DNA from: Acidobacteriaceae bacterium
GTDB lineage: Bacteria; Acidobacteriota; Terriglobia; Terriglobales; Acidobacteriaceae
NCBI GenBank assembly: GCA_030041515.1
Contig: JASHNS010000030.1
Span: 1 to 64,000 of the forward strand
Reading direction: 5' to 3'
Length of the DNA: 64,000 nucleotides
The notes below the pieces were generated by a model. It saw only the letters and a program-made list of their open reading frames with translations, had not been told where the DNA came from and did no database searches. Below, in pieces: positions 1-64,000 of the stretch. The first letter of the stretch is position 1. The number at the start of each line of letters is the position of its first letter. The position numbers were made by a program, and so were the translations under genes.

Positions 1-117
1 GATCGTGCCAACCGGAAGATTCAGCTCGCGGGCGATACGTGCGGCGTCCAGCCGGCCAGACTCCGGGTTGAACAGGGCAGGATCAGCGCTTACTGCAAAT
101 GCAGGCGAAGCCGACAT
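1..117 (-). CDS. N-terminus of a DUF2384 (Xre/MbcA/ParS)-type antitoxin, partial
   Basis: Only the first 39 codons lie in the window; the gene runs off the left edge. The peptide starts MSASPAFAVSADP and continues through FNPESGRLDAARIARELNLP. A short low-complexity start followed by F-(D/N)-P-E-(S/T)-G-R-L-D-A-A-R is what I recall for the N-terminus of DUF2384 antitoxins, which pair with RES-domain toxins. The ATG at 117 is preceded on the minus strand by GAGGTGA at suitable spacing. Assignment rests on this short stretch only, so a different small helix-turn-helix protein is possible. Its position just inside a tRNA-derived attachment site suits an accessory gene. Confidence 0.4.
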   Translation of the reverse strand, partial: MSASPAFAVSADPALFNPESGRLDAARIARELNLPVGTI

Positions 118-870
118 GGGAGGTCACCTCTACATGTATCATAATGTCACATACTAGGCGCGTCAAGGTTGTGTACAGGTTGCGAAACTATCGCACGGAG
201 AGCATCGGGAAAGCAGCAACTCACCGCCGCAACGCGGACTTTCCAACCCTCTCTCAACCCGGTGCAAGAATAGTACAAAAGGGCTCCTCCTTATTTTCAG
301 CGACTTACAGATATTCAAATCTACCGATCACGCTCTGTAACTGGTTGAAAATGCTATATTTATAGCGACTCATAACCCAAAGGTCGGTGGTTCAAATCCA
401 CCCCCCGCAACCAAAAAACTCATGATTCTAAATGGCTTCCGATATGAGTTCGGAGGCCGTTTCCGCGTTTGGAGCAAATTTAGGCAAATCTTGGGCAAGG
501 AATTCCTTGTCGAGAAGTGCTCCGAGTTGCTCGGCGACTCGCACGTCGTCCGAGGTTATGAGGTGTGTGTACCGGTACCGCTGCCTTACCGATGTGTTCG
601 GGACCAAACTGCTGCTCATCCGCGATGGCGTCGTATCACCTCCACATGTGGGAACAACGTGAGTCCGGCGATCTGGCCACGGGACAAGCTCTGCGCATGC
701 GGTCGTACGGCCGAGCTGATCCGCAACCACTGGTTCTGACAACTGTTCCCAGGAAGGAATCGCTGCGCTCGCGGTTGCATGATCGGGCGAGTTCCGATCG
801 GTCTGCAACTGAGATGGTTGGGCTAATGGATCGCGGTTCATTCAGGGCTCACGATAGGACAGACACTGCG
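118..870. other. Non-coding junction region around the tRNA fragment
   Basis: About 750 bases without a recognisable gene. The left part (118-367) is more AT-rich than the rest of the window and carries the promoter side of the leftward antitoxin-like gene. The tRNA fragment lies at 368-413. From 414 to 870 several frames stay open on both strands, the longest being 428-841 on the minus strand. None has a recognisable domain, a good ribosome-binding site or a clear reading-frame preference. I see no gene here that I can support. Confidence 0.5.
368..413 (+). mobile_element. Orphan 3' part of an initiator tRNA-Met(CAT): attR-like site
   Basis: The sequence holds a CAT anticodon (371-373), the 3' anticodon strand AACCC, and a perfect T-arm GGTGG-TTCAAAT-CCACC (386-402). 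It then has a 3' acceptor strand CCCCGCA with discriminator A and an encoded CCA (403-413). The A at position 72 fits the C1-A72 mismatch of initiator tRNA. The sequence left of 368 is AU-rich and cannot form the matching acceptor, D or 5' anticodon strands, so this is not a functional tRNA gene. Duplicated tRNA 3' ends are the normal scar of tyrosine-recombinase integration. Confidence 0.72.
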
Positions 871-2538
871 TCAGATGTTGGGCAACAGGTCAAAGTACTC
901 CTCATCCTCGTTGCTGCCGCCTTCTCCGTGGCCGACGAGCTTTTCGGATTCGACAAATTCGATACGCTCGATCCACTTCACCATTTTGTAGCCGAGCTGG
1001 TTCTCCACGCGCAGTCGGAGCGGAGCCCCGTAGGTAGCGGGCAACGGCTGGCCGTTCATTTCCAGAGCGAGCATGCACTCGGGTTTCATTGCGTTGTAGA
1101 GGCTCTGCGTGTCGTAGTAGAGGCCACCCAATGGAGCCGGGCCGAAGGAGTAGAAGACGATCGTGACCGCGCCTGGTTTGGGGCGCACATATTCGATGAG
1201 CCTGCGGAGGGGAACGCCCCGCCACTGCGCAATGCCGCTCCAGCCCTGAATGCAGTGGTGCATGGTGACCGTTTCTTCCTCGCCCAGCGCGCGAATCTGA
1301 TCGAGCGACAACTCGACCGGGTTTTCGACCATGCCTCCCACTTTGAGCCGGTAATCCCTGAAGCCGCCGGCTTCGAGCTGCTTCCAGTCCTCGCGCACCG
1401 GAAGTTTACCGTTCGGCCAGAAGTAAGGCGAGATCTGATCCTTCGTGTAGCGCTGACGGGGCGAGAGGCGGCTGAGCGTCACCAGTTTTAACGGATCAGT
1501 AATTGCTTTTGAAACGTGCTGCAGCCCGCGAGGGAAATACCAGGAGATGTAATGAGCGGCAACCCAGGACAGGATCACCAGCGCAATGCCGATGAAGCCG
1601 AGGATCATACCCGTGGGACCGGTGTTGTCCGTCCCGATCACGATGTGGTTCATGTTGCGGCGGAACCCGGTGATGGCTACGAGCGTGACGTGGGCGGCGA
1701 TGAAGTAGACAAATCCGACCATCACAATGAAGTGAATGGATCGTGCTCCCTGTCGCCCTCGGAAGATGCGCACGTAGCGCGGGAAACGGTTGACAAGTGC
1801 TGGTGACATGGCGATGCCGGTCAGGATGGCGAGCGGCGCCATGATGAAGATCGTGGAAAAGTAAACCAGTTGCTGCAGTGCGTTATAACCATAGAAACCG
1901 TTGGGTTCCGGCGGCAGATGGAAATTGGCGTAATAGACGAAGGTATTCCACGCCTGCGCGAAGACTTCCCAGGATGTGGGCACGAGGCGCATCCACTGAT
2001 TGCTGGTGAGAAGTCCGCAAACAAACAAGACGCCGGTGAGCACAAAGCCGTAAACGGTCAGGAAGTGCCAGCAGCGGCCGATTCCGATCGTATGGCTGTA
2101 ACCGGGCGTTCCGACGATCGGCGACAGATATCGATTGTCGTCCTTCGCCGTCCAGAGACGGTCTTTGGGGACTTTGAGCGGCGTAAAGCGGATCCACTCA
2201 CTGCCCGGCGTGCAGCCATCGTTGAAATAAAGGCGCGGATGATCCATGAGGATCGACAGGCCGCTGCGGATGAGCATGAAGGTGAAAAACAGATTGAAGA
2301 AATGCGCCCAGCGGATCCAGGTCGGGAAGCCATGAGGCCCGGTGATGGAACCGGAAATGGAAGCTGGATTTGGGGCGACATATGGCAGGCCCCAGAACTG
2401 CCCCTGAACCCAGGCAATGGTCAGCGGCACCAGGACGATGACAGCGATAACTGTGAGCGCCGAGGGGCGGATCCAGATCCTAAACCGTCGGTCGGCAGGA
2501 TAATAGACGGCGCGCTCAGCGTCTGACATAGGAACCAT
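871..2538 (-). CDS. Membrane cytochrome b561-like domain fused to a sulfite-oxidase-type molybdopterin domain
   Basis: A 555-residue protein. Roughly residues 20-360 form a polytopic b-type cytochrome-like region with five or six helices and well-placed histidines (for example WAHFFN, RCWHFLTVYG, FIAAHVTL). This resembles the cytochrome b561/formate dehydrogenase gamma fold. From about residue 395 a SUOX/YedY-type molybdopterin domain follows, with the likely Mo-ligand cysteine in HHCIQGWSG and the later motif YGAPLRLRVENQLGYK. I infer a quinol- or cytochrome-linked molybdenum oxidoreductase; the substrate is unknown. The start at 2538 is chosen because GGAGG lies six bases upstream. It follows the quinol NO reductase gene in the same direction, 160 bases downstream. 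The fused arrangement, instead of separate subunits, is the notable point. Confidence 0.82.
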   Translation of the reverse strand: MVPMSDAERAVYYPADRRFRIWIRPSALTVIAVIVLVPLTIAWVQGQFWGLPYVAPNPASISGSITGPHGFPTWIRWAHFFNLFFTFMLIRSGLSILMDHPRLYFNDGCTPGSEWIRFTPLKVPKDRLWTAKDDNRYLSPIVGTPGYSHTIGIGRCWHFLTVYGFVLTGVLFVCGLLTSNQWMRLVPTSWEVFAQAWNTFVYYANFHLPPEPNGFYGYNALQQLVYFSTIFIMAPLAILTGIAMSPALVNRFPRYVRIFRGRQGARSIHFIVMVGFVYFIAAHVTLVAITGFRRNMNHIVIGTDNTGPTGMILGFIGIALVILSWVAAHYISWYFPRGLQHVSKAITDPLKLVTLSRLSPRQRYTKDQISPYFWPNGKLPVREDWKQLEAGGFRDYRLKVGGMVENPVELSLDQIRALGEEETVTMHHCIQGWSGIAQWRGVPLRRLIEYVRPKPGAVTIVFYSFGPAPLGGLYYDTQSLYNAMKPECMLALEMNGQPLPATYGAPLRLRVENQLGYKMVKWIERIEFVESEKLVGHGEGGSNEDEEYFDLLPNI

Positions 2539-2651
2539 AGGGAACCTCCGACTTCTCAGGCCAGGCCGATTATAGGAGTGCCAACGCCCAGGATCATCAC
2601 GTTTCGTTCCTTTCACCGGTATCTGTCATGGGCATCATGGCGACCGAGAAT

Positions 2652-2676
2652 GCGGCGGATTCCGGGAATCCGCCGC
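2652..2676 (-). terminator. Hairpin after the NO reductase gene
   Basis: Perfect inverted repeat GCGGCGGATTC (2652-2662) and GAATCCGCCGC (2666-2676) with a three-base loop. It begins 22 bases past the stop codon of the minus-strand NO reductase gene. No U-run follows, so it could terminate weakly, stabilise the mRNA 3' end, or attenuate read-through into the downstream molybdopterin gene. Confidence 0.5.
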
Positions 2677-2698
2677 TGCGGATCCGACGGCTGCGGGC

Positions 2699-4981
2699 CT
2701 AGTCGCCGGCGACCAGCACGCGCTCTTCCTTCTTGTTGGCGATTCGGCCGCTTCCGGCCTTTGCATAGGAATGCCCGGTGAGCAGGCCGATGACGAACAG
2801 GCCCAGGATCACGCAGCCGGCGGCGAAAAGCACGTCGCCAGGAACGCGCATCCAGCGCAGCGTCTGCATGGTAGGCGTCTGCAGAAATTCAGCGGAGCGC
2901 GCGTACCACGTGCCCCGCTGAATGGAGGCTATTGTCTGCAGGAGGCCGATGGGGAACATGCTCAGCATGGCCATCAGGCCTAGTCCAATGTTCAGCAGCC
3001 AGAAGGACCACTTCAACGGGCTTTCCTTCCACTGCATTCCCGGCCGCACAGCGCGCAGGCAGAAGAGGGTAAGCCCCAGACCCAGCATTCCGTAGACGCC
3101 GAACAGCGCCGTATGCCCATGCAGCGGAGTCAGATTGAGACCCTGCAAGTAATAGAGCGCCACCGGCGGATTGATGAGGAATCCGAAGATTCCGGCGCCC
3201 ACCATGTTCCAAAAGGCGACGGCAACGAAGAAGTAGATCGGCCATTTGTAATTGGCCACCCAAGGCGCTTCGCTCTTGCCGCGAGCCAGGCGGATGTTCT
3301 CCCAGGCCTCGTAGCCGATGAGCGTCAGCGGCACCACTTCCAGCGCACTGAACACCGCGCCCAGCGCGATCACCACCGGCGTGGAGCCGGCAAAATACAG
3401 GTGGTGGAAGGTTCCGATGATGCCGCCCGACAGAAAGATCGTCGTCGAGAACAACACCGTCCGAGTTGCCGAACGAATCTCCAGCAGATTGAGTCTGGTG
3501 AAAAGGAAGGCGATCACCACCGTGGCAAAGACCTCGAAGAAGCCTTCCACCCAGAGGTGTACGACCCACCAGCGCCAGTATTCGGCCGTCACGAGCTCGC
3601 TGCGCTGCCCATACATCAGACCAGCGGCATAGAAGAGCGGAATGGCGATCGAGGAAATAAGAAACATAATCATCAACGGACGGCTCTCGCTGTCGCGCGT
3701 AAGGGCAGGTCTGAGCGCGCGGACCATGAGGAATAACCAGAGGACAAGGCCAACGAAGAGCAGTATTTGCCAGAAGCGGCCAAGATCGAGGTAGGCATAA
3801 CCCTGGTCGCCGAACCAGAACCACAGGTTGCCGAGCCGTTGTTCGATGCCCATCCACTCGCCTGCGAGCGAACCAGCGACGACGATCAGCAGCGCGCCAA
3901 AGAGCACGTTCACGCCCATGCGCTGGCCTTTCGGTTCATGGCCGCTGACGGCGGGCGCGACGTAGAGGCCGGTGGCCAGCCAGGAAGTAGCGATCCAGAG
4001 GATGGCCAGCTGCACATGCCAAGTGCGGGTGATGGCATACGGCAGGATCTTACCCAGCGGGATGCCGTAGAAGCCGCCACCTTCAACGCCATAGTGCGCG
4101 GTGAGGACGCCCATCAGGATCTGCACGCCCCACATCAGCACCACCACCAGGAAGTACTTCATCGTGGCGCGCTGGCTGGGTGTGGGCGCGATACTCAGAA
4201 ATGGATCCTTCTTCGGGAAGGCGGGATGGAAATCCCCCTTTTCCTGCGAAGCGTACCACCAAACCAGTCCGCCAATCCCCGCCAGCAACAACACGAAACT
4301 CAGCACACTCCAGAGGATCGCGGACGCTGGAGGCTGATTCGCCACAAGCGGCTCATGCGGCCAGTTATTCGTGTAGCTCACGCTCGATCCGGGCCGATCC
4401 GTATGCGCAGCCCACGCCGTCCACCAGAAGAAGGCCGCCATCTGTTGCTGCTTGACGGGGTTTTTTAGCGCGCCGGGCGGGATAGCATAGGCGGTGCGCC
4501 CCGCGCCGAAGACGTTGGCATAATAGTCTTCCAACTGATGGAAGGCTGTGGCGACGTCGTCGCTGACGATTACCCGGTTCGTCGCCGGATCATAGGTGTT
4601 GCGGCGCATCTCGCGAATCAGGCGAGCTTTCAGGACGGCCTGCTGGTCGAGGTTGAGCGAAGCGAAGTTGGCCGCGCCCGCCCGCTGCGCCCACAGGTCC
4701 AGCAGGATCAGGCTCTCCCGATGCAGCCAGTCCGCGGTCCAGTCTGGCGCAACATACGCGCCGTGGCCCCACACGGTGCCGATCTCCTGCCCGCCGAGTG
4801 ACTGCCAGACATTCTGCCCGTTGGTGATGGTTGGACCGTTGAAGAGCAACTGGCCGTCAGCCGTGTAGACATCTGGCAATGGTGGAGCCTGGCTGATCAT
4901 CTTCCGCCCCACTCCACCCAGAACGGCAAAGGATGCGACGACAACAATGGCTAATGCTATCCAATAGCGCTTATAAGACAT
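2699..4981 (-). CDS. norB: Quinol-dependent nitric oxide reductase (qNOR)
   Basis: A 760-residue haem-copper-superfamily NO reductase that takes electrons from quinol and reduces 2 NO to N2O in the inner membrane. After a first helix (about 7-28) comes the long periplasmic domain typical of qNOR, with GHGAYVAPDWTADWLHRE near residue 92. About a dozen further helices follow. Candidate metal-ligand histidines occur in TRTWHVQLAILW, VVHLWVEGFFEV, GTFHHLYFAG and HGHTALFGVYG. There is no CXXCH haem c site and no separate NorC gene, which matches the single-subunit quinol type. GAGGAA precedes the start at good spacing. Two Crp/Fnr-like dyads lie upstream. With NnrS, RIC and the hemerythrin next door, the role is probably NO detoxification or the last NO step of partial denitrification. 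Confidence 0.95.
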   Translation of the reverse strand: MSYKRYWIALAIVVVASFAVLGGVGRKMISQAPPLPDVYTADGQLLFNGPTITNGQNVWQSLGGQEIGTVWGHGAYVAPDWTADWLHRESLILLDLWAQRAGAANFASLNLDQQAVLKARLIREMRRNTYDPATNRVIVSDDVATAFHQLEDYYANVFGAGRTAYAIPPGALKNPVKQQQMAAFFWWTAWAAHTDRPGSSVSYTNNWPHEPLVANQPPASAILWSVLSFVLLLAGIGGLVWWYASQEKGDFHPAFPKKDPFLSIAPTPSQRATMKYFLVVVLMWGVQILMGVLTAHYGVEGGGFYGIPLGKILPYAITRTWHVQLAILWIATSWLATGLYVAPAVSGHEPKGQRMGVNVLFGALLIVVAGSLAGEWMGIEQRLGNLWFWFGDQGYAYLDLGRFWQILLFVGLVLWLFLMVRALRPALTRDSESRPLMIMFLISSIAIPLFYAAGLMYGQRSELVTAEYWRWWVVHLWVEGFFEVFATVVIAFLFTRLNLLEIRSATRTVLFSTTIFLSGGIIGTFHHLYFAGSTPVVIALGAVFSALEVVPLTLIGYEAWENIRLARGKSEAPWVANYKWPIYFFVAVAFWNMVGAGIFGFLINPPVALYYLQGLNLTPLHGHTALFGVYGMLGLGLTLFCLRAVRPGMQWKESPLKWSFWLLNIGLGLMAMLSMFPIGLLQTIASIQRGTWYARSAEFLQTPTMQTLRWMRVPGDVLFAAGCVILGLFVIGLLTGHSYAKAGSGRIANKKEERVLVAGD

Positions 4982-5060
4982 GGAATTTCCTCATTGATCG
5001 GTGCGGCGGTAATGCATCGCCGTTCATAGCTGCACACTAAAACCTGGGGTTTGGCAAAGC

Positions 5061-5076
5061 AGGGACTTATGTCACA
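5061..5076. promoter_or_regulatory. Crp/Fnr-like dyad upstream of qNOR
   Basis: Read on the minus strand this is TGTGACATAAGTCCCT, two half-sites around a six-base spacer, about 80-95 bases upstream of the NO reductase start. Its core GTGACATAAGTCC closely matches the dyad upstream of NnrS (GTGACTTAAGTCG), which supports a shared regulator. Confidence 0.55.
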
Positions 5077-5129
5077 ACCTGGGGAACAAATTCACTTGCC
5101 CATGATGCCGGGCGGCCAGGACGTTATCA

Positions 5130-5145
5130 GGTGACGGATATCACA
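5130..5145. promoter_or_regulatory. Second Crp/Fnr-like dyad, NnrS-qNOR gap
   Basis: GGTGA-CGGATA-TCACA has the half-site and spacer pattern of a Crp-type operator and lies about 150 bases upstream of the NO reductase start. It is further from the start than the 5061 site and resembles the other island sites less, so it is the weaker candidate. Confidence 0.35.
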
Positions 5146-5151
5146 GAGCAA

Positions 5152-5171
5152 AGCGGCCAGAAATGGCCGCT
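5152..5171 (-). terminator. Hairpin after nnrS
   Basis: AGCGGCCA-GAAA-TGGCCGCT is a perfect eight-base stem with a tetraloop. It lies about 30 bases past the stop codon of the minus-strand nnrS gene, followed on that strand by TTTGCTCT. A short intrinsic terminator is likely and would separate nnrS from qNOR transcription. Confidence 0.55.
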
Positions 5172-5200
5172 CTGACCGAAAAACCAGCTTCGCAGTGCTG

Positions 5201-6547
5201 TTATGGAAGCTCCGCAAAGAGGCTCGGCTCACGCGTAAAGGTGAGAATCAGTTGCAGCGCGAACAGCAGCACCGCGCCCAGTTCCAGGCAGCCCGAGTAC
5301 GGCAGGATCTTCCAGGCTCCGGACCAGATGCCTTCGTAGGCCAGTGGTTCCATGCTGACGCGCAGCGTGCAGCCAGTCAATAGCAGAAGCAGCGTGGCAA
5401 ACATCAGCTTGCGGCTCCACAGGCCGCGCACGCCGGCAAAGTGCGGGATAATGCGGGGGCCCACGGTCATCACCATCGTCGCGGCGAAACCCACAGTCAG
5501 CGCATGGCGCGAGCCGCCCCAGATGCCCCCATGTGCATCGGCCAGAGCTGCCCAACCACCGAGCAGCGCCGCGAGGATGGACCATACGTAGGCCGCTCGC
5601 AGAAAGTACGGAAAGCTACGGTGGATGCCGATGGTCTTCGCCGGACGATCGGGCCATGAGAATACGCGGATGGCGACTGCCGCGAGGATGGCTGCGGCCG
5701 CGAGCAGCAGGGTGGTTGGTAGCGCCAGCCCCGCGAGTCCGAGAATGACGCCGAGAACGTCAAGCGCGAGGGCAATCTGCAGCAATCGGCCGCGCACGGG
5801 GCGGACTCCGAGAAACGTCGGCAGCCAGCGAGCGGAGAAACCCCAGACCAGCGGCGCCAGAAATCCCCAGGCGAGGAGAACCAGGTATCGCTGGTCGAAG
5901 TCATGAGGCCGGGCAGGACTAATACCCTCGATTGCGAGCCGGATGCCGATGCCAAAGTTAATCGCGATTGCCAGGAACAGAGCGGCGTTGCTCACCAGCA
6001 CGGTCTGCATCCACGGCTCGATCCGTGGCCTGGGCCGCGGAGCGGCGTTTGCAGCCGGTGCATCCTGAAGCTTGTGTTGCCTCGCGGCATAGAGGAACAG
6101 CAGAATCGCCGTCAATTCCAACAAGCCGGACAACGGCAGCGTAATGCGCCAATACCAGAGGTAAGCGCCGGCCAGCCAGTGCAGCGTCAGCCCGACGGCC
6201 CACAGTCCCCAGCACATGATCGGCAGCCGTCCCCGGTTGGCGCCGGTGTGCGGCTGCGAATAGAAGCCAATGCCGAGGACGAAGCTGCCGATCCACCCGA
6301 AGACCTGGGAGTGGCCGTGCGCCTGAATCCATGCCGGCGACAGGCCGGTAAAGCCATGGTGCGCGCTGATGAGCAGCAGATTGGTAAAGCCGAGGATGGT
6401 CCCCGGCAGGACCATAAAGAAGATGCCGGTGGCAATCCAGAGGCGGAAGAGGCGGCTCTTGCGCCTCTCGAGCGCCAGCAGGGCGCGGTGATCTTCTCGC
6501 GCCGTGGCAGCCAGGACAGGATCGTTGTCAATCAGCAGGGCAGACAT
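5201..6547 (-). CDS. nnrS: NnrS family haem-copper membrane protein
   Basis: A 448-residue polytopic inner-membrane protein with about twelve hydrophobic segments. Family features include HGHSQVFGWIGSFVLGIGF near residue 80 and GGSRHALTVGFAATMVMTV with a nearby PRIIPHFAG in the C-terminal third, both histidine-bearing helices as in NnrS. NnrS proteins are induced by NO and protect cells during nitrosative stress; their exact chemistry is unsettled. The ATG at 6547 is preferred over the one at 6583 because AGGAG lies six bases upstream of it. The gene sits between the Crp/Fnr regulator and qNOR, with a dyad centred about 53 bases before the start and a hairpin after the stop, so it is probably its own transcription unit. 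Confidence 0.85.
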   Translation of the reverse strand: MSALLIDNDPVLAATAREDHRALLALERRKSRLFRLWIATGIFFMVLPGTILGFTNLLLISAHHGFTGLSPAWIQAHGHSQVFGWIGSFVLGIGFYSQPHTGANRGRLPIMCWGLWAVGLTLHWLAGAYLWYWRITLPLSGLLELTAILLFLYAARQHKLQDAPAANAAPRPRPRIEPWMQTVLVSNAALFLAIAINFGIGIRLAIEGISPARPHDFDQRYLVLLAWGFLAPLVWGFSARWLPTFLGVRPVRGRLLQIALALDVLGVILGLAGLALPTTLLLAAAAILAAVAIRVFSWPDRPAKTIGIHRSFPYFLRAAYVWSILAALLGGWAALADAHGGIWGGSRHALTVGFAATMVMTVGPRIIPHFAGVRGLWSRKLMFATLLLLLTGCTLRVSMEPLAYEGIWSGAWKILPYSGCLELGAVLLFALQLILTFTREPSLFAELP

Positions 6548-6592
6548 CGCAATCTCCTGCTGATACGGTGAACCGTCCCACATCCCGGCGGC

Positions 6593-6608
6593 AGTGACTT
6601 AAGTCGCG
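6593..6608. promoter_or_regulatory. Crp/Fnr-like dyad upstream of nnrS
   Basis: AGTGACTTAAGTCGCG, with the internal palindrome GACTTAAGTC, is centred about 53 bases upstream of the nnrS start. That position would suit an activator overlapping the -35 region. It shares GTGAC-N4-GTC with the qNOR and ric sites. It also lies just past the stop of the regulator gene on the same strand. Confidence 0.55.
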
Positions 6609-6620
6609 AGAGATAGATTT

Positions 6621-7322
6621 TCAGGAACTGCTGTCGAGGATGGCGGTCAGGCCGGGCAGATCGACAACTGTGATGCTGCGGGCCTCAACCTGAATCAGGC
6701 CTTCGGCCTGCAGGCGCATCAGGTTGCGCGAAACCAATTCACGAACGGTGCCCAACTGGTGCGCCAGGTCCTGATGCGTGCCGGGAAGCTGGAATTCAAT
6801 GCCGCGCTCGGAAGGCGTTCCGTGGGTCTGGGCGAGGCGAACCAGGGCCGATACCAGCCGCTGGCGCACCGTGGCGAAAGACAGTTCTTCAATGATGCCC
6901 ACCAGGCGCCGCAGGCGCGCGCCAACCACGGCCAGCATCTTCAGCGCGACCTCAGGATGCTCGAGGCAGAAACGGCGGAAGTCATCGCGGGAGATGAACA
7001 GAATCTGCGAGTCTTCGACAGCACTGACCGACGCAGGATAAGTTCCGCCATCAAAGACGGGCAGCTCCGCCACCGATCCGCCTGGCCCCTCCACCGCCAG
7101 CACCTGCTCGCGGCCGCTGGCCGAGCTCTTGAAGATACGCAGTTTACCGCTGGCAATGATGTGAAGGCCCTTACAGACATCGCCTTCCTGGAACAGCAGT
7201 TCGCCCTGCGAAAAATGTCGTCGAACAGCATGAGCTGCCAGCAGACGAAATTCATCCGGGGAAAGATTCGAGAAGAGCGAAACCGCTCCGAGGGCGGAGG
7301 CGACGTTTCCAGGTTCGGGCAT
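6621..7322 (-). CDS. Crp/Fnr family transcriptional regulator
   Basis: A 233-residue regulator. Residues about 15-135 form a cyclic-nucleotide-binding-type beta-barrel (LFQEGDVCKGLHIIASGKLRIF, GGSVAELPVFDGGTYPASV). A long dimer helix follows, and a C-terminal winged helix from about 150 contains DLAHQLGTVRELVSRNLMRL. The recognition helix R-E-x-x-S-R keeps the arginine and glutamate that read TGTGA-like half-sites in Crp. No N-terminal Fnr four-cysteine cluster is seen, so direct Fe-S sensing is unlikely; DNR/NnrR-type haem or ligand sensing is possible. It is divergent from ric and flanked by three matching dyads, so I infer it controls the NO genes and perhaps itself. Confidence 0.9.
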   Translation of the reverse strand: MPEPGNVASALGAVSLFSNLSPDEFRLLAAHAVRRHFSQGELLFQEGDVCKGLHIIASGKLRIFKSSASGREQVLAVEGPGGSVAELPVFDGGTYPASVSAVEDSQILFISRDDFRRFCLEHPEVALKMLAVVGARLRRLVGIIEELSFATVRQRLVSALVRLAQTHGTPSERGIEFQLPGTHQDLAHQLGTVRELVSRNLMRLQAEGLIQVEARSITVVDLPGLTAILDSSS

Positions 7323-7349
7323 GGGGGAGATTGTAACGAAACGCTCGAC

Positions 7350-7365
7350 TGTGACTTTGGTCGCA
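7350..7365. promoter_or_regulatory. Crp/Fnr-like dyad between the regulator and ric
   Basis: TGTGA-CTTTGG-TCGCA lies in the 89-base divergent gap. It is centred about 54 bases upstream of ric and 35 bases upstream of the regulator start. The position allows activation of ric and autoregulation of the regulator from one site. Confidence 0.6.
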
Positions 7366-7411
7366 GCGCTGTGCGCCCGCTACCCGTAGATTCGGTTGCA
7401 GGAGATCCCTT

Positions 7412-8131
7412 ATGAGCACCCCTCAGACAATGGTTCGTGATATCGCGCTGGAGCAGCCGGCGGCGATTCGCATCTTTGAGAAGTTTGGCATCGATTATTG
7501 CTGTGGCGGACGCAAGCCGCTGGCGCAGGCGTGCGAAGAGCGTTCGCTGAACATCGAAGCCGTCCTGGCGGCGATCGCGAATGCAGAGGAGGCTCACCAG
7601 CCGGCGTCCCGCGACTGGGCGACAGCCCCCCTCGAAGCCCTCTGCACCCATATCGTCGAGGCGCATCATGCGTATATCCGGACGGAGCTGCCGCGTCTGC
7701 GCCAACTCGCGCAGAAAGTGGTGTCGCGGCACGGCGACAGCCATCCGGAGCTGGGACAAATCCAGCATCTGGTGGAATCGGCTGGGGAAGATCTGCTGCA
7801 GCACCTGAGCAAAGAGGAGATGATGCTCTTCCCGTACATCACGAATCTGGAGCGCAACCTGGCGAGCTGCGGGCCGCGTTCGCTGGGCTGCTTCGGATCG
7901 GTTCGCAATCCCATCCGCGTCATGATGGCCGAACACGATGCTGCGGGTGAGGCGCTTGCGCAAATCCGGGAACTAAGCCAGGACTTTACTCCTCCCGAAG
8001 GTGCCTGCCCCACATATCGCGGCTTCTATGCCGCGCTCGCCGAGTTCGAAGGGGATCTGCACCGGCATGTGCATCTCGAAAACAACATCCTCTTCCCGCG
8101 CGCGATCGAAATGGACGAGAGCTGCGGTTGA
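7412..8131 (+). CDS. ric: Iron-sulfur cluster repair di-iron protein RIC (YtfE/ScdA family)
   Basis: A 239-residue protein with the two-part RIC layout. The N-terminal ScdA_N domain carries the Cys pair in FGIDYCCGGRKPLAQAC (about residues 25-41). A hemerythrin-like helical bundle follows, with iron-ligand candidates in HIVEAHHAYIRTELP, HLSKEEMMLFP, MMAEHDAAGEAL and HRHVHLENNILFPRA. RIC supplies or restores iron for Fe-S clusters damaged by NO or oxidants. The start is supported by AGGAGA six bases upstream. Linkage to qNOR and NnrS fits the role, and a Crp/Fnr-like dyad sits in its promoter region. A hemerythrin gene follows 63 bases later, probably on the same transcript. Confidence 0.93.
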   Translation: MSTPQTMVRDIALEQPAAIRIFEKFGIDYCCGGRKPLAQACEERSLNIEAVLAAIANAEEAHQPASRDWATAPLEALCTHIVEAHHAYIRTELPRLRQLAQKVVSRHGDSHPELGQIQHLVESAGEDLLQHLSKEEMMLFPYITNLERNLASCGPRSLGCFGSVRNPIRVMMAEHDAAGEALAQIRELSQDFTPPEGACPTYRGFYAALAEFEGDLHRHVHLENNILFPRAIEMDESCG

Positions 8132-8194
8132 GGCTTTCAGCTGAAGTTGAAGACTCTGGCGGAAGCCTGGAGAATGAGTTTGGAGGTTCTCAGT

Positions 8195-8740
8195 ATGGCA
8201 GTGCAGATTGGCGCAACGATCGACGCGGGATTCGACGATCCGCTCGGCATGCTGAGGGATTGCCATCGTCGCATCGAGAACTTTCTACGAGTGCTCTGCC
8301 ACGTCGCTGAGAACCGGCGGGACGGACCGCTCAGCACCGAAGAGCGGACCGCCGCCGAGTCAGCTCTTGAGTATTTCCACATCGGCGGTCGGCGCCATAC
8401 ACAGGACGAAGAGGAGTCCTTGTTTCCGCGATTGCAAAACCACTTGACTCCAGACGACCTGGCGGCAATCCGCGAGCTTGAGACAGAACATGGCGATGCG
8501 GATGAGCTGCATGCCACTGTGCGCCGCCTGTTCTGCGACTGGATTGCCTCTGGATCACTGCCGCAGGATGATCGGGAGAATCTGCTGTGCGCGACGAATC
8601 ACCTCAAAGACCTGTATCGAGGCCATATTCAGATGGAGGAGAATCTCGTTTTTCCGCGGACCGCAGCTGTGCTGAACGCGGAGGCCATTGCCGCCATCGG
8701 ATCGGAATTTCGCAGCAGACGAAGCCGCCCCGGCGAATAG
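8195..8740 (+). CDS. Hemerythrin HHE domain protein
   Basis: A 181-residue all-helical protein with hemerythrin-type iron-ligand motifs: DCHRRIENFLRVL, HTQDEEESLFPRL, ETEHGDADELHATV and GHIQMEENLVFPR. I chose the ATG at 8195 because GGAGG lies eight bases upstream; the in-frame TTG at 8147 has no such support. Hemerythrins bind O2 or NO at a di-iron centre. Placed directly after ric, this one likely buffers NO or oxygen or supplies iron to repair. The two proteins resemble each other in the bundle, but this one lacks the ScdA_N cysteine domain. Confidence 0.88.
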   Translation: MAVQIGATIDAGFDDPLGMLRDCHRRIENFLRVLCHVAENRRDGPLSTEERTAAESALEYFHIGGRRHTQDEEESLFPRLQNHLTPDDLAAIRELETEHGDADELHATVRRLFCDWIASGSLPQDDRENLLCATNHLKDLYRGHIQMEENLVFPRTAAVLNAEAIAAIGSEFRSRRSRPGE

Positions 8741-9185
8741 GGTGTGGTCAAGGCCTATATCACTCCGTGGCGTTTTACGACTATTGCACCTGACTGGGAG
8801 GCGCAATCGAATCATTACGCAAGGCTTATTCTGCGGCGGGTGAAAGGTCCCGATAAACGGACTTGTCGCCAACGATCAGCCCTGGTCGTTCTCGCTTTGC
8901 GCATCATCGCCAAATCGCTCATCGGTTCGATAACCATCGGGAACAGGAAATCGGCTGCATTTCAGATTTCGGGCTGTGCGGCTAGTGCGAGCCATCTCCC
9001 GGGTGCAGTTTAGAACGGTCGGCGAACAGGCCCATTGGAGTGGTGTTATGTCTGGAAGGCGGCCGGAACTGTGGGGCCGCAAACCCACGATTTGCGGCCC
9101 ACAAGGTACCTGCCGTGTAGGCGAAACCAGGATCGCCCATTGCCAGACTCCGCAGCAAGCTTCCTATAGCCGGCGCGTTCACCCT
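8741..9185. other. Intergenic region with one strong hairpin, no gene seen
   Basis: About 445 bases between the hemerythrin gene and the convergent GNAT gene. The short open frames here have no domain signature or ribosome-binding site. The only structure I find is the inverted repeat at 9071-9102. Confidence 0.5.
9071..9102. repeat. Long inverted repeat downstream of the GNAT gene
   Basis: GTGGGGCCGCAAA and TTTGCGGCCCAC form a 12-pair stem with one bulged G and a seven-base loop, 84 bases past the GNAT stop on the minus strand. There is no U-run. It could be a factor-dependent terminator or mRNA stabiliser for convergent transcripts. Confidence 0.5.
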
Positions 9186-10067
9186 TCAGTACAAGATTGA
9201 GGGCAGCCAGGCCCCCTGCGGCTCCATGTATAAGCCGATCATCATCAGGGTATTCAGGTGCTGGGCTCGCAACCCATGATTCAGACACCAGCTGAAGACT
9301 TCATGGTTGCGCACCGGCACCATGAATCCTGTCCCTTCGAAAGACGGAGCCTGGGCCAACATCGCGATCAGGTCGCGGTTGTTTTCCGCCACCGTATGGC
9401 CGAAGTAGTGCAGCCCGGTGGAGTAGCCAACCAGCCTGCCGTCATATTCGGCGACGGTCACGCCATCGTGCGCGATCGCGTCCGCCAACTCGCCGGAGCG
9501 CTTGTGCCCATGCACCCGAAAGCAGAGCGCATCGCACGCGGCGGCGTCCGACGGCGTTGCCTTACGGAAGGAATATCCCGGCATCGTCTTTTGTATCGAC
9601 GGGCCTTGCAGGCGAACGACCGTTTCTCGCTCAATGAACCCGAGCTTTGTGTAGAGCGACAACGAACGCATGTGATACCCCGCCTGCAGCAGCCGACAGC
9701 CAGAGAACCCCTGCTCGTTTGAACGCGCGACCACGGCTTCCATTAACTTCCGGCCCACACCCGCATTCTGGAGCTTCGGATCAACTGTGATGGGACCCAC
9801 GCCGCTGAGCGGGCCGCGCTCGTCAAGGCAGTTGCTCCCGACGATGCGCCCATTCTGTTCTGCCACGACGCAATAGAATTTCGGGTGCGAAAACAGCATT
9901 GTCATCAGGCCAATCACCACTTGCGGATCGGGAGGCATCTCACGCGGTGCGTGGTATTGGTCGGCAATCGTGTTGAAGGCGTCCAGGCAGATTGGACCGC
10001 AGGTCGCAGCGTCCTCAGTTCTGGCTCGACGAATCTCAACGGCGCTAGCTGCGGCAACGGTGGACAT
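9186..10067 (-). CDS. Tandem GNAT-domain acetyltransferase
   Basis: A 293-residue protein built of two GNAT-like domains. The first (about 10-155) has a full acetyl-CoA signature: VGPITVDPKLQNAGVGRKLMEAVV, followed by the AGYHMRSLSLYTKLGF C-terminal strand-helix. The second (about 165-290) is degenerate, with VAEYDGRLVGYSTGL and late FMVPVRNHEVFSWCLNHGLR but no clear Q/R-x-x-G-x-G/A loop. It probably serves substrate binding. The substrate is unknown; amines, peptides or small antimetabolites are all possible. GGAGGA lies just upstream of the ATG. The gene is followed by a long inverted repeat and shows no functional link to its neighbours. Confidence 0.85.
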   Translation of the reverse strand: MSTVAAASAVEIRRARTEDAATCGPICLDAFNTIADQYHAPREMPPDPQVVIGLMTMLFSHPKFYCVVAEQNGRIVGSNCLDERGPLSGVGPITVDPKLQNAGVGRKLMEAVVARSNEQGFSGCRLLQAGYHMRSLSLYTKLGFIERETVVRLQGPSIQKTMPGYSFRKATPSDAAACDALCFRVHGHKRSGELADAIAHDGVTVAEYDGRLVGYSTGLHYFGHTVAENNRDLIAMLAQAPSFEGTGFMVPVRNHEVFSWCLNHGLRAQHLNTLMMIGLYMEPQGAWLPSILY

Positions 10068-10187
10068 ATAGATGTTCCTCCGGGAAACGCCCCATCGTAG
10101 GCAGCCGCTCGATGTCTGTCAAACGGCTATCGCTGGCTTCGTCAGGTCTCGCCCGCATTCCTGGAAGCCTGTGCGATAGCCCGGAAG

Positions 10188-10742
10188 CTACTTCACCGGA
10201 ATAACCAGAATCGCGAACGGTGTGCCGCCGAACATCACAAACGGCTTGCCGTTATCGGGATTGGCCTGGCCTGAGGGAAATCCCGAATTGTCGGCGGCCC
10301 TCGCGCCCAGGATCATGATGTGCGGAGGAATGCGAATGTAGTCCTTCTGCCCGGGCGCGAGCTTCCTTGCGCTCGAGTCGGTGTTGCTCCATGACCAGCC
10401 GCCCCGGAGCATATACGAGTACCCCACGTGCAATGGATTTGGATTCCGGCGTGCGAAGAAATCCTCGATCCACTCCAGCCCGTACTTGTCAAAGCACGCC
10501 GGGAAGTTCCTGTGTCCCACATGCGCGGGATCGTTCGGGGGAATGCAGGTCCATCCATTCGTTCCGGCGCGCAGTTCTGTTATTCGCCCACTGGCGTCCA
10601 TACGCGCCACCGCAGCGCCCGCGGCCACGCCGGGAGGCGCGGCTGTCAGCGCCTGCGCGATTTCGCCCTTTGCTTGTGCCCTGGCAGGCGATGCCAGAAG
10701 CGCCGCTGCTACGGCCAAAGCTGCCAAGACCAGGTTCTTCAT
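10188..10742 (-). CDS. Secreted protein of unknown function
   Basis: A 184-residue protein with a clear signal peptide (MKNLVLAALAVAAALLASPARA). The mature part contains two cysteines, a patterned NGWTCIPPNDP motif, aromatic-rich GYSYMLRGGWSWSNTD, and IPPHIMILG. I do not recognise a named family. The length and single domain suggest a small periplasmic binding or structural protein. The ATG at 10742 is preferred to the TTG nine bases earlier because GAGG is better spaced from it. The gene shares direction with the membrane protein gene upstream, but the 75-base gap leaves co-transcription open. Confidence 0.72.
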   Translation of the reverse strand: MKNLVLAALAVAAALLASPARAQAKGEIAQALTAAPPGVAAGAAVARMDASGRITELRAGTNGWTCIPPNDPAHVGHRNFPACFDKYGLEWIEDFFARRNPNPLHVGYSYMLRGGWSWSNTDSSARKLAPGQKDYIRIPPHIMILGARAADNSGFPSGQANPDNGKPFVMFGGTPFAILVIPVK

Positions 10743-10817
10743 TTTGTTCAAACCTCGCTCGCGGGTTCGATGTGTGCGAAAACACCACCGGCTTGTTCAT
10801 GCAGGACGGCGGAATCT

Positions 10818-11594
10818 TCACAGTTTCGCCCAAGCCCGAACCAGCGAGAGGGCAAACTCTTTCCAGGGAGCCCAGAGGAGAGACGCGGAGACGAAGCACT
10901 CGAAACCGATGAGGGCAGCGGCTCCGAGAACAAAGGGACGCATAAGGCGGCCGCGCCACCAGTCCCATGCTGCCATGAGCGCCACCATCAGCAGGTTTCC
11001 ATAAAACAACGTCAGGAAAAGGAGAGGAGCGGAGTGCGGGTCCCAGTGGAAGAAACGAAATTCGAGACGCGCGAAGCCTGGGTCGGCAATGGATGCTGTG
11101 GCCAGCATCATCATGCGGCGATGGGCGGCGGGGTTTCTACGCAGGGCAAAGCCCCAGGAGATCAGAGCGATGAAGGCGACGATGTCCCCGAGCTGGACGG
11201 AGAGGAAGCCTGGATCGCTGAGGTGCGTGTGCAGATCCACGGCCTGCATGGACAGGGCAGCCCAGGGACCGACGATGGCCATGAGGCCGACCCAGAAAGC
11301 GGCGAACCACCCCATTCTTTTATGCCAGGCGACGCGATCGCCGACGACGAAGAGCACCTGGGCGCTGAGGATGAAGAGCCACGCGGTGAAGATGAATGCG
11401 TGGATGTATACGATTTTGGGCGCGGGCGGATTTTCGCGCATGAAGCCGGGAATGTCGACACCGAAGCCGGCGAAGGTACCAATGAGGAAGATGGCGAGCC
11501 AGACGGCAGAGGGAATGCGGTCGTCGCGCGCGCTCCACGAGCCACGGACGTGCAGAAAGGTGCGAGGTCGCTGAACGGGCGGAGCTGTGACCAT
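10818..11594 (-). CDS. Polytopic membrane protein, DUF2306/cytochrome b561-like
   Basis: A 258-residue protein with about six hydrophobic segments. Loops carry conserved-looking histidines (IVYIHAFIFTAWLFIL, WHKRMGWFAAFWVG, AAHRRMMMLATAS). The K-R-M-G-W and P-A-A-H-R-R-M-M-M patterns recall bacterial DUF2306-type membrane proteins, some of which are thought to bind haem. Function unknown. The gene is read away from asnB; the 224-base divergent gap contains the palindrome at 11685-11698, so the two genes could share regulation. Confidence 0.65.
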   Translation of the reverse strand: MVTAPPVQRPRTFLHVRGSWSARDDRIPSAVWLAIFLIGTFAGFGVDIPGFMRENPPAPKIVYIHAFIFTAWLFILSAQVLFVVGDRVAWHKRMGWFAAFWVGLMAIVGPWAALSMQAVDLHTHLSDPGFLSVQLGDIVAFIALISWGFALRRNPAAHRRMMMLATASIADPGFARLEFRFFHWDPHSAPLLFLTLFYGNLLMVALMAAWDWWRGRLMRPFVLGAAALIGFECFVSASLLWAPWKEFALSLVRAWAKL

Positions 11595-11684
11595 GCGCTT
11601 CTCCTGAACTTTGGGGGAACGGCAGAAATCAGAGGGCCGGGAGAATACTGACGATTGTTGTGCAGCGAGGCGGGCCGCGCAATT

Positions 11685-11698
11685 CTACTGATCAGTAG
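11685..11698. promoter_or_regulatory. Palindrome CTACTGATCAGTAG in the asnB promoter region
   Basis: A perfect 14-base palindrome, 121 bases upstream of asnB and 91 bases upstream of the divergent membrane-protein gene. The same 14 bases recur at the 3' end of the LuxR-type regulator gene (15069-15082). Two identical 14-mers 3.4 kb apart, flanking a regulator gene, suggest its operator. Confidence 0.55.
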
Positions 11699-11818
11699 GG
11701 GTGGCTGATCCGCGAATGCGTGTGCAATAATCGCGGCGACTTCCTCCACCCCGGATTTCCTCCTCCAGATGGAAGCCGCAGTCGCCATTCATCAGAATTC
11801 TTCGCGAAGGATCATGCC

Positions 11819-13789
11819 ATGTGCGGAATCGTGGGTGTGTTTTCGCGTCGCGAGCCGGTCGATGCGGCCAAGCTGGAGCGAGCTACGCGTGCCCTCTATC
11901 ATCGCGGCCCGGACGGACAGCGGCAGTGGCTGTCCGCGGACCGGCGGGTGGGGCTGGGCCATGCCCGGCTGAGCATCATTGACCTGGCCACTGGCGATCA
12001 GCCGATCGCCAGCGAGGACGGGCGGACGCGAATCGTCGTGAATGGCGAATTCTACGGGTACGAAGCCATCCGCCGGGAACTGCAGCAGCGCGGTCACGGG
12101 CTGAGCACGAAATCGGATAGTGAGATCGCGCTCCATCTCTATGAGGATCTGGGCGTGCATTGCATGGAACATCTGCGCGGCGAGTTCGCACTGGTGCTCT
12201 GGGATGAGAAGCGGCGGCGGCTGTTCGCGGCGCGCGATCGCTTCGGGATCAAGCCCCTGTTCTACGCATGGATCGGTGAAACGCTCTACATCGCGTCCGA
12301 AGTGAAGGCGCTCTTTGCCGCGGGCGTGCCGGCACGGTGGGACGAGGAGAGTGTCTACCACTCCATGATGTTCGGCGGTCATCAGACGCGAACGCTTTAC
12401 GATGACGTGCTTCAGGTGCCTCCCGGCTACTACATGCTCGTGACAGACAAGCACGTGCAGGTGAGCCAGTACTGGGATTTCAATTATCCAACCAGGGACC
12501 AGACCGCACCCTTGCGCAGCGATGCCGCGTATGCGGCTGAGTTTCGGGAGGCGCTGGAAGAATCTGTCCGCATCCGGTTGCGCGCGGATGTCCCGGTGGG
12601 CGTTTACCTAAGCGGCGGCCTCGACTCCTGCGCGGTGCTGGGACTGGCAGCCCGTCACCATCCTGAGCCGATCAAAGCGTTCACGCTGACCTTAGAGGAT
12701 GCCGCGTACGACGAAGGCCCGATTGCACGCGAGATGGCGGCGAAGGCGGGCGCGGAATTCCATGCGATTCCCATCGGACAGCGGGAACTCGCCGATGCGT
12801 TTACCGATGCCATTGCCCAATCGGAGACAGTTTGCATCAATGCCCACGGCGTTGCGAAGTATCTGCTGAGCCGCGCGGTGCGGGATGCAGGGTACAAGGT
12901 GGTGCTCACGGGAGAGGGATCGGACGAGATTCTGGGGGGATATCCGCACTTTCGCCGCGACATGCTGCTGTACAACCGGGAGGGGCAGGATCCAGCGGCG
13001 ATCGAAGAGTTGCTGCGATGGCTCGAGGATCACAACACAGTCAGCCGCGGGCTGCTGCTGCCAGACGGCGAAATCGGGAACCTTGACGGAGTGAAGCGTG
13101 TGCTCGGCTATGTTCCGTCCTGGATGGAGACGTTTTCGTCTCGGGCGGTCAAGCTGCGGCCCTTGTTATCTGGCTGCTTTCTGGAAAAGTACGGACACCG
13201 GGAAGGCGAATACAACGTCGTCGACGATACGGATTATCTCCGCCAGCTCAAGGGCCGCGACGCGCTGCACCAGTCGCTGTATCTGTGGTCAAAGACGGTG
13301 ATGGCCGGATACATTCTCACGATGCTGGGCGACCGCATGGAGATGGCACACTCGATCGAGGGGCGGGTGCCGTTTCTCGACCACAAGCTCGTGGAAGTGA
13401 TCGCCAGCCAGCCGGTGAATCAAAAGATTCGCGGAATGACGGAGAAATTTGTGCTGCGGGAGGCCGTGAAGGATGTGATTACCGATACTGTTTACAAGCG
13501 GCAGAAACATCCCTTTCTGAGCCCACCGGCGACCCTGAATCCGGACGATACCTTTCAGACCTTCGTGCAGGATATGCTGCGTGGCGAGGCCATGCGGACG
13601 ATGCCCTTCTTTGACCAGCAGGCAATCGTGGCGCTGCTGGACAGGCTGCCGAGGATGGATGTGGGCGCGCGAACCGCCTTCGATCAGATCCTCATGTACC
13701 TCGTGAGCCTCTGCGTCCTGCAGGAGCGGTTTGGCCTATCGTGCGGGGGGACTCTCAGGATTGGAGAGGCGGCGTTCTCAGCGGATTGA
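11819..13789 (+). CDS. asnB: Asparagine synthase (glutamine-hydrolysing)
   Basis: A 656-residue two-domain enzyme that makes asparagine, or an amidated product, from aspartate, ATP and glutamine. The start is fixed by the catalytic Cys2 (MCGIVGVFSRRE). The Ntn glutaminase domain runs to about 200, with YHRGPDGQ, NGEFYGYE and ARDRFGIKPLFY. The synthetase domain has the ATP pyrophosphatase loop GVYLSGGLDSCAVLGLA near residue 260 and TGEGSDEILGGYPHF near 360. At about 650 residues it is longer than E. coli AsnB and resembles the longer AsnB/AsnO group often found in secondary-metabolite or envelope loci. The LuxR-type gene downstream and the shared palindrome suggest regulated, possibly specialised, use. 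Confidence 0.93.
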   Translation: MCGIVGVFSRREPVDAAKLERATRALYHRGPDGQRQWLSADRRVGLGHARLSIIDLATGDQPIASEDGRTRIVVNGEFYGYEAIRRELQQRGHGLSTKSDSEIALHLYEDLGVHCMEHLRGEFALVLWDEKRRRLFAARDRFGIKPLFYAWIGETLYIASEVKALFAAGVPARWDEESVYHSMMFGGHQTRTLYDDVLQVPPGYYMLVTDKHVQVSQYWDFNYPTRDQTAPLRSDAAYAAEFREALEESVRIRLRADVPVGVYLSGGLDSCAVLGLAARHHPEPIKAFTLTLEDAAYDEGPIAREMAAKAGAEFHAIPIGQRELADAFTDAIAQSETVCINAHGVAKYLLSRAVRDAGYKVVLTGEGSDEILGGYPHFRRDMLLYNREGQDPAAIEELLRWLEDHNTVSRGLLLPDGEIGNLDGVKRVLGYVPSWMETFSSRAVKLRPLLSGCFLEKYGHREGEYNVVDDTDYLRQLKGRDALHQSLYLWSKTVMAGYILTMLGDRMEMAHSIEGRVPFLDHKLVEVIASQPVNQKIRGMTEKFVLREAVKDVITDTVYKRQKHPFLSPPATLNPDDTFQTFVQDMLRGEAMRTMPFFDQQAIVALLDRLPRMDVGARTAFDQILMYLVSLCVLQERFGLSCGGTLRIGEAAFSAD

Positions 13790-14218
13790 ATTCGCCAACC
13801 GGCGACCGAGTGGATGAAACCCGCGGATTCATTGAAAGCTTGCCCCAATCTGGAGCCTTCTGCTCTAATGTTGGCATCCTTCCCCGCTTAATCGGCCCCA
13901 TATTCTAATACGGCAAAGCTATAAAGACCGACATCACGCGAGCTTCTTCAGCGGACCCGGATTGCCTGCCCACCATTGGGCACAGATCCGAACCTTTCAG
14001 TTCCGCGCTTGCAATTTCGGGCCCGGATCCGCTGGCTCGCTTGCTCCGAGCAGCCCCGTTTCATTCCTTTCCTGCTCTGGAGTTCACGGGATGGCCCGCA
14101 AGACGTGTTCTTCTGCTGTGCTTTCTGAACCGGAGTTTCGCGTCTCCCGGATCCCACAAGCGGCGTCTGCCGGGACCCTGCCGTTGAGCGTCATCAACCG
14201 GGAGGAGCCGGCGAGCCG
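13790..14218. other. Intergenic region, promoter of the LuxR-type gene
   Basis: About 430 bases with no supportable gene. AT-rich sequence near 13895-13925 (TATTCTAATACGGC, GCTATAAAG) could include promoter elements. Short frames lack ribosome-binding sites and family signatures. Confidence 0.4.
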
Positions 14219-15082
14219 ATGAACGACTCAGAGTCCAGACCACAGCTGTCCTGGTGCGATCAGGACACCGTTATTCAGCTGTGGCATGAGTTGATGGAGT
14301 TCCCGGCGTCGTCGCCGCAGGAGGCGCTCGAGCACTGCCTGCGTGCGCTGGCCCGGCAGATCGGCGCGGTCAATGCCACCTGGGTGGGCGCGGCCCGCGA
14401 GAAAGACTGGGAGCGCAAGAACCCGTTCGATCCTTTGCTCGGCTGGCGGCCGCACATCTGTCTCACGCTTCATCCCACCGATGCCTGGCAGCGTGCGCAC
14501 GAAGTCGCGATGGACGCAGTCCGGCATAACTACATGGATCCGCAGACAGTCGCCCTGGCCAGCCGGTTCGGACAGAACCGCTGCTTCCTGCGCGACGAAG
14601 TCGTCAGCGACCGTGACTGGAAGCGCGACCGGATTCACCGGGAGGTCTTGGCGCCGCTCGGTATCGGCCACCGCCTGATCGGCGCCGCGGCGACGGCGCC
14701 GGGAGCCGAATCCTATCTGATCTTCGACCGCGAGAGCGGGGGGCGAGGATTCAACGCGCGGGAACGCGATCTGCTGGCGTTTTTTCTGCGTGGCAGCACC
14801 CTGCTGCACCGCGAACTGTTGCAGATGCACGGATTGCTCAATGCGTCCCGGCCGCTCAGCCCGCGCGAGCGAGATGTGTTGCGTCTGCTCCTTACCGGCG
14901 ATTCGGAGCGGGAGATTGCCGAAGCGTTAGGGCTCACTCCGGCTACCACGCATCAGTATGTGGCCGGGCTGCTGCGCAACTTCGGCGCGCACAGCCGCGC
15001 CGAACTCATGTCGCAGTGGCTGCGCCGCCTTGCGCCTCCTTCTGTTTCGGCTCATGCCAATCCGACCCCTACTGATCAGTAG
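14219..15082 (+). CDS. LuxR-family transcriptional regulator
   Basis: A 287-residue regulator. The C-terminal LuxR/GerE helix-turn-helix (about 215-275) is clear: LSPRERDVLRLLLTGDSEREIAEALGL, then TPATTHQYVAGLLRNFG and ELMSQWLRR. The first 200 residues are a GAF-like sensor without a receiver aspartate, so it is not a response regulator. I do not see the invariant residues of acyl-homoserine-lactone domains clearly enough to name the ligand. No luxI-type synthase is present, making it an orphan regulator. The stop codon is part of a palindrome identical to one before asnB. GGGAGGAG lies upstream of the start. Confidence 0.82.
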   Translation: MNDSESRPQLSWCDQDTVIQLWHELMEFPASSPQEALEHCLRALARQIGAVNATWVGAAREKDWERKNPFDPLLGWRPHICLTLHPTDAWQRAHEVAMDAVRHNYMDPQTVALASRFGQNRCFLRDEVVSDRDWKRDRIHREVLAPLGIGHRLIGAAATAPGAESYLIFDRESGGRGFNARERDLLAFFLRGSTLLHRELLQMHGLLNASRPLSPRERDVLRLLLTGDSEREIAEALGLTPATTHQYVAGLLRNFGAHSRAELMSQWLRRLAPPSVSAHANPTPTDQ

Positions 15083-15083
15083 G
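15068..15083. promoter_or_regulatory. Palindrome CCTACTGATCAGTAGG before the cupin gene
   Basis: A perfect 16-base palindrome containing the same 14-mer as 11685-11698. It overlaps the stop codon of the LuxR-type gene and lies 133 bases upstream of the cupin start, so it could serve as that gene's operator. Confidence 0.55.
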
Positions 15084-15215
15084 ATTGATGGTCTTCAGCT
15101 CGGGGTACATAATCATTTGCACAACAGTTCCCCTGAGGTTTACGCGTGCGATGCCAGACGCGCATACTTGGGGTGCTCCGGGGAATTGCTTGTATTGACC
15201 GTTGAACGAAAGGCC

Positions 15216-15710
15216 ATGATGCGTTTGAGGTTGTTATCTGCCGGCGTGATTCGAAGGATATCTCAGCGAGTCCTGTTGACCGTCGCCTTCCTGTTCTGCG
15301 CGGTTGTTGTCGAGGCGAACGGCCAGAATGGCAAGGGCACCTCATCCGCTCAGAACCATCCGGTGATGGTAACGCGCCTCTACACCGGTGGTGACGGGCA
15401 AAGCCATATCGATCAGGTGCCAATCATTTTCCATGGTGAGCCGGACGAGGTATCCGCGGCCGTGAACATGAGCGACGCTTACCTCGTTCGAGGCGCACCG
15501 GGGATGTTCGAGACCTGGCACAACGCCAACAAGAGACGCTACATCGTGGTGCTGAGCGGCGCGGCGGAAGTTAGGACCACAGACGGAGAATCCACGAGAC
15601 TTGTGCCTGGGCACCTCTATCTGGCCGAGGACCTGACCGGAAAGGGGCATACTTTCCGAGTTCTCGGCAAGCAGGGGTGGGTGGCGCTCTTTGCCGATTT
15701 TGCGCAATGA
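15216..15710 (+). CDS. Secreted cupin-like protein
   Basis: A 164-residue protein with an N-terminal signal (RVLLTVAFLFCAVVVEANG) and a single cupin-like barrel. The core reads FETWHNANKRRYIVVLSGAAEVRTTDG, then LVPGHLYLAEDLTGKGHTFRV, the G-x-(V)-x(n)-G and P-G-x(n)-H pattern of the two cupin motifs. Metal ligands could be the His of TWHNA and of GHTFRV. The function of exported single cupins of this kind is unknown to me. The ATG pair at 15216/15219 is preceded by GAAAGG. The gene follows the LuxR-type regulator and its palindrome, so it is a plausible regulatory target. Confidence 0.7.
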   Translation: MMRLRLLSAGVIRRISQRVLLTVAFLFCAVVVEANGQNGKGTSSAQNHPVMVTRLYTGGDGQSHIDQVPIIFHGEPDEVSAAVNMSDAYLVRGAPGMFETWHNANKRRYIVVLSGAAEVRTTDGESTRLVPGHLYLAEDLTGKGHTFRVLGKQGWVALFADFAQ

Positions 15711-15911
15711 GGCGCCGTGAATCCAAGCGAAGTCGGCTTGCAATCGACGGTCAATCGAGAAGACTGGATACTCCCCCAGATCAGTAACACTGGCGCTCTC
15801 CAGACTCATTCGCGCGCCCTTATCCGCGGTTTCGCCATGACTTGGCCCCGCGGAATCTTTCAGCAGGAGTGTCGTGCCGTTATCGGCCTAACTTTATCCT
15901 GGAGAATGTGC

Positions 15912-16271
15912 ATGCAGGCAGTGACTACGGTGAATGAGCGGACAGTATCGACCACTTCCGGAGAATCGATCACCCTGATCTGCCTCAGGGGAGACATCTC
16001 TTCGGCCTCGAAGGACGTGCTGCTGAACGCCTATCACCGGCTGGGTAATACGGTCTCCAGAGTCCTGCTGGACTTCACCGCGGTGGACTACATCAACTCG
16101 TCCGGCATCGCCATCATCATCCAGATGCTTCTGGAGGCCGGCAAAGCGGGCACCAGGACCGTTGGCATCTTCGGCCTGAGTCCGCATTTCCAGAAGGTCT
16201 TCACGATGGTCGGGATTAGCAAGTATGCGTCGCTGCACAAGGACGAGGCCGCGGCGCTGGCGGCTGCCTGA
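15912..16271 (+). CDS. STAS-domain anti-sigma-factor antagonist
   Basis: A 119-residue protein that is essentially one STAS domain. The phosphorylatable serine region is DFTAVDYINSSGIAIII (about 54-70), where the first Ser of N-S-S-G matches the switch serine of RsbV/SpoIIAA. The second half contains FGLSPHFQKVFTMVGI, the conserved late helix. The ATG at 15912 is chosen because GGAG lies seven bases upstream; the ATG at 15906 is too close to it. In partner switching the dephosphorylated STAS protein binds an anti-sigma kinase. The gene precedes seven SpoIIE-type phosphatases, its likely partners. No matching anti-sigma kinase is seen nearby. Confidence 0.88.
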   Translation: MQAVTTVNERTVSTTSGESITLICLRGDISSASKDVLLNAYHRLGNTVSRVLLDFTAVDYINSSGIAIIIQMLLEAGKAGTRTVGIFGLSPHFQKVFTMVGISKYASLHKDEAAALAAA

Positions 16272-16430
16272 GAAGCCGCCAGGCAAGCGCTCGCGCTGAC
16301 GCTAAAACGCGAGCCGACGCGAGGCCGTGTGCCCGAGATGCCGGTTTGGTTCTGTCTACGCGCGGTTGATTGAGAATTCCCGGGCCCCGGCTGTACCATC
16401 ACTGCACCTTCCCCAGGAGGGCAAACAGCG

Positions 16431-17879
16431 TTGATTGCTGCTCGGCGGCACCGCTCCCGCATGGGCCTCGCTGTGTTTCTGGCCCTCCCTTGCCTGCTTC
16501 CGTTCCTGACGGCTGGCGCTCAATCCAAAACTGCTCCCCCCACGGATGTGCATCAGCTTCAGCAGCAGGTCGCAACCCTGACGGGGCGGATCGACTCCAC
16601 AGGTTACCTCGTGACCGGCGTGCTGCTGTTCTTCATGGCCTCAGCCTGCCTGGGCCTGTGGTGGAATGCCCGAACTTTTCGCGCTTTTCGCAGTGTTGGT
16701 CTGTATCTACTCACGGTTGCCGCAATTTTCTTCGTTATCTATCTCAACGAGCCGAACTCGTGGCAAATCACGTTACTGATCCTGACCTCATGGCTGATGC
16801 CCGAGATGGCCGCCGATGCGCTCGGCGTCGCGAAGCGCCGATGGATCTGGATCAATCGAATTCCCTGCGCTGCCGCGCTGCTGGCTGCCTGGTCTCCGTT
16901 CCTGGAGCTGGGTTATCGCGTCACAGTCGACCTGTCAGAGCTGTTCGTCCTTGTACTTGTCGTCATCGGCTTCCGGCGCAGAGACGCCCGTACCCGTCTG
17001 ATCGCGTCTGCGCTGGCCTTCCTCTGGTTTTTCCGTGCGCCTCTGGATCCCTGGGTGCGCCGCTTTGTTCCCATCGGCTTCCGCATTGGCGGATGGCATT
17101 GGAACTTCGGGCCGGTCGCCATGGTTCTCTTCGGGGCTGTAGCGATTGCTGTGTTCGTCCGTGAATTGATCGAAGACCAGCGAGAAAAGGAGCGCCTTGC
17201 CGGGGAACTGGAGGCCGGCCGCGCCATGCAGCAAGTACTCCTCGGCGCGGAACTGCCGGCCATTCCGGGGCTCTGCATCGAGTCGCTCTACAAGCCCGCG
17301 AGCGAGGTTGGTGGCGATTTCTTCCAGGTGCTGCCTGCGCCGGACGGTGGCGGGCTGATCGTGATCGGCGATGTCAGCGGCAAAGGTCTGCGCGCCGCCA
17401 TGACGGTCTCCACCATCCTCGGAGCGCTGCGCGCGCTGCCCGCCGCTTCGCCTGCCGAGTTATTGCGCACGCTCAACCATGCGCTGGCCGGGCGGCTGGA
17501 GGGTGGTCTCGTCACCTGTTGCATCGCGCACGTCTCTCCTCGGGGAGTCCTGACGACAGCGAATGCGGGACACCTCGCTCCTTACCGCAACGGCGAAGAG
17601 GTTTCGATGGAATCCGGCTTGCCCCTGGGCGTAACGTCCGATGTCAGGTATGTTGAATCGGCGCTCTCGCTTGCTGCCGGTGAGACGCTCACTTTTCTTT
17701 CAGACGGCGTAGTCGAAGCCCGTAATGGCCGCGGCGAGTTGTTTGGATTCGACCGCACCCGCCAGATCAGCACCCAATCCGCCGAACAGATCGCCGCCGC
17801 CGCACAGTCCTTCGGCCAGCAGGACGACATCACCGTCCTCACCCTCACTTTCGCCCCGGCAGAGCTGGCCCATGCGTAA
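16431..17879 (+). CDS. Membrane SpoIIE/PP2C phosphatase, array gene 1
   Basis: A 482-residue protein: signal or first helix, a short region with QLQQQVATLTGRID, about seven membrane helices to residue 240, then a short helical linker and a SpoIIE-type PP2C domain (about 260-480). Metal-binding and core motifs are intact: EVGGDFFQ, GDVSGKG, LSDGVVEA and QQDDITVL. It lacks the jelly-roll sensor domain of genes 2-7, so it is the simplest member. It probably dephosphorylates a STAS protein, perhaps the one 160 bases upstream. The TTG start at 16431 is preferred because AGGAGG lies ten bases upstream; the ATG at 16461 is the alternative. Its 3' end overlaps the next gene by eight bases. Confidence 0.85.
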   Translation: MIAARRHRSRMGLAVFLALPCLLPFLTAGAQSKTAPPTDVHQLQQQVATLTGRIDSTGYLVTGVLLFFMASACLGLWWNARTFRAFRSVGLYLLTVAAIFFVIYLNEPNSWQITLLILTSWLMPEMAADALGVAKRRWIWINRIPCAAALLAAWSPFLELGYRVTVDLSELFVLVLVVIGFRRRDARTRLIASALAFLWFFRAPLDPWVRRFVPIGFRIGGWHWNFGPVAMVLFGAVAIAVFVRELIEDQREKERLAGELEAGRAMQQVLLGAELPAIPGLCIESLYKPASEVGGDFFQVLPAPDGGGLIVIGDVSGKGLRAAMTVSTILGALRALPAASPAELLRTLNHALAGRLEGGLVTCCIAHVSPRGVLTTANAGHLAPYRNGEEVSMESGLPLGVTSDVRYVESALSLAAGETLTFLSDGVVEARNGRGELFGFDRTRQISTQSAEQIAAAAQSFGQQDDITVLTLTFAPAELAHA

Positions 17880-19764
17880 GCTCGCACTTCTCCTGCTTCT
17901 CGCACTATCGGTCAGCGCGCAATCCGTCCCCGTCTCGGCGTGGCCCAATGGCTCGCAGACTCTCAACTCCGGATGGCGCACACATCCTGGCGACAACCCC
18001 GCCTGGGCCCAGCCAGGCTTCGACGACAGCGCGTGGCCGGTGATTACGCTCGACGCTCCTGACAACTACGCTGGCTGGCGCTGGTACCGCCTGCGTGTGC
18101 AGCTTCCGGCGCGGCACTCGCCGTTAGCCCTGCTGGTCACGGGCGGCGACGGGACGTACGAGGTTTATATCAATGGGAAGCGAATGCCCGAGCCCGTGCT
18201 GAAGCCTCCGCTGCGCGTCACCCTTCCCCGGGGGCAGCTTGTACCCCTGCCAGCCGTCGGGGACGAAGCTGAGATCGCGCTCAGAACCGATGTGCCTCTG
18301 ACTTCGATGTTTGCCGCCGACCGCGGCGCATGGCGGGTTCAAATCGGCCCTCTGCCCGCAATTCAGGACGCGCAGCGCGCACTATTGGGCCAGCGTCTGA
18401 ATGCAACTCTGCCGGGCGTCGCGATCAGCCTCCTCGTCTTTTTCGCGGGAGTTCCGGTTCTCCTTCTGTTCTGGTGGCAGCCGGATCACCGCGAATACCT
18501 CTGGCTGGGGCTCTATCTCGTCGGGGCTTCCACGGAATCCATCGCTTTTATGCTGGCCCAGAGCGGCTTCATTCCCTTTTCCCTGAACTGGTTCTGGGCC
18601 GATGCCACCACGTACCCGATCATGATCGCGCAGATCGAATTCACCTTCAGCTTCGTTGGCACGCGGGTGACGCGAGGCTGGAGACTCTACGAGGCCCTGT
18701 TGCTGGCGCCCGTCATCTTCCTGGAGATTCCGGCGTGGCTGGGCTTCATCAGCCGCGGCGTGATGAATCTGGAAGAAGCGATGCTGACGATCCCCGCTTC
18801 GGTCGGATTGCTCGTTCTTCTGTTGATCTGGTATCGGCGCGGTTACCGCGAGAGCAGCTGGCTGATCTTGCCCAGCCTCCTTCCCATGATCTCTGTCGCG
18901 ATCATCGAACTGGGCATCGCGTCCTCTTACCTGGGATGGCATAGCATCGCCTGGATCGGTGACCCGCTGCGCATCGGCGTGTTCTCGCTGCAGCCCTACA
19001 ACATCGCCGATCTTCTTTTTCTGCTGGCGATCGGCATCGTCATGTTCCTGCGCTTTACTCGGGTCAGCCGTGAGCAGGCACGTGCCGCCGCTGAGCTGGA
19101 AGCTGCCCAGCGTGTCCAGGCTCTGCTGTTGCGGTCCGCGCCCTCGGCGCAACCCGGACTCCGCATCGACTCGGTTTATCGTCCCGCGCAGGAAGTGGGC
19201 GGTGATTTCTTCCATAGCGTACAGATCGACGGCTCGACCCGCGTCGTCGTCGGCGACGTGAGCGGCAAAGGCCTGGGAGCCGCGATGCTGGTATCAGCGC
19301 TCGTTGGCGCGCTCGACAGCATCCGCACTTCCGCCCCCGCTGAGGTGCTTCGTGTCCTCAACGATCTCCTGCTCAGCCGTCAGCAGGGTGGATTCGCCAC
19401 CTGCCTTTGTGCCGAGGTCGCCCCGAATGGAACCCTGACCCTGGCCAATGCCGGCCATTTACCGCCCTACCGCAACGGCCAGGAACTCGCGCTTCCGCCC
19501 GCGTTGCCCCTCGGCATGAGTGCCGATGCCGAATACGCCGAGACCACCCTCCACCTCGCCCCGCACGACACACTTACTTTCCTCTCCGATGGAGTCGTCG
19601 AGGCGCAATCTCCCACCGGGGAACTCTTCGGCTTTGACCGTACCCGCGCGATCAGCGGTCAATCTGCCGAAGAAATCGCACAGACCGCGCAGGCCTTCGG
19701 CCAGCAGGACGACATCACGGTCCTCACTCTCCAGTTCGCTCCCAGCGAGGTCCTCCATGCGTAA
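17872..19764 (+). CDS. 7TM sensor SpoIIE/PP2C phosphatase, array gene 2
   Basis: A 630-residue protein: signal peptide (to about 20), a galactose-binding-like jelly roll with HPGDNPAWAQPGFDDSAW, a 7TM region of the 7TMR-DISM type (about 180-405), a coiled linker EQARAAAELEAAQRVQALLL, and a SpoIIE phosphatase domain. Catalytic motifs are GGDFFHSVQID, VVVGDVSGKGLGAAM, LSDGVVEAQ and QQDDITVL. Its catalytic segment is the most divergent of genes 2-6 (for example GGDFFHSV instead of GGDFYQVL). It starts at an ATG inside the stop region of gene 1. I infer that a periplasmic ligand bound by the jelly roll changes phosphatase activity in the cytoplasm. Confidence 0.87.
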   Translation: MRKLALLLLLALSVSAQSVPVSAWPNGSQTLNSGWRTHPGDNPAWAQPGFDDSAWPVITLDAPDNYAGWRWYRLRVQLPARHSPLALLVTGGDGTYEVYINGKRMPEPVLKPPLRVTLPRGQLVPLPAVGDEAEIALRTDVPLTSMFAADRGAWRVQIGPLPAIQDAQRALLGQRLNATLPGVAISLLVFFAGVPVLLLFWWQPDHREYLWLGLYLVGASTESIAFMLAQSGFIPFSLNWFWADATTYPIMIAQIEFTFSFVGTRVTRGWRLYEALLLAPVIFLEIPAWLGFISRGVMNLEEAMLTIPASVGLLVLLLIWYRRGYRESSWLILPSLLPMISVAIIELGIASSYLGWHSIAWIGDPLRIGVFSLQPYNIADLLFLLAIGIVMFLRFTRVSREQARAAAELEAAQRVQALLLRSAPSAQPGLRIDSVYRPAQEVGGDFFHSVQIDGSTRVVVGDVSGKGLGAAMLVSALVGALDSIRTSAPAEVLRVLNDLLLSRQQGGFATCLCAEVAPNGTLTLANAGHLPPYRNGQELALPPALPLGMSADAEYAETTLHLAPHDTLTFLSDGVVEAQSPTGELFGFDRTRAISGQSAEEIAQTAQAFGQQDDITVLTLQFAPSEVLHA

Positions 19765-21664
19765 GTCTGCGCTGTTCTTCCTGTTGATCGCGGGTCTTGT
19801 CCCGCCCCGGCCCCTGCTTGCCCAGGCCGTGCTGGCATCCCAACCGGTCATCCGCTACCATTACGGCGACAATCCCGCCTGGGCGGCTCCGTCTTTCGAC
19901 GACAGCTCCTGGGCGGTTGCTGTCAACAGCGAGATTCCCGGGCCACGGTTCCACTCCGACGGCTATCTCTGGATCCGCGCCCGCATCCATGTCCCTTCGG
20001 GGCTTGCAGGGCCCCTCGGCGTTCAGACTCAGGGAGCCATGCAGGATACCGGAGTCGAACAGGTTTTCGTCAACGGCGTCCCCGCTGGTCAGTATGGGAG
20101 GTTTCCTCCCCATGGGGAGACGCGCCTTGCACCACGCATGCTCACCTTCGCCCTTTCCGCGGGCACGGCCCAGCCAGGGACGATGGCGCTGGTCGCGGTG
20201 CGTGTGTGGTCGTCGCCCATCAGCCGGGTCACCGCCAGCCCGATCCGTTGCGCCTTCGCAATCGATCGCCTGCCCGTCCTTGACACGGCTGCCCGATCCG
20301 ACCTCGCCACGGCGTTTCTGGCGACGCTGCCTCCGATTATTCCCAGCGCCCTGCTGCTGCTTCTGGGCATCGCCCTGCTGGTGATCTTCGGCCGTTCTGC
20401 CAGCCCTGAGCTCCGGCTCAACGCGCTCTGGCTCATTGCCTTGCCGCTCTTTCTGATTGCGGACAGTCTCGCCACCGCAAAGCTCGTCTCGCCCTACGCA
20501 ACCGCGCGTGAATGGTCGATTCTCTTCATCATCATCCTCATTCCAAGCTTCTGGATCACCGCCCCATTTCTGTGGACCGTCTTCGGCTTCCGCGACAAGC
20601 TCTTCCGCGCATTGGCTCACGCCACCTGGATTGTCTTTGTTGCCGGCCTGCTCCTCACCAACCTTGCTCAACATCCCGCCTCCTGGGCTCCGCCGCTCTA
20701 CTCGATTGCCTGGCATTCTCTCACCCTCTTCAATGTCATCTGCCTGGGCGCCGATCTCTGGGCTCTCTTCGTGGTCCGCCGGAACCGCACCATTGCCGCT
20801 GTCCTGAGTCTGATCAACATCACCTACCTGCTGGATTGGGCTGGATTGCCCCTGACCCTATACATCGGGCCTGTCGCATTTCACAGCCAGCTCGTCGCCT
20901 TCGTCATCGTCGGAGTCACCATCACCGCGATGCTGGTTCACCGCGCCGTCACCGGCTGGCGGACGAGCCAGCATATGCACGCCGAGTTCGCCGCCGCGCG
21001 CGAAGTACAGCGGCGTCTGGTACCCGCTGTTCTTCCGCAAATCGACCGTCTTCGCCTCAGAGCCGCTTACCTCCCCGCCGCCGAGGTTGGCGGCGACTTC
21101 TACCAGGTCTTGCCGCAAAGCGATGGTTCCGCGCTCATCGTCGTCGGCGACGTCAGCGGTAAAGGTCTCAAAGCCGCCATGACCGGTACGCTGGTGCTCG
21201 GCGCACTGCACTCGCTGGCCCAGGAAAATCTCTCTCCTGTGCAGATCCTGTCCCGCCTCAACGCCCAACTCGTCGCTTCCTCCGACGGCAGCTTCGTCAC
21301 CTGCCTGTGCGCACGCATCGCTCCCGACGGCACCCTCACTCTCGCCAACGCCGGCCATCTCCCGCCCTACCGCAACGGCGAAGAAATCCCTCTCGAATCC
21401 GCGCTGCCTCTCGGTATCGCGCCACACACCGCCTCGTCCGAATCCATCGTCCAGCTCGCAGCGGGCGACACGCTCACTTTTCTCTCCGACGGTGTCGTTG
21501 AAGCGCAGTCCGCCTCGGGCGAGCTCTTCGGTTTCGATCGCACGAGTGCTATCGCCATGCGGTCTGCTGAGGAGATCGCCCGCGCCGCACAGGCCTTCGG
21601 CCAGCAGGACGACATCACTGTCCTCACCCTCACCTTCGCTCCCGCCGAGGTACTCCGTGCGTAA
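19757..21664 (+). CDS. 7TM sensor SpoIIE/PP2C phosphatase, array gene 3
   Basis: A 635-residue paralogue: signal peptide ending near LLAQ, jelly roll with YHYGDNPAWAAPSFDDSSW, VEQVFVNGVPAGQYG, a 7TM block (about 195-400), and a catalytic domain with EVGGDFYQVLPQSDG, VVGDVSGKGLKAAMTG, LSDGVVEAQ and QQDDITVL. At the DNA level its catalytic segment around 21090-21190 is almost identical to that of gene 5 around 24885-24985, including the same PQSD stretch. That indicates recent duplication or gene conversion. It begins with an 8-base overlap and ends with GTGCGTAA, giving the next gene a GTG start. Confidence 0.88.
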   Translation: MRKSALFFLLIAGLVPPRPLLAQAVLASQPVIRYHYGDNPAWAAPSFDDSSWAVAVNSEIPGPRFHSDGYLWIRARIHVPSGLAGPLGVQTQGAMQDTGVEQVFVNGVPAGQYGRFPPHGETRLAPRMLTFALSAGTAQPGTMALVAVRVWSSPISRVTASPIRCAFAIDRLPVLDTAARSDLATAFLATLPPIIPSALLLLLGIALLVIFGRSASPELRLNALWLIALPLFLIADSLATAKLVSPYATAREWSILFIIILIPSFWITAPFLWTVFGFRDKLFRALAHATWIVFVAGLLLTNLAQHPASWAPPLYSIAWHSLTLFNVICLGADLWALFVVRRNRTIAAVLSLINITYLLDWAGLPLTLYIGPVAFHSQLVAFVIVGVTITAMLVHRAVTGWRTSQHMHAEFAAAREVQRRLVPAVLPQIDRLRLRAAYLPAAEVGGDFYQVLPQSDGSALIVVGDVSGKGLKAAMTGTLVLGALHSLAQENLSPVQILSRLNAQLVASSDGSFVTCLCARIAPDGTLTLANAGHLPPYRNGEEIPLESALPLGIAPHTASSESIVQLAAGDTLTFLSDGVVEAQSASGELFGFDRTSAIAMRSAEEIARAAQAFGQQDDITVLTLTFAPAEVLRA

Positions 21665-23576
21665 ACCTGCACCTTTTCTCCTGCTCACCGTGGGGATTTT
21701 CGCGCCGCAGATCCTGCACGCCCAGTCCGCGCCCGAATCTCAATCGGTCATTCGTTACCATTACGGTGACAATCCCGCCTGGTCGGCTCCGAGCTTCGAC
21801 GACAGCTCCTGGCCCGACGCAGCGGACGGTGAGATCCCGGCGCCGCCGTTTTACTCCGACGGGTTTGTCTGGGTCCGTGTGCACTTGCGTGCGCCTGCGG
21901 AGGCGGGGGGAACGCTTGGACTCCGCCAAAAGTACCCGGAGAACGCTCCCAGCGCCGAGGAGCTCTACGTCAACGGCGTGATGATTGGACAGAGCGGCGG
22001 TACGCCGCCGCGCCCGGTTGCAGAGATCGTGCTGCAGCCGTCTGTCTTTGCACTGCCCACGGGTTTGGTCGGGCGGGGCGGTGTCGCGGTGGTGGCGATG
22101 CGCGGCTGGGAGCAGCCGAGTCACCGGCTTCGGCGGGACGAGTTGCTGTTCGCTCCCGGGGAAAGGCTGTCCTTCGCCGTCGATCGCCTGTCGGTGCTCG
22201 CGACCGCGGCGCAGAACGAACAACTCGTGACGCTGGCGAAGCAATTGCCTATCCTTTTGCCCCAGTTCGTGCTGGTGCTGATCGGGTTTGCTCTGCTCGT
22301 GCTGTGGCGCTGGTGGAAACGCCGCGAGTTGGCGATGTTCGGCATTGTGCTGCTGTCCGGGAACGGCTATCTGCTCTTCATGCTCATCAGCCTGGCCGGC
22401 TTCGTGCCTCTGTCTGTCCACCAGTGGTTACTGCTCTGGGCTCTCCCCCAGTTTCTCAGCCCGGCCATGTGGGTCCTCTTCTTCTGGACGGTCATGACCT
22501 TGCCCGACCACTTCTGGAAGCGTACCGCCATCGGCAGTCTCGTCGCGAGTGTCGCTTTCGGCTGCGTGGCGCTGTGGGCCTGCGAACCCAGCCCCCTGGT
22601 TGCCTTTTGTTTCAGGAAGTATGTTTGGGGCTTTCACCTTATGAGCTCCATCTACCTTTGCGCGGTCGCCTGGCAAGTCCTGGCCCGCCGCAACAATCGC
22701 CTCCTGGCCATCGCGATGTGCCCAGCGTCGCTGTTCGATCTGCTTGGCTCCGTGATCCGTCTGCCCCCTGTGCGACTGGGTTTTCTTACCACCTCGTACT
22801 TTGCTATTGGGCTGACTGTTTCCGGCTTCGCTGTGGTCGTTCTGCTGCTCCAGCGCACCTGGCAGGACTGGCAGGAAAGCAACGGCCTGCGCATCGAGTT
22901 CGCCGCCGCGCGCGAGGTCCAGCAGCAGCTCGTGCCCCTCGCTTTGCCCAAAGTGCCGGGGATGCGCTTTGAGGCCGCCTATCTCCCCGCCGCTGAGGTG
23001 GGCGGGGACTTTTACCAGCTTCTCCCCCAACCGGGCGGATCCCATCTGGTTGTCATCGGCGACGTCAGCGGCAAAGGTCTCAAAGCTGCTATGACCGGAT
23101 CCGTCGTTCTTGGCGCGCTCCGATCGCTTTCTCAGGAAGATTTATCGCCGTCGCAGATACTTACTCGCCTCAACGATCAACTCACCGCGTCGTCTGACGG
23201 CGGATTCATCACATGCCTCGCTGCTCGCATCGCCGCCGACGGCACACTCACCCTCGCCAACGCTGGCCATCTCGCGCCCTACCGTAATGGCGAAGAGGTC
23301 CCTCTCGATTCCGGACTGCCCCTGGGCGTTACTGGCGAGACCATCTACCTCGAATCCACTCTCCACCTCGGTCCCGGGGATACGCTCACCTTCCTCTCCG
23401 ATGGCGTCGTAGAAGCGCAGTCCCCTTCAGGCGAGCTCTTCGGTTTCGATCGCACGACCGCCATCAGCACCCAGTCTGCCGAGGAAATCGCGCAGGCCGC
23501 CCAGGCTTTTGGTCCGCAGGATGACATCACCGTGCTCACCCTCCAGTTCGCTCCCGGCGAGGTGATCCATGCGTAA
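21657..23576 (+). CDS. 7TM sensor SpoIIE/PP2C phosphatase, array gene 4 (GTG start)
   Basis: A 639-residue paralogue with signal peptide, jelly roll YHYGDNPAWSAPSFDDSSW and AEELYVNGVMIGQSG, a 7TM region, and a SpoIIE domain with EVGGDFYQLLPQPGG, VIGDVSGKGLKAAMTG, LSDGVVEAQ and a GPQDDITVL variant (Pro in place of the usual Gln). It starts at GTG within GTGCGTAA, the only non-ATG junction inside the array. The translated start VRKPAPFLLL matches the MRK starts of its neighbours, which supports GTG as the true start. A weaker start may lower its dose relative to its neighbours. Confidence 0.87.
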   Translation: MRKPAPFLLLTVGIFAPQILHAQSAPESQSVIRYHYGDNPAWSAPSFDDSSWPDAADGEIPAPPFYSDGFVWVRVHLRAPAEAGGTLGLRQKYPENAPSAEELYVNGVMIGQSGGTPPRPVAEIVLQPSVFALPTGLVGRGGVAVVAMRGWEQPSHRLRRDELLFAPGERLSFAVDRLSVLATAAQNEQLVTLAKQLPILLPQFVLVLIGFALLVLWRWWKRRELAMFGIVLLSGNGYLLFMLISLAGFVPLSVHQWLLLWALPQFLSPAMWVLFFWTVMTLPDHFWKRTAIGSLVASVAFGCVALWACEPSPLVAFCFRKYVWGFHLMSSIYLCAVAWQVLARRNNRLLAIAMCPASLFDLLGSVIRLPPVRLGFLTTSYFAIGLTVSGFAVVVLLLQRTWQDWQESNGLRIEFAAAREVQQQLVPLALPKVPGMRFEAAYLPAAEVGGDFYQLLPQPGGSHLVVIGDVSGKGLKAAMTGSVVLGALRSLSQEDLSPSQILTRLNDQLTASSDGGFITCLAARIAADGTLTLANAGHLAPYRNGEEVPLDSGLPLGVTGETIYLESTLHLGPGDTLTFLSDGVVEAQSPSGELFGFDRTTAISTQSAEEIAQAAQAFGPQDDITVLTLQFAPGEVIHA

Positions 23577-25470
23577 GCCTGCGCTATTCTCCTTCCTCAT
23601 CGCTTGTGCAATCGCGCCTCAGGTTCTGCGCGCTCAACCCGCGCCCGCATCGCAACCAGTCATCCGCTACCACTACGGCGACAATTCCGCCTGGGCCTCG
23701 CCCTCCTTCAATGACGGCGCCTGGCCCGTTGCCGCCAACGGATCCTGGCCGGTTCCAGCCTTTTATTCCGACGGCTTTGTCTGGATCCGTGCCCTGGCGC
23801 CGGTCTCTGCCGCTGCCTCCGGTGACCTGGCGGTTCGCATCACGGGCCTCGCCGAATATTCCGGCCCCGAACAGGTGTTCGTCAACGGCCGCGATGCCGG
23901 CAGCAAAGGCGAATTTCCTCCCCTCGGCACTCCGGTTTACTCAGCGCCCTCGGCTGTCTTCATCCTTCCGCACGGAACTGCGGCGCCAGGATCCATGGCT
24001 CTCGTCGCCGTGCGTTTTTGGTACGTTCCCGCCTGGCGGATCGTCGCCATTCCTTCCCATCTCCGCATCCGGATATCGAATGCCGATACCGCCGAGCTGG
24101 CGCAGCATGCCGCCTTCCTGTCCAATGCGCTCAGTCTGGTCCCCGACCTTGCGCTGAACACGCTCCTGGCTCTCGTCGGCGTCGGGCTCTTCGTCTTCTG
24201 GTTCCGCATCCGAAGGGCCGAGCTGCTCTGGTGCGCGGCGCTGCTCATCTTCTACCCGCTCCTCCAGTGGTTCTGGGACGCGACCCACCCGGACTACTTT
24301 TTTATCCCCTGCCGCGAATACGCGCTGCTCTGGGTTCTCTTCATACTGCCATCCATGGTGACCACGGTCGAGTTCATCTGGACCGTTCACCGACTGCATG
24401 CCCGCGCATGGCGCCGCGCCGCGCATCTCGCCTGGATCGTCTATAACACCGCATTTATCGTGGCGCTGTCGAGCTTCCAGCCCTCCTCTTTCGTGCGTTG
24501 GTCGGCCACGGCGATCTTTGTCTCTGTCCAGGCTTTCAATGCCATTACCCTCGGGGCGAATCTCTGGGTACTTTTCGTTCGCCGCTATAACCGAGCCATT
24601 GCCGCCGCGATGTGCGTCATCCCTCTGGCCTCCGGCATATCCATCTTCGGATGGCAGGCAGACTGGCGCATTGGCACCGTCAGCATCGGTCTCTTCGACG
24701 TCGGCTTTCTGCTTTCGGGCTTCGCCATTGCCGTCATGCTGATCCGGCGTGCTCTCGCCGCCTGGCGCCAGAGCGACCAGCTCCGTGTCGAATTCGCCGC
24801 CGCGCGCGAGGTCCAGCAGCGACTTGTTCCGATCTCGCTTCCGGCCGTCCATCGCTTCCGCCTCGGCGCAGCCTATCTTCCCGCCGCTGAAGTCGGCGGC
24901 GATTTCTACCAGGTCTTGCCGCAAAGCGATGATTCCGCGCTGATCGTCATCGGCGATGTCAGCGGTAAAGGCCTGAAGGCCGCCATGACCGGTATTCTTG
25001 TTCTTGGTGCACTTCGAAACATGGCGCAGGAGAATCTGTCACCATCTCAGATACTCCTTCGGCTGAATTCCCAACTGGCGTCTTCATCGGACGGAGGCTT
25101 CGTCACCTGCCTCTGCGCGGAGATCTCAGCCGACGGCACGCTCACTCTCGCCAACGCAGGCCACCTTGCACCTTACCGCAACGGCGAAGAACTCCCGCTC
25201 GATTCCGCCCTGCCTCTCGGCGTCGCACCCGACACCGATTACACCGACTCCACCCTCCGGCTACAGCCCGGCGACCGGCTCACCTTCCTCTCTGACGGTG
25301 TCGTCGAAGCGCAATCCCCCACTGGCGAACTCTTCGGCTTCGACCGCACTCGTGAGGTCAGCCGACAATCCGCTGAAGAGATCGCCCGTGTGGCACAGTC
25401 CTTCGGCCAGCAGGACGACATCACCGTACTGACGCTTCAATTCGCGCCCGCCGAGGTGATCCATGCGTAG
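23569..25470 (+). CDS. 7TM sensor SpoIIE/PP2C phosphatase, array gene 5
   Basis: A 633-residue paralogue: signal peptide, jelly roll with YHYGDNSAWASPSFNDGAW and PEQVFVNGRDAGSKG, a 7TM block, linker EFAAAREVQQRLVP, and a SpoIIE domain with EVGGDFYQVLPQSDD, VIGDVSGKGLKAAMTG, LSDGVVEAQ and QQDDITVL. The linker E-F-A-A-A-R-E-V-Q is shared with genes 3 and 4, defining a close subgroup. The 8-base overlaps at both ends imply translational coupling. All metal-binding aspartates are kept, so it should be active. Confidence 0.88.
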   Translation: MRKPALFSFLIACAIAPQVLRAQPAPASQPVIRYHYGDNSAWASPSFNDGAWPVAANGSWPVPAFYSDGFVWIRALAPVSAAASGDLAVRITGLAEYSGPEQVFVNGRDAGSKGEFPPLGTPVYSAPSAVFILPHGTAAPGSMALVAVRFWYVPAWRIVAIPSHLRIRISNADTAELAQHAAFLSNALSLVPDLALNTLLALVGVGLFVFWFRIRRAELLWCAALLIFYPLLQWFWDATHPDYFFIPCREYALLWVLFILPSMVTTVEFIWTVHRLHARAWRRAAHLAWIVYNTAFIVALSSFQPSSFVRWSATAIFVSVQAFNAITLGANLWVLFVRRYNRAIAAAMCVIPLASGISIFGWQADWRIGTVSIGLFDVGFLLSGFAIAVMLIRRALAAWRQSDQLRVEFAAAREVQQRLVPISLPAVHRFRLGAAYLPAAEVGGDFYQVLPQSDDSALIVIGDVSGKGLKAAMTGILVLGALRNMAQENLSPSQILLRLNSQLASSSDGGFVTCLCAEISADGTLTLANAGHLAPYRNGEELPLDSALPLGVAPDTDYTDSTLRLQPGDRLTFLSDGVVEAQSPTGELFGFDRTREVSRQSAEEIARVAQSFGQQDDITVLTLQFAPAEVIHA

Positions 25471-27388
25471 GCTCGCCATATTATTGATTGCCATTTTTGC
25501 CGTCTGCGGTGTGAATGCTCAAACGAGCGCTCCCGGCATCATCACCATCTCGCCGCAGCAGTGCATCTGGCACGCAGGGGATAAGCAGGCATGGGCCGCA
25601 CCGGATCTCGACGAAACCGTCTGGCAGCCTTATACCGCCTGGACTCTCAACCCCGATCAGCCGGGCTACTGGGTGCGCTGCCATGCCGATCTCAGATCGC
25701 TGCGCGGCGTAGATCATCCTGCCTTGCAGGTGTCTCTCTACGCTGCCTATCAGCTCTATGTTGACGGCGCTCTCATCGGCAGCAACGGCGATGTTCGCAG
25801 CGGCGATTTCAGCATGAACACCATCCGCTCGTTCGCGATTCCGGAAGCATCGCTCCGTTCCGCCACTATCGCCCTGCGCGTCACCCCCCGCCTGGTCGAA
25901 CTGCTGCCCGCGAATGTTGTACCGCCTCTCGAGCTCGACGCCGGGAGCGAATCGGCCCTCCGCGACCGGCGCGCCGGCCGCCTGCTGGCGCAGAGCCTTC
26001 CTCACCTCTTCCTTGCCGCCTCCTTCAGCTTCATCGGCGTCACTGGGCTCATTCTGTTGGGGCTCTTTCTCTCCCAGCGCGAACGCCGCGAGTACCTGTT
26101 GCTGGCTGTCATCAGCGTCTCTCTTCCCGGTATTTATCTCGACTACCTTTTCGCAGCGGCCCTGGTTCCGTTTTCCTGCTCCGCCTATTTACTGCTGTTT
26201 GCCGCCTCCGCTCTGGCAGTCGCCATCGCTCGGCCCGCTTTTTGTTTTGTTTTGGCGCAGCGCCGCGTCCCCGCGATCTTCTGGCTTCTGATTGCTTTTG
26301 GCTGCACACTGTACCTCGCGTCGGCGATCGGTTCATTCCTGCCGGCGGCGCAGGCGCTCCGCCTGAACGCCTTCTACCGCCGCGACCTCACGGCACCCTG
26401 CAATCTGGCGCTGGCGGCCTCGTCCACCGCTCCTTTCTTTGCCTTCTGGCCTTATACCCGGCTCACCCGTCGTATGCGCCCCCTCGCCGGACTCTGCCTC
26501 ATACTGGGAGCTTCGGTCTTCGTCCTCTTTGTGGTGATCAGCACGGCCTGGGGAGGGCTTCCCGGTATCCCGGACCTGGCATCCCGCTGGGGCTCCATGG
26601 CCTCCGAAGCGGAAGCCTGCGTCATGTTCTTCGTCCTGGCCGCCTTGTTCGCGCTGCTCTTCCGTGAGCATCGGCAGGTTGCCGAGGAGCGCGCCACCCT
26701 CGCCGGCGAAATGCAGGCTGCACGCGAAATCCAGCGCATGATCGCGCCCGCCACCGTCGAGCCCGTTCCCGGTCTGCGCATCGAAGTCGCCTTCCGCCCC
26801 ATGCGCGAGGTCGGCGGCGACTTCTATCAGGTCATCCGCTGTCCCGCCGATGCGATCCTCGTCGTCATCGGCGATGTCAGCGGCAAAGGCCTCAAAGCCG
26901 CCATGACCGGAACTCTCGCAGTTGGCGCTCTGCGCACTCTGGCCTCCGAAACCGCCGGGCCATCCGCTCTGCTAACCCGTCTCAACCATGAAATGGCCAA
27001 AACGCAGCATGAGGGCTTCATCACCTGCCTCTGCGCCCTGATCGCCGCCGACGGAACACTCACTCTCGCGAACGCAGGCCACCTTGCGCCCTACCGCAAC
27101 GGCGAAGAGATCCCTCTTGATTCCGCCCTGCCCCTCGGCGTCTCCCCTGAGACCACATACGCCGAATCCAGGCTGCAGCTGGAGCCTGGCGATACGCTGA
27201 CCTTCCTCTCCGACGGCATCGTCGAGGCGCAGTCCGCCACAGGTGAGCTCTTCGGCTTCGATCGAACACGCGCCATCTCCACGCAATCCGCCGAAGACAT
27301 CGCCACCGCCGCCCAGCAATTCGGCCAGCAGGACGACATCACCGTCCTCACCCTCCAGTTCGCTCCCGCCGAGGTGCTCCATGCGTAA
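25463..27388 (+). CDS. 7TM sensor SpoIIE/PP2C phosphatase, array gene 6
   Basis: A 641-residue paralogue whose sensor has diverged: the jelly-roll signature reads CIWHAGDKQAWAAPDLDETVW, and the strand after it is YQLYVDGALIGSNG. A 7TM block (about 175-400) and linker REIQRMIAPATVEPVPG follow. The catalytic domain keeps EVGGDFYQVIRCPAD, VVIGDVSGKGLKAAMTG, LSDGIVEAQ and QQDDITVL. The strong sensor divergence beside a conserved catalytic part suggests a different ligand feeding the same output. Start and end overlap the neighbours by eight bases. Confidence 0.87.
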   Translation: MRRLAILLIAIFAVCGVNAQTSAPGIITISPQQCIWHAGDKQAWAAPDLDETVWQPYTAWTLNPDQPGYWVRCHADLRSLRGVDHPALQVSLYAAYQLYVDGALIGSNGDVRSGDFSMNTIRSFAIPEASLRSATIALRVTPRLVELLPANVVPPLELDAGSESALRDRRAGRLLAQSLPHLFLAASFSFIGVTGLILLGLFLSQRERREYLLLAVISVSLPGIYLDYLFAAALVPFSCSAYLLLFAASALAVAIARPAFCFVLAQRRVPAIFWLLIAFGCTLYLASAIGSFLPAAQALRLNAFYRRDLTAPCNLALAASSTAPFFAFWPYTRLTRRMRPLAGLCLILGASVFVLFVVISTAWGGLPGIPDLASRWGSMASEAEACVMFFVLAALFALLFREHRQVAEERATLAGEMQAAREIQRMIAPATVEPVPGLRIEVAFRPMREVGGDFYQVIRCPADAILVVIGDVSGKGLKAAMTGTLAVGALRTLASETAGPSALLTRLNHEMAKTQHEGFITCLCALIAADGTLTLANAGHLAPYRNGEEIPLDSALPLGVSPETTYAESRLQLEPGDTLTFLSDGIVEAQSATGELFGFDRTRAISTQSAEDIATAAQQFGQQDDITVLTLQFAPAEVLHA

Positions 27389-29345
27389 GTTCGCTGTTCT
27401 CTCAATCCTGGTTCTTGCCATTTTGTCGCTCGCCGACGCACAGACCTTCAGTTTTCAATCCGACCGTATGCCAGTCGTCGAACTCAACGGTAAGTTCCGC
27501 TTTCACACCGGCGACAATCCGGCGTGGGCACAACCGGGGTTCAATGATTCCGTCTGGAAACTGCTCCGTTCGGACGAGCCGTGGAGCGTGCAGGGATATA
27601 AGGATTACAGCGGGATGGCCTGGTACCGTTTCCAGGTCATCCTGCCGGCGCAGCATCCGCCGCTGGCACTCTACATTCCCGAACTGCTGACCAGCTATCA
27701 GGTGTACGCGAACGGGCGGTTGATCGGCCAGTTTGGCGGCATGCCGCCCCGCGCGAAGGCCGACTTTCCCCGCGCGCAGGGCCTTCCCATTCCGAACGGC
27801 CTCCTGATCTCAGGCCAGCCGCTGACCCTTGCGATTCGGGTGTGGCACTGGCCATACTGGGCGATGTCCCTTGGCGGCGGACCGCAACAAGGCGATGCCA
27901 TCCAGATCGGGGCTTCCACTGCCCTGCACGCCCCCTTGGAACTCCGCTCCCTCGAGAAGTTTCGCGATGCGGCTGCACAGGGGGTGCTGGTGCTGATCGA
28001 AGTGCTGGCCGGGCTGGCCGGGATCGCCCTGTTCCTGCTCGGCCCTGGCGAGCGGGAATACCTGTGGTTCGGGGCCTTCGAACTGCTCACAGCCTTCAAT
28101 AGTGCGTTTGTGGCCTGGCAGTTGCCGGTGAGGCTGATGAGTAATTTCGCTCTGCAGGGATGCGCAACTCTGTTAGCGCAGCTGTGTCTGCTTGCATTCC
28201 TGTTCATCCTGCTGCGGCAGCGGCGGGGCTGGCTCTATTGGATTGCTCTTGGCTCAGTGATGATAACGGCTCTGGCGTGGCTGCTCGGAAACCTCCAGTG
28301 GATCAGTTTTTCCAGTTGGTTTGCGGCCATCGCGGTTGCTTTCCTGCCGTTCTTCGCCTGCGTGTTGATCCTGCTGGTGTCGGGAGCGCGGCGCGGCAAT
28401 ACCGACGCGCGCCTGTTGCTGCTGCCCTTCGGGCTGGATTGCGCGGCGATTTACGTTGGCGCAGCATTTTCAACCCTCTATTGGAGCGGTGCGACGCTGC
28501 CGGCGTGGCTGAGTGCAGCCAACACCCGCTTCAACACTCTGGCGACCCGGCCGTTCCCATTCAGCGCGTCGAATGCGGCGGACTTCCTGTTCCAGCTGGG
28601 ATTGCTCGCCGTATTGCTGCTGCGCTTTGCGCGCACGCGCCGCGATGAACAGCGGCTGGCAAACGAAATGGAAGCGGCGCGTGCGGTGCAACAGGTGCTG
28701 GTGCCTGAAGAAATCCCTCATATTCCGGGGCTGGCTATTGATTGTGTCTACAAGTCGGCCAGTGAGGTGGGCGGCGACTTCTTCCAGGTCATCGAGCTGC
28801 CAAACGGAGGAATGCTGGCGGCCATTGGCGACGTGAGCGGCAAAGGCATGCCGGCGGCGATGACGGTGTCGCTGCTGGTGGGGGCGCTGCGGACGCTGGC
28901 GCACTACACGCAGCGGCCGGCGGAGATCCTTGCTGCAATGAATCAGCGCATGCTGGGCCGCTCGGGCGGTGGATTCACCACTTGTCTCGTGCTGCGCATC
29001 GAAGCTGGCGGCGCCCTCACCCTCGCCAACGCCGGACACCTCTCGCCTTATCGCAACGGCGAAGAAATCCCCCTCGATGCCGGCCTGCCCCTCGGCATCG
29101 CACCCGCCACCACCTACTCCGAGTCCACCCTCCGGCTACAGCCCGGCGATACGCTGACCTTCTTATCTGACGGCGTAGTAGAGGCCCGCAATGCCACCGG
29201 CGAACTCTTCGGCTTCGAACGTACGCGCGCGATCTCTATGCAGTCCGCCGAGCAAATCGCTCAGGCCGCCCAGGCCCACGGCCAGCAGGACGACATCACC
29301 GTGCTGACCCTCCAGTTCGCTCCCGCCGAGGTCCTCCATGTGTAA
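27381..29345 (+). CDS. 7TM sensor SpoIIE/PP2C phosphatase, array gene 7
   Basis: A 654-residue paralogue, last of the array: signal peptide, jelly roll with FHTGDNPAWAQPGFNDSVW and YQVYANGRLIGQFG, a 7TM block, and linker NEMEAARAVQQVLVPEEIP. The catalytic domain has EVGGDFFQVIELPNG, IGDVSGKGMPAAMTV, LSDGVVEARN and QQDDITVL. Its linker and GGDFFQV resemble gene 1 more than genes 3-5, so the array has two outer and several inner subtypes. It ends with ATGTGTAA, the usual junction with one change, although no phosphatase gene follows. Confidence 0.88.
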   Translation: MRKFAVLSILVLAILSLADAQTFSFQSDRMPVVELNGKFRFHTGDNPAWAQPGFNDSVWKLLRSDEPWSVQGYKDYSGMAWYRFQVILPAQHPPLALYIPELLTSYQVYANGRLIGQFGGMPPRAKADFPRAQGLPIPNGLLISGQPLTLAIRVWHWPYWAMSLGGGPQQGDAIQIGASTALHAPLELRSLEKFRDAAAQGVLVLIEVLAGLAGIALFLLGPGEREYLWFGAFELLTAFNSAFVAWQLPVRLMSNFALQGCATLLAQLCLLAFLFILLRQRRGWLYWIALGSVMITALAWLLGNLQWISFSSWFAAIAVAFLPFFACVLILLVSGARRGNTDARLLLLPFGLDCAAIYVGAAFSTLYWSGATLPAWLSAANTRFNTLATRPFPFSASNAADFLFQLGLLAVLLLRFARTRRDEQRLANEMEAARAVQQVLVPEEIPHIPGLAIDCVYKSASEVGGDFFQVIELPNGGMLAAIGDVSGKGMPAAMTVSLLVGALRTLAHYTQRPAEILAAMNQRMLGRSGGGFTTCLVLRIEAGGALTLANAGHLSPYRNGEEIPLDAGLPLGIAPATTYSESTLRLQPGDTLTFLSDGVVEARNATGELFGFERTRAISMQSAEQIAQAAQAHGQQDDITVLTLQFAPAEVLHV

Positions 29346-30114
29346 GCCATCCGTCGCGCCCGATTCCCCCACGCTGCTTGCCGCCGCGATGGGTGCCCGT
29401 CGCTGCGATCCTTTCGACCCTGTGAAACGGTGTTGGAATCAGGGACAGATTGGGGACCTGGCTGCACCAGGCGCCTACTCTTGCACCGCAGTTCGGACAC
29501 TCCACCAGGCAGCAACCGGCCGGCCGGATGTGCCGCTTCTGAATCTCCGTCGGGTGGTATGGCTTGTTCGAGTAAGGACTTGCGAAAACCCACCGATCTT
29601 CAGTCGGTATGGCTTCCCTTCCCTATTCGAGCAGCACCTCAACGAGCGACTCGTGAAGCGGAACATAGTCGCGGGAGTATCCGGTCTTGACGTCATCCAC
29701 ATGCCCGCTCACGAAGCTGCGCTGAACGAGCAACTGGTTCTTCTCGAGGTCGAAATCGTCCCACTGAAGCGCCGCAATCTCGCTTACGCGAAGACCGAGG
29801 CCCTCATGCCTGACTGAGAAACGGAATGTCCGGGAGTGTGCCACGCCCCCACGTCCGGAACCCGCGACTTCGGCAATCGGCTGAATGCGACGGACGAGGA
29901 TGGAATCTGGCGGATCCCACCGGCACAGGCGATTCCTTCTCTGCAACATGTGCCGAGCCAGCGTTTCTCTTTTCACGGCTGCAACTAAAGAAGCATTGGT
30001 TCAGAACACCACTTCCGTAACAATACCGCAGTAATCACCGCGTTCCGGCGGCGATAAGCGCGACCGCGTTCTCCAGGCATCGCGGCGCACATTCACCGTG
30101 TCCGAGCAACTACG
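29346..30114. other. Decayed region between the phosphatase array and the HD-GYP operon
   Basis: About 770 bases without an intact gene. It holds recombinase relics (29515-29976, minus strand). Next to them, around 29470-29505 on the minus strand, is a short CPNCGARVGAWC zinc-ribbon-like stretch with no complete frame. The last 138 bases should contain the promoter of the HD-GYP operon; I see no clear operator. Confidence 0.6.
29515..29976 (-). pseudogene. Tyrosine recombinase (integrase) relics, two overlapping copies
   Basis: Reading the minus strand from 29976, a first piece PPDSILVRRIQPIAEVAG runs, after a frame change, into VGAWHTPGHSVS. This resembles the C-terminal integrase region, with the usual HTxRH box altered to HTPGH. 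A second piece then begins with the central box GLRVSEIAALQWDDFDLEKNQLL and continues through VKTGYSRDYVPLHESLVEVLLE. It meets an in-frame TAG at 29623-29625, then continues in the same frame as EDRWVFASP and PTEIQKRHIRPAG before decaying. The catalytic C-terminus is missing from copy two and altered in copy one, so neither can be active. Confidence 0.75.
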
Positions 30115-32535
30115 ATGACGCTTCGGATCAGAGCTCTGATCGCGCTGGTCGTGTCCGGCGCGGTGGCCAGCTTGTGGCTGATGCCCGAGCATGGCGGCCG
30201 CCTGTGGCTGCACTTCTTCGTCTACCTGGCGGCGGTTGTGCTCAGCTCGGGAATGAAGATTGGCCTGCCCCGCAGCGAAGGGACGATGTCCGTCAACTTT
30301 CCCTTCATTCTGTTGGGCATTCTGGAGCTCTCGCCGCTGCAGGCCGTCTGCCTGGCGGTGTGCAGCGTCATTGCGCAATGCCGCTTCCGCGTTATCAAAG
30401 GCTTCACCATCGTCCAGATTGTGTTCAACGTGGCAAACGTCACGACGGCCACCATCCTTGCCTGGTGCACGTACGCCGCAGTGATGCGTCTGCACGCGGA
30501 AGCAGCTCCGGCGCTGGCGCTGGCCGCGATCGTCTACTTCCTGGCGAATTCGGCGCCATTCGCCTTCATTTTCGGGTGGGAATCGAATACGTCGCCACTG
30601 CAGGCCTGGACGCGGGAGTTTCCCTGGTATCTGCCGTTTTACCTGGTTGGCGCGATGCTCGCTGCGCTCGCCAACTTCATCGGCGTGCATTACGGCTGGC
30701 TGACCGAGCTGTTGCTGATTCCGATGATCTATACGGTCTACCGGGCGTATCGCGCGCAGATGGCCATCGTCCGAGACCGCGAGCGGCATGCGGCGGAAAC
30801 CGAGGCGCTGCTGAAGCGCACGATCGAAGGCCTGTCGATGGCCATCGAAGCGAAGGACCACGGTACCCACAATCACCTGATGCGGGTCCGGGTATACGTG
30901 TCGGAGCTGGGCAGGATCATGCAGCTCGACGCGTCGCTGATGCAGGCGCTCTACACGGCGGCGTTCCTGCACGACATCGGGAAGCTGGCGGTTCCGGAGT
31001 CCATCATCAACAAGCCGGGCAAGCTGACTCCGGAAGAATTCCAAAAGATGAAGATTCACCCGGTGGTGGGCGCTGACATTCTCGAACGCGTGCAGTTTCC
31101 GTATCCGGTTGTGCCGATCGTGCGCTCGCATCACGAGGCGTGGGATGGCAGCGGATATCCCGACGGGCTGAGGGGCGAAGATATCCCGATCGGCGCGCGC
31201 ATCCTGACAGTCGTGGACTGCTTCGATGCGCTGGCCTCCGAGCGTCCCTACCGCAAGGCTCTGACGACCAGCGAGGCCATGGCCGTGGTGAAAAGCAAGG
31301 CGGGTACCCAGTTCGATCCGGGAGTGGTGCAGTTGCTGGAGCAGCACTACCCCGCAATGGAAAAACTGGCGCACCAGCATTGCAGCGAAATGGTGCCATT
31401 GAATACGGAGATATTTGTCGAGCGAGGTGCGGCGCCCGGCGCAGGCTTCCAAAAAGATCTCCCCGGAGACAGCGCGGGGGCGAAGGTCTCGGCGCGGCTC
31501 ACGCTGTTGGCTGCGGCTCTGCGCGAAGCCGAGGGGGTCTTGGAAGCGACTCATGCGGCGAGGGCATTTACGGACGCGCGCGAAGTGGGCGCCATGATCT
31601 TCGCGGGACTGCGGCCGCTGGTCCCGTTCGACTGCTTTGCGATCTACGTCGAGTCCGATGACAAACTGGTAAGCGTTTATAAAGATGGCCCCCTCGCAGG
31701 GGCTTTCTCGAATCAGCCGATTCCGGTGGGCGAAGGTCTTTCCGGATGGGTGGTCTATCACCAGCGCTCCTCCGTCAACGGGAATCCGACCGTCGAGCCG
31801 AGTTATCGAGCGGAGAGCGGACTTTTCCATGGCGGCAGTTCGGCCCTTTCCATCCCGCTTGTGACCGAGGGCGGCCGCGCGTTTGGGGCGCTGACGCTCT
31901 ACTCGGTTCTGCCTCAGGCCTTCTCAGAAGATCACCTGCACCTGATCGAAGCCATGCAGTTTCGGCTGTCGCTGGCATTCGAAAATGCACTGGAAAACTG
32001 CGGGGCCGAGCAACCTGGCGAAGCCCAGCGTCCAGTGCCCGAGGTCAGTCTGGAAGCGTTCCTCCGACGCCTGGATTCGGAGGCACACAAGGCAAGCGCA
32101 TCGGGAGAGAATCTTTCCTTTGTTCTTATCGGCATCGATGGGCTCCCTGCCATGGCTGATCGGCACGGGAGCACAGCGGCACGCGCGCTCCATCTTTCCG
32201 TCGGGGAAGTCGTGGCCGGTTGTTGCGGATCCGCCTCGTGGGCGGCGCGAGTGGGTGAGGACAAATTCGCCGTGTTGACGAGCGTCACAGATCCCGAAGC
32301 GATGGAGCGCATGTTCGAGGCTCTTGCCTGCGAGTTGAACGATACAGCGGCAAGCTTCCCGGGTGCAGGTGCCGGGGTGCTGAGCAGCGGCACCGCACTG
32401 TGCCCACGCGACGGCAAGACGGCGGAACAGCTGTGGGTTGCGGCGGACCGCGACCGCTATCGCAGGAAGGCCATGCGTGTCGGCCTGCGAGACACTCGCG
32501 TGATGGAATCTGTGCTGCCGGGTATCGCGTCGTGA
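30115..32535 (+). CDS. Membrane HD-GYP phosphodiesterase with GAF and degenerate GGDEF domains
   Basis: An 806-residue signalling protein. Residues 1-220 form a membrane sensor of about seven or eight helices with MSVNFPFILLGILELSP. Residues about 240-430 form an HD-GYP domain with intact FLHDIGKLAVPESI, HHEAWDGSGYPDGL and ALASERPYRKAL motifs, which normally hydrolyse cyclic di-GMP. A GAF domain (about 460-620) follows. The C-terminal domain looks like GGDEF, but the active-site loop reads VGEDKF, so cyclase activity is unlikely. Its stop overlaps the GTG start of an ABC permease, which links c-di-GMP turnover to peptide uptake. A long antisense open frame across this gene is a shadow. Confidence 0.9.
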   Translation: MTLRIRALIALVVSGAVASLWLMPEHGGRLWLHFFVYLAAVVLSSGMKIGLPRSEGTMSVNFPFILLGILELSPLQAVCLAVCSVIAQCRFRVIKGFTIVQIVFNVANVTTATILAWCTYAAVMRLHAEAAPALALAAIVYFLANSAPFAFIFGWESNTSPLQAWTREFPWYLPFYLVGAMLAALANFIGVHYGWLTELLLIPMIYTVYRAYRAQMAIVRDRERHAAETEALLKRTIEGLSMAIEAKDHGTHNHLMRVRVYVSELGRIMQLDASLMQALYTAAFLHDIGKLAVPESIINKPGKLTPEEFQKMKIHPVVGADILERVQFPYPVVPIVRSHHEAWDGSGYPDGLRGEDIPIGARILTVVDCFDALASERPYRKALTTSEAMAVVKSKAGTQFDPGVVQLLEQHYPAMEKLAHQHCSEMVPLNTEIFVERGAAPGAGFQKDLPGDSAGAKVSARLTLLAAALREAEGVLEATHAARAFTDAREVGAMIFAGLRPLVPFDCFAIYVESDDKLVSVYKDGPLAGAFSNQPIPVGEGLSGWVVYHQRSSVNGNPTVEPSYRAESGLFHGGSSALSIPLVTEGGRAFGALTLYSVLPQAFSEDHLHLIEAMQFRLSLAFENALENCGAEQPGEAQRPVPEVSLEAFLRRLDSEAHKASASGENLSFVLIGIDGLPAMADRHGSTAARALHLSVGEVVAGCCGSASWAARVGEDKFAVLTSVTDPEAMERMFEALACELNDTAASFPGAGAGVLSSGTALCPRDGKTAEQLWVAADRDRYRRKAMRVGLRDTRVMESVLPGIAS

Positions 32536-33392
32536 AGGAGCGCGCCGCAGCCGCGGCCCGATGGCTGGCCAGAACCGCCGCCGTAATTCTGCTGGTGCTG
32601 GTGGGTACTACCGCTCTGGTGCGCTTTGCGCCAGGGTATTTTTCCGATGCCCGGGAAATGGACGCCCGCTACGCAGCCATCGCGCGCGCCGAGCTTTCCG
32701 CCGAGGCAGCCGGCAGCCGTACACTGGGCCAAATACTCGGCGCTGAGATTGGGGAGCTGCTCCGCGGCAGTTCGGGCGTCTCGCGCCAGTTCGACGTGCC
32801 GGTGTGGGAGCTGGTCGAGCCGCGGCTGGCGGTAAGCGGCGCTCTGCTGCTGCGCGGGATCGCTCTTGCGTGGGCCCTTGCAGTCTGCGCTTCCCTGCTG
32901 TCCAGCGCAGGCCGCAATCCGTCGCTGCTGTGGCACGTACCTGCGGCGATTCTGCTGGCGGTTCCGGCGGCGGCGCTGGCGACGCTCTGCCTGCTGCTGA
33001 ACAGTGGCGGCCCGGTGCTGGTAATGGCGCTTCTGCTGGCCGCGCGCGACTTCAAGTTCCTGCATCGGGCGCTGCGCACGGCGTGGCTCGATCCTCACAT
33101 CCTGCACGCTCGGGCGCAGGGGATTCGGACGCGGGATCTGCTGCGCGCTCATTTGCTGCCGGCGCTGGCGCCACAGCTCAGCGCTCTTGCCTCGCTGTCG
33201 ATCGTCACCGCTCTGAGCGCCCTGGTTCCAATCGAAGTCATCTTTAACGTTCCCGGATTGGGCGAACTGGCCTGGAACGCGGCGATCAACCGGGATCTTC
33301 CCGTGCTGCTGGCCGTCACCATGATCATGGCCGTCGCGGTCACCTGCGCCGGCATGGGCTCACACCGCTCCGCGACGTGGAGGGACGCATGA
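32532..33392 (+). CDS. Peptide-type ABC transporter permease (DppB/OppB-like)
   Basis: A 286-residue membrane protein with a first helix (about 13-35), a periplasmic stretch, then five further helices. Near the C-terminus the permease loop region reads ARAQGIRTRDLLRAHLLPALAPQL, comparable to the ATPase-contacting EAA loop, and EVIFNVPGLGELAWNAAINRDLPVLLA is typical of DppB/OppB proteins. The GTG start at 32532 overlaps the HD-GYP stop in GTGA. It should pair with the next permease to form the channel for peptides or similar solutes. The N-terminal part is poorly conserved compared with well-known family members. Confidence 0.85.
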   Translation: MKERAAAAARWLARTAAVILLVLVGTTALVRFAPGYFSDAREMDARYAAIARAELSAEAAGSRTLGQILGAEIGELLRGSSGVSRQFDVPVWELVEPRLAVSGALLLRGIALAWALAVCASLLSSAGRNPSLLWHVPAAILLAVPAAALATLCLLLNSGGPVLVMALLLAARDFKFLHRALRTAWLDPHILHARAQGIRTRDLLRAHLLPALAPQLSALASLSIVTALSALVPIEVIFNVPGLGELAWNAAINRDLPVLLAVTMIMAVAVTCAGMGSHRSATWRDA

Positions 33393-34177
33393 GCCTGCGT
33401 CGCGGCGCTCTCTGGGTGCTCGTGGGGCTGATTCTCACCGCGGGCGCCGTGGTGGCCAGGCCCGGCGCCAGCTATGCGCATCAGGATCGAGAAGCCACTC
33501 TGGCTGGCTCTTCCATGCAGCATCCCGCCGGAACGGATGATTTCGGCCGCGATCGCCTGATCCGCGTATCCGCGGCGTTGTTAATCAGTCTGACCGGTTC
33601 CATCGTCGGCGCCGCGCTCACCACGGCTGCTGCAGCAGGGGTGGGAACTCTGGCAGCCTTCGGCCCGAAAGTGGTCGGCTGGAGCACCATGCTGGTCTGC
33701 GACGCGTTCCTCGCACTGCCCTGGATGTTCCTGTTGATGATGGTGCGCTCAGCGCTGCCATTTACAATGTCGCCGGCTCATTCCGCTGCCATCACATTCC
33801 TGGTGCTGGCCGCGCTTGGGTGGCCCGCGTGCGCTCGTGCCGTCTATCGTGGAGCGGTCGCCCAGCGAACCTCCGGCTGGATGCTGCACGCGCGCGCCAC
33901 AGGTCTGCATCGGACGCAGATGATCCGTTACCTGCTTCCGAATCTGTTGTCGCTTCTCCTGCCGCAGTTTCTGGTCTCCATTCCCGCGTTCGTGATCGCG
34001 GAGGCGAATCTCGGTGCCCTCGGTCTGGGCATTAGTGAACCGCTGCCTTCGTGGGGCGGCATGCTGTTCGAACTGAACAATTCCGCAATGCTGCTGGAAA
34101 CGCGGTGGGTCTTTTTTCCGCTGGCGCTGCTGGTCGTCGTGCTGCTCGCGCTGGAAGGCACGGCGGCGGAGGCCTGA
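33389..34177 (+). CDS. Peptide-type ABC transporter permease (DppC/OppC-like)
   Basis: A 262-residue permease with about six helices. The early AGTDDFGRDRLIRVSAALLISL-like stretch (around 47-70) is the DppC/OppC hallmark, where T-D-x-x-G-R-D precedes the first core helix. The EAA-like loop is ARATGLHRTQMIRYLLPNLL, followed by IAEANLGALGLGISEPLPSWGGML. The ATG at 33389 overlaps the upstream stop (ATGA) and has GGAGGG before it, so it is preferred to the GTG at 33377. It should heterodimerise with the previous permease. Confidence 0.88.
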   Translation: MSLRRGALWVLVGLILTAGAVVARPGASYAHQDREATLAGSSMQHPAGTDDFGRDRLIRVSAALLISLTGSIVGAALTTAAAAGVGTLAAFGPKVVGWSTMLVCDAFLALPWMFLLMMVRSALPFTMSPAHSAAITFLVLAALGWPACARAVYRGAVAQRTSGWMLHARATGLHRTQMIRYLLPNLLSLLLPQFLVSIPAFVIAEANLGALGLGISEPLPSWGGMLFELNNSAMLLETRWVFFPLALLVVVLLALEGTAAEA

Positions 34178-35814
34178 TGTCGATGCGAGTCTCCCGGCTG
34201 ACGCTTCTTGCCTTCGCGGCTCTGCTGCTGCCCATGGCGCGTACCGCCGCGGCGCAGGCGGCTTCACGATTGCCGGGCGAGCTGGTCTGGACGATCGGCT
34301 ATGATCCGAAAACTTTCGACCCCGCGAAGGTCGACGATCAGGAATCCGAGACGGTGCGGTATCTGACCGCCGGCGTGCTGCTGCGCTTCAATCGCCTGAC
34401 GCAGCAGGTGGAACCCGAACTGGCGCAGAACTGGACTGTTTCGCCGGATGGCCGAACGCTCCGCTTTACCCTGCGTCCGGGCCTCGAGTTCTCCGACGGC
34501 AGCAGCCTGAGCGCCAGGGACGTGGTCTGGTCGCTCCGCCGCGTTCTGCTGCCTGCGACGCAGGCGCCGGTGGCCGATGAATTCCTCACGCCCGCCAGGG
34601 TCTCGGTGGAGGCAGTGAACGACCGAACCGTTGTCGTCCATCTGCCGCAGCGCGTCATCGGTATCGGCAAAGTGTTTGACGAGATCGCCATCGAGCCGGC
34701 GGGGCGGCCCTCCGAAGGCCGGGTGACTTCGGGGCCATTTTTCGTCAACGACTATCTGCGCTCGCAATACGTTCGTCTCCGCCGCAATCCTCATTTCTTC
34801 CGCAAAGACGCTACAGGGCGCGCTCTGCCGTATGCCTCGGGCATTCGCCTCGACATTCTCGAAAACACCGAACAGGAGATTCGCCTGTTCCTGCGCGGCG
34901 ACTACGATCTGATCGACAGCCTGCCACCGGACTACTTTGCGCTGCTCGCGAAAAGGTCACCGGGATCGGCCCGCGATCTGGGGCCATCGCTGAACACCGA
35001 GCAGATGTGGTTCAACCAGTCGCCCGCGTCTCCGCTGCCAGGCTGGGAGAAAGCGTGGTTTCGAAGCCACGCCTTCCGCGTCGCTGTTTCCCAGGCGATC
35101 CATCGCGATGACCTCGCGCGCATTGCCTATGACGGACATGCCACACCCGCGTATTCGTTCACCTCGCCGGCGAACACGGTTTGGTACGACCGCGCGCTTA
35201 CGGCGCCGCATACCGATGTGGCAGCGGCCCAGGCTGCGCTCGCGGCTGCCGGATTCCGCCGCCAGGGTTCGGTGCTGCTGGGCCCGGATGGACATCCTGT
35301 GCGCTTCTCGATCCTCACCAACACCGGGAATGCCGCGCGGTCGAAGATGGCCACGCTGATCCAGCAGGATCTGGCCGCGCTCGGCATGCAGGTCACCGTC
35401 GTTACGCTGGACTTCCCTGCCCTGATCGATCGGCTGATGAACACGCAGAATTACGAGGCATGTCTGCTGGGCCTCGAAAATGTCGATCCGGATCCCAACG
35501 CGATGATGAATCTGTGGCTCAGTTCTTCGCCCAATCATCAATGGGATCCGTCGGAGAAAACGCCGGCCACGCCATGGGAGGCAGAGATCGACCGGCTGAT
35601 GCATCTGCAGGCCAGCACGGGGAGCGATGCCATCCGCCGGAAGGCTGTAAATCGCGTGCAACAGATCGTCGCGAATGAGCAGCCCTTCATCTATCTCGTG
35701 TATCCGAATTTGCTCGTCGCCGCATCGCCGCGCCTGGAAGGCGTGCGCCCTGCGGTACTGGAGCCCCACCTGACATGGAATGCCGACAGCCTGCAGTTGA
35801 GGGGAGCGCAATGA
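34177..35814 (+). CDS. Family 5 extracellular solute-binding protein (peptide type)
   Basis: A 545-residue SBP_bac_5 protein with a signal peptide ending near AAAQA. Typical features are YDPKTFDPAKVDDQESETVRYL, EPELAQNWTVSPDGRTLRFTLRPGLEFSDG, and later FRVAVSQAIHRDDLARIAYDG. These match DppA/OppA proteins that bind peptides in the periplasm. No lipobox cysteine is seen after the signal, so it is probably soluble. The start shares one base with the previous stop (TGATG), and the gene ends in a four-base overlap with the ATPase gene. Ligand identity cannot be read from sequence. Confidence 0.92.
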   Translation: MSMRVSRLTLLAFAALLLPMARTAAAQAASRLPGELVWTIGYDPKTFDPAKVDDQESETVRYLTAGVLLRFNRLTQQVEPELAQNWTVSPDGRTLRFTLRPGLEFSDGSSLSARDVVWSLRRVLLPATQAPVADEFLTPARVSVEAVNDRTVVVHLPQRVIGIGKVFDEIAIEPAGRPSEGRVTSGPFFVNDYLRSQYVRLRRNPHFFRKDATGRALPYASGIRLDILENTEQEIRLFLRGDYDLIDSLPPDYFALLAKRSPGSARDLGPSLNTEQMWFNQSPASPLPGWEKAWFRSHAFRVAVSQAIHRDDLARIAYDGHATPAYSFTSPANTVWYDRALTAPHTDVAAAQAALAAAGFRRQGSVLLGPDGHPVRFSILTNTGNAARSKMATLIQQDLAALGMQVTVVTLDFPALIDRLMNTQNYEACLLGLENVDPDPNAMMNLWLSSSPNHQWDPSEKTPATPWEAEIDRLMHLQASTGSDAIRRKAVNRVQQIVANEQPFIYLVYPNLLVAASPRLEGVRPAVLEPHLTWNADSLQLRGAQ

Positions 35815-36665
35815 ATACCGAAGCTCTTCTGCGGGTCCGTCTCTCCGGTGGGTACTCCGGCAGCGACGTTCTCCGCGACCTCATGTTTGAACTGCAGCCC
35901 GGCGAGGTGGTGGGGCTGGTCGGCTCGAGCGGAGCCGGGAAAAGCACCATCGTGCTGTCTCTGGTTGGGTTACTGCCCTGGCGCGGAGGCCGCGTGACGG
36001 GCGAGGTCGTGATGGCGGGCCGAAATCTGCTCGCACTGCGGGAGAAGGAGCTGCGCGCGATGCGGGGGCGATCCATCGCGCTGATCCCCCAAAGTCCAAT
36101 GACCGCGCTCAACGCCGCCATCAGCATCCGGAGCCATTTCCGCGAAGCCTGGAGGGCCCACGACAAGCGCGGGCGCGAGCCGATGCTGCTGCGCGTGAGA
36201 GAACTGATGGCGGAAGTGCAGCTGCCTTGCGACGATGCCTTTCTCGCCCGGCGTCCGCCGCAGATCAGCGTGGGCCAGGCGCAGCGAGTGCTGATCGCGC
36301 TCGCGCTTTTGCACCGGCCTGCGCTCATCATCGCGGACGAACCGACCAGCGCACTCGATCCGGTCACGCAGGCGCAGATCGTCGACTTACTGCGCGAACT
36401 CAATCGCCGCTACGGCACGACTTTGCTGTATATCTCCCACGACCTCATCTCGGTGATGCGGCTCTGCGACCGCATCGCGGTTCTTGACCAGGGAACGATT
36501 GTCGAGAGTCTGCCTGTATCCGAAGTCGGGCAGGCCAGACATCCGGCTTCACTGTCGCTGCTTCATGCGCTCCCAGTGCCGCCGGAGGCTCTGCTGCGAT
36601 TTCGCGACCAACCCGCGCGCAATGCAGAGACGCTGTGCGAACTGGCAGAAAAGTTACCGCAGTAA
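35811..36665 (+). CDS. ABC transporter ATPase, peptide type
   Basis: A 284-residue nucleotide-binding subunit. Walker A is GLVGSSGAGKSTI (about 35-47), the Q-loop follows at IPQSPMTALNAA, Walker B is ALIIADEPTSALDP, and the H-loop is LLYISHDLISVM. The signature motif reads ISVGQAQRV in place of the usual LSGGQ, an unusual change. Peptide importers normally have two ATPases (DppD and DppF); only one is encoded here, so it may act as a homodimer or share a partner encoded elsewhere. The four-base overlap with the binding protein gene places it last in the five-gene unit. Confidence 0.92.
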   Translation: MNTEALLRVRLSGGYSGSDVLRDLMFELQPGEVVGLVGSSGAGKSTIVLSLVGLLPWRGGRVTGEVVMAGRNLLALREKELRAMRGRSIALIPQSPMTALNAAISIRSHFREAWRAHDKRGREPMLLRVRELMAEVQLPCDDAFLARRPPQISVGQAQRVLIALALLHRPALIIADEPTSALDPVTQAQIVDLLRELNRRYGTTLLYISHDLISVMRLCDRIAVLDQGTIVESLPVSEVGQARHPASLSLLHALPVPPEALLRFRDQPARNAETLCELAEKLPQ

Positions 36666-36909
36666 TAAGTCCACGAGGCTGCGTAGCCGCCGAGTTACAC
36701 CAGTAACAGAAGTTACTTACCACCGGAAATTACGGAAGCCGCAGACTCCAATCCACATAGGTGGAATACCTTCCTGCTGCTAACGGGCATAAGGTGTACC
36801 ACGGATGGACCTGTCACGTTCTCGTGCGACCTTCCCAGAGGTGAGAACGCCTCGATCCTGTCCAAACCACGACTGATGTGTCGATCTTCAGGATTCGGGG
36901 GCAATCCGA

Positions 36910-38760
36910 ATGTCTTTCGTCCGTCTGCGCACTTCTGTTCTCGTTGGCTCTCTCGTTGCGTTTACGGCAACGTCGTTTGCGGCAACCACCTACAGCAGCA
37001 AGATCTCTCCTGATCTGGCAGCGGCTCCGGCGAACCAGACGCAGCAGGTGATTGTTCAGTACTACAAGGCGCCTTCGGGAGTGGAGACAGGGCTGCTCGG
37101 CCTGTTGGGCGGGGTGCTGAAGGTCGTCCTCGGACCGATCAACGCGATCGTCGAGGACATCCTGCCCTCGCAACTGAATGTCATCGCGGCCGACCCCAAC
37201 GTGAAGTACATCTCACTCGATCGTTCGGTCGTTGCGCATCAGGCAGTGGCCATCACCGGCGCGGAATACACCACGGAGCCGATCAACGCGCCTCAGGTCT
37301 GGAGCCAGGGCTACACCGGAAGCAAGGTGGGTGTCGCCGTGATTGACAGCGGCATCACTCCAGTCGCTGACCTCGGCGGCCAGTCCCTCCTGAGTGGCGT
37401 CACGGATTTGATTTCTTCGCTGGGTGAAGTAGCGCCGGGCGCAGTGGGCCGGATTGTTTACAGCCAGAACTTTGTACCCAATGAGAACGACGCCCTGGAT
37501 CATTACGGGCACGGTACGCTGGTCGCCGGTCTGGTGGCCGGCAACGGCACCGAGTCCAGCGGCGCGCAGTTCTTCCGCACCTTCCGCGGCGCAGCGCCGA
37601 ATGCCAGCATCATCAACCTGCGCGTGCTCGACGAGAATGGCTCAGGTACTGACTCCTCGGTGATCTCCGCCATCGATCAGGCGATCTCGCTCCGCCAGCG
37701 GTTCAATATCCGCGTGATCAATCTCTCGCTTGGCCGGCCGATTTACGAAAGCTATACTCTCGACCCGCTGTGCCAGGCCGTTGAGCAGGCGTGGAAGGCC
37801 GGCATCGTCGTGGTGGTCGCTGCCGGCAATGACGGGCGTGACCTTAACCTGAACGCCGAGGGATACGGCACCATCGACTCCCCCGGGAATGATCCCTACG
37901 CGCTCACCGTCGGAGCCATGAACACGATGGAAACGCCGTCCATTCAGGACGACATCATTGCCAGTTACAGTTCCAAGGGGCCGTCCTTCATCGATCAGGT
38001 CATCAAACCGGATGTCGTCGCGCCCGGGAATCTGGTCACCAGTTTGGAATTTCCTCAGGATTCGCTGGCTGACAATAACCCGTCCTTCTACACCTGGTAC
38101 TCCTTCTACCAGAAGAACGGCGCGGAGACGCCGTCGCAGTATTACTTCCCGATGAGCGGCACCAGCATGGCGGCAGGGGTGGTCAGCGGAGCCGTTGCGG
38201 ATCTGTTGCAGGCCGCGCCGGGATTAACTCCGGATCAGGCGAAAGCGCTGGTCATGGTGAGCTCCGATCGCAGCTATTTCCCTCTCTCCAGCACGGTGAG
38301 TGCCGACGATACGCTGTACAAGGCGAATTACGACGTGTTTACGATTGGCGCGGGCTATCTCGACATCGCGAAAACGATTCAGGCTGCGCTCCAGCATGTT
38401 GTGGTACCGTCTGGTACCGCGATGTCTCCGACCGCCGTCTATGATTCGACGACCGGCGACACGACGGCAGTGCCGGCATCCGGGTCCCTGTGGGCTGCAT
38501 CCGGACCGTGGTCGGCCGCGGGCGTCTACGGAAGCCGCGCGTTTGTGAGCAATGGAAACACGCCGCTTTGGGGAACGACGGCGCTCTGGGGCAACAACGA
38601 TCCTGACGGCTTTTCGGCGCTGTGGGGCTCCACCGTGCTTTGGGGCAAGGGCTCGCCCGAGGCCGAGACGGTCCTGTGGGGCAAAGGCACGACCGGCGGT
38701 CAGACCGTATTGTGGGGCAAATCGGACGCAGATGGCTCGGAAACCTCAGTTCAGTACTGA
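36910..38760 (+). CDS. Secreted subtilisin-like (S8) serine protease with C-terminal LWG repeats
   Basis: A 616-residue protein: signal peptide ending near SFAATT, an I9-like propeptide region (about 30-115, with QVIVQYYKAPSG), then the peptidase. The catalytic triad is visible: Asp in VAVIDSGI, His in DHYGHGTLVAGLVAG and Ser in SGTSMAAGVVSGAVADLL. After about residue 520 the chain ends in repeats built on (T/A)xLWGxxxLWG and VLWGKG: LWGTTALWG, ALWGSTVLWGKG, TVLWGKG and TVLWGKSD. Similar WG-rich tails occur on acidobacterial S8 proteases in my recollection. The tail may anchor or stabilise the secreted enzyme. The neighbouring peptide transporter could use its products. Confidence 0.93.
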   Translation: MSFVRLRTSVLVGSLVAFTATSFAATTYSSKISPDLAAAPANQTQQVIVQYYKAPSGVETGLLGLLGGVLKVVLGPINAIVEDILPSQLNVIAADPNVKYISLDRSVVAHQAVAITGAEYTTEPINAPQVWSQGYTGSKVGVAVIDSGITPVADLGGQSLLSGVTDLISSLGEVAPGAVGRIVYSQNFVPNENDALDHYGHGTLVAGLVAGNGTESSGAQFFRTFRGAAPNASIINLRVLDENGSGTDSSVISAIDQAISLRQRFNIRVINLSLGRPIYESYTLDPLCQAVEQAWKAGIVVVVAAGNDGRDLNLNAEGYGTIDSPGNDPYALTVGAMNTMETPSIQDDIIASYSSKGPSFIDQVIKPDVVAPGNLVTSLEFPQDSLADNNPSFYTWYSFYQKNGAETPSQYYFPMSGTSMAAGVVSGAVADLLQAAPGLTPDQAKALVMVSSDRSYFPLSSTVSADDTLYKANYDVFTIGAGYLDIAKTIQAALQHVVVPSGTAMSPTAVYDSTTGDTTAVPASGSLWAASGPWSAAGVYGSRAFVSNGNTPLWGTTALWGNNDPDGFSALWGSTVLWGKGSPEAETVLWGKGTTGGQTVLWGKSDADGSETSVQY

Positions 38761-38850
38761 TCAGGGAGCGTTTTTCCGGTCAGAACTGGTTCACACCCGC
38801 CGCGCGGCGATTTTCATACCAGGAATCTGACTCGATCAGCTGGTTCAGAT

Positions 38851-40167
38851 CTACCCCTGTGGACTGGCGTTACCAGGCTGCGGTGGCGCGGTCACGGTTT
38901 CCGGCTTCGCAGGAACGGCAGCCGCAGCTGTGGATTTTCTGCGCGCGTCTGCAGCGCTCTTGCGTTCCTGTTCCTCTTTCGCCTTCTCCTCTGCCGCCTC
39001 GGCATCGGTGACGTAGCGAAACTCCTGCACGCGCCCAGGATACTGTTCGGTTGTAAACACGCGGTTCTGTTTGTCGATCGCAACGCCGACCAGGGCGCTG
39101 AACTGACCCGGCAGGTTCCCGTGGCCCCATCCGATATACGTGAGCAACTGGCCCTCGCTATTAAAGACCTGGAGCCGGTCCTGCATTTCATCCGCCACCC
39201 AGATGTGGCCGTCGCCGTCGATGGCGATGCCTTTGGGACGAGCAAAATAACCGGGACCGTCGCCGGGCTTGCCGAAGGTGCTCATGAAGTTTCCATCCGC
39301 ATCGAAAATCTCCACGCGATCATTCAGCGTGTCGGTCACATAGACGTTCCCGTCCTTATCGACCGCTACGCCCTGGGGCGCTGCGAAATCCCCGGGCGAG
39401 GTTAGAAAGTGATTCTTGCCGCCCGTACCCATGCGGCGGAGCAATTTGTAAGTGTCCGCATCGAAAACGAGAACCTGGTCCTGCTGTGTGTCGGCAACGT
39501 AGAGGAAGCGATTCTCGGTGTCGATGGCCAGCCCGACCGGATCGACCAGGCCTTCAGTCACCTGGCCCGTGAGCTGGTGTTGAGGACTGAAGACGAGTAC
39601 CCGGTGCATTTTGCCGTCTGCGACGAACAGCCGGTCGTCGTCGTCGATGGCGAGGCCGTTGATCCAGCCGAAATGGGCTTCAAACCCGTTGCGGATGAGT
39701 TGCGTGTCGTGCGTCTTCGGATCGAAGATGAAGACCGCGCCGACCTTCTGATCGGCGACATACAGCAGGCCTTTTGAATCCACAGCAATGCCGAACGGCC
39801 CGACCAGCTGAAACGGATATTTCTTCAGGTTGGTCTTGTCCGCATCCGGTTGGCTGCCGGCCAGGCGGTCCATCCAGCTGGCCTTGTGTTTTGCGGCCGC
39901 GTATTGCGAGTAGTCGATTTTCTCTCCGGCAAAGTAGTCGGCCCAGCGGACGCGCGCAATATTGGGCGGACTGGGCCACACCAGCTTCGTGGGGTCAAAA
40001 GGAAAGTTATGGGGTCCCGCAGCCGGTTGCGTCGTGGTGCTGGCGGTTTTCTTTTTCCGTGCAGCGCGAGCCACAGAGGACGCAGTCAAAATCGTGAGAA
40101 ACAGCAGGAGGAGCGCCAGCGCGGGCCGGGTTCGGATTGGAAGGGTGGGGATCATCGGTTGCTCCAT
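38851..40167 (-). CDS. Secreted NHL-repeat beta-propeller protein A
   Basis: A 438-residue protein with a signal peptide (ALALLLLFLTILTASSVARA) and at least five NHL-type repeats, recognisable as GPFGIAVDSKGLLYVAD, PVGLAIDTENRFLYVAD, PQGVAVDKDGNVYVTD, PKGIAIDGDGHIWVAD and LVGVAIDKQNRVFTTE. The C-terminus is a low-complexity Lys/Glu/Ala/Pro tail. NHL propellers scaffold other proteins. It directly follows the 16-haem cytochrome gene without a gap and has a paralogue beside the 12-haem cytochrome (44676-45836). This pairing of one propeller with each large cytochrome suggests a structural partnership. The start at 40167 abuts the upstream stop; an ATG 12 bases later is an alternative. Confidence 0.9.
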   Translation of the reverse strand: MEQPMIPTLPIRTRPALALLLLFLTILTASSVARAARKKKTASTTTQPAAGPHNFPFDPTKLVWPSPPNIARVRWADYFAGEKIDYSQYAAAKHKASWMDRLAGSQPDADKTNLKKYPFQLVGPFGIAVDSKGLLYVADQKVGAVFIFDPKTHDTQLIRNGFEAHFGWINGLAIDDDDRLFVADGKMHRVLVFSPQHQLTGQVTEGLVDPVGLAIDTENRFLYVADTQQDQVLVFDADTYKLLRRMGTGGKNHFLTSPGDFAAPQGVAVDKDGNVYVTDTLNDRVEIFDADGNFMSTFGKPGDGPGYFARPKGIAIDGDGHIWVADEMQDRLQVFNSEGQLLTYIGWGHGNLPGQFSALVGVAIDKQNRVFTTEQYPGRVQEFRYVTDAEAAEEKAKEEQERKSAADARRKSTAAAAVPAKPETVTAPPQPGNASPQG

Positions 40168-41688
40168 TCAGTTCCCTGGTACCACCGTGTCGTTCATGTT
40201 CATGCGGTTCTTGTGGCATATGTCGCAGAACTGCATGTTGTCGGCCTGATCCTTGACCAGCAGATCGGACTGCGCCGAAGCGTGCGGCTGATGACACGAG
40301 AGGCAGCTGAGCGGCGTTTTCACCTGACCCACATGCGTCGGGTCCATCACGTCGGAGACGGGATGTCCATCCACAGGGTGCCCCAGGCCGTAGCGCAGGG
40401 GCAGAATCGGGACCTTATTCACCCGGTAATAGTTTGCGGGCAGCGTGATTGCGCCGTTAAAGATGGCCAGCGTTCCATCAGCCTGCTTCTGCGGGACGGA
40501 ATCCGGCCCGTGGCACTCGAGGCATAGAGCGTTTCCCCGCGCGCGCAGCAGATGATCGTTGTCGCCGCCGTGGGGCGTATGACAGGTGCCGCAACCCAGT
40601 CCGAACGCCGGCTGGTGATGATACGACTTTTTCTGAAGGTCGGCAATATCGCTGTGGCAGCCAAGGCAGATGCTCACGCCGTCCGTTTTCGGCAGTCCCG
40701 GCTCACTGCTGGCGTGCGGGCTGTGGCAGTCCGTGCAGTCGCCCATTGCGCCGGGATGCTGCACTCTGGCCGACTGGATCAGCTTATCTTTGTCGCCATG
40801 ACAGGTGATGCAGAGGGATCGGACGTCAGCCTGGGTCAGAACCACTTTCCCGTCCTTCGGCGCGGAATGGCACGTGTCGCATGCGCCGGCCGCGAACGGT
40901 GGGTGCGTGAACTTCGCCATCAGATGAGGCGCGGCCGACTGATGTGGGTCATGGCACTCCAGGCAATTCGCGGTTGCGAAGGGCTGGTTGTTATGCGCCT
41001 TCTGAAGATCCGGATCTTTGGGGTCGTGGCAGTCGAGGCACAGCGCTGGCGCCGATTTCGTCAGGTGGAATCGGTTCTCCGCCGTAGGCTCCGCACCGGA
41101 TTTGTGAACCGTGTGACATGTGTCGCAGCCCATGTCCAGCGCCGCATGGCGGCTGCCGCCTGTGGGAACGTGCAGCCCGGTCTGATGACACTGCAGGCAG
41201 AGATTGCTCTTCTCGTCGCCGGATGTGGGCTTGAGCAGTTGGTTCTTGTTATCGCTGGAATGGGGATCGTGGCAAACCAGGCAATCGCGAACCGCAGGGG
41301 GATGCACCGTGCCCTGAATGTGCGCTGCGTCTTTATCCGCGTGACAACTGAGGCACAGCGATCGCGGCGTGGCCGTGATGAGCTTCACGCGCGTGATATC
41401 GCGGTTGACACGGATTTCGTGACACGCAAGACAGCCCATGGCCATGGCAGAGTGGACGGCCTTGCCCTTTGCCTTGTCGCCATGACACTCCAGGCATTTC
41501 TCCGGGGGTGTGTTCTTGTCGAGCGGGACGGGATGAATGTCGGCAAAGATGGGTGCTGCGAAAAGGGTAAGAGCGGCAAGCGCCAAGCCGGTCCGGCATC
41601 GCCTGCCCTGACCCGCGCGGAAGGAGTCGGCACCCGCCAGACTGCGGGATGCAGCGGCCAATCTCTTCACCATCATCTCCAGTTCCAT
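40168..41688 (-). CDS. Sixteen-haem c-type cytochrome
   Basis: A 506-residue exported protein (signal TGLALAALTLFAAPIFA) with sixteen CXXCH haem c motifs, spaced about 25-35 residues apart and often followed by D-P-H, S-P-H or D-K. Many belong to paired CXXCH (doubled-CXXCH) units like those in decahaem and outer-membrane cytochromes. Each haem probably has bis-His ligation, given the abundant histidines such as HPP, HPG and HHQP. It should carry electrons across the periplasm or outer membrane. A Crp-like dyad lies 65 bases upstream, in the gap shared with a divergent tetrahaem gene. Confidence 0.92.
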   Translation of the reverse strand: MELEMMVKRLAAASRSLAGADSFRAGQGRRCRTGLALAALTLFAAPIFADIHPVPLDKNTPPEKCLECHGDKAKGKAVHSAMAMGCLACHEIRVNRDITRVKLITATPRSLCLSCHADKDAAHIQGTVHPPAVRDCLVCHDPHSSDNKNQLLKPTSGDEKSNLCLQCHQTGLHVPTGGSRHAALDMGCDTCHTVHKSGAEPTAENRFHLTKSAPALCLDCHDPKDPDLQKAHNNQPFATANCLECHDPHQSAAPHLMAKFTHPPFAAGACDTCHSAPKDGKVVLTQADVRSLCITCHGDKDKLIQSARVQHPGAMGDCTDCHSPHASSEPGLPKTDGVSICLGCHSDIADLQKKSYHHQPAFGLGCGTCHTPHGGDNDHLLRARGNALCLECHGPDSVPQKQADGTLAIFNGAITLPANYYRVNKVPILPLRYGLGHPVDGHPVSDVMDPTHVGQVKTPLSCLSCHQPHASAQSDLLVKDQADNMQFCDICHKNRMNMNDTVVPGN

Positions 41689-41752
41689 CGCAACCCCGGT
41701 CCGCGTGCAGGTTTCCCAGGAGAAATTACAATCGCCGGGAAAGAGCTATGGC

Positions 41753-41768
41753 TGTGAGATAAATCACT
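41753..41768. promoter_or_regulatory. Crp-like dyad between two divergent cytochrome genes
   Basis: TGTGA-GATAAA-TCACT lies 65 bases upstream of the 16-haem gene and 127 bases upstream of the tetrahaem gene. It closely matches the dyad at 47701-47716 and the Crp consensus, so it could control both directions. Confidence 0.55.
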
Positions 41769-41894
41769 CCCCACGCGGTGAAATGACGGGTTTCGCCCAT
41801 CGCCTGTCGCGAGGCGGCACAGTCCGGGCCGCAGGTTGAAGTGACCCCAACATCGCGCCGATGAGCAGCGCAGGCACAGGGAGGCCCGGCGGCG

Positions 41895-42758
41895 GTGACT
41901 CGGCGCGTACATCTCATCCTTTTTCTTTTCAGCGCTTCGGCAATGGCGGGAGCGCAGATCGTTTCTCCAGCGACGGATGTTTTGGGCGCCCACCTGAATT
42001 ACGGGCGAGGCTGTACCGCCTGCCACGCGCCGCACAGCGGGGCCAACGGCAACGGCATGGCCAGAACGGCAGATCCAGGCTCGGGGAGTGTGGCCTTGTG
42101 GGGTGAGGATGCTTCCGCTCTCTACGGCAAAACGATGGTCACGGGCGGCGGCAGCTACGTGGAGGTCCTGCCGACCAGCATGTCCGCCGGAACCCCGGAT
42201 GTTGAAGGCATCATGACCTGCCTGAGTTGTCACGACGGCAACTACGCCTCCCAGGCCATGATGAAGAACCGGCTCTACGAATCGCTCCCAGGTACCTACG
42301 GCAGCGCCAACCAGGTTCCCACGCTCATCGGAACTGCCGCCGGCGGTGCCACGAGCTACCTGAGCGAGCATCCCGTTGGTCTCAGCGCATCGCTCAGTTG
42401 CGGAGGCAGTGCGTGGGACTGCAGCGAGGCTGGTGGCGTTATCACCATGAAAGGCCCCAACTCCAGCCGGTTCGTGAACAACTACGGCTTCTTTGTCAAG
42501 CCTGCCAGCTATAACAATGCCGCCGTGGTGATGTGCACCACCTGTCACGACCCGCACGACATGAGCGTCGTCACCATCTCCACAGGCTCGACGTCGGGGC
42601 TGCCGCCTGGAACTTATGCCACGATGTTCTTTCTCCGCGGTCCGTACAATCCCAACGACCCGAATCCACAGTCGAACCAGACAGCGCAGTTTTGTCGGCA
42701 ATGTCATGCGGACTTGTCCAATGAAATGAATGGAAGCACGGCGCGCACCATCTTCTGA
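41895..42758 (+). CDS. Tetrahaem c-type cytochrome, paralogue 1
   Basis: A 287-residue exported cytochrome with signal peptide (HLILFLFSASAMAGAQ) and four CXXCH sites: CTACHAPHSG, CLSCHDGNYA, CTTCHDPHD and CRQCH near the C-terminus. The intervening text (DVLGAHLNYGRG, ALWGEDASALYGKT, SEHPVGLSASLSCGG, NSSRFVNNYGFFVKPA, TMFFLRGPYNP) is shared almost line by line with the paralogue at 48865-49803. An N-terminal C-x-x-C-H-A/T-P-H, a central C-L-S-C-H-D-G and an H-P-V-G motif are what I recall in OmcE-like filament-forming tetrahaem cytochromes. The GTG start has GGGAGG ten bases upstream. It faces the 12-haem gene with only one base between stops. Confidence 0.9.
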   Translation: MTRRVHLILFLFSASAMAGAQIVSPATDVLGAHLNYGRGCTACHAPHSGANGNGMARTADPGSGSVALWGEDASALYGKTMVTGGGSYVEVLPTSMSAGTPDVEGIMTCLSCHDGNYASQAMMKNRLYESLPGTYGSANQVPTLIGTAAGGATSYLSEHPVGLSASLSCGGSAWDCSEAGGVITMKGPNSSRFVNNYGFFVKPASYNNAAVVMCTTCHDPHDMSVVTISTGSTSGLPPGTYATMFFLRGPYNPNDPNPQSNQTAQFCRQCHADLSNEMNGSTARTIF

Positions 42759-42759
42759 G

Positions 42760-44679
42760 TCACCTCCGGATGGGACTGCGGCGAATGCGCATCGCGGCCG
42801 CGGTTACCGTGCCGTCAGGGTTGTGATCGTAGCCGTGGCAGCTGAGCGTGCAGGTGTTGGAGGCGTGGTTATACGCGATCGGCTGGCCTCCATTCGGAGC
42901 CACGACATTCACATCGAAGTTCACCAGGCGTTCACCGCCGATGGTGCCGCTCACCGCTCCCATTCCGTGCGCCGTGTGGCACACGGAGCAGCTGAACCCC
43001 GCATTGATGTGAAGGCTATGCTGATTGAAGCTCGTGTTCGCGAGGATTTGTGATAGGTCGTGGCACTTCGCGCACAGCGCATACGGTCCATTCACGCTCG
43101 TGTCGGGATTGGGAAACAGATTCGTGATGAGGGCGCCCGGCGTCGGCGCCTGGCTGAACTCGTAACGCCGCTCCAGAATATGCGTCCACTTCGAACCATG
43201 GGGTCCGTTCGCGCCGGTTCCGCCGAATTCCCGATTGTCGTCGCTGTTATGGCAGTCGGTGCAGAAGATCTGTGTTCCCATCGCGCGCCCCTGCGTCGCC
43301 CCGTCCAGGTCCAGCATGTAGGTGCGCAGGCTGGGTTGCGGCCAGGGGCTCGACCTCGGGTGCATCACGGGATGGCTCGACAGCCTTGCCGCCGCCGCCG
43401 AGAATTGCGGAATCAGATTCAGCGGATCGCCTGCCGCGACGGCACGTACCGGCGCATAGCCATAGATCGCCAGCGTCTGCTTGCCGGAGCTCGCCCCATG
43501 GCAACGCAGGCAAATCTCATACTGATTCACCGCGGGCGTAAGCACCGTTGTGCCGTTCGTCGCGCTGATGCCGACAGCATCTTTCTCTGAGACGCGAAGC
43601 AGTGGCGCCGACGTAAAGCTTCCTACCGGTTGCGAACCGTGCGGGCTGTGACAATCAACGCAGGTGGCGTGCCGATTGTTATTCAGCAGTGCCGGCTCAT
43701 TGGCGTCATGCGGGTTCGCGGAGCTGGGGAACGGGTGCCCGACCTTGCCCGAAGCGTATTCGGCAAAGACGTCTTCCCAGGTCGGCATCGGTGAAACGTT
43801 CGCGCCATTGTGGCAACCGATGCAATCCTGCTCGTTCTGCGCGCGCAGGATTCGTTGGGGCGAGCTGGCATTGTGCGGCGTGTGGCAGGCGATACAGGCG
43901 TTGGCTCCAACGGTCGCGTAGCTGCCCAGCTGGGTCTGCGCGACGGCATTGGCCGCCGCTATTTTCGCGACGGACAGCGCATGCGCGCTCGTTGCCCAGT
44001 CCACCAGCGGATTCGGATGTCCCGACATCGTCCGGGTCGGATCGTGGCAGGCGAGGCAGAGCTGGCCGGAGGAACTGTCCTTCACGAGGAAGTTCTGCGA
44101 AACCAGATCCTTCGCCTGAACGTGCGGATTATGGCAGGACGTGCACTCCACGTTGCCCTGAACCAGATGCACCGCACCCGTCGTATCTGCGGTCTTCCCG
44201 CTGGACACCAGCGTGGACACAAGATCCACTGTGTCCTTGAGCGGGAGCACCAGGCTGAAGGGGTGCGACGACTGCAGCGTGCTGCCGAAGACATCCTGCG
44301 CATACATCGACCCTTGCGTAGTCACCTGCCCGTACACCACGGTGTCGCCAATGGCCACCGTGCCATCATGGCAACTCAGGCAGTGATTGCTGACAGAATT
44401 GAGCAGCGGCTGCCGTCCGGTGTTGGCTTCCGTCGTGCTGCTGTAGGTGGTGTACGTCTGTGTGGTGAGCTTTTGGTTCCACAGGCCGACATTCAGGCCC
44501 GAGTGCGGCGCATGGCAGTAAGCGCAGGCATCCGGCCGCGCTCCTTTGATGGGCGACGGCCCTCCCGGCCCGAGGTAATGCGCCCCCATCGCGTCGCCAC
44601 CAACCTGCGCGCGCAGCCCGGAGCCGGACAACAGCGCTGCTGCGATCGCCAGCCCCGCCAGCATGCCTCTCGCTCTCAC
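42760..44679 (-). CDS. Twelve-haem c-type cytochrome with one CX3CH site
   Basis: A 639-residue exported cytochrome with eleven CXXCH motifs (CAYCHAPH, CLSCHDGT, CTSCHNPH, CLACHDPT, CIACHTPH, CIGCHNGA, CVDCHSPH, CLRCHGAS, CTDCHNSD, CAKCHDLS, CSVCHTAH). A final CTLSCHGYDH has three residues between the cysteines. The N-terminal half shows the WNQKLTT / NHCLSCHDGT / SHPFSLVLP / VECTSCHNPH pattern of filament-type or outer-surface cytochromes. The GTG start at 44679 has GGAG seven bases upstream and overlaps the stop of the upstream NHL gene in GTGA, so the two are translationally coupled. It likely hands electrons to or from the beta-barrel conduit encoded upstream. Confidence 0.9.
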   Translation of the reverse strand: MRARGMLAGLAIAAALLSGSGLRAQVGGDAMGAHYLGPGGPSPIKGARPDACAYCHAPHSGLNVGLWNQKLTTQTYTTYSSTTEANTGRQPLLNSVSNHCLSCHDGTVAIGDTVVYGQVTTQGSMYAQDVFGSTLQSSHPFSLVLPLKDTVDLVSTLVSSGKTADTTGAVHLVQGNVECTSCHNPHVQAKDLVSQNFLVKDSSSGQLCLACHDPTRTMSGHPNPLVDWATSAHALSVAKIAAANAVAQTQLGSYATVGANACIACHTPHNASSPQRILRAQNEQDCIGCHNGANVSPMPTWEDVFAEYASGKVGHPFPSSANPHDANEPALLNNNRHATCVDCHSPHGSQPVGSFTSAPLLRVSEKDAVGISATNGTTVLTPAVNQYEICLRCHGASSGKQTLAIYGYAPVRAVAAGDPLNLIPQFSAAAARLSSHPVMHPRSSPWPQPSLRTYMLDLDGATQGRAMGTQIFCTDCHNSDDNREFGGTGANGPHGSKWTHILERRYEFSQAPTPGALITNLFPNPDTSVNGPYALCAKCHDLSQILANTSFNQHSLHINAGFSCSVCHTAHGMGAVSGTIGGERLVNFDVNVVAPNGGQPIAYNHASNTCTLSCHGYDHNPDGTVTAAAMRIRRSPIRR

Positions 44680-45836
44680 TGCGCTTCTCCCGCCACCGTC
44701 CGCTTTTGCAGCGAGGCGGTCTTCAATCCCGCGTACCGGAAGACCTGCACGCGGCGGTTGAACGAATCCACGACAAACACCTGGTCGCTTCGATCGATGT
44801 ACAGTCCTGCAGGAAGCTGGAACTGGCCGGCGTGCGTTCCATTGCCGCCGAACCAATACAGCAGTTGCCCCTGACGGTTAAAGACCTGGACCACACCCCA
44901 CTCGTCGTCCACGACATAAAGATCGCCTTCGGAATCCATCGCTACCGCCTTCGGACGGAACATCGCGCCGATGCTGTCGCCGATTTGTCCAACGGCATAC
45001 TCAAACTTTCCCGAAAGGTCGAAAGCCTGAACGCGAAAATTCAGTGCGTCGACTACCAGCAGGGTGTCACCCTCCAGCCGCAACTCAGTGGGATAGTTAA
45101 ATTCACCCGGCAGTCCTCCTCTCTGCCCGAAGCTGCTCAGCACGGTTCCGCGCATATCCAGGATGTAAACCCGGAAACGCAGCGTGTCTGTGACATAAAT
45201 CCGCCCGGCTGCGGAGTCGACGGCGATGCCGGTCGGCCTCTTGAACCAGCCCTCCCCGCCCTTCAGTGCGCCGATTGCGCGCATGAACCTGCCGTTGGGC
45301 GAGAAAACGAAAATCACTCCTGCAAGCGAATCGGTGACGTAAATGTTGTCCTCGGCGTCCACCGCGATGCACTGCGGCGCCGTCATCGAGAAGGTCCGCC
45401 CGAGCCGCTGAACAAACTTGTACTTGTGCTTTTGGAAATCGAAGATATGCACGCCGGCCGCGCCCGGATCGGTCACCAGAATCCGTCCACGCGAATCGGT
45501 GACTACGCTGTACGGACGCACCATGCCGCGATAATCCGGCATACCGGCCACGAAATCCCACACCTTATTCCAGAATCCCCGGTTCGGCTTCACGTCGGCC
45601 TGCGAGCTGAAGCTGCGCTCCCAGGTCAGGCTCCGGCCGCTGGCAAGCGAGATCTGCCAGTATTCCGGCTGCGCCGTCCTGTGCTTTTGGGCCGCCACCA
45701 TCGAAGAGCAAAGCGTGCAAACCAGGACGAGCATTTGCACGCGCCGACCGCGCCCCGCGCCCAGCGATCGCCATCCCCCTGCGTCCGCACGCCGGAGGCT
45801 CCTCTGCCTGGTTTCGCTCAGAAGATGTTGAACCAT
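44676..45836 (-). CDS. Secreted NHL-repeat beta-propeller protein B
   Basis: A 386-residue protein with a hydrophobic segment near residue 40 (VQMLVLVCTLCSSMVAAQ) and NHL repeats such as RPYSVVTDSRGRILVTD, APQCIAVDAEDNIYVTD, RPTGIAVDSAAGRIYVTD, RPKAVAMDSEGDLYVVD and LPAGLYIDRSDQVFVVD. It is a paralogue of the propeller at 38851-40167, including the last-repeat motif RRVQVFRY. The ATG at 45836 overlaps the preceding barrel gene by 19 bases; a later start near the hydrophobic segment would give a normal-length signal peptide, so the start is uncertain. It is coupled to the 12-haem cytochrome by a GTGA overlap. Confidence 0.85.
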   Translation of the reverse strand: MVQHLLSETRQRSLRRADAGGWRSLGAGRGRRVQMLVLVCTLCSSMVAAQKHRTAQPEYWQISLASGRSLTWERSFSSQADVKPNRGFWNKVWDFVAGMPDYRGMVRPYSVVTDSRGRILVTDPGAAGVHIFDFQKHKYKFVQRLGRTFSMTAPQCIAVDAEDNIYVTDSLAGVIFVFSPNGRFMRAIGALKGGEGWFKRPTGIAVDSAAGRIYVTDTLRFRVYILDMRGTVLSSFGQRGGLPGEFNYPTELRLEGDTLLVVDALNFRVQAFDLSGKFEYAVGQIGDSIGAMFRPKAVAMDSEGDLYVVDDEWGVVQVFNRQGQLLYWFGGNGTHAGQFQLPAGLYIDRSDQVFVVDSFNRRVQVFRYAGLKTASLQKRTVAGEAQ

Positions 45837-47653
45837 CGCGAAACCCCGAAGTAATACGACCCAATCATCTGCGCTGGCATACCGGACCCGCTGAATCCCT
45901 GAACGAGTCGTGCGTATCCGCTGTTCCACGAGAGCTTCCGTGTCTGATACTGAATCAGCGCTGTAAATTCGTTGTTGCTGTTCGACGATGTGATACCTTC
46001 GCTCGACACGTCGCTGTCCGACCTGGCATACGCTGCCGTGAGGATCAGATTTTTCACCGGCGTGCTGGACAAGGCGGCCGAGTAGCTCTTGCCGCCGTAC
46101 AGGCTGAAGAGGGTCGACGGCAAAATCGGCGGAGGAATGGGCGAAGTCGTCAGCCCGCCGCCGGTGAGCAGCGCCTGCCCGTCGGCCTTTGTATATCCGC
46201 CATTGGCGTTGATCCACCTGCCGTAACCCACGCCCGCGTCGTAACTCTGGCTGTCACTCTGATCGCCCGCCTGTTGAGTGAGCGCGGTGCGCCCCCCACC
46301 CGCTCCCATATCCACATTGAACTTACCCCAGTTCCGGCGCACGTTGACGTTGTAGTTGTAATAAGAATTCATGTAGGTCACTACCAGCGTTTCCGCGTTT
46401 TGCGCGTAGCCGAACGTTCCGCTGGTATGCCACCCGCCAATCACGCGAGAATAACTTGCGTTTGCTGAAACTCCCAGGTTGTTCTCGTTGTCCTGGTCGC
46501 CCATATTCTCCGTCAGGCTCGCCGCGCCATTGAAGGTGCCGCCCAACAGGGCTCGCATGTACGAAGCCCCCGCCGTGTACGAATCGACCGTATAGCTTTC
46601 GCCCAGGAAGGTCTGGCTGCGACGCTCCCAGGAGGCCTGAGCTTCCAGGTGCTCGCTCGCGGCGTAGCCGGCCTCAGTCATCACATCGAGGGAATCCGAC
46701 TTTTCGTTGGATGTGGACGGCACAGCACCGCCTGCGGCTACGATCGCCTCCACCAGTTGCCCGGTTAGATTGTCGGAGTAATTCAGGCTGGCAGTCAGCG
46801 AAAGCCTCTGGGTGGGATGCAGTGTGGCCAGGGCACTCGTCAAGTCGACGGTGCCGCTGGATGTGGAGCCCAGAAATGTCGTGCTGTAGTTTGAGTGGTT
46901 GATGCCCGCCGATGCGGAACCAGACAAAGGCAGGACATGCGAGAGATTAAAGCCGTATGCCCCGCTCGTTGAACTCGTCTCGGCCGATTGCTCTCCGGCG
47001 AGGACCGCGGGAATCATGGAATTGGAGGTTCCATGGTTGTAGAAGGCTCCCATCCCAAAGCCGTCCAGGTTGTAACCGGAGTGCAGATTGAGAGAGTCGA
47101 AGTTATTCGTTCCCTCTTCGTCAATCCCGTAAACGCTGTAGTTGCTGCTGCCGCTCTGCCAGCCCGCGGAGAAGGACGGCATGCTCGGGAGCTCTTCGCT
47201 CCAGTTGATGCCGAAGGTGTTGCTGTTGCCGTCCGTGACGTAATTGGCAAGACCCGGGATATCGTAGTTGCCCTCGCGGTTGTAAGCCTTCGACCATGTC
47301 ACCGAACCGGGAAAGTGGCTGCCTCCGAAGATTTCGCTGCTGAAATCCAGTCCACTCGCGTTCGAGATGGACTGGAAGCTGGAGTTGGCGCGCGACTGGT
47401 TGATATAGAACGACGCATCGTAGGAGAGGAAGTTAGGACTGTAATAGTCGCCGGACAATGTTCCCGCGCCGCCGAACGCCCAGGTGTGATCGGAACCGGT
47501 CTGGTTGCCGAAATCTGCGGAATACCCCGGCGAGATCACGCCGCTCAGCTTCGTGCTGAAATTCCCCACCTGAAGCTGCGCGATGCCCTGCGGGTGAACG
47601 AGCGCCAGCGCGCTCGCCGCTACCACTCCCGCAACTCGCTGCCACATCGCCAC
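45818..47653 (-). CDS. Outer-membrane beta-barrel, putative porin of a cytochrome conduit
   Basis: A 611-residue protein with signal peptide (VAASALALVHPQGIAQ). Long runs of alternating polar/aromatic strands follow (LSYDASFYINQSRA, SLTASLNYSDNLTG, YNYNVNVRRNWGKF), and the chain ends in FGVSRWFNIF. The terminal phenylalanine is the usual signal for outer-membrane barrel assembly. Its size would allow 20 or more strands, comparable with MtrB/PioB-type porins that sheath a multihaem cytochrome. No CXXCH is present. Located between a prolyl isomerase and an NHL/cytochrome pair, it is the best candidate for the outer-membrane pore. A Crp-like dyad lies 48 bases upstream, so it may have its own promoter. 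Confidence 0.82.
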   Translation of the reverse strand: MAMWQRVAGVVAASALALVHPQGIAQLQVGNFSTKLSGVISPGYSADFGNQTGSDHTWAFGGAGTLSGDYYSPNFLSYDASFYINQSRANSSFQSISNASGLDFSSEIFGGSHFPGSVTWSKAYNREGNYDIPGLANYVTDGNSNTFGINWSEELPSMPSFSAGWQSGSSNYSVYGIDEEGTNNFDSLNLHSGYNLDGFGMGAFYNHGTSNSMIPAVLAGEQSAETSSTSGAYGFNLSHVLPLSGSASAGINHSNYSTTFLGSTSSGTVDLTSALATLHPTQRLSLTASLNYSDNLTGQLVEAIVAAGGAVPSTSNEKSDSLDVMTEAGYAASEHLEAQASWERRSQTFLGESYTVDSYTAGASYMRALLGGTFNGAASLTENMGDQDNENNLGVSANASYSRVIGGWHTSGTFGYAQNAETLVVTYMNSYYNYNVNVRRNWGKFNVDMGAGGGRTALTQQAGDQSDSQSYDAGVGYGRWINANGGYTKADGQALLTGGGLTTSPIPPPILPSTLFSLYGGKSYSAALSSTPVKNLILTAAYARSDSDVSSEGITSSNSNNEFTALIQYQTRKLSWNSGYARLVQGFSGSGMPAQMIGSYYFGVSRWFNIF

Positions 47654-47700
47654 TGCAGATCGTCCTTTAATCCAGCCTCTCCGCTGCGACGCTCGAAATC

Positions 47701-47716
47701 TGTGATTGGAATCACT
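47701..47716. promoter_or_regulatory. Crp-like dyad upstream of the beta-barrel gene
   Basis: TGTGA-TTGGAA-TCACT lies 48 bases before the barrel gene, in the 141-base gap after the isomerase gene. The half-sites are identical to those at 41753-41768, which supports a real operator. Confidence 0.55.
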
Positions 47717-47794
47717 CTGCGTCGAATCGTATCTGGGTTTGTCTTTGTCTCCTCCGGCCCGGTCTACAGCTCACTTCCGGCGGATTGCGCCCCC

Positions 47795-48784
47795 TCAGAA
47801 CTCCTCTACCCTCGCGTTCTGCCGCAGCTTCTTGTCCAGCGCCGCCCGCAGAGCGTTTCTTTTTTTCTCGTACAGTTCTTTACGGAGCGGAACCTCAACT
47901 TCCTGGAACGTCGCCTCGCCCGCCGGCGTGTGCGCCCCGAGGCGCACAATCGTGAATGCCTGCTGGACCTCGATTAGCCCGCTCATCTGTCCCGCCCGCA
48001 TGCCCCGCAAAGCCTGCAGCACCGGTGGAACAAGCTGATCGACGGGAACGGGCCGGTGTTGGCCCATCACCACGCGATAGTCATCGTCAGAGATCTTCTC
48101 TGCCAGCAATCCGAAATCCTCCGCCGTCTTTGTCGCTTTCGCCTGGCGCAGGGCGTCTTCGGCGCGCTTGCGCTCTTCGGCCAGTTGCGCGGCCGTCGGA
48201 TGAGTGGGCGGGAGGATGGAGATGGTCTGAAATGTATAAGACTCAGGGTGATGAAACCGTGCCGGATTCTTCAGGTAATACGCTCGTGCATCCGCGAGCG
48301 AAACCGCGCTGCGGCTGTCGACTTCCATCCTGAGAAAGCGGTCGATGAGCAGCGAGCGGCGAATCTTCGCGCGCAGCAGCTCGCGCGAGCCGTGAAATTC
48401 GGTTGCCACAAAGGCGTTGTACTCGTCCGGTGAAGAGAAGCTCGCGCGAAAGTCCGCTTCGGCTTTAGCCATCGTGGCCGGCGCAATGGTCATGTGCCGC
48501 CGCTGCGCCTCCTGGAAAACCAGTTCCTCGAAGACCATCATCTTCATCGCGCCGTCGCGGATCTGCGCTTCCATTTCCTTCGGTAGCCCGCCGTGCTGCC
48601 GCGCATACGGGAAGATCGCATATTCCTCGCGAGCGAGATCGGCGTTGGTGAGCACGACGCCGTTGACCCGCGCCGCCGGCTGATCCTGCTGGACCTGAGT
48701 GGGAGCGTGCGAGGCCACCTGAGCTCTTCCCGATACAACAACGGCGAGCAATAAAATTCCACAAGTTGAGATTTTCTGTTTCAT
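47795..48784 (-). CDS. PpiC/SurA-type periplasmic peptidyl-prolyl isomerase
   Basis: A 329-residue exported protein (signal CGILLLAVVVSGRAQ). An N-terminal SurA-like helical part contains ARVNGVVLTNADLAREEY and long helices to about 180. A parvulin-like domain (about 195-310) follows, with FHHPESYTFQTISI, ALRQAKATKTAEDFGLLAEKISDD, and GMRAGQMSGLIEVQQAFTIVRL. It likely chaperones the barrel or the cytochromes in the periplasm. The ATG at 48784 is supported by AGGA seven bases upstream. It lies just past a strong terminator, so its expression depends on read-through from the tetrahaem gene or on a promoter I cannot see. Confidence 0.87.
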   Translation of the reverse strand: MKQKISTCGILLLAVVVSGRAQVASHAPTQVQQDQPAARVNGVVLTNADLAREEYAIFPYARQHGGLPKEMEAQIRDGAMKMMVFEELVFQEAQRRHMTIAPATMAKAEADFRASFSSPDEYNAFVATEFHGSRELLRAKIRRSLLIDRFLRMEVDSRSAVSLADARAYYLKNPARFHHPESYTFQTISILPPTHPTAAQLAEERKRAEDALRQAKATKTAEDFGLLAEKISDDDYRVVMGQHRPVPVDQLVPPVLQALRGMRAGQMSGLIEVQQAFTIVRLGAHTPAGEATFQEVEVPLRKELYEKKRNALRAALDKKLRQNARVEEF

Positions 48785-48803
48785 GGGGAAATCCTGGGGT
48801 TTG

Positions 48804-48838
48804 AAAAAATGGGGAGGGGAAATCCGTGGCCCCTCCCC
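48804..48838 (-). terminator. Intrinsic terminator between the tetrahaem gene and the isomerase gene
   Basis: On the minus strand, GGGGAGGGG and CCCCTCCCC form a perfect nine-pair stem with a ten-base loop, followed by ATTTTTTC. It lies 27 bases past the tetrahaem stop and 20 bases before the isomerase start. This is the clearest rho-independent terminator in the window. Confidence 0.88.
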
Positions 48839-48864
48839 TGTGATTACTTCGAAAGACTGCTCAG

Positions 48865-49803
48865 TTAGAACGTCGTTCCGGCGGTGCTGCCGTTGGACTC
48901 GTTGGCCTCGCCTCCATGGCATTGGCGGCAGAACTGCGCCGTCTGGTTGCTGCCCTGCGTTGTGCTGGCCGGGTTATACGGCCCACGCAGGAAGAACATG
49001 GTGGCGTAGTTGCCCGTCGGCAGTCCCGACTGACCGGTGCAGGTCGTGGCTCCATTCGTGGTGGTGCAATTCCAGTTGTCCGTCACGCTGACAATGTTCA
49101 TCACGTGCTGGTTGTGGCAGGTGGTGCACACCACAACGGGCTGGCTGTTATACACTCCGGGGCTGACAAAGAAACCGTAGTCCGTGACGAAACGGCTGGA
49201 ATTCGGACCGTTCATCAGGACCGAGCCCGTCGCGCTGATCGAGCAGTCCCAATTGTGTCCGCCGCCGCAACCGATCACTGCATTCAGTCCCACCGGGTGA
49301 TCGTTCAGGTAGTTCCCCGCACCGGTATTGTCATTGCCGAGCAGCGTCGGAATGGTGTTGTTAGTCCCGTAGGTCGGAGGCAGGCTCTCGTAGACCTTGT
49401 TCTTCATCATGGCGCCTTCGGCATAGTTGCCATCATGGCAGCTCAGGCAGGTGAGCAGCCCAGCGACATCGGGCGTGGTACCGCTCAGACTGCTGGGCAA
49501 CGTCTCGGTGAACGTTGAACCCGGCGCGGAACCTTCGGCCGCCATCTGGCCGGTGATGATGGTCTTGCCGTACAGGCTGCCGACATCCTGGCCCCACAGA
49601 GCGACGTTTCCGGCAGTGGCGTCGAAGCCCTTCTGCGCGCCGTTCCCGTATGCGCCGCTGTGAGGCGCGTGGCAGGCCGCGCAGCCGCGGCCATAGTTGA
49701 GGTGAGCGCCGAGAACATCGTTCGGCGTGGTGCCAATCATCTGGGCTGACGCGAGGCTCGCGACCCCCAGGAACATGAGTGGAAGTAGAAGTTTGTGCTT
49801 CAT
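48865..49803 (-). CDS. Tetrahaem c-type cytochrome, paralogue 2
   Basis: A 312-residue exported cytochrome (signal LLLPLMFLGVASLASAQ) with four CXXCH sites: CAACHAPHSG, CLSCHDGNYA, CTTCHNQH and CRQCHGGE. It is strongly similar to the product of 41895-42758 over its length (DVLGAHLNYGRG, LYGKTIITG, NDHPVGLNAVIGCGGG, GPNSSRFVTDYGFFVSPG, YATMFFLRGPYNP). It has extra loops, including a cysteine pair in NWNCTTTNGATTCTGQ that could form a disulfide. A strong terminator right after it and a long structured leader before it suggest high, separately controlled expression, as for a filament subunit. That is inference. Confidence 0.9.
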   Translation of the reverse strand: MKHKLLLPLMFLGVASLASAQMIGTTPNDVLGAHLNYGRGCAACHAPHSGAYGNGAQKGFDATAGNVALWGQDVGSLYGKTIITGQMAAEGSAPGSTFTETLPSSLSGTTPDVAGLLTCLSCHDGNYAEGAMMKNKVYESLPPTYGTNNTIPTLLGNDNTGAGNYLNDHPVGLNAVIGCGGGHNWDCSISATGSVLMNGPNSSRFVTDYGFFVSPGVYNSQPVVVCTTCHNQHVMNIVSVTDNWNCTTTNGATTCTGQSGLPTGNYATMFFLRGPYNPASTTQGSNQTAQFCRQCHGGEANESNGSTAGTTF

Positions 49804-49985
49804 GAAATAAGCCTCCTGCTACGCGTGTTGTTCGGCTGAACCCGAACACCGATCCTGCGGGTTGAGGTTGAGAGTCCAGTCCTGAGGAACAAAGTCTGCG
49901 CCTCGCAGCGGTGGTTGCCGCAGATCTGGAACCGGTGGCGTCTGACGGATCGAGCGATCAACGGTAAAAAGACAAACGATAAGCT

Positions 49986-50013
49986 CGTTCAGCAGCACGT
50001 TTCCTGCTGAACG
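49986..50013. repeat. Perfect hairpin in the leader region of the tetrahaem gene
   Basis: CGTTCAGCAG and CTGCTGAACG form a ten-pair stem with an eight-base loop about 180 bases upstream of the tetrahaem start. It could be a regulatory RNA structure or a protein-binding inverted repeat. Confidence 0.5.
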
Positions 50014-50188
50014 CGTGGCCGCCAGACAGGGGGAGGGGGGCGCCCCGGCGAGCCCAGCCGGGAGTTCCTGAAACAGGGACCGGGCTCCAAATTGGGAACT
50101 CCGGTCGCTCTGTGCGTGGAATACTCTTGACATTCAGCTGGCTTTCCTGGGCCGGTTATCATGCGACCATTTCCTGCATCCTGCCGGA

Positions 50189-50204
50189 TGTGACTGTCGT
50201 CACG
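50189..50204. promoter_or_regulatory. Crp/Fnr-like dyad upstream of the TPR genes
   Basis: TGTGA-CTGTCG-TCACG, with the palindrome GTGAC-TGTC-GTCAC inside it, lies 78 bases upstream of the first TPR gene. It keeps the GTGAC-N4-GTC core of the NO-island dyads. Confidence 0.5.
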
Positions 50205-50281
50205 GGACTTTGTGATGACTGCCACCGCGCTCTGAGGGCCTCTTGCCTCTACTGTGAACATGGCGGGGTGAACGATCCGCG

Positions 50282-50977
50282 ATGCCGACCCAATCAGCCC
50301 GGAAGCCCGCACCAGTGCTCATGTTTCGTGCGCGAGCCGTGTATACGGTCGCGTTCCTGGCGCTGCTTCTGGGGTTAGCTGCCGGCTACGGCACCCATTC
50401 GCGGCGGCCGTCCGATTCTGCGACACCGGCTCAGGTTTCGGCCGCCCCGGTCGAAGCTACGGCCCCGCAAAGCCCCGCTCCTGCGACTCTCAAACAGATG
50501 GCCGACCAACAGGCGGCTCCCCTGATGGCGAAGCTCAAAACCGACCCCAATAACCCAGACCTGATGCTGCAGTTGGGAGCAATTTATTTCGTCGCTCGGC
50601 AATATCAGGACGCGAGCGGCTGGTACACCAGGGCCGTCGAAGCCGATCCGCGCAATGTGGCCTCGCGCAACAAGCTCGCCGGCAGCCTCTTCCGCGCAGG
50701 CCAGTCGGATGCCGCGATCCAGCAACTGAAGGCCGCGTTGCGCATCGAGCCCACCGATCCCGATTCTCTCTACAACCTGGGCATGATCGATTTGAGCGGC
50801 AAGGGCGATGTGCGGGGAGCGCTGTCCGCCTGGCAAAGCCTTCTCCAGACCAACCCTCGACTCAGCGAGGACCGCAAAGCCGCAGTCCTTCAGCTGATCA
50901 CGAACACGATGAACTTTGTCAACGACCCTCATCAGCTGGAAGGAGGACGCCGGCATGCCAAAGCCCAGGCGGAATAG
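50282..50977 (+). CDS. Membrane-anchored TPR protein 1
   Basis: A 231-residue protein with an N-terminal helix (YTVAFLALLLGLAAGYG, about 21-37), a Pro/Ala-rich linker, and three TPR-like helical pairs: DPNNPDLMLQLGAIYFVARQ, DPRNVASRNKLAGSLFRAGQ and EPTDPDSLYNLGMIDLSGKG. The layout resembles the NrfG/CcmI-type TPR proteins that help attach haem to cytochromes. Next to a locus with 36 haem sites that role is attractive but unproven. It overlaps the next gene, a clear paralogue, by 23 bases. The start lacks a strong ribosome-binding site. Confidence 0.82.
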   Translation: MPTQSARKPAPVLMFRARAVYTVAFLALLLGLAAGYGTHSRRPSDSATPAQVSAAPVEATAPQSPAPATLKQMADQQAAPLMAKLKTDPNNPDLMLQLGAIYFVARQYQDASGWYTRAVEADPRNVASRNKLAGSLFRAGQSDAAIQQLKAALRIEPTDPDSLYNLGMIDLSGKGDVRGALSAWQSLLQTNPRLSEDRKAAVLQLITNTMNFVNDPHQLEGGRRHAKAQAE

Positions 50978-51602
50978 CTGCTGGACCCTCTATCAGGCAA
51001 TGACCCTCATCGGCGTCTGCCTCGTCGCGGGCACCGCCGGAGGCTGGCTGATCCGCAGCGGCTGGACGCCGAGCGCCTCAGCAGCGCAGACAGGCGATGC
51101 CGCGCTTCAACCTGCGCCCTTCCCTTCGCAACCTCTCGACCCCGCGCGGATGAAGACCGTGGCAGATGCGCAAGCGGCACCGCTTCTGAAGCAACTGCAG
51201 GCGGATCCGGGCAATGCCGACGTGCTGACAAGCCTCGGAAATCTCTACTACGACGCGCAGCAGTTTTCGGTGGCGGTGGATGACTACGCGCGCGCGCTCG
51301 AGGCGCATCCCTCTGACGCCGCGGTGCGGACTGATATGGCCACCGCCTACTGGTATCTGGGACAGACCGACCGCGCGCTGGCTGAGTTTGACAAAGCGCT
51401 CGTTTACCAGCCCAACTATCCCAACGCCCTGTTCAACCGTGGCGTGGTCCGCTGGCAGGGCAAAGGCGACAACGCAGGCGCATTGTCGGACTGGAGACAA
51501 CTCCTCGCAACCAATCCCGGCTACCAGGCCCGCGAGCAGGTGGAGAAGCTCATGGCCCGCGTGCAGAACGATGCCGGAGCAACAACTCAGACCTCACGCT
51601 AA
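50955..51602 (+). CDS. Membrane-anchored TPR protein 2
   Basis: A 215-residue paralogue of the preceding protein: N-terminal helix (MTLIGVCLVAGTAGGWLI), linker with DPARMKTVADAQAAPLLKQLQADPG, and TPR pairs ADVLTSLGNLYYDAQQ, SDAAVRTDMATAYWYLGQ and YPNALFNRGVVRWQGKGDN. Both proteins share the DxQAAPLxxxLxxDPxN motif before the first repeat. AGGAGG lies eight bases before the ATG. The tandem pair probably forms a complex, perhaps in cytochrome c maturation. Confidence 0.84.
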   Translation: MPKPRRNSCWTLYQAMTLIGVCLVAGTAGGWLIRSGWTPSASAAQTGDAALQPAPFPSQPLDPARMKTVADAQAAPLLKQLQADPGNADVLTSLGNLYYDAQQFSVAVDDYARALEAHPSDAAVRTDMATAYWYLGQTDRALAEFDKALVYQPNYPNALFNRGVVRWQGKGDNAGALSDWRQLLATNPGYQAREQVEKLMARVQNDAGATTQTSR

Positions 51603-51663
51603 GCAGACAGAATCGGGGGTTGCTGTTCTATCGTGGCTGCATGGCAACCAGCACTGAAGCCTG

Positions 51664-54600
51664 CTACTGCGCAAACTGGACCCAGTTGTCGCGTTCCGGC
51701 CGGTCTGCGGCGGGAATGGGGATCCCGGAAGAGGCCTGCCGTGCGCTGAAGTTAATGCGCTGCAGCTTTTCCAGAACCGCCGGATCCACCTGGCATGTGA
51801 AACGCAATGTTTGGTCGCTGCTGCCCGAAGCCAGGCATTGGCCGTTGGGCGAAAACGCAAGCGCAAGCACACCGCCCGAGTGCACGTTGATGACCGGAAG
51901 CGGAACCTGCGCCACGACGTGCCACAAAATAATCTTGGAATCAGCGGTGCCATACGCCAGTCTGCGATTGTCCGGAGAAAACGCGATGGCGTTGATGGCA
52001 GCGTTGGCCATTGGCGGCGAAGGAGGGTAATAAATCTGATTCGGGTTCGTGGGGGTTCCGGTCGTATCGACCAGAGAGCCCTTCACGGGGTCGCCCTGCA
52101 CGCAGGTCCAGTTATCCGTCGACCACACCGCCACGTCGTAGGAGCGCGTGCCAGCGGCAATCCAGTGGCCGTCTGGAGAGAACCTCACGGCCGAGCACTG
52201 TCCCTGCAGTCCCCCGGAAGGATGATCGGCGGAAGCATACTCGGTGCCGTTGAGGTTCTTCGTCAGCCTGAGGGAACTCGCATTCACGCCTGCCTTCCAC
52301 AGGCTGGCAGGCAGGCTCCACACCTGCACCGTATTCTGCGATCCGCAGACCGCCATCCGCCGGCTGTTCGCCGAAAAGGCAAGCGCTGTCAGGGAAAAGT
52401 TTTTCGTATAGCCGCTGAAGCCAAGATCCCCAAAGGGCACGCTTGTCCACTTGTCCTTCGATTGGGCCGGGTTCCAAAAGATCAACATGGCTTTCGACTG
52501 ACCGGAGTTCGACTGATTCAAGCCTGCAACCAGGGTCCCGTCCTCTAAGAATGCCAGCGCCTGGACAGCATTGTGCAGGTTTGAACCGTCGCTGCAATCC
52601 TGCCGCTGCGCCGGATCGAGTCGCAACTCGGGTGGCATCGCGAGCGGCACAGGAACGGGGGACCCTCCGCTCATATCCCATAGCTCCACCGTCCCGCAGT
52701 AGCCGTTCTTGTCGTTCTCAGCCGCAGCCAGATATTTTCCGGACCAGGCCAGGGCCACGCCGGTCGCGCGGCTTCCGGCAATCAGAAGCGGATCGCCAAC
52801 CGGTTTCTCCGGATACAACCACTGCCCTGTGACTGGATCGATGGGAGGCGCAATGATCTTCTTCGTATTCGGATCGATCACCGGACCCGCCTGCAACGCT
52901 TTGTATTGCGCTGCATCCTCCGGACTCATGGCGACCCGCTCGATGAAGATGGTCGCGGCCCGCTCACTATCCTTCTCCTCAAGGTTGAGGTTGTTTTGCT
53001 GCGTCACGCCGACGATGCCCGCAATCTGCTCCCCGCTCGGCGAGTAGGCCAGAGCCTGCACCGAACCGCAGGTACGGAGAAATGCCGACTGCGATGCCCA
53101 GGCTGCGTCGATCCTCGCGTTGAGTCGCTTCCCTCCGCATACCACCGACACCTGAGGCGGAAGGTCAGCGCCCGGTTTGGAGCCGGGATTCAATGCACCA
53201 TCCGGCTGTGGCTGCCTGGCCCAGAAGTACACGCGGCCATCCGTTGTGCCGCTGATGCTGTCGGCCCCGCCGGAAACGATCAGGCGCTGATGAGGCGTGA
53301 TCGCCGCTGCATAGACCACGGACTTGGCGCCGCGCAACATTTCGCTCGAGCGGTACCCCTGCAGGATTCTGCTGTCATGCTCGTCCTGCAGGAGCTTCCA
53401 CACCAGCACCGTTCCGTCGCTTCCGGTGGTGAGCAGCAGCGTGCCGTCGCGCGAAAACGTGAGGGAGGTCACCAGACCCTGACCCGTCTGAAGGAAGGTG
53501 CTGAACGTCCAGGTGTTATTTTTCTGGCGATCGGCTCGCACTATGCGGCCATCGCGAGTGCCCAGCAGAATCAGATTGTCGAGCCCATTCGGATACCACG
53601 CCACAGACATCAGGCCCGAGACATCCGCCACGACGGGACTGCGGCAGTCTCCCGAGGGTCGTCCGGCATCGGAGATGGGCACGGTACAGAAGTGCCCGTC
53701 GCCAAACGCCATGGCCAGAGTGTGTCCTTTGGGCGAGAACGCCGCGGCGTTCATACCTTTGGTCGTCGTGGCGGATGCATCGATGGTTCCGGCGAGCTGC
53801 ACCTGCCCGCCGGGAAGGATATTCCACAGTTCGGCGGTATTGTCCTCGCTGGTACTGGCAAACTCACGGCTGTGGTTTCGGAAAGCTACCATATCGACGG
53901 CTTTGGTGTGTCTGGTGGGAACCTGGACAATCTGCGGAGATTCCGAACAGAGCGACGCTGTAGTCCACAGATAAACGGTGCCGGCGGTGTCGGTGGCATG
54001 GGTGACCGGGTTCCACGTCCCGGCCGAGATCGCAAGCCAGGCATTGTCCGGCGAAAACGCGACGGAGAGGACGCCGGGAAGATTCCAGGGCTTCAGTTTC
54101 AGCCGCGCCATCTCGCCGGCCGACAGGTCCTGCTGCGGTGACGCGAGCGCCAACTGATGATTCAGGTATCCGTCGAGATTTCGATTGACGCTCCACCCTG
54201 GCTCGTCCGTTGCCATCATGTAGTGGTAGCTCGGCTCGCCCATGCGTGTGGCCTGGGCGCCGATTACGCCCAGTGCGCAGGCCAGTTCCGGGTGACCCGC
54301 GCTCGAACCATTGAATCCACGGATATTGAAGATCCGCACCGTCGAATCTGCGCTTCCCGTCGCCAGCCATGCGCCATCCGGTGAAATGGCGACGCTGCGA
54401 ACCTCGTCTCGGTGACCCATGTAGTAATACGCGCCATCGCCAAAGAGGCGCGCCCGCAGGTAATCCCATTCAAACCGTGCCTCTACCTTGTGGTCCAGAT
54501 TCAGGAGGGTGTAGAGCGCCCGATACCGCAGAATGTACGGCATCAGATGCTTTGTGAGAAAGGCCGACTTGTCGATCTGTTTTTCCAGCCAGTGCGGCCG

Positions 54601-55959
54601 GTTCCGCACCATGCCCTGGGCTTCGCGGATGGCCTCGACACCCGTAGCGTAATCTCCGCTGTCGAACGACTGCTGCACCTGAATGACATGCGCGGAATAA
54701 TTCTGGAACGCGACCTTCTGTTCGTACACCTGGTTCCAGAGAACCAGGCCGGCGATGACGATAAGGACCAGGCCGGCCAGTCCCACCGTTCGGAGCACGC
54801 CTTTGCGGTACGCCTCGCGCTGCCGGCGCAGCTCGGCATCGGGCATGTTGTTGCGAATCCAGCGCTCGTCAAACACATTGTCATAAATCCGGTTGCGCAC
54901 CACCAGACGGTCGTCGCGCACAGCCACCAGACCGGCAAGCCGCAGAATGTCAATCAGGGGGTTGTTATCGTCGGCTGCCACCTGCCTGCCGCGGTGGATG
55001 AGCCTGTACAGATCCAGAAGACCCGAGAGTTCTCCCTCGCCGCGTTTGCGCAGGATGCGCTCGCGGACGAAGAGCAGATTGTCGTCGCTCTCTCGTGCGC
55101 GCGCTGAAAGAAAAAGCTCGTCGCAGATCCGGTCCACGTCTCTCGGCGTCGTGACTTTGGGATCAGCGGCCACGGCTGCGCTCAGTCGCTGCGTGAGGTA
55201 AGGATGTCCGTTGGTCCACCACAGGATGCGCCGAAGCAGTTTGAATCCGAGCAGCGGCTCGCGGCCGAGGCCGTGAATCAGTGGCTCGGCTTCCTGCTCC
55301 GTGAAATCGGTGAGCACCACCCGATTGCCGATGTTGAACGGCGTTGTGGAAACGTTACGGATCAGGTCGGCGGGCGTGGCCACGCCGATCAGGCAAAACG
55401 TCAGCCGGTTCAGCTCCGGGTCTTCGGTGCGGTTGTTGTACACCTGACGGATGCCCGCGAAAAACTCGTCCGTGGCAAAGGGCAGCCCGCGAACCGCGTC
55501 GATCTCATCCAGAAAAATCACGATGTTGCCGGGCACCGACGGAAGAATGATCTTGCGCAGAGCCGTCATCCAGCGCTGCATCGGCCCCATGCGCTGAACC
55601 GCGGCGTCGTCCCCGGTCCAGAAATCATCCAGTGCGTCTTCCAGGCGAAATTCCCGACCAAGCTGAACGAGAAGACCGTCATACCACTGTTCAGCGGAGA
55701 GGTTCATTCCGACTTTGGTCAGGTCGAGGACGGCCACGCGCCGGGCCGCTTTTCGCAGACGAATGGCGGTCCTTACCATCAGAGACGACTTGCCCACCTG
55801 ACGCGAGGTGAGGACGTAACAGAATTGCCCGTCCATCAGATGGGTGAACAGATCGGTGTCAGCTTTGCGCTCGACATAGCTGGGGGCGTTGGCGGGCAGC
55901 GTCCCGCCCACCGTGAAGAAACTGCGCCGAGTCTCCTGTGGTATCTCTACTGTGCTCAT
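51664..55959 (-). CDS. Membrane-anchored AAA NTPase with WD40 propellers
   Basis: A 1431-residue protein. Residues about 20-370 form an AAA-like NTPase of the type with R-Q-x-G-K-S (Pfam AAA_35-like): Walker A TSRQVGKSSLM, Walker B NIVIFLDEIDAV, then GIRQVYNNRTEDPELNRLTF and a winged-helix-like region. One transmembrane helix follows (GLAGLVLIVIAGLVLW, about 395-412), then a helical linker (about 420-510) and a WD40 region to the end, with units such as VRSVAISPDGAWLATGSADSTVRIF, CSAVRFSPDGHWIAAGTRSYDVAVW and VLALAFSPNGQCLASGSSDQTLRF. The length would allow two or more propellers. The NTPase is paralogous to that of the TIR protein encoded three bases upstream, so they likely work together. 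Confidence 0.88.
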   Translation of the reverse strand: MSTVEIPQETRRSFFTVGGTLPANAPSYVERKADTDLFTHLMDGQFCYVLTSRQVGKSSLMVRTAIRLRKAARRVAVLDLTKVGMNLSAEQWYDGLLVQLGREFRLEDALDDFWTGDDAAVQRMGPMQRWMTALRKIILPSVPGNIVIFLDEIDAVRGLPFATDEFFAGIRQVYNNRTEDPELNRLTFCLIGVATPADLIRNVSTTPFNIGNRVVLTDFTEQEAEPLIHGLGREPLLGFKLLRRILWWTNGHPYLTQRLSAAVAADPKVTTPRDVDRICDELFLSARARESDDNLLFVRERILRKRGEGELSGLLDLYRLIHRGRQVAADDNNPLIDILRLAGLVAVRDDRLVVRNRIYDNVFDERWIRNNMPDAELRRQREAYRKGVLRTVGLAGLVLIVIAGLVLWNQVYEQKVAFQNYSAHVIQVQQSFDSGDYATGVEAIREAQGMVRNRPHWLEKQIDKSAFLTKHLMPYILRYRALYTLLNLDHKVEARFEWDYLRARLFGDGAYYYMGHRDEVRSVAISPDGAWLATGSADSTVRIFNIRGFNGSSAGHPELACALGVIGAQATRMGEPSYHYMMATDEPGWSVNRNLDGYLNHQLALASPQQDLSAGEMARLKLKPWNLPGVLSVAFSPDNAWLAISAGTWNPVTHATDTAGTVYLWTTASLCSESPQIVQVPTRHTKAVDMVAFRNHSREFASTSEDNTAELWNILPGGQVQLAGTIDASATTTKGMNAAAFSPKGHTLAMAFGDGHFCTVPISDAGRPSGDCRSPVVADVSGLMSVAWYPNGLDNLILLGTRDGRIVRADRQKNNTWTFSTFLQTGQGLVTSLTFSRDGTLLLTTGSDGTVLVWKLLQDEHDSRILQGYRSSEMLRGAKSVVYAAAITPHQRLIVSGGADSISGTTDGRVYFWARQPQPDGALNPGSKPGADLPPQVSVVCGGKRLNARIDAAWASQSAFLRTCGSVQALAYSPSGEQIAGIVGVTQQNNLNLEEKDSERAATIFIERVAMSPEDAAQYKALQAGPVIDPNTKKIIAPPIDPVTGQWLYPEKPVGDPLLIAGSRATGVALAWSGKYLAAAENDKNGYCGTVELWDMSGGSPVPVPLAMPPELRLDPAQRQDCSDGSNLHNAVQALAFLEDGTLVAGLNQSNSGQSKAMLIFWNPAQSKDKWTSVPFGDLGFSGYTKNFSLTALAFSANSRRMAVCGSQNTVQVWSLPASLWKAGVNASSLRLTKNLNGTEYASADHPSGGLQGQCSAVRFSPDGHWIAAGTRSYDVAVWSTDNWTCVQGDPVKGSLVDTTGTPTNPNQIYYPPSPPMANAAINAIAFSPDNRRLAYGTADSKIILWHVVAQVPLPVINVHSGGVLALAFSPNGQCLASGSSDQTLRFTCQVDPAVLEKLQRINFSARQASSGIPIPAADRPERDNWVQFAQ

Positions 55960-55962
55960 GGG

Positions 55963-58032
55963 TTAGCTCAGGTGCCGCGCCAGGTAGGTAGCGTATATGC
56001 CGCAACGAAAACGTGCATCCTGCGGTGAGGTCCCCGTAACCAGGCCGCCGCTTCGCAGCCGATAAAAACTGGCCTGATCGGGAACGGGCTTTCCCTGCAC
56101 CATGCCGCGCACAGCAGCGAGCAGCGTTGGGTCGGGAGCCAGCATGACCAGGATGCGGCGCAGGTGATCGCCGAACGGGCCTTCGTCCGTCGCCCCGGCC
56201 TCCAGTTGCTCGAGGGTCAGCCCATGCGCCGTCATCTCTGAAAAAGCACGGCGCGCGAGGTAGGGCTGGCCGTTGAAGAGCGCAAAGAACCGCTTCAGTT
56301 CCTCTGGTGAGCGCAGCGGATCCTGATAAAGATGGTTCAGCTGCTCGACCTGCTCCGGATTGAAATCCTGGAGTTCCAGTTTTGTCCCCACATTGAAGGG
56401 TGACTGGTTTTGGTCTGTGATGAACAGATGAGCTTCTGTGGCGTAGACAATCGCCAGCGTCAGGCGAGTCCAGGGACCGTCCGGATTCAGCGATCGATCG
56501 TTATACCAGGTTCGAAAAAGACCGAAGACTTCGCTGGCCCACGGGCACGTGAACAGACGGTCTACCTCATCCATCGCAAAAATCAGGTGGCCCTCGGTTT
56601 TGGCCAGCACCTCGTCCAGAACATAGCCCTCGAAATTCACGCTTGCTCCGCGCCGTGGGCGCCAGACTTCGTCTGGATAGCGATCGAGGCGCAACTTATC
56701 CGCGATCATGGCGCCGAGTGCCTTATAAAAGCTCGTGATGTCGGCGAGATCCTCTCGGTTAAACTTTTGGTAATCCAGGGTCGCAACCCTCGCTCCGCCT
56801 TTGCGTGCCTGTCTCAATCCCCGCGCCAGCAGCGAAGTCTTGCCCATTTGCCGTGCGCCCTTGAGCAGCACAATGCTGTCCTGCCTCTGCAGTGCGGCAT
56901 AAAATTCCTGATCTGCCGCCCGGACAATGTAATACGGCGATTCCGGTGAATTGTCCTGAGCCTCGGGTACTGCAGGGAGCTGTGGCTGCGGCTTTTTGTC
57001 CTCCAGGCTGTCCAGCACCTGGTTCAGAACCTGCTCGTCGTCGCCCGGCGTGCGCCACAGCGCATACTGGAGCCGGCCGAGAATGCTCAGAAAGGGCTCC
57101 CCAAGCGCGCTTTCGAAGTTCACCCGCACGGGCAGGATCCGCGGCCTGCCGATCTTCTGACCGGCAGCCTCCCAGGCGATCTTCACCTCCCCTTCCAGCA
57201 TCTCGCTCTGCACCGCGGCCGCCGAAAGGATCGGGATGACCGCGTCGGCCTCGCGCACCTGCCGCTCGATCTCCGTCGCCCATTCCACTCCAATATGCAG
57301 ATGGCGGTCGATGAATACATCGTGCCCGGCGGCGCGCAGGCCGTTCTCCAGAAGCGCTAACACATGATCGTCCGGGTGTGCATTCCGCTTGTACAGCAGC
57401 GCCACTCGCAGGGACTTCACAGGCGGGCGGACCTTCGGGCTGGCCGCCACGGGCGGTGCCACCACCGTGGGTGCAACTGGCGCGGCAAATACGTGGCTCG
57501 GTTGCGGCACCGGCAGCGATGCGGTCAGCGCGCGTCCGCGCTCCTCCCAGGCGCTGCGCGGTCCCGGCGCCGTTCCTGTGATCCCGCAATAGATCTCCCA
57601 GAACCGGGCATCCGGCTGTGGGTCGTCGGGAAACCACTCCAGTTGGTTCAGAGTACAAAAATACGGTCCCAGTTCCTTCGTTCCGGCGGCTTCCCGCAGC
57701 ACCACCACACGCCGGGCCGCTCGCTGATCTCCAACCAGCGAAACCTCGAATTGAATGAAATCGCGGTCCTTCTGCAGCCAGCGCGAGGTCACGATGAAGA
57801 GAGCGGCATCGGCTCTGGAGATCGCGTCAGCGATTTTCTCCTGAATTCTGTCAGCGATGGAGATTTGCTCTTCGTCCAGCCAGACATCGAAGTTCGCCGC
57901 CCGCAGCCTGGTTGCCAACTCGCGAACAAAGTCGGCGTTCTCCGGCGGCTGATGCGAATAGCTGATAAAGACCATCTGCTGCTTTGCGGACGACGTTGCC
58001 TGCGCTGGCTGGGGTGAGTGTGCGGTGTCCAT
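55963..58032 (-). CDS. Double-TIR AAA NTPase
   Basis: A 689-residue protein. TIR domain 1 (about 20-150) shows MVFISYSHQPPENADFVREL, FDVWLDEEQI, AALFIVTSRWL and FIQFEVSL. TIR-like domain 2 (about 210-335) shows LRVALLYKRN, HDVFIDRHLHIGVEW, ADAVIPILSAAAVQSEMLEGEV. Each keeps a glutamate at the usual NADase/partner position (QFEV, EGEV). An AAA domain of the same family as the downstream gene follows (about 385-600): Walker A GARQMGKTSLLARG, Walker B HLIFAMDEVDRL, and FGLFRTWYNDRS. I infer ligand- or NTP-gated signalling through TIR assembly or NAD cleavage; defence and developmental roles are both possible. No transmembrane segment is evident. Confidence 0.88.
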   Translation of the reverse strand: MDTAHSPQPAQATSSAKQQMVFISYSHQPPENADFVRELATRLRAANFDVWLDEEQISIADRIQEKIADAISRADAALFIVTSRWLQKDRDFIQFEVSLVGDQRAARRVVVLREAAGTKELGPYFCTLNQLEWFPDDPQPDARFWEIYCGITGTAPGPRSAWEERGRALTASLPVPQPSHVFAAPVAPTVVAPPVAASPKVRPPVKSLRVALLYKRNAHPDDHVLALLENGLRAAGHDVFIDRHLHIGVEWATEIERQVREADAVIPILSAAAVQSEMLEGEVKIAWEAAGQKIGRPRILPVRVNFESALGEPFLSILGRLQYALWRTPGDDEQVLNQVLDSLEDKKPQPQLPAVPEAQDNSPESPYYIVRAADQEFYAALQRQDSIVLLKGARQMGKTSLLARGLRQARKGGARVATLDYQKFNREDLADITSFYKALGAMIADKLRLDRYPDEVWRPRRGASVNFEGYVLDEVLAKTEGHLIFAMDEVDRLFTCPWASEVFGLFRTWYNDRSLNPDGPWTRLTLAIVYATEAHLFITDQNQSPFNVGTKLELQDFNPEQVEQLNHLYQDPLRSPEELKRFFALFNGQPYLARRAFSEMTAHGLTLEQLEAGATDEGPFGDHLRRILVMLAPDPTLLAAVRGMVQGKPVPDQASFYRLRSGGLVTGTSPQDARFRCGIYATYLARHLS

Positions 58033-58326
58033 GGTTCGGTTCTCGGGGGGAGGAAAGCTGGATCCTCCGGCGTTATTCCGTTTTGTTCAGTTCTCTCCAC
58101 TGCCGCACGGTCCCGCGCAAAGCCTATCGCTTTCGGCAGCGGACGTGAGCTGGCAACCTGGAGCGTCCGGGGAGCAGCTTGCACTGCACTGCTCTTGCTG
58201 CGCGGGAACCATCATTCCGGCCTGAATTTCAACCAACTGTACAACCAAACGGCGCGCCGGTAAATAACTGTTTTGGATAACCCGGCAGGCGACGCGATAG
58301 TCTGAAAAGAGGGTGAGGAATCTGGG

Positions 58327-59490
58327 ATGAAGGCGATGGATCGGCGAAAATTCCTGCGGGGCGCGGCGGTTGCTCCGGTTGCGGCTCAGGAGTGGTGGCT
58401 CGGGCACGGACGCGCGGCCAGACAGCAGCTGTTACTGGTGGGAACGCAGACGCTGAAAGGTACCAGCAAGGGAATTTACGCCTGGCACTGGGATGCGGAG
58501 AGAGGAGATCTGCGACTGGCCGGGCTGGCCGCCGCAAGCGACAACCCCACCTTCCTCGCGCTCGCTCCTGACGCGAAGCATCTGTATGCCGCCAATGAGC
58601 TTTCGGAATTCGAAGGACAGAAAAGCGGCGCCGTCAGCGCTTTCGAAGTGGATGTGGCTGCCGCACAGCTGAAGGCGATCAACCAGGTATCCGCACTGGG
58701 CGCAGGCACCTGCAACGTGACGGTGGATCACACCGGACAGTCCGCCTTCTGCGCGAATTACAACGGCGGCAGCGCCAGCTCATTCTACCTGAACCCCACC
58801 GGGCAAATCAGCGACGCCGTTTCGCACTTTCAGTACGAAGGACATGGTCCGAATCTGCAGCGGCAGGAAATGCCGCATGCCCATCGCGTCACCGTGTCCC
58901 CCGATAACAGGTTCCTGCTCGTGAACGACCTTGGCCTGGACTGCATTCACATCTACCATCTGGATCCCCAGACGGCCAGGCTGACGCCCAGCGATCCCGC
59001 CATGTGGAAGGCGGCACCGGGATCGGGGCCGCGGGCGCTGCGCTTCCATCCCAACGGCCGAATTGCCTACTGCGTTTGCGAAATGGCTTCGACTGTGGAT
59101 GTGCTGGACTGGGATGCGCAGCACGGAACCTTCCGCCAAATCCAGACCGTCAGCCTGATTCCCGCGGATTATCATGGGCCGACCCGCGGCTGCGACATCG
59201 TCCTCGACCACGCCGGCCACTTCGCCTATGCGGCTAACCGCGATTACAACTGCCTGGTCAGTTTCACGGTGGATCACAAGAGCGGCAAGCTTACCATGCT
59301 CGACCGCGGTTCCTGCGGCGGGAAGATTCCACGGCATCTCGCGCTCGATCCGACGGAAAGATGGCTGCTGGTCGCCAATGAGGACTCGGACAACATCGCC
59401 GTTTTCTCCCGGGACGAGAAGACCGGAAAACTCGGCGGATCGGCAAAGACGTTCCCCCAGGCCAGGCCACAGTGCCTGGTCTTCGCCTAG
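58327..59490 (+). CDS. Exported lactonase-family seven-bladed propeller (Pgl/YbhE type)
   Basis: A 387-residue protein with a twin-arginine-like start (MDRRKFLRGAAVAPVAAQ). A lactonase/cycloisomerase-type propeller follows: NPTFLALAPDAKHLYAANEL, PHAHRVTVSPDNRFLLVNDLGLD, GSGPRALRFHPNGRIAYCVCEM and RHLALDPTERWLLVANEDSDN. Cytoplasmic relatives hydrolyse 6-phosphogluconolactone; an exported copy more likely acts on another sugar lactone. GAGGAA supports the ATG at 58327. It converges on the PagL-like gene with six bases between stops. Confidence 0.88.
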   Translation: MKAMDRRKFLRGAAVAPVAAQEWWLGHGRAARQQLLLVGTQTLKGTSKGIYAWHWDAERGDLRLAGLAAASDNPTFLALAPDAKHLYAANELSEFEGQKSGAVSAFEVDVAAAQLKAINQVSALGAGTCNVTVDHTGQSAFCANYNGGSASSFYLNPTGQISDAVSHFQYEGHGPNLQRQEMPHAHRVTVSPDNRFLLVNDLGLDCIHIYHLDPQTARLTPSDPAMWKAAPGSGPRALRFHPNGRIAYCVCEMASTVDVLDWDAQHGTFRQIQTVSLIPADYHGPTRGCDIVLDHAGHFAYAANRDYNCLVSFTVDHKSGKLTMLDRGSCGGKIPRHLALDPTERWLLVANEDSDNIAVFSRDEKTGKLGGSAKTFPQARPQCLVFA

Positions 59491-59496
59491 GCGCAT

Positions 59497-60261
59497 TCAA
59501 TTCACCAGGGGTTTCGCTTTTCCAATGCGGATATTGAAGCCCACCATGGAGCCCAGGCAATTGATGCCGTAATCGTAGTATTTGGGCTGGGAGAGGTAGA
59601 AGTTGGAGATGTGCTGGTAGCTGGCCCCGGCCTCGACGCTGAAACGCGGGTTGAAGTCGTACCGTATCCCGCCGCCATTCATCAGGGTAAAGGTCAGATC
59701 CTGCCCCTGAGCGTAGAGCACGCCGTCCGGCCCCTTCGCGTTGATGTTCCCCACCCCGCCGTGCGCATCAAAGTACGGAACCAGTCTCCAGTTCGGGCGA
59801 ACGAAATTCCTGCGTATTCCAAAAAGAAACGCAAAATAGCGTGTCTCCGGTCCGCGAGCGACGTCCACATAGCTTCCGCTGAAGGTGTAGTCCGTCGTGC
59901 CGCGGAGGATTTTCGGCCAATCGATGTTATCGATCGTCCAGCGTACTGAAAGAATATTGGGCTCGAGGGTGTAATGCAGCGGCCAGGTCGTATATGTGCT
60001 GCCCGTTGCGAAGTTGTAGACGAAGGGGATATTCATGGGTTCCCATCCCGCCTCAAATGAGAACTCGAGCTTATTCCGGTAAAAAACATTCCGGTTGTAG
60101 TCGCCCGGCGTGTTAAAGAAGAAGAAGTTGTGGATGGGGTGGCTGGTAGCTTCCTGGCTGGCTGCGGAACGGAGGAATACGGCCATAAAAAGTAAGGCGA
60201 ACACGTATCTCGAGCGCACTCGCAGCGGAACTCCCGTCCGAATTGGTTTTCCAGCACGCAC
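59497..60261 (-). CDS. Outer-membrane PagL-like lipid A deacylase
   Basis: A 254-residue exported protein with signal-like segment FALLFMAVFLRSAASQ and amphipathic strands of a small outer-membrane barrel. Near the C-terminus ASYQHISNFYLSQ carries H-x-S, the catalytic pair of PagL, as part of an H-x-S-N motif. The family removes the 3-O acyl chain of lipid A and so modifies LPS. The acidic third residue is not obvious: the segment after H-I-S-N is YLSQPKYYDYGIN, so the Asp there may serve, or this may be an inactive or differently specific relative. The GTG start lacks a good ribosome-binding site. Confidence 0.72.
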   Translation of the reverse strand: MRAGKPIRTGVPLRVRSRYVFALLFMAVFLRSAASQEATSHPIHNFFFFNTPGDYNRNVFYRNKLEFSFEAGWEPMNIPFVYNFATGSTYTTWPLHYTLEPNILSVRWTIDNIDWPKILRGTTDYTFSGSYVDVARGPETRYFAFLFGIRRNFVRPNWRLVPYFDAHGGVGNINAKGPDGVLYAQGQDLTFTLMNGGGIRYDFNPRFSVEAGASYQHISNFYLSQPKYYDYGINCLGSMVGFNIRIGKAKPLVN

Positions 60262-60358
60262 CGTGGAAGGTCAGGGCGCCAGGCATTGAGAACGGTATTC
60301 CCGGAAGCGGGTTATCCGATAGCACGGCAAAAACCCTCGGCCGCCGGTTGGCAACGTC

Positions 60359-60691
60359 TCAATTCAGTCTGGAGGCAATGACTGAATCCAGCTCTCTTGT
60401 CTGTTGTACCAGCCACTGAACGCGCGCGGGAGCGAGTGGCCCGGTGCCCTGGAGAACCTCCTCCATGGCGGAAGCCAATTCAGTGCCGCGCGGCAGGCCA
60501 AAGATGCCCAGGCTCCCGGAGAGCTTATGCGCGGCTTCCCGGCCTGCGCTTCGCGCCTCGACATCAGCAGGATCGCGGCTCAGCGCATCGCAGGCTTCGC
60601 GCAGAACCGCCGTCCGCTCCAGGATAATAGGCAGGCTTCTTGACCAAAGCTCGGCCAAACGCTCAGCGATCAGCGCCGCCTGATCCCTCAT
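60359..60691 (-). CDS. Hpt-domain phosphotransfer protein
   Basis: A 110-residue single-domain histidine phosphotransfer protein. The phosphoacceptor motif is AHKLSGSLGIFGLPRG (about 53-68), with His at the usual place, followed by the ELASAMEEVL helix. Its ATG overlaps the stop of the response regulator gene (ATGA). It could relay phosphate between this receiver and another partner, extending the kinase-receiver pair upstream into a phosphorelay. Confidence 0.87.
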   Translation of the reverse strand: MRDQAALIAERLAELWSRSLPIILERTAVLREACDALSRDPADVEARSAGREAAHKLSGSLGIFGLPRGTELASAMEEVLQGTGPLAPARVQWLVQQTRELDSVIASRLN

Positions 60692-61068
60692 TGCTGATTC
60701 CAGCCCAGGGCCCGCTCGATGTCGCTCGCCAGCGCCATCGGGTCGAACGGCTTGAACATGACGGCGGCAACTCCCAGGTCGGAGAACCGCTTCTGGTCCG
60801 CAGCCTGAACCTTGGCCGTGAGGAGAATCACAGGAATATGCGTCGTCTTAGGATTCGCATGAAGTTCCCGGAAGGTCGTCGGACCGTCCATCACGGGCAT
60901 CATCACATCCAGCAGAATCGCGTCGGGCAGTTGCTCCTGGGCGCGCTGGATACCGGCAGCTCCGGAACCAGCCATCGTAACTTCCCAGCCGGCGACAGTC
61001 TCCAGGCTCATGGCCGCTACTGCTCGGATGTCTTCTTCGTCATCGATGATAAGAATGCGGCGCGGCAA
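60688..61068 (-). CDS. Single-domain response regulator
   Basis: A 126-residue CheY-like receiver without an output domain. The acidic pocket is ILIIDDEEDIR, the phosphoacceptor aspartate is in AILLDVMMPVMDGP, the switch threonine in VILLTAKVQ, and the conserved lysine in MFKPFDP. With the histidine kinase upstream (21-base gap) and Hpt downstream (4-base overlap) it forms a compact phosphorelay module. The final output protein is not in the window. Confidence 0.92.
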   Translation of the reverse strand: MPRRILIIDDEEDIRAVAAMSLETVAGWEVTMAGSGAAGIQRAQEQLPDAILLDVMMPVMDGPTTFRELHANPKTTHIPVILLTAKVQAADQKRFSDLGVAAVMFKPFDPMALASDIERALGWNQQ

Positions 61069-61089
61069 GCATCCTCCCCACTCCTGCCA

Positions 61090-63765
61090 TTATGAATGGC
61101 CGGCAATGGCTTCCTCGGGCCCGGTGGCCGAAATTGAAACCCGCTCCGGCAGGAGCAACCGGAAAATCGCACCCCTGTTTCCGTTTTGTTCCGCCCAGAT
61201 GCGGCCGCCGTGCTGCTGCACGATGCTGCGGCAAATAGCCAGCCCGAGACCAGTCCCACCCTTCTGGCGAGAATCCGAAGCGTCCACCTGCTGGAAGCGA
61301 TCGAAAATGCTCTCCAGCTTGTCCGTGGGAATGCCCCGGCCCTGATCGATCACACTCAGCAACGCTCCCCCCTCCACGGAAATGATCGTTACGCGCACCA
61401 CCGAGTGCGGCGGCGAGAATTTCACGGCGTTACTGAGCAGATTAGTCATCACCTGGAGCAACCGGTCTGCATCCGCTTCAATCGTAACCGGCTCGAAATC
61501 GGAAACCAGATGGATATTTCCGGAATCGGCCACCGGCTGCATCGTTTCGATGGCCTGACGCGCCACCTCTTCCAGCGCGATCCGCCGAAATGCCAGAGGC
61601 GCACGGCCCGACTGCATCCTCTCCAGATCGAGAATGTCGTTGATCAGGCGCACCAGACGTTCAGAGTTGGCGAGCGCGATCCTTAGCAGATTCGCCGCCT
61701 TTTCGTTCACCGCGCCGAGCAGTCCCGAGGAGAGCAGACCCAGCGCGCCACGGATGGACGTAAGCGGGGTGCGCAGCTCATGGCTCACCGTCGAAATGAA
61801 CTCATCCTTCATGTGATCCAGGGCGTAACGCTGGCTGATATCGCGAAAGCTCAGCACGCTGCCCACCGGCGCCCCGTCCTCGATCATCGGCATCAGGGAA
61901 AACTCGACGGGGAAGCTCCTGCCGTCCGCATGGTAGTAGACGTCCTGCCCCGCCGTACTTTCCCCGATTTCGATGGCTTGCCGTGTGGGGCAGGTCATAT
62001 CGCAGTTGTGTCCGAAGGCTGCCGAATGCAGCATTTCATGGACGCTGTGCCCAATCAGATCCGGCTCTGGCCGCTCGATCATGCGCGCCGCCGCCGAGTT
62101 GACGAAATCGATGTGCCCGGCTGAATCGACTCCGATAATGCCGTCTGCGACCGAGTTCAGGATGATCGCCTTCTGCCGGTCCAGCTCGCGGACGCGCGCC
62201 TCCTGCCCGGCACGCGCCATGAACTGGCCCAGAGAGCCACAAACGGTTTCCACCGTCGCCAGCAGTTCCTGATCTTCGCGCGCCGGCTGCCGCGAAAAAC
62301 ATTCGACAATTGCGATGACCTGGTTGCCGACCCGCACCGGTACCGCCCAGCCCGAGACAAAACCATTCAGACGCGCAGAGGTACGCCGAATAAAGGCCGG
62401 ATCCTGGCGCACATCGGCAATCCAGCAGGGCTTACCCAGCGACCAGACCATACCGGGCAGTTCCTCCCCTCGCGTGAACACCTGAGCGCGGGTTTCGCGC
62501 AGAAAGTCTTCGCTGGAACGGCCGCGCGCGTGCCATGAAACCCGCGGGCGTACTACGTGCTGCGCCTCATCGACTCTCCACAGCACTGCTACGTCACTGC
62601 CGAAAGTGCCGCACAAGGCCTCCAGCACCCGCGTCAGGCCTTCGTCCATCGAGGTGGTTTCAGCGATGATCTGGTTCACGATCAGCTGAATGCGCAACCG
62701 GCGCTCGCGGCGGTTTTGCTGGGTCACGTCGCGGAAGGTGCAGCGCACAGACACTGGTCCGGATTCCTCGCGGCGGCAGCTCAGGCTGGCTTCCACCTCC
62801 ACCGTCTCGCCCGTCGAGTTCTGCAGGCGCAGCGGATGCCTCTCGACCCGGACCCCATGAAGCGCTTTATGGAACAACGCAGCAGCCTCCGCCTGCACCT
62901 CGGGAGGAAAGGCCGATTCAAACCCGATGAGGGCCTCGAACTGCGCTGAGTCCATGCCAAAGAGCCCCTGCCATGCCGGGTTCACGTACAGATAGCGCCC
63001 ACGCGGGCTCAGCGTCGCGATCATTTCCGCCGAGTTTTCAAAAAGATCCCGATAGCGTTCTTCGCTTTCCCTCAGGGCGTGCTCGGCGCGGCGCGTCGCG
63101 CTGATGTCCACCGCGACCGAAACCAGGCCCTCGATGCTTCCCGCGCTGGAGCGCACCGCGGAGAGATACACCATCACCGGAAAAGTGCTGCCGTCCCGCC
63201 GGCGGTAGCGCATCTCGAATCCACGCACCCGGCTCGCCGGAAAACTCGCGACGTACTGGATGTACGGCAGCAGAGGCTCGGCTGTGTTCCATGGCACATC
63301 CGGCGGAATTCTGGTGCCTGTCATGGAGGCAACCAGCTGCTCGCCAACCCGCGCCATCTCTCCCTCAGGGTAAAGATCGCGCGCCGTGAGCTTGCCGAGC
63401 ACCTCGGACGCGCGATAGCCCAGCATCCGCTCGGCTGCGGGGTTGAACAGGCTGATATGCCCGCCCAGATCGCAGGCGATCATCACCGGCCCGGCGGAAT
63501 CCAGGATGCTGCGGTGCAGACGCGCCACCCGCTGCAACTGGCGCTCGGCCTGGCCCTGCCGCAGGGCGTGACGAAACGTCGACAGCGCTACGACGATCAA
63601 CAGCATCTGGGCGAACGTCCAGAACGCTGCGAACCAGAAGAGCCAGGGATGGCTCTCCATCGGTGAACTGCCGTACCGGGCAAGCACAAGAACGCCGGCA
63701 AACGACAGCGCCAGAGCCGTCGAAAATGCCCACGTCGCGATTCGTGTCTGGGTATATCCCGTCAC
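61090..63765 (-). CDS. Multi-PAS/GAF membrane histidine kinase
   Basis: An 891-residue sensor kinase: two N-terminal helices (about 11-30 and 40-65), PAS domain 1 (RLHRSILDSAGPVMIACDLGG, RMLGYRASEVLGK), PAS 2 (YRDLFENSAEMIATL) with a PAC-like segment between, a GAF domain (about 370-520, with VAVLWRVDEAQ and AGQEARVREL at its end), PAS 3 (KAIILNSVADGIIGVDSAG), then HisKA with STVSHELRTPLTSIRGALG and HATPase_c with NLLSNAVKFSP, DQGRGIPTDKLESIF and GGTGLGLAICRSI. All kinase boxes are intact. It has no receiver of its own; the separate receiver and Hpt genes follow it directly. The stacked cytoplasmic sensors suggest redox, light or small-ligand input. Confidence 0.93.
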   Translation of the reverse strand: MTGYTQTRIATWAFSTALALSFAGVLVLARYGSSPMESHPWLFWFAAFWTFAQMLLIVVALSTFRHALRQGQAERQLQRVARLHRSILDSAGPVMIACDLGGHISLFNPAAERMLGYRASEVLGKLTARDLYPEGEMARVGEQLVASMTGTRIPPDVPWNTAEPLLPYIQYVASFPASRVRGFEMRYRRRDGSTFPVMVYLSAVRSSAGSIEGLVSVAVDISATRRAEHALRESEERYRDLFENSAEMIATLSPRGRYLYVNPAWQGLFGMDSAQFEALIGFESAFPPEVQAEAAALFHKALHGVRVERHPLRLQNSTGETVEVEASLSCRREESGPVSVRCTFRDVTQQNRRERRLRIQLIVNQIIAETTSMDEGLTRVLEALCGTFGSDVAVLWRVDEAQHVVRPRVSWHARGRSSEDFLRETRAQVFTRGEELPGMVWSLGKPCWIADVRQDPAFIRRTSARLNGFVSGWAVPVRVGNQVIAIVECFSRQPAREDQELLATVETVCGSLGQFMARAGQEARVRELDRQKAIILNSVADGIIGVDSAGHIDFVNSAAARMIERPEPDLIGHSVHEMLHSAAFGHNCDMTCPTRQAIEIGESTAGQDVYYHADGRSFPVEFSLMPMIEDGAPVGSVLSFRDISQRYALDHMKDEFISTVSHELRTPLTSIRGALGLLSSGLLGAVNEKAANLLRIALANSERLVRLINDILDLERMQSGRAPLAFRRIALEEVARQAIETMQPVADSGNIHLVSDFEPVTIEADADRLLQVMTNLLSNAVKFSPPHSVVRVTIISVEGGALLSVIDQGRGIPTDKLESIFDRFQQVDASDSRQKGGTGLGLAICRSIVQQHGGRIWAEQNGNRGAIFRLLLPERVSISATGPEEAIAGHS

Positions 63766-63909
63766 AGCCCGGTCCCGCAGAGGCCTTTGCCTCGTTTCCC
63801 TTTATGGAACAAGGGTTTCTGGGCAAGTATAGGGGAATGGAAAGCGCAGCGACACAAAAATGCTATACCCAGAGCCTTCCCTGCAACATCCGCCCTCCAT
63901 CGCAGCTGT

Positions 63910-64000
63910 TCAGGCCGTCACCGGCTCCAGGATGCGGCTCCAGCGGCGCCCCTTGCGGGAGGCGTGGGCCTGCTTGTGCCAGGCGTAGCCGGCGATCAGG
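63910..64000 (-). CDS. 3' end of an unidentified gene, partial
   Basis: The last 29 codons of a minus-strand gene: LIAGYAWHKQAHASRK and then GRRWSRILEPVTA before the TGA at 63912-63910. The rest lies beyond the right edge. A short hydrophobic piece followed by a basic C-terminus could be the end of a membrane protein. No family can be named. Its stop lies 144 bases from the divergent kinase-side sequence, which contains AT-rich promoter-like stretches but nothing specific. Confidence 0.45.
   Translation of the reverse strand, partial: LIAGYAWHKQAHASRKGRRWSRILEPVTA

What the first reader, a model, noticed from the sequence alone, without database searches (positions are those of the whole stretch)
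38851..51602. Candidate extracellular electron-transfer or cytochrome-filament locus
Four exported cytochromes (16, 12, 4 and 4 haem sites), an outer-membrane barrel ending in Phe, two NHL propellers, a PpiC isomerase and two NrfG-like TPR proteins are clustered. As I recall, Geobacter filament-cytochrome loci also combine NHL and PpiC genes. The two tetrahaem paralogues have an OmcE-like motif order. The set suggests electron exchange with metals, humics or partner cells.
Basis: partly seen in the sequence, partly recalled or inferred. Interest (0 to 1): 0.72.

Follow-up and report, generated by a model that had tools for sequence, protein, structure and literature searches.

The report
Acidobacterial cytochrome-nanowire and conduit gene cluster
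A soil acidobacterium carries a conserved gene set that looks like a kit for making a protein wire of the kind known from Geobacter and connecting it through the outer membrane; it includes a protein in which a wire-like unit is fused to a second electron-carrying part, a possible plug between wire and cell.

Summary
Window 38851-51602 encodes haem proteins with 16, 12 (11 CXXCH plus one CX3CH), 4 and 4 sites, two NHL propellers, a PpiC isomerase, a barrel ending in Phe and two TPR proteins. Barrel and tetrahaem occur in the same 15 of 81 related genomes. The usual order is cyt16-NHL-tetrahaem-PpiC-barrel-NHL-cyt12; the window is a rearranged version with a second tetrahaem. In more distant Acidobacteriota the tetrahaem slot holds proteins matching the OmcE filament subunit (PDB 7TFS) at E 1.7e-51, and the match survives masking of every haem motif and histidine. 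The first four haems of cyt12 are also OmcE-like (E 1e-22), fused to an eight-haem module. The barrel is predicted as a 28-strand pore; MtrB is its top solved match, by a small margin. The 16-haem protein resembles MtrA. Most likely this is an OmcE-type nanowire with its own porin-cytochrome conduit. For the window's own tetrahaem the link to OmcE is indirect: a direct match is weak and its fold prediction failed. Related clusters with isomerase and propeller are published for Desulfobacterota, so this is a new variant. The fused cyt12, a possible wire base, is the most interesting part.

The parts
38851..40167 (-). NHL beta-propeller 1 (438 aa), exported
   Evidence: PF01436 1.3e-31; pairs with the 16-haem gene in relatives
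40168..41688 (-). 16-haem MtrA/DmsE-like cytochrome, predicted periplasmic side of the conduit
   Evidence: 16 CXXCH; 6r2q_A of the Mtr complex 3.5e-17; TIGR03508 170.4 bits, below the 192.2 cut-off; 17 distal-His candidate columns for 16 haems in 49 rows
41895..42758 (+). second tetrahaem cytochrome (tetB), opposite strand, 60% identical to tetD
   Evidence: 4 CXXCH; alignment A1; a tetB-type gene is mapped in 18 of 67 named loci
42760..44664 (-). 12-haem cytochrome (cyt12): OmcE-like tetrahaem domain (haems 1-4) fused to an 8-haem module; ORF runs to 44856, likely start 44664
   Evidence: N-domain to OmcE 7TFS 9.5e-23 and 9YUQ 3.3e-17; 11 CXXCH + CX3CH; start
44676..45734 (-). NHL beta-propeller 2; ORF runs to 46217, likely start 45734
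   Evidence: PF01436 3.6e-21; start
45818..47653 (-). outer-membrane barrel, predicted 28 strands, C-terminal Phe
   Evidence: AF2 pLDDT 80.1, pTM 0.67; top PDB match MtrB 6r2q_B by Foldseek 5.4e-10 and by VIA Z 14.9, rmsd 8.5, 427 residues, tied with the next row Z 14.1
47795..48784 (-). SurA/PpiC-type peptidyl-prolyl isomerase; ORF runs to 48922, likely start 48784
   Evidence: PF13145 8.2e-14; start
48865..49803 (-). tetrahaem cytochrome (tetD), candidate filament subunit of the OmcE superfamily
   Evidence: 4 CXXCH + 4 invariant distal His in 83 of 83 rows; 9YUQ 1.3e-6; hhalign to OmcE-slot profile 99.4%
50282..50977 (+). TPR protein 1 with N-terminal hydrophobic anchor (by eye), possible apocytochrome maturation helper
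   Evidence: PF23914 CcmH/CycH TPR 7.6e-10, below cut-off; a TPR gene is mapped near in 31 of 67 loci
50955..51602 (+). TPR protein 2 (ORF from 50916, likely start 50955)
   Evidence: TPR models; NrfG model 2.3e-4, below cut-off

Best explanation
The locus makes and wires an extracellular cytochrome filament of the OmcE superfamily. Inferred path: the 16-haem MtrA-like protein carries electrons across the periplasm and into the MtrB-like barrel; the 12-haem protein takes them up at the outer face; its OmcE-like domain meets a filament of tetrahaem subunits that reaches minerals, humics or partner cells. PpiC would chaperone the haem proteins, the NHL propellers would help secretion, folding or docking, and the TPR pair may help haem loading. 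Shown by computation: homologies, His order, gene linkage, conservation across the phylum. Inferred: polymerisation, location, electron direction, helper roles.
For: Barrel and tetrahaem occur in the same 15 of 81 genomes (1.2e-16 if genomes were independent, which ignores kinship). The five-gene core tet-PpiC-barrel-NHL-cyt12 is contiguous in 56 of 67 named loci. Full-length cyt12 matches lie in 27 of 396 Acidobacteriota genomes. Of 20 further loci (18 genomes, 17 of them outside the family), 18 carry a standalone OmcE-like tetrahaem in the slot; in the other 2 the contig ends before it. The slot profile matches OmcE 7TFS at 1.7e-51 and 9YUQ at 3.9e-43; with all CXXCH and His masked, OmcE still scores 1.9e-21 and 9YUQ 1.6e-14, while reversed OmcE scores 5.8 bits. 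The slot barrel (17 of 18 loci aligned) is homologous to the window's, 99.5%, 2.3e-23. cyt12 N-domain vs OmcE 9.5e-23. Barrel vs MtrB, cyt16 vs MtrA. Conserved distal His are enough in number for bis-His ligation of every haem, as expected for electron wires.
Against: The window's tetrahaem does not match OmcE directly (E 0.22); with CXXCH masked its match to 9YUQ falls to 3.8 bits. The link runs through profile comparison, which weakens on masking: to slot proteins 95.5% over 49 columns with CXXCH masked and 89.1% with all His masked too; to cyt12-N 96.1% over 135 columns and 93.1%; plus synteny and His order. Its fold model is poor (pLDDT 69.3) and matched nothing useful in the PDB. The tree puts the family's tetrahaems on a long branch whose place is unsure, next to the family's own cyt12 domains rather than with OmcE, and does not resolve the cyt12 domains as one group. 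In the VIA comparison MtrB (Z 14.9) is tied with other barrels (14.1 and below). The 16-haem protein is below the DmsE cut-off; a cyt16 gene is missing from the map in 15 of 67 named loci, among them L063, L064 and L111 with long flanks (found elsewhere in the genomes of L063 and L064). PpiC was recognised in only 5 of 20 distant loci. The locus is patchy: 15 of 81 relatives, 3 of 12 genomes of the genus including this one. OmcE-like domains also occur without a full-length cyt12 match.
Confidence: 0.6

Rival explanations
1. Porin-cytochrome conduit without a filament: 16-haem protein, barrel and 12-haem surface cytochrome exchange electrons with soluble or solid partners, and the tetrahaems are monomeric shuttles.
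For: Barrel and MtrA-like parts are present. The window family's tetrahaem has diverged far from OmcE. A predicted periplasmic tetrahaem just downstream of mtrB is reported for Acidobacteriia MtrCAB (PMC8805035, passages).
Against: The same slot holds clear OmcE homologues in 18 more distant loci. All four distal His and the OmcE His order are kept in 83 of 83 rows.
Confidence: 0.26
2. The barrel is mainly a secretion channel for the tetrahaem, as in the OmcS-companion machinery, and electrons leave by another conduit such as the DmsE/barrel cluster elsewhere in the genome.
For: PpiC, propellers and barrel lie together with the filament-type gene, matching the recalled roles of OscH, OscD and OscEFG; an eight-gene block is linked to OmcS maturation and secretion (PMC12977616, section 6). 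A second DmsE-type cluster with a barrel-like frame exists on contig C114.
Against: A cytochrome of the 16-haem type is mapped with the core in 52 of 67 named loci and a protein matching its profile lies near in 20 of 20 distant loci; MtrB is the barrel's top solved match.
Confidence: 0.1
3. Another redox role, such as reduction of an extracellular substrate like DMSO by a DmsEF-type system.
For: The 16-haem protein scores with the DmsE model.
Against: None of the ten genes scanned looks like a molybdoenzyme or other terminal reductase; genes further out were not scanned with family models. By count, the conserved distal His can fill the sixth ligand of every haem, which leaves no obvious catalytic haem.
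Confidence: 0.04

Closest known systems
OmcE nanowire of Geobacter sulfurreducens (PDB 7TFS; identity read in PMC12954529, passages)
   Same: Four haems, four distal His in the same order; slot homologues in more distant Acidobacteriota at 1.7e-51; cyt12 N-domain at 9.5e-23
   Different: The window's tetrahaem (312 aa) is about 80 aa longer than the OmcE chain (232 aa) and too divergent for a direct match; gene neighbours of OmcE itself were not examined
Oet (OetABI) conduit cluster of syntrophic Desulfobacterota (PMC5539420, passages; PMC10553843, passages and section 9)
   Same: A 16-haem cytochrome, six-bladed propeller, peptidyl-prolyl isomerase, outer-membrane barrel and filament-type cytochromes in one cassette
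   Different: No 26-haem cytochrome among the window frames and no lipoprotein signal seen in cyt12; OmcE-type rather than OmcS/OmcX-type subunit; sequence homology of the shared parts not tested
OmcS-companion (osc) assembly cluster, Shen et al. 2025 (paper not held; contents recalled, citation seen in PMC12307469 and PMC12977616)
   Same: Prolyl isomerase, beta-propeller and channel genes beside a filament cytochrome
   Different: OmcE-type subunit; the MtrA-like and fused 12-haem genes belong to the conserved unit
MtrCAB / porin-cytochrome conduits, including Acidobacteriia (PMC8805035, passages) and Holophaga (PMC7399161, passages)
   Same: MtrA-like cytochrome and MtrB-like barrel
   Different: 16 instead of 10 haems; none of the four cytochromes reaches the OmcA/MtrC model's cut-off; the barrel matches no NCBIfam model

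Membership tests
OmcE filament family | Four CXXCH and four distal His in the OmcE order | tested here: met
   Invariant in 83 of 83 tetrahaem rows, 59 of 59 cyt12 N-domains and 19 of 19 slot rows
OmcE filament family | Sequence homology to OmcE beyond haem motifs | tested here: inconclusive
   Met for slot proteins (1.9e-21 with CXXCH and His masked); for cyt12-N 6.2e-7 with CXXCH masked, 0.012 with His masked too; not direct for the window tetrahaem, only by masked profile comparison at 89-96%
OmcE filament family | OmcE fold | tested here: inconclusive
   Haem-less AF2 model pLDDT 69.3, no significant PDB match
OmcE filament family | Polymer with a haem ligated by a His of the next subunit | not testable with these tools
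   No complex modelling or coordinates available
MtrB/PioB porins | Match to a curated porin family model | tested here: not met
   No NCBIfam or Pfam model at 1e-3; no Pfam model at E up to 1
MtrB/PioB porins | Wide barrel of about 26 strands (number for MtrB recalled) resembling MtrB | tested here: met
   28 predicted strands by my count; MtrB first in Foldseek, 5.4e-10 against 5.3e-8; first but tied in VIA
MtrA/DmsE decahaem cytochromes | Ten haems and a score over the family cut-off | tested here: not met
   16 haems; 170.4 bits against cut-off 192.2, though homologous (3.5e-17 to 6r2q_A)
Oet (OetABI) cluster | 26-haem cytochrome and extracellular cytochrome lipoprotein | tested here: not met
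   Largest window frame by haem count has 16; the cyt12 N-terminus from 44664 has no Cys before haem 1 (sequence)
Oet (OetABI) cluster | Sequence homology to OetA, OetB and OetI | not testable with these tools
osc assembly cluster | OscH isomerase, OscD propeller and OscEFG channel (recalled) | not tested
   Sequences not held; only the kinds of gene compared

The most novel reading that the evidence does not exclude
cyt12 is the missing base of a cytochrome nanowire: a wire subunit whose C-terminal end, where the OmcE chain stops after haem 4, continues into an eight-haem module that docks on the MtrB-like barrel, so each wire starts at a conduit and stays electrically joined to the cell. Fused and free OmcE-like versions would have been kept side by side in Acidobacteriota for this reason.
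Probability: 0.3. Interest if true: 0.8.

Novelty: new variant of a known kind. Interest (0 to 1): 0.62.

Why it matters
How cytochrome nanowires are anchored and electrically coupled to the cell is stated as open in a 2025 review (PMC12307469, section 13 and passages). Here a filament-type subunit, a wide barrel, an MtrA-like cytochrome and a protein that joins a wire-like domain to further haems are encoded together and recur together over a phylum that is abundant in soil and peat. If right, it gives a compact, genetically defined system in which the anchoring question can be tested, and adds more Acidobacteriota, among them Occallatibacter savannae strain AB23 (L063), to the likely wire makers.

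Tried and rejected
Fold of the window tetrahaem: AF2 model too weak; Foldseek gave nothing at E 0.001 or better and VIA-align nothing at Z 2; no conclusion drawn. PDB sequence search with the tetrahaem alone and with the barrel profile: no match. An S8 protease next door (36910-38760) was considered as an OzpA-like wire-processing enzyme and dropped: in the 16 stretches searched with it no homologue was printed. In one search my script threw away hits to this protease and to the WD-repeat protein, and BLAST hits under 60 bits, before printing, so the 67 loci do not bear on it. Gene content of the OmcE locus in Geobacter could not be examined: no Geobacter genome was reachable, and the OmcE paper and the 2023 nanowire survey are not held. 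The inner-membrane partner was not settled; a 13-haem protein with a cytochrome-b domain on contig C114 is a candidate only. No held paper describing an OmcE-type conduit locus in Acidobacteriota was seen in the listings of searches (up to 15 rows each); papers outside the open library may exist.

Of the 11 loci without the contiguous core, 8 (L065, L072, L080, L081, L087, L092, L102, L104) look cut by the contig's end; L089 lacks a recognised NHL2, L113 shows only a tetrahaem and an NHL gene, and in L116 my sorting by ORF start puts cyt12 before NHL2. The barrel of L089 was left out of A5. Of 20 distant loci, L166 and L167 were left out of the slot alignment because their contigs end before the slot; L168 was left out of the barrel alignment because its frame ended abnormally, and it gave two tetrahaems to A7. 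Of the 32 genomes, 27 have full-length cyt12 matches and 5 only partial ones. In one search, 55 of 396 genomes have an OmcE-like domain at 1e-20; that profile also hits cyt12 itself, and the threshold differs. The tree used 12 of 58 cyt12 rows and 14 of 81 tetrahaem rows of the named loci (every fifth or sixth), plus the window's; its L168 cyt12 domain was cut at the wrong motifs (extra CXXCH) and is unreliable.
Full report
What is there. The window lies in a 4.77-Mb acidobacterial genome (99.93% complete). Between 38851 and 51602 lie ten genes: NHL1, a 16-haem cytochrome, a tetrahaem on the other strand (tetB), a 12-haem cytochrome (cyt12), NHL2, a barrel, PpiC, a tetrahaem (tetD), and two TPR genes on the other strand. 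The twelfth haem site of cyt12 is CX3CH and is invariant in all 59 rows of its alignment.

Conservation. In 81 genomes (this one and 80 relatives), tetrahaem and barrel were found in the same 15. Gene maps of 16 stretches and of 67 named loci show one unit: cyt16-NHL1-tet-PpiC-barrel-NHL2-cyt12. Of the 67, the five-gene core is contiguous in 56, the seven-gene order in 32, and the window's type of order (cyt16 behind cyt12, with or without tetB between) in 14. Of the 11 without the contiguous core, 8 look cut by the contig's end. A tetB-type gene is mapped in 18, a TPR gene in 31, a cyt16 gene in 52. The record titles name Acidobacteriaceae, Terriglobia, Ca. Sulfotelmatobacter, Ca. Acidiferrum typicum, Terracidiphilus, one Bryobacterales and Occallatibacter savannae AB23. 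In O. savannae the 16-haem gene lies about 740 kb from the core, if contig C1 of the search is the same record as L063.

The phylum. A profile of cyt12 matched 32 of 396 Acidobacteriota genomes at 1e-30, 27 of them over nearly the full length. I mapped 20 of these loci from 18 genomes, 17 outside the window's family and one inside. cyt12 has 11 CXXCH plus one CX3CH in 16 of 20. At least one NHL gene is beside it in 20 of 20, a cytochrome with 5 to 18 haems matching the cyt16 profile is near in 20 of 20, and PpiC was recognised in 5. In 18 of 20 a standalone tetrahaem of 197-278 aa fills the slot; in the other two the contig ends first. In the gap before NHL2 lies a barrel-like frame; 17 of them, aligned, match the window's barrel family at 99.5%, 2.3e-23 over 552 columns.

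The link to OmcE. The slot proteins match OmcE (7TFS) at 1.7e-51, 178 bits, over almost the whole chain; 9YUQ follows with 151 bits and the next cytochrome, 6r2q_A, with 34. With the C, C and H of every CXXCH masked the OmcE match is 9.1e-29; with all His masked too, 1.9e-21. The N-terminal domain of cyt12 matches OmcE at 9.5e-23, 6.2e-7 with CXXCH masked and 0.012 with all His masked. The window family's tetrahaem matches 9YUQ at 1.3e-6 and OmcE only at 0.22, and the 9YUQ match vanishes on masking. Profile against profile it matches the slot proteins and cyt12-N at 99.4% each; with CXXCH masked 95.5% (49 columns) and 96.1% (135 columns); with all His masked 89.1% and 93.1%. So tetD belongs to this superfamily by position, His order and remote homology, not by a direct hit. 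What 9YUQ is was not looked up; its 16 chains of one protein are what a filament model would show.

Free and fused lineages. In a tree of 70 domains, 18 of 19 slot proteins form one well-supported group (98/94) with OmcE and 9YUQ that holds no cyt12 domain. Free and fused versions therefore look long separated. The cyt12 domains do not come out as one group (3 changes; the supported branches force only 1). The tree warns that the window family's tetrahaems, which come out beside the family's cyt12 domains, sit on a long branch whose place is unsure; the root is drawn at the midpoint only. In cyt12 the chain goes on where OmcE ends, just after haem 4, into eight more haems. This is the basis of the 'wire base' idea; it is an inference from the anatomy.

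The conduit. The barrel model (pLDDT 80.1) has 28 strands by my count. MtrB of the Mtr complex is its top solved match by Foldseek (5.4e-10; next 5.3e-8). By VIA-align it is first as well (Z 14.9, rmsd 8.5, 427 residues), but tied with the next rows (14.1 and below). The fold supports but does not prove an MtrB-type pore. The 16-haem protein is homologous to 6r2q_A (3.5e-17; that this chain is MtrA is recalled, the tool's label for it differs, the entry is titled Mtr complex) but falls below the DmsE-family cut-off. Columns with His in at least 90% of rows, haem motifs left out, number 17 for 16 haems in cyt16 (49 rows), 17 for 12 in cyt12 (59 rows), and 4 for 4 in both tetrahaem sets (83 and 19 rows): enough by count for bis-His ligation throughout, as in electron-transfer rather than catalytic proteins.

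Known relatives. In Desulfobacterota the Oet cluster joins a 16-haem and a 26-haem cytochrome, a six-bladed propeller, a peptidyl-prolyl isomerase, a barrel and filament-type cytochromes (PMC5539420, passages; PMC10553843, passages and section 9). An eight-gene block is linked to OmcS maturation and secretion (PMC12977616, section 6); from recall, it includes a prolyl isomerase, a beta-propeller and channel proteins (Shen et al. 2025, not held). Porin-cytochrome conduits are already reported for Acidobacteriota (PMC8805035, PMC7399161 and PMC13264449, passages). A metagenome study noted a 16-haem cytochrome of Koribacter versatilis and found no OmcE, OmcS or OmcZ in its data (PMC3669403, passages). 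New here, as far as the listings of searches show, are the OmcE-type conduit unit of Acidobacteriota and the fused 12-haem protein.

Verdict. Observation confirmed; interpretation supported as a prediction. New variant of a known kind. The fused cyt12 as nanowire base is the boldest reading the evidence allows, probability 0.3.

Noticed in passing
L171 (own genome, contig C114) 236-15538: A second electron-transfer cluster: [NiFe] hydrogenase, a DmsE-family decahaem cytochrome (260.9 bits, over cut-off), a barrel-like frame without a family match, a 13-haem protein with a cytochrome-b domain, an 11-haem protein and an NrfH-like 5-haem protein. It suggests hydrogen oxidation linked to an outer-membrane conduit.
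   Followed up: partly
36910-38760: A subtilase-like protease (S8 by eye, no family scan) with C-terminal LWGKG-type repeats, convergent with the locus; no homologue was printed beside it in 16 related stretches.
   Followed up: partly
L172 (own genome, contig C15) 228-6356: A pentahaem protein beside a 1065-aa and a 517-aa frame, looking like alternative complex III by gene layout (recalled); not tested with family models.
   Followed up: no
L154 (genome G322, same family as the window by kinship label) 2362-10085: This genome of the window's family carries a canonical OmcE-like tetrahaem and a divergent cyt12, so two versions of the unit occur within the family.
   Followed up: partly
nine genomes of family f31: These genomes hold one to four OmcE-like matches each but are not among the genomes with a cyt12 match, so the wire-type subunit also occurs without the fused partner.
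   Followed up: no
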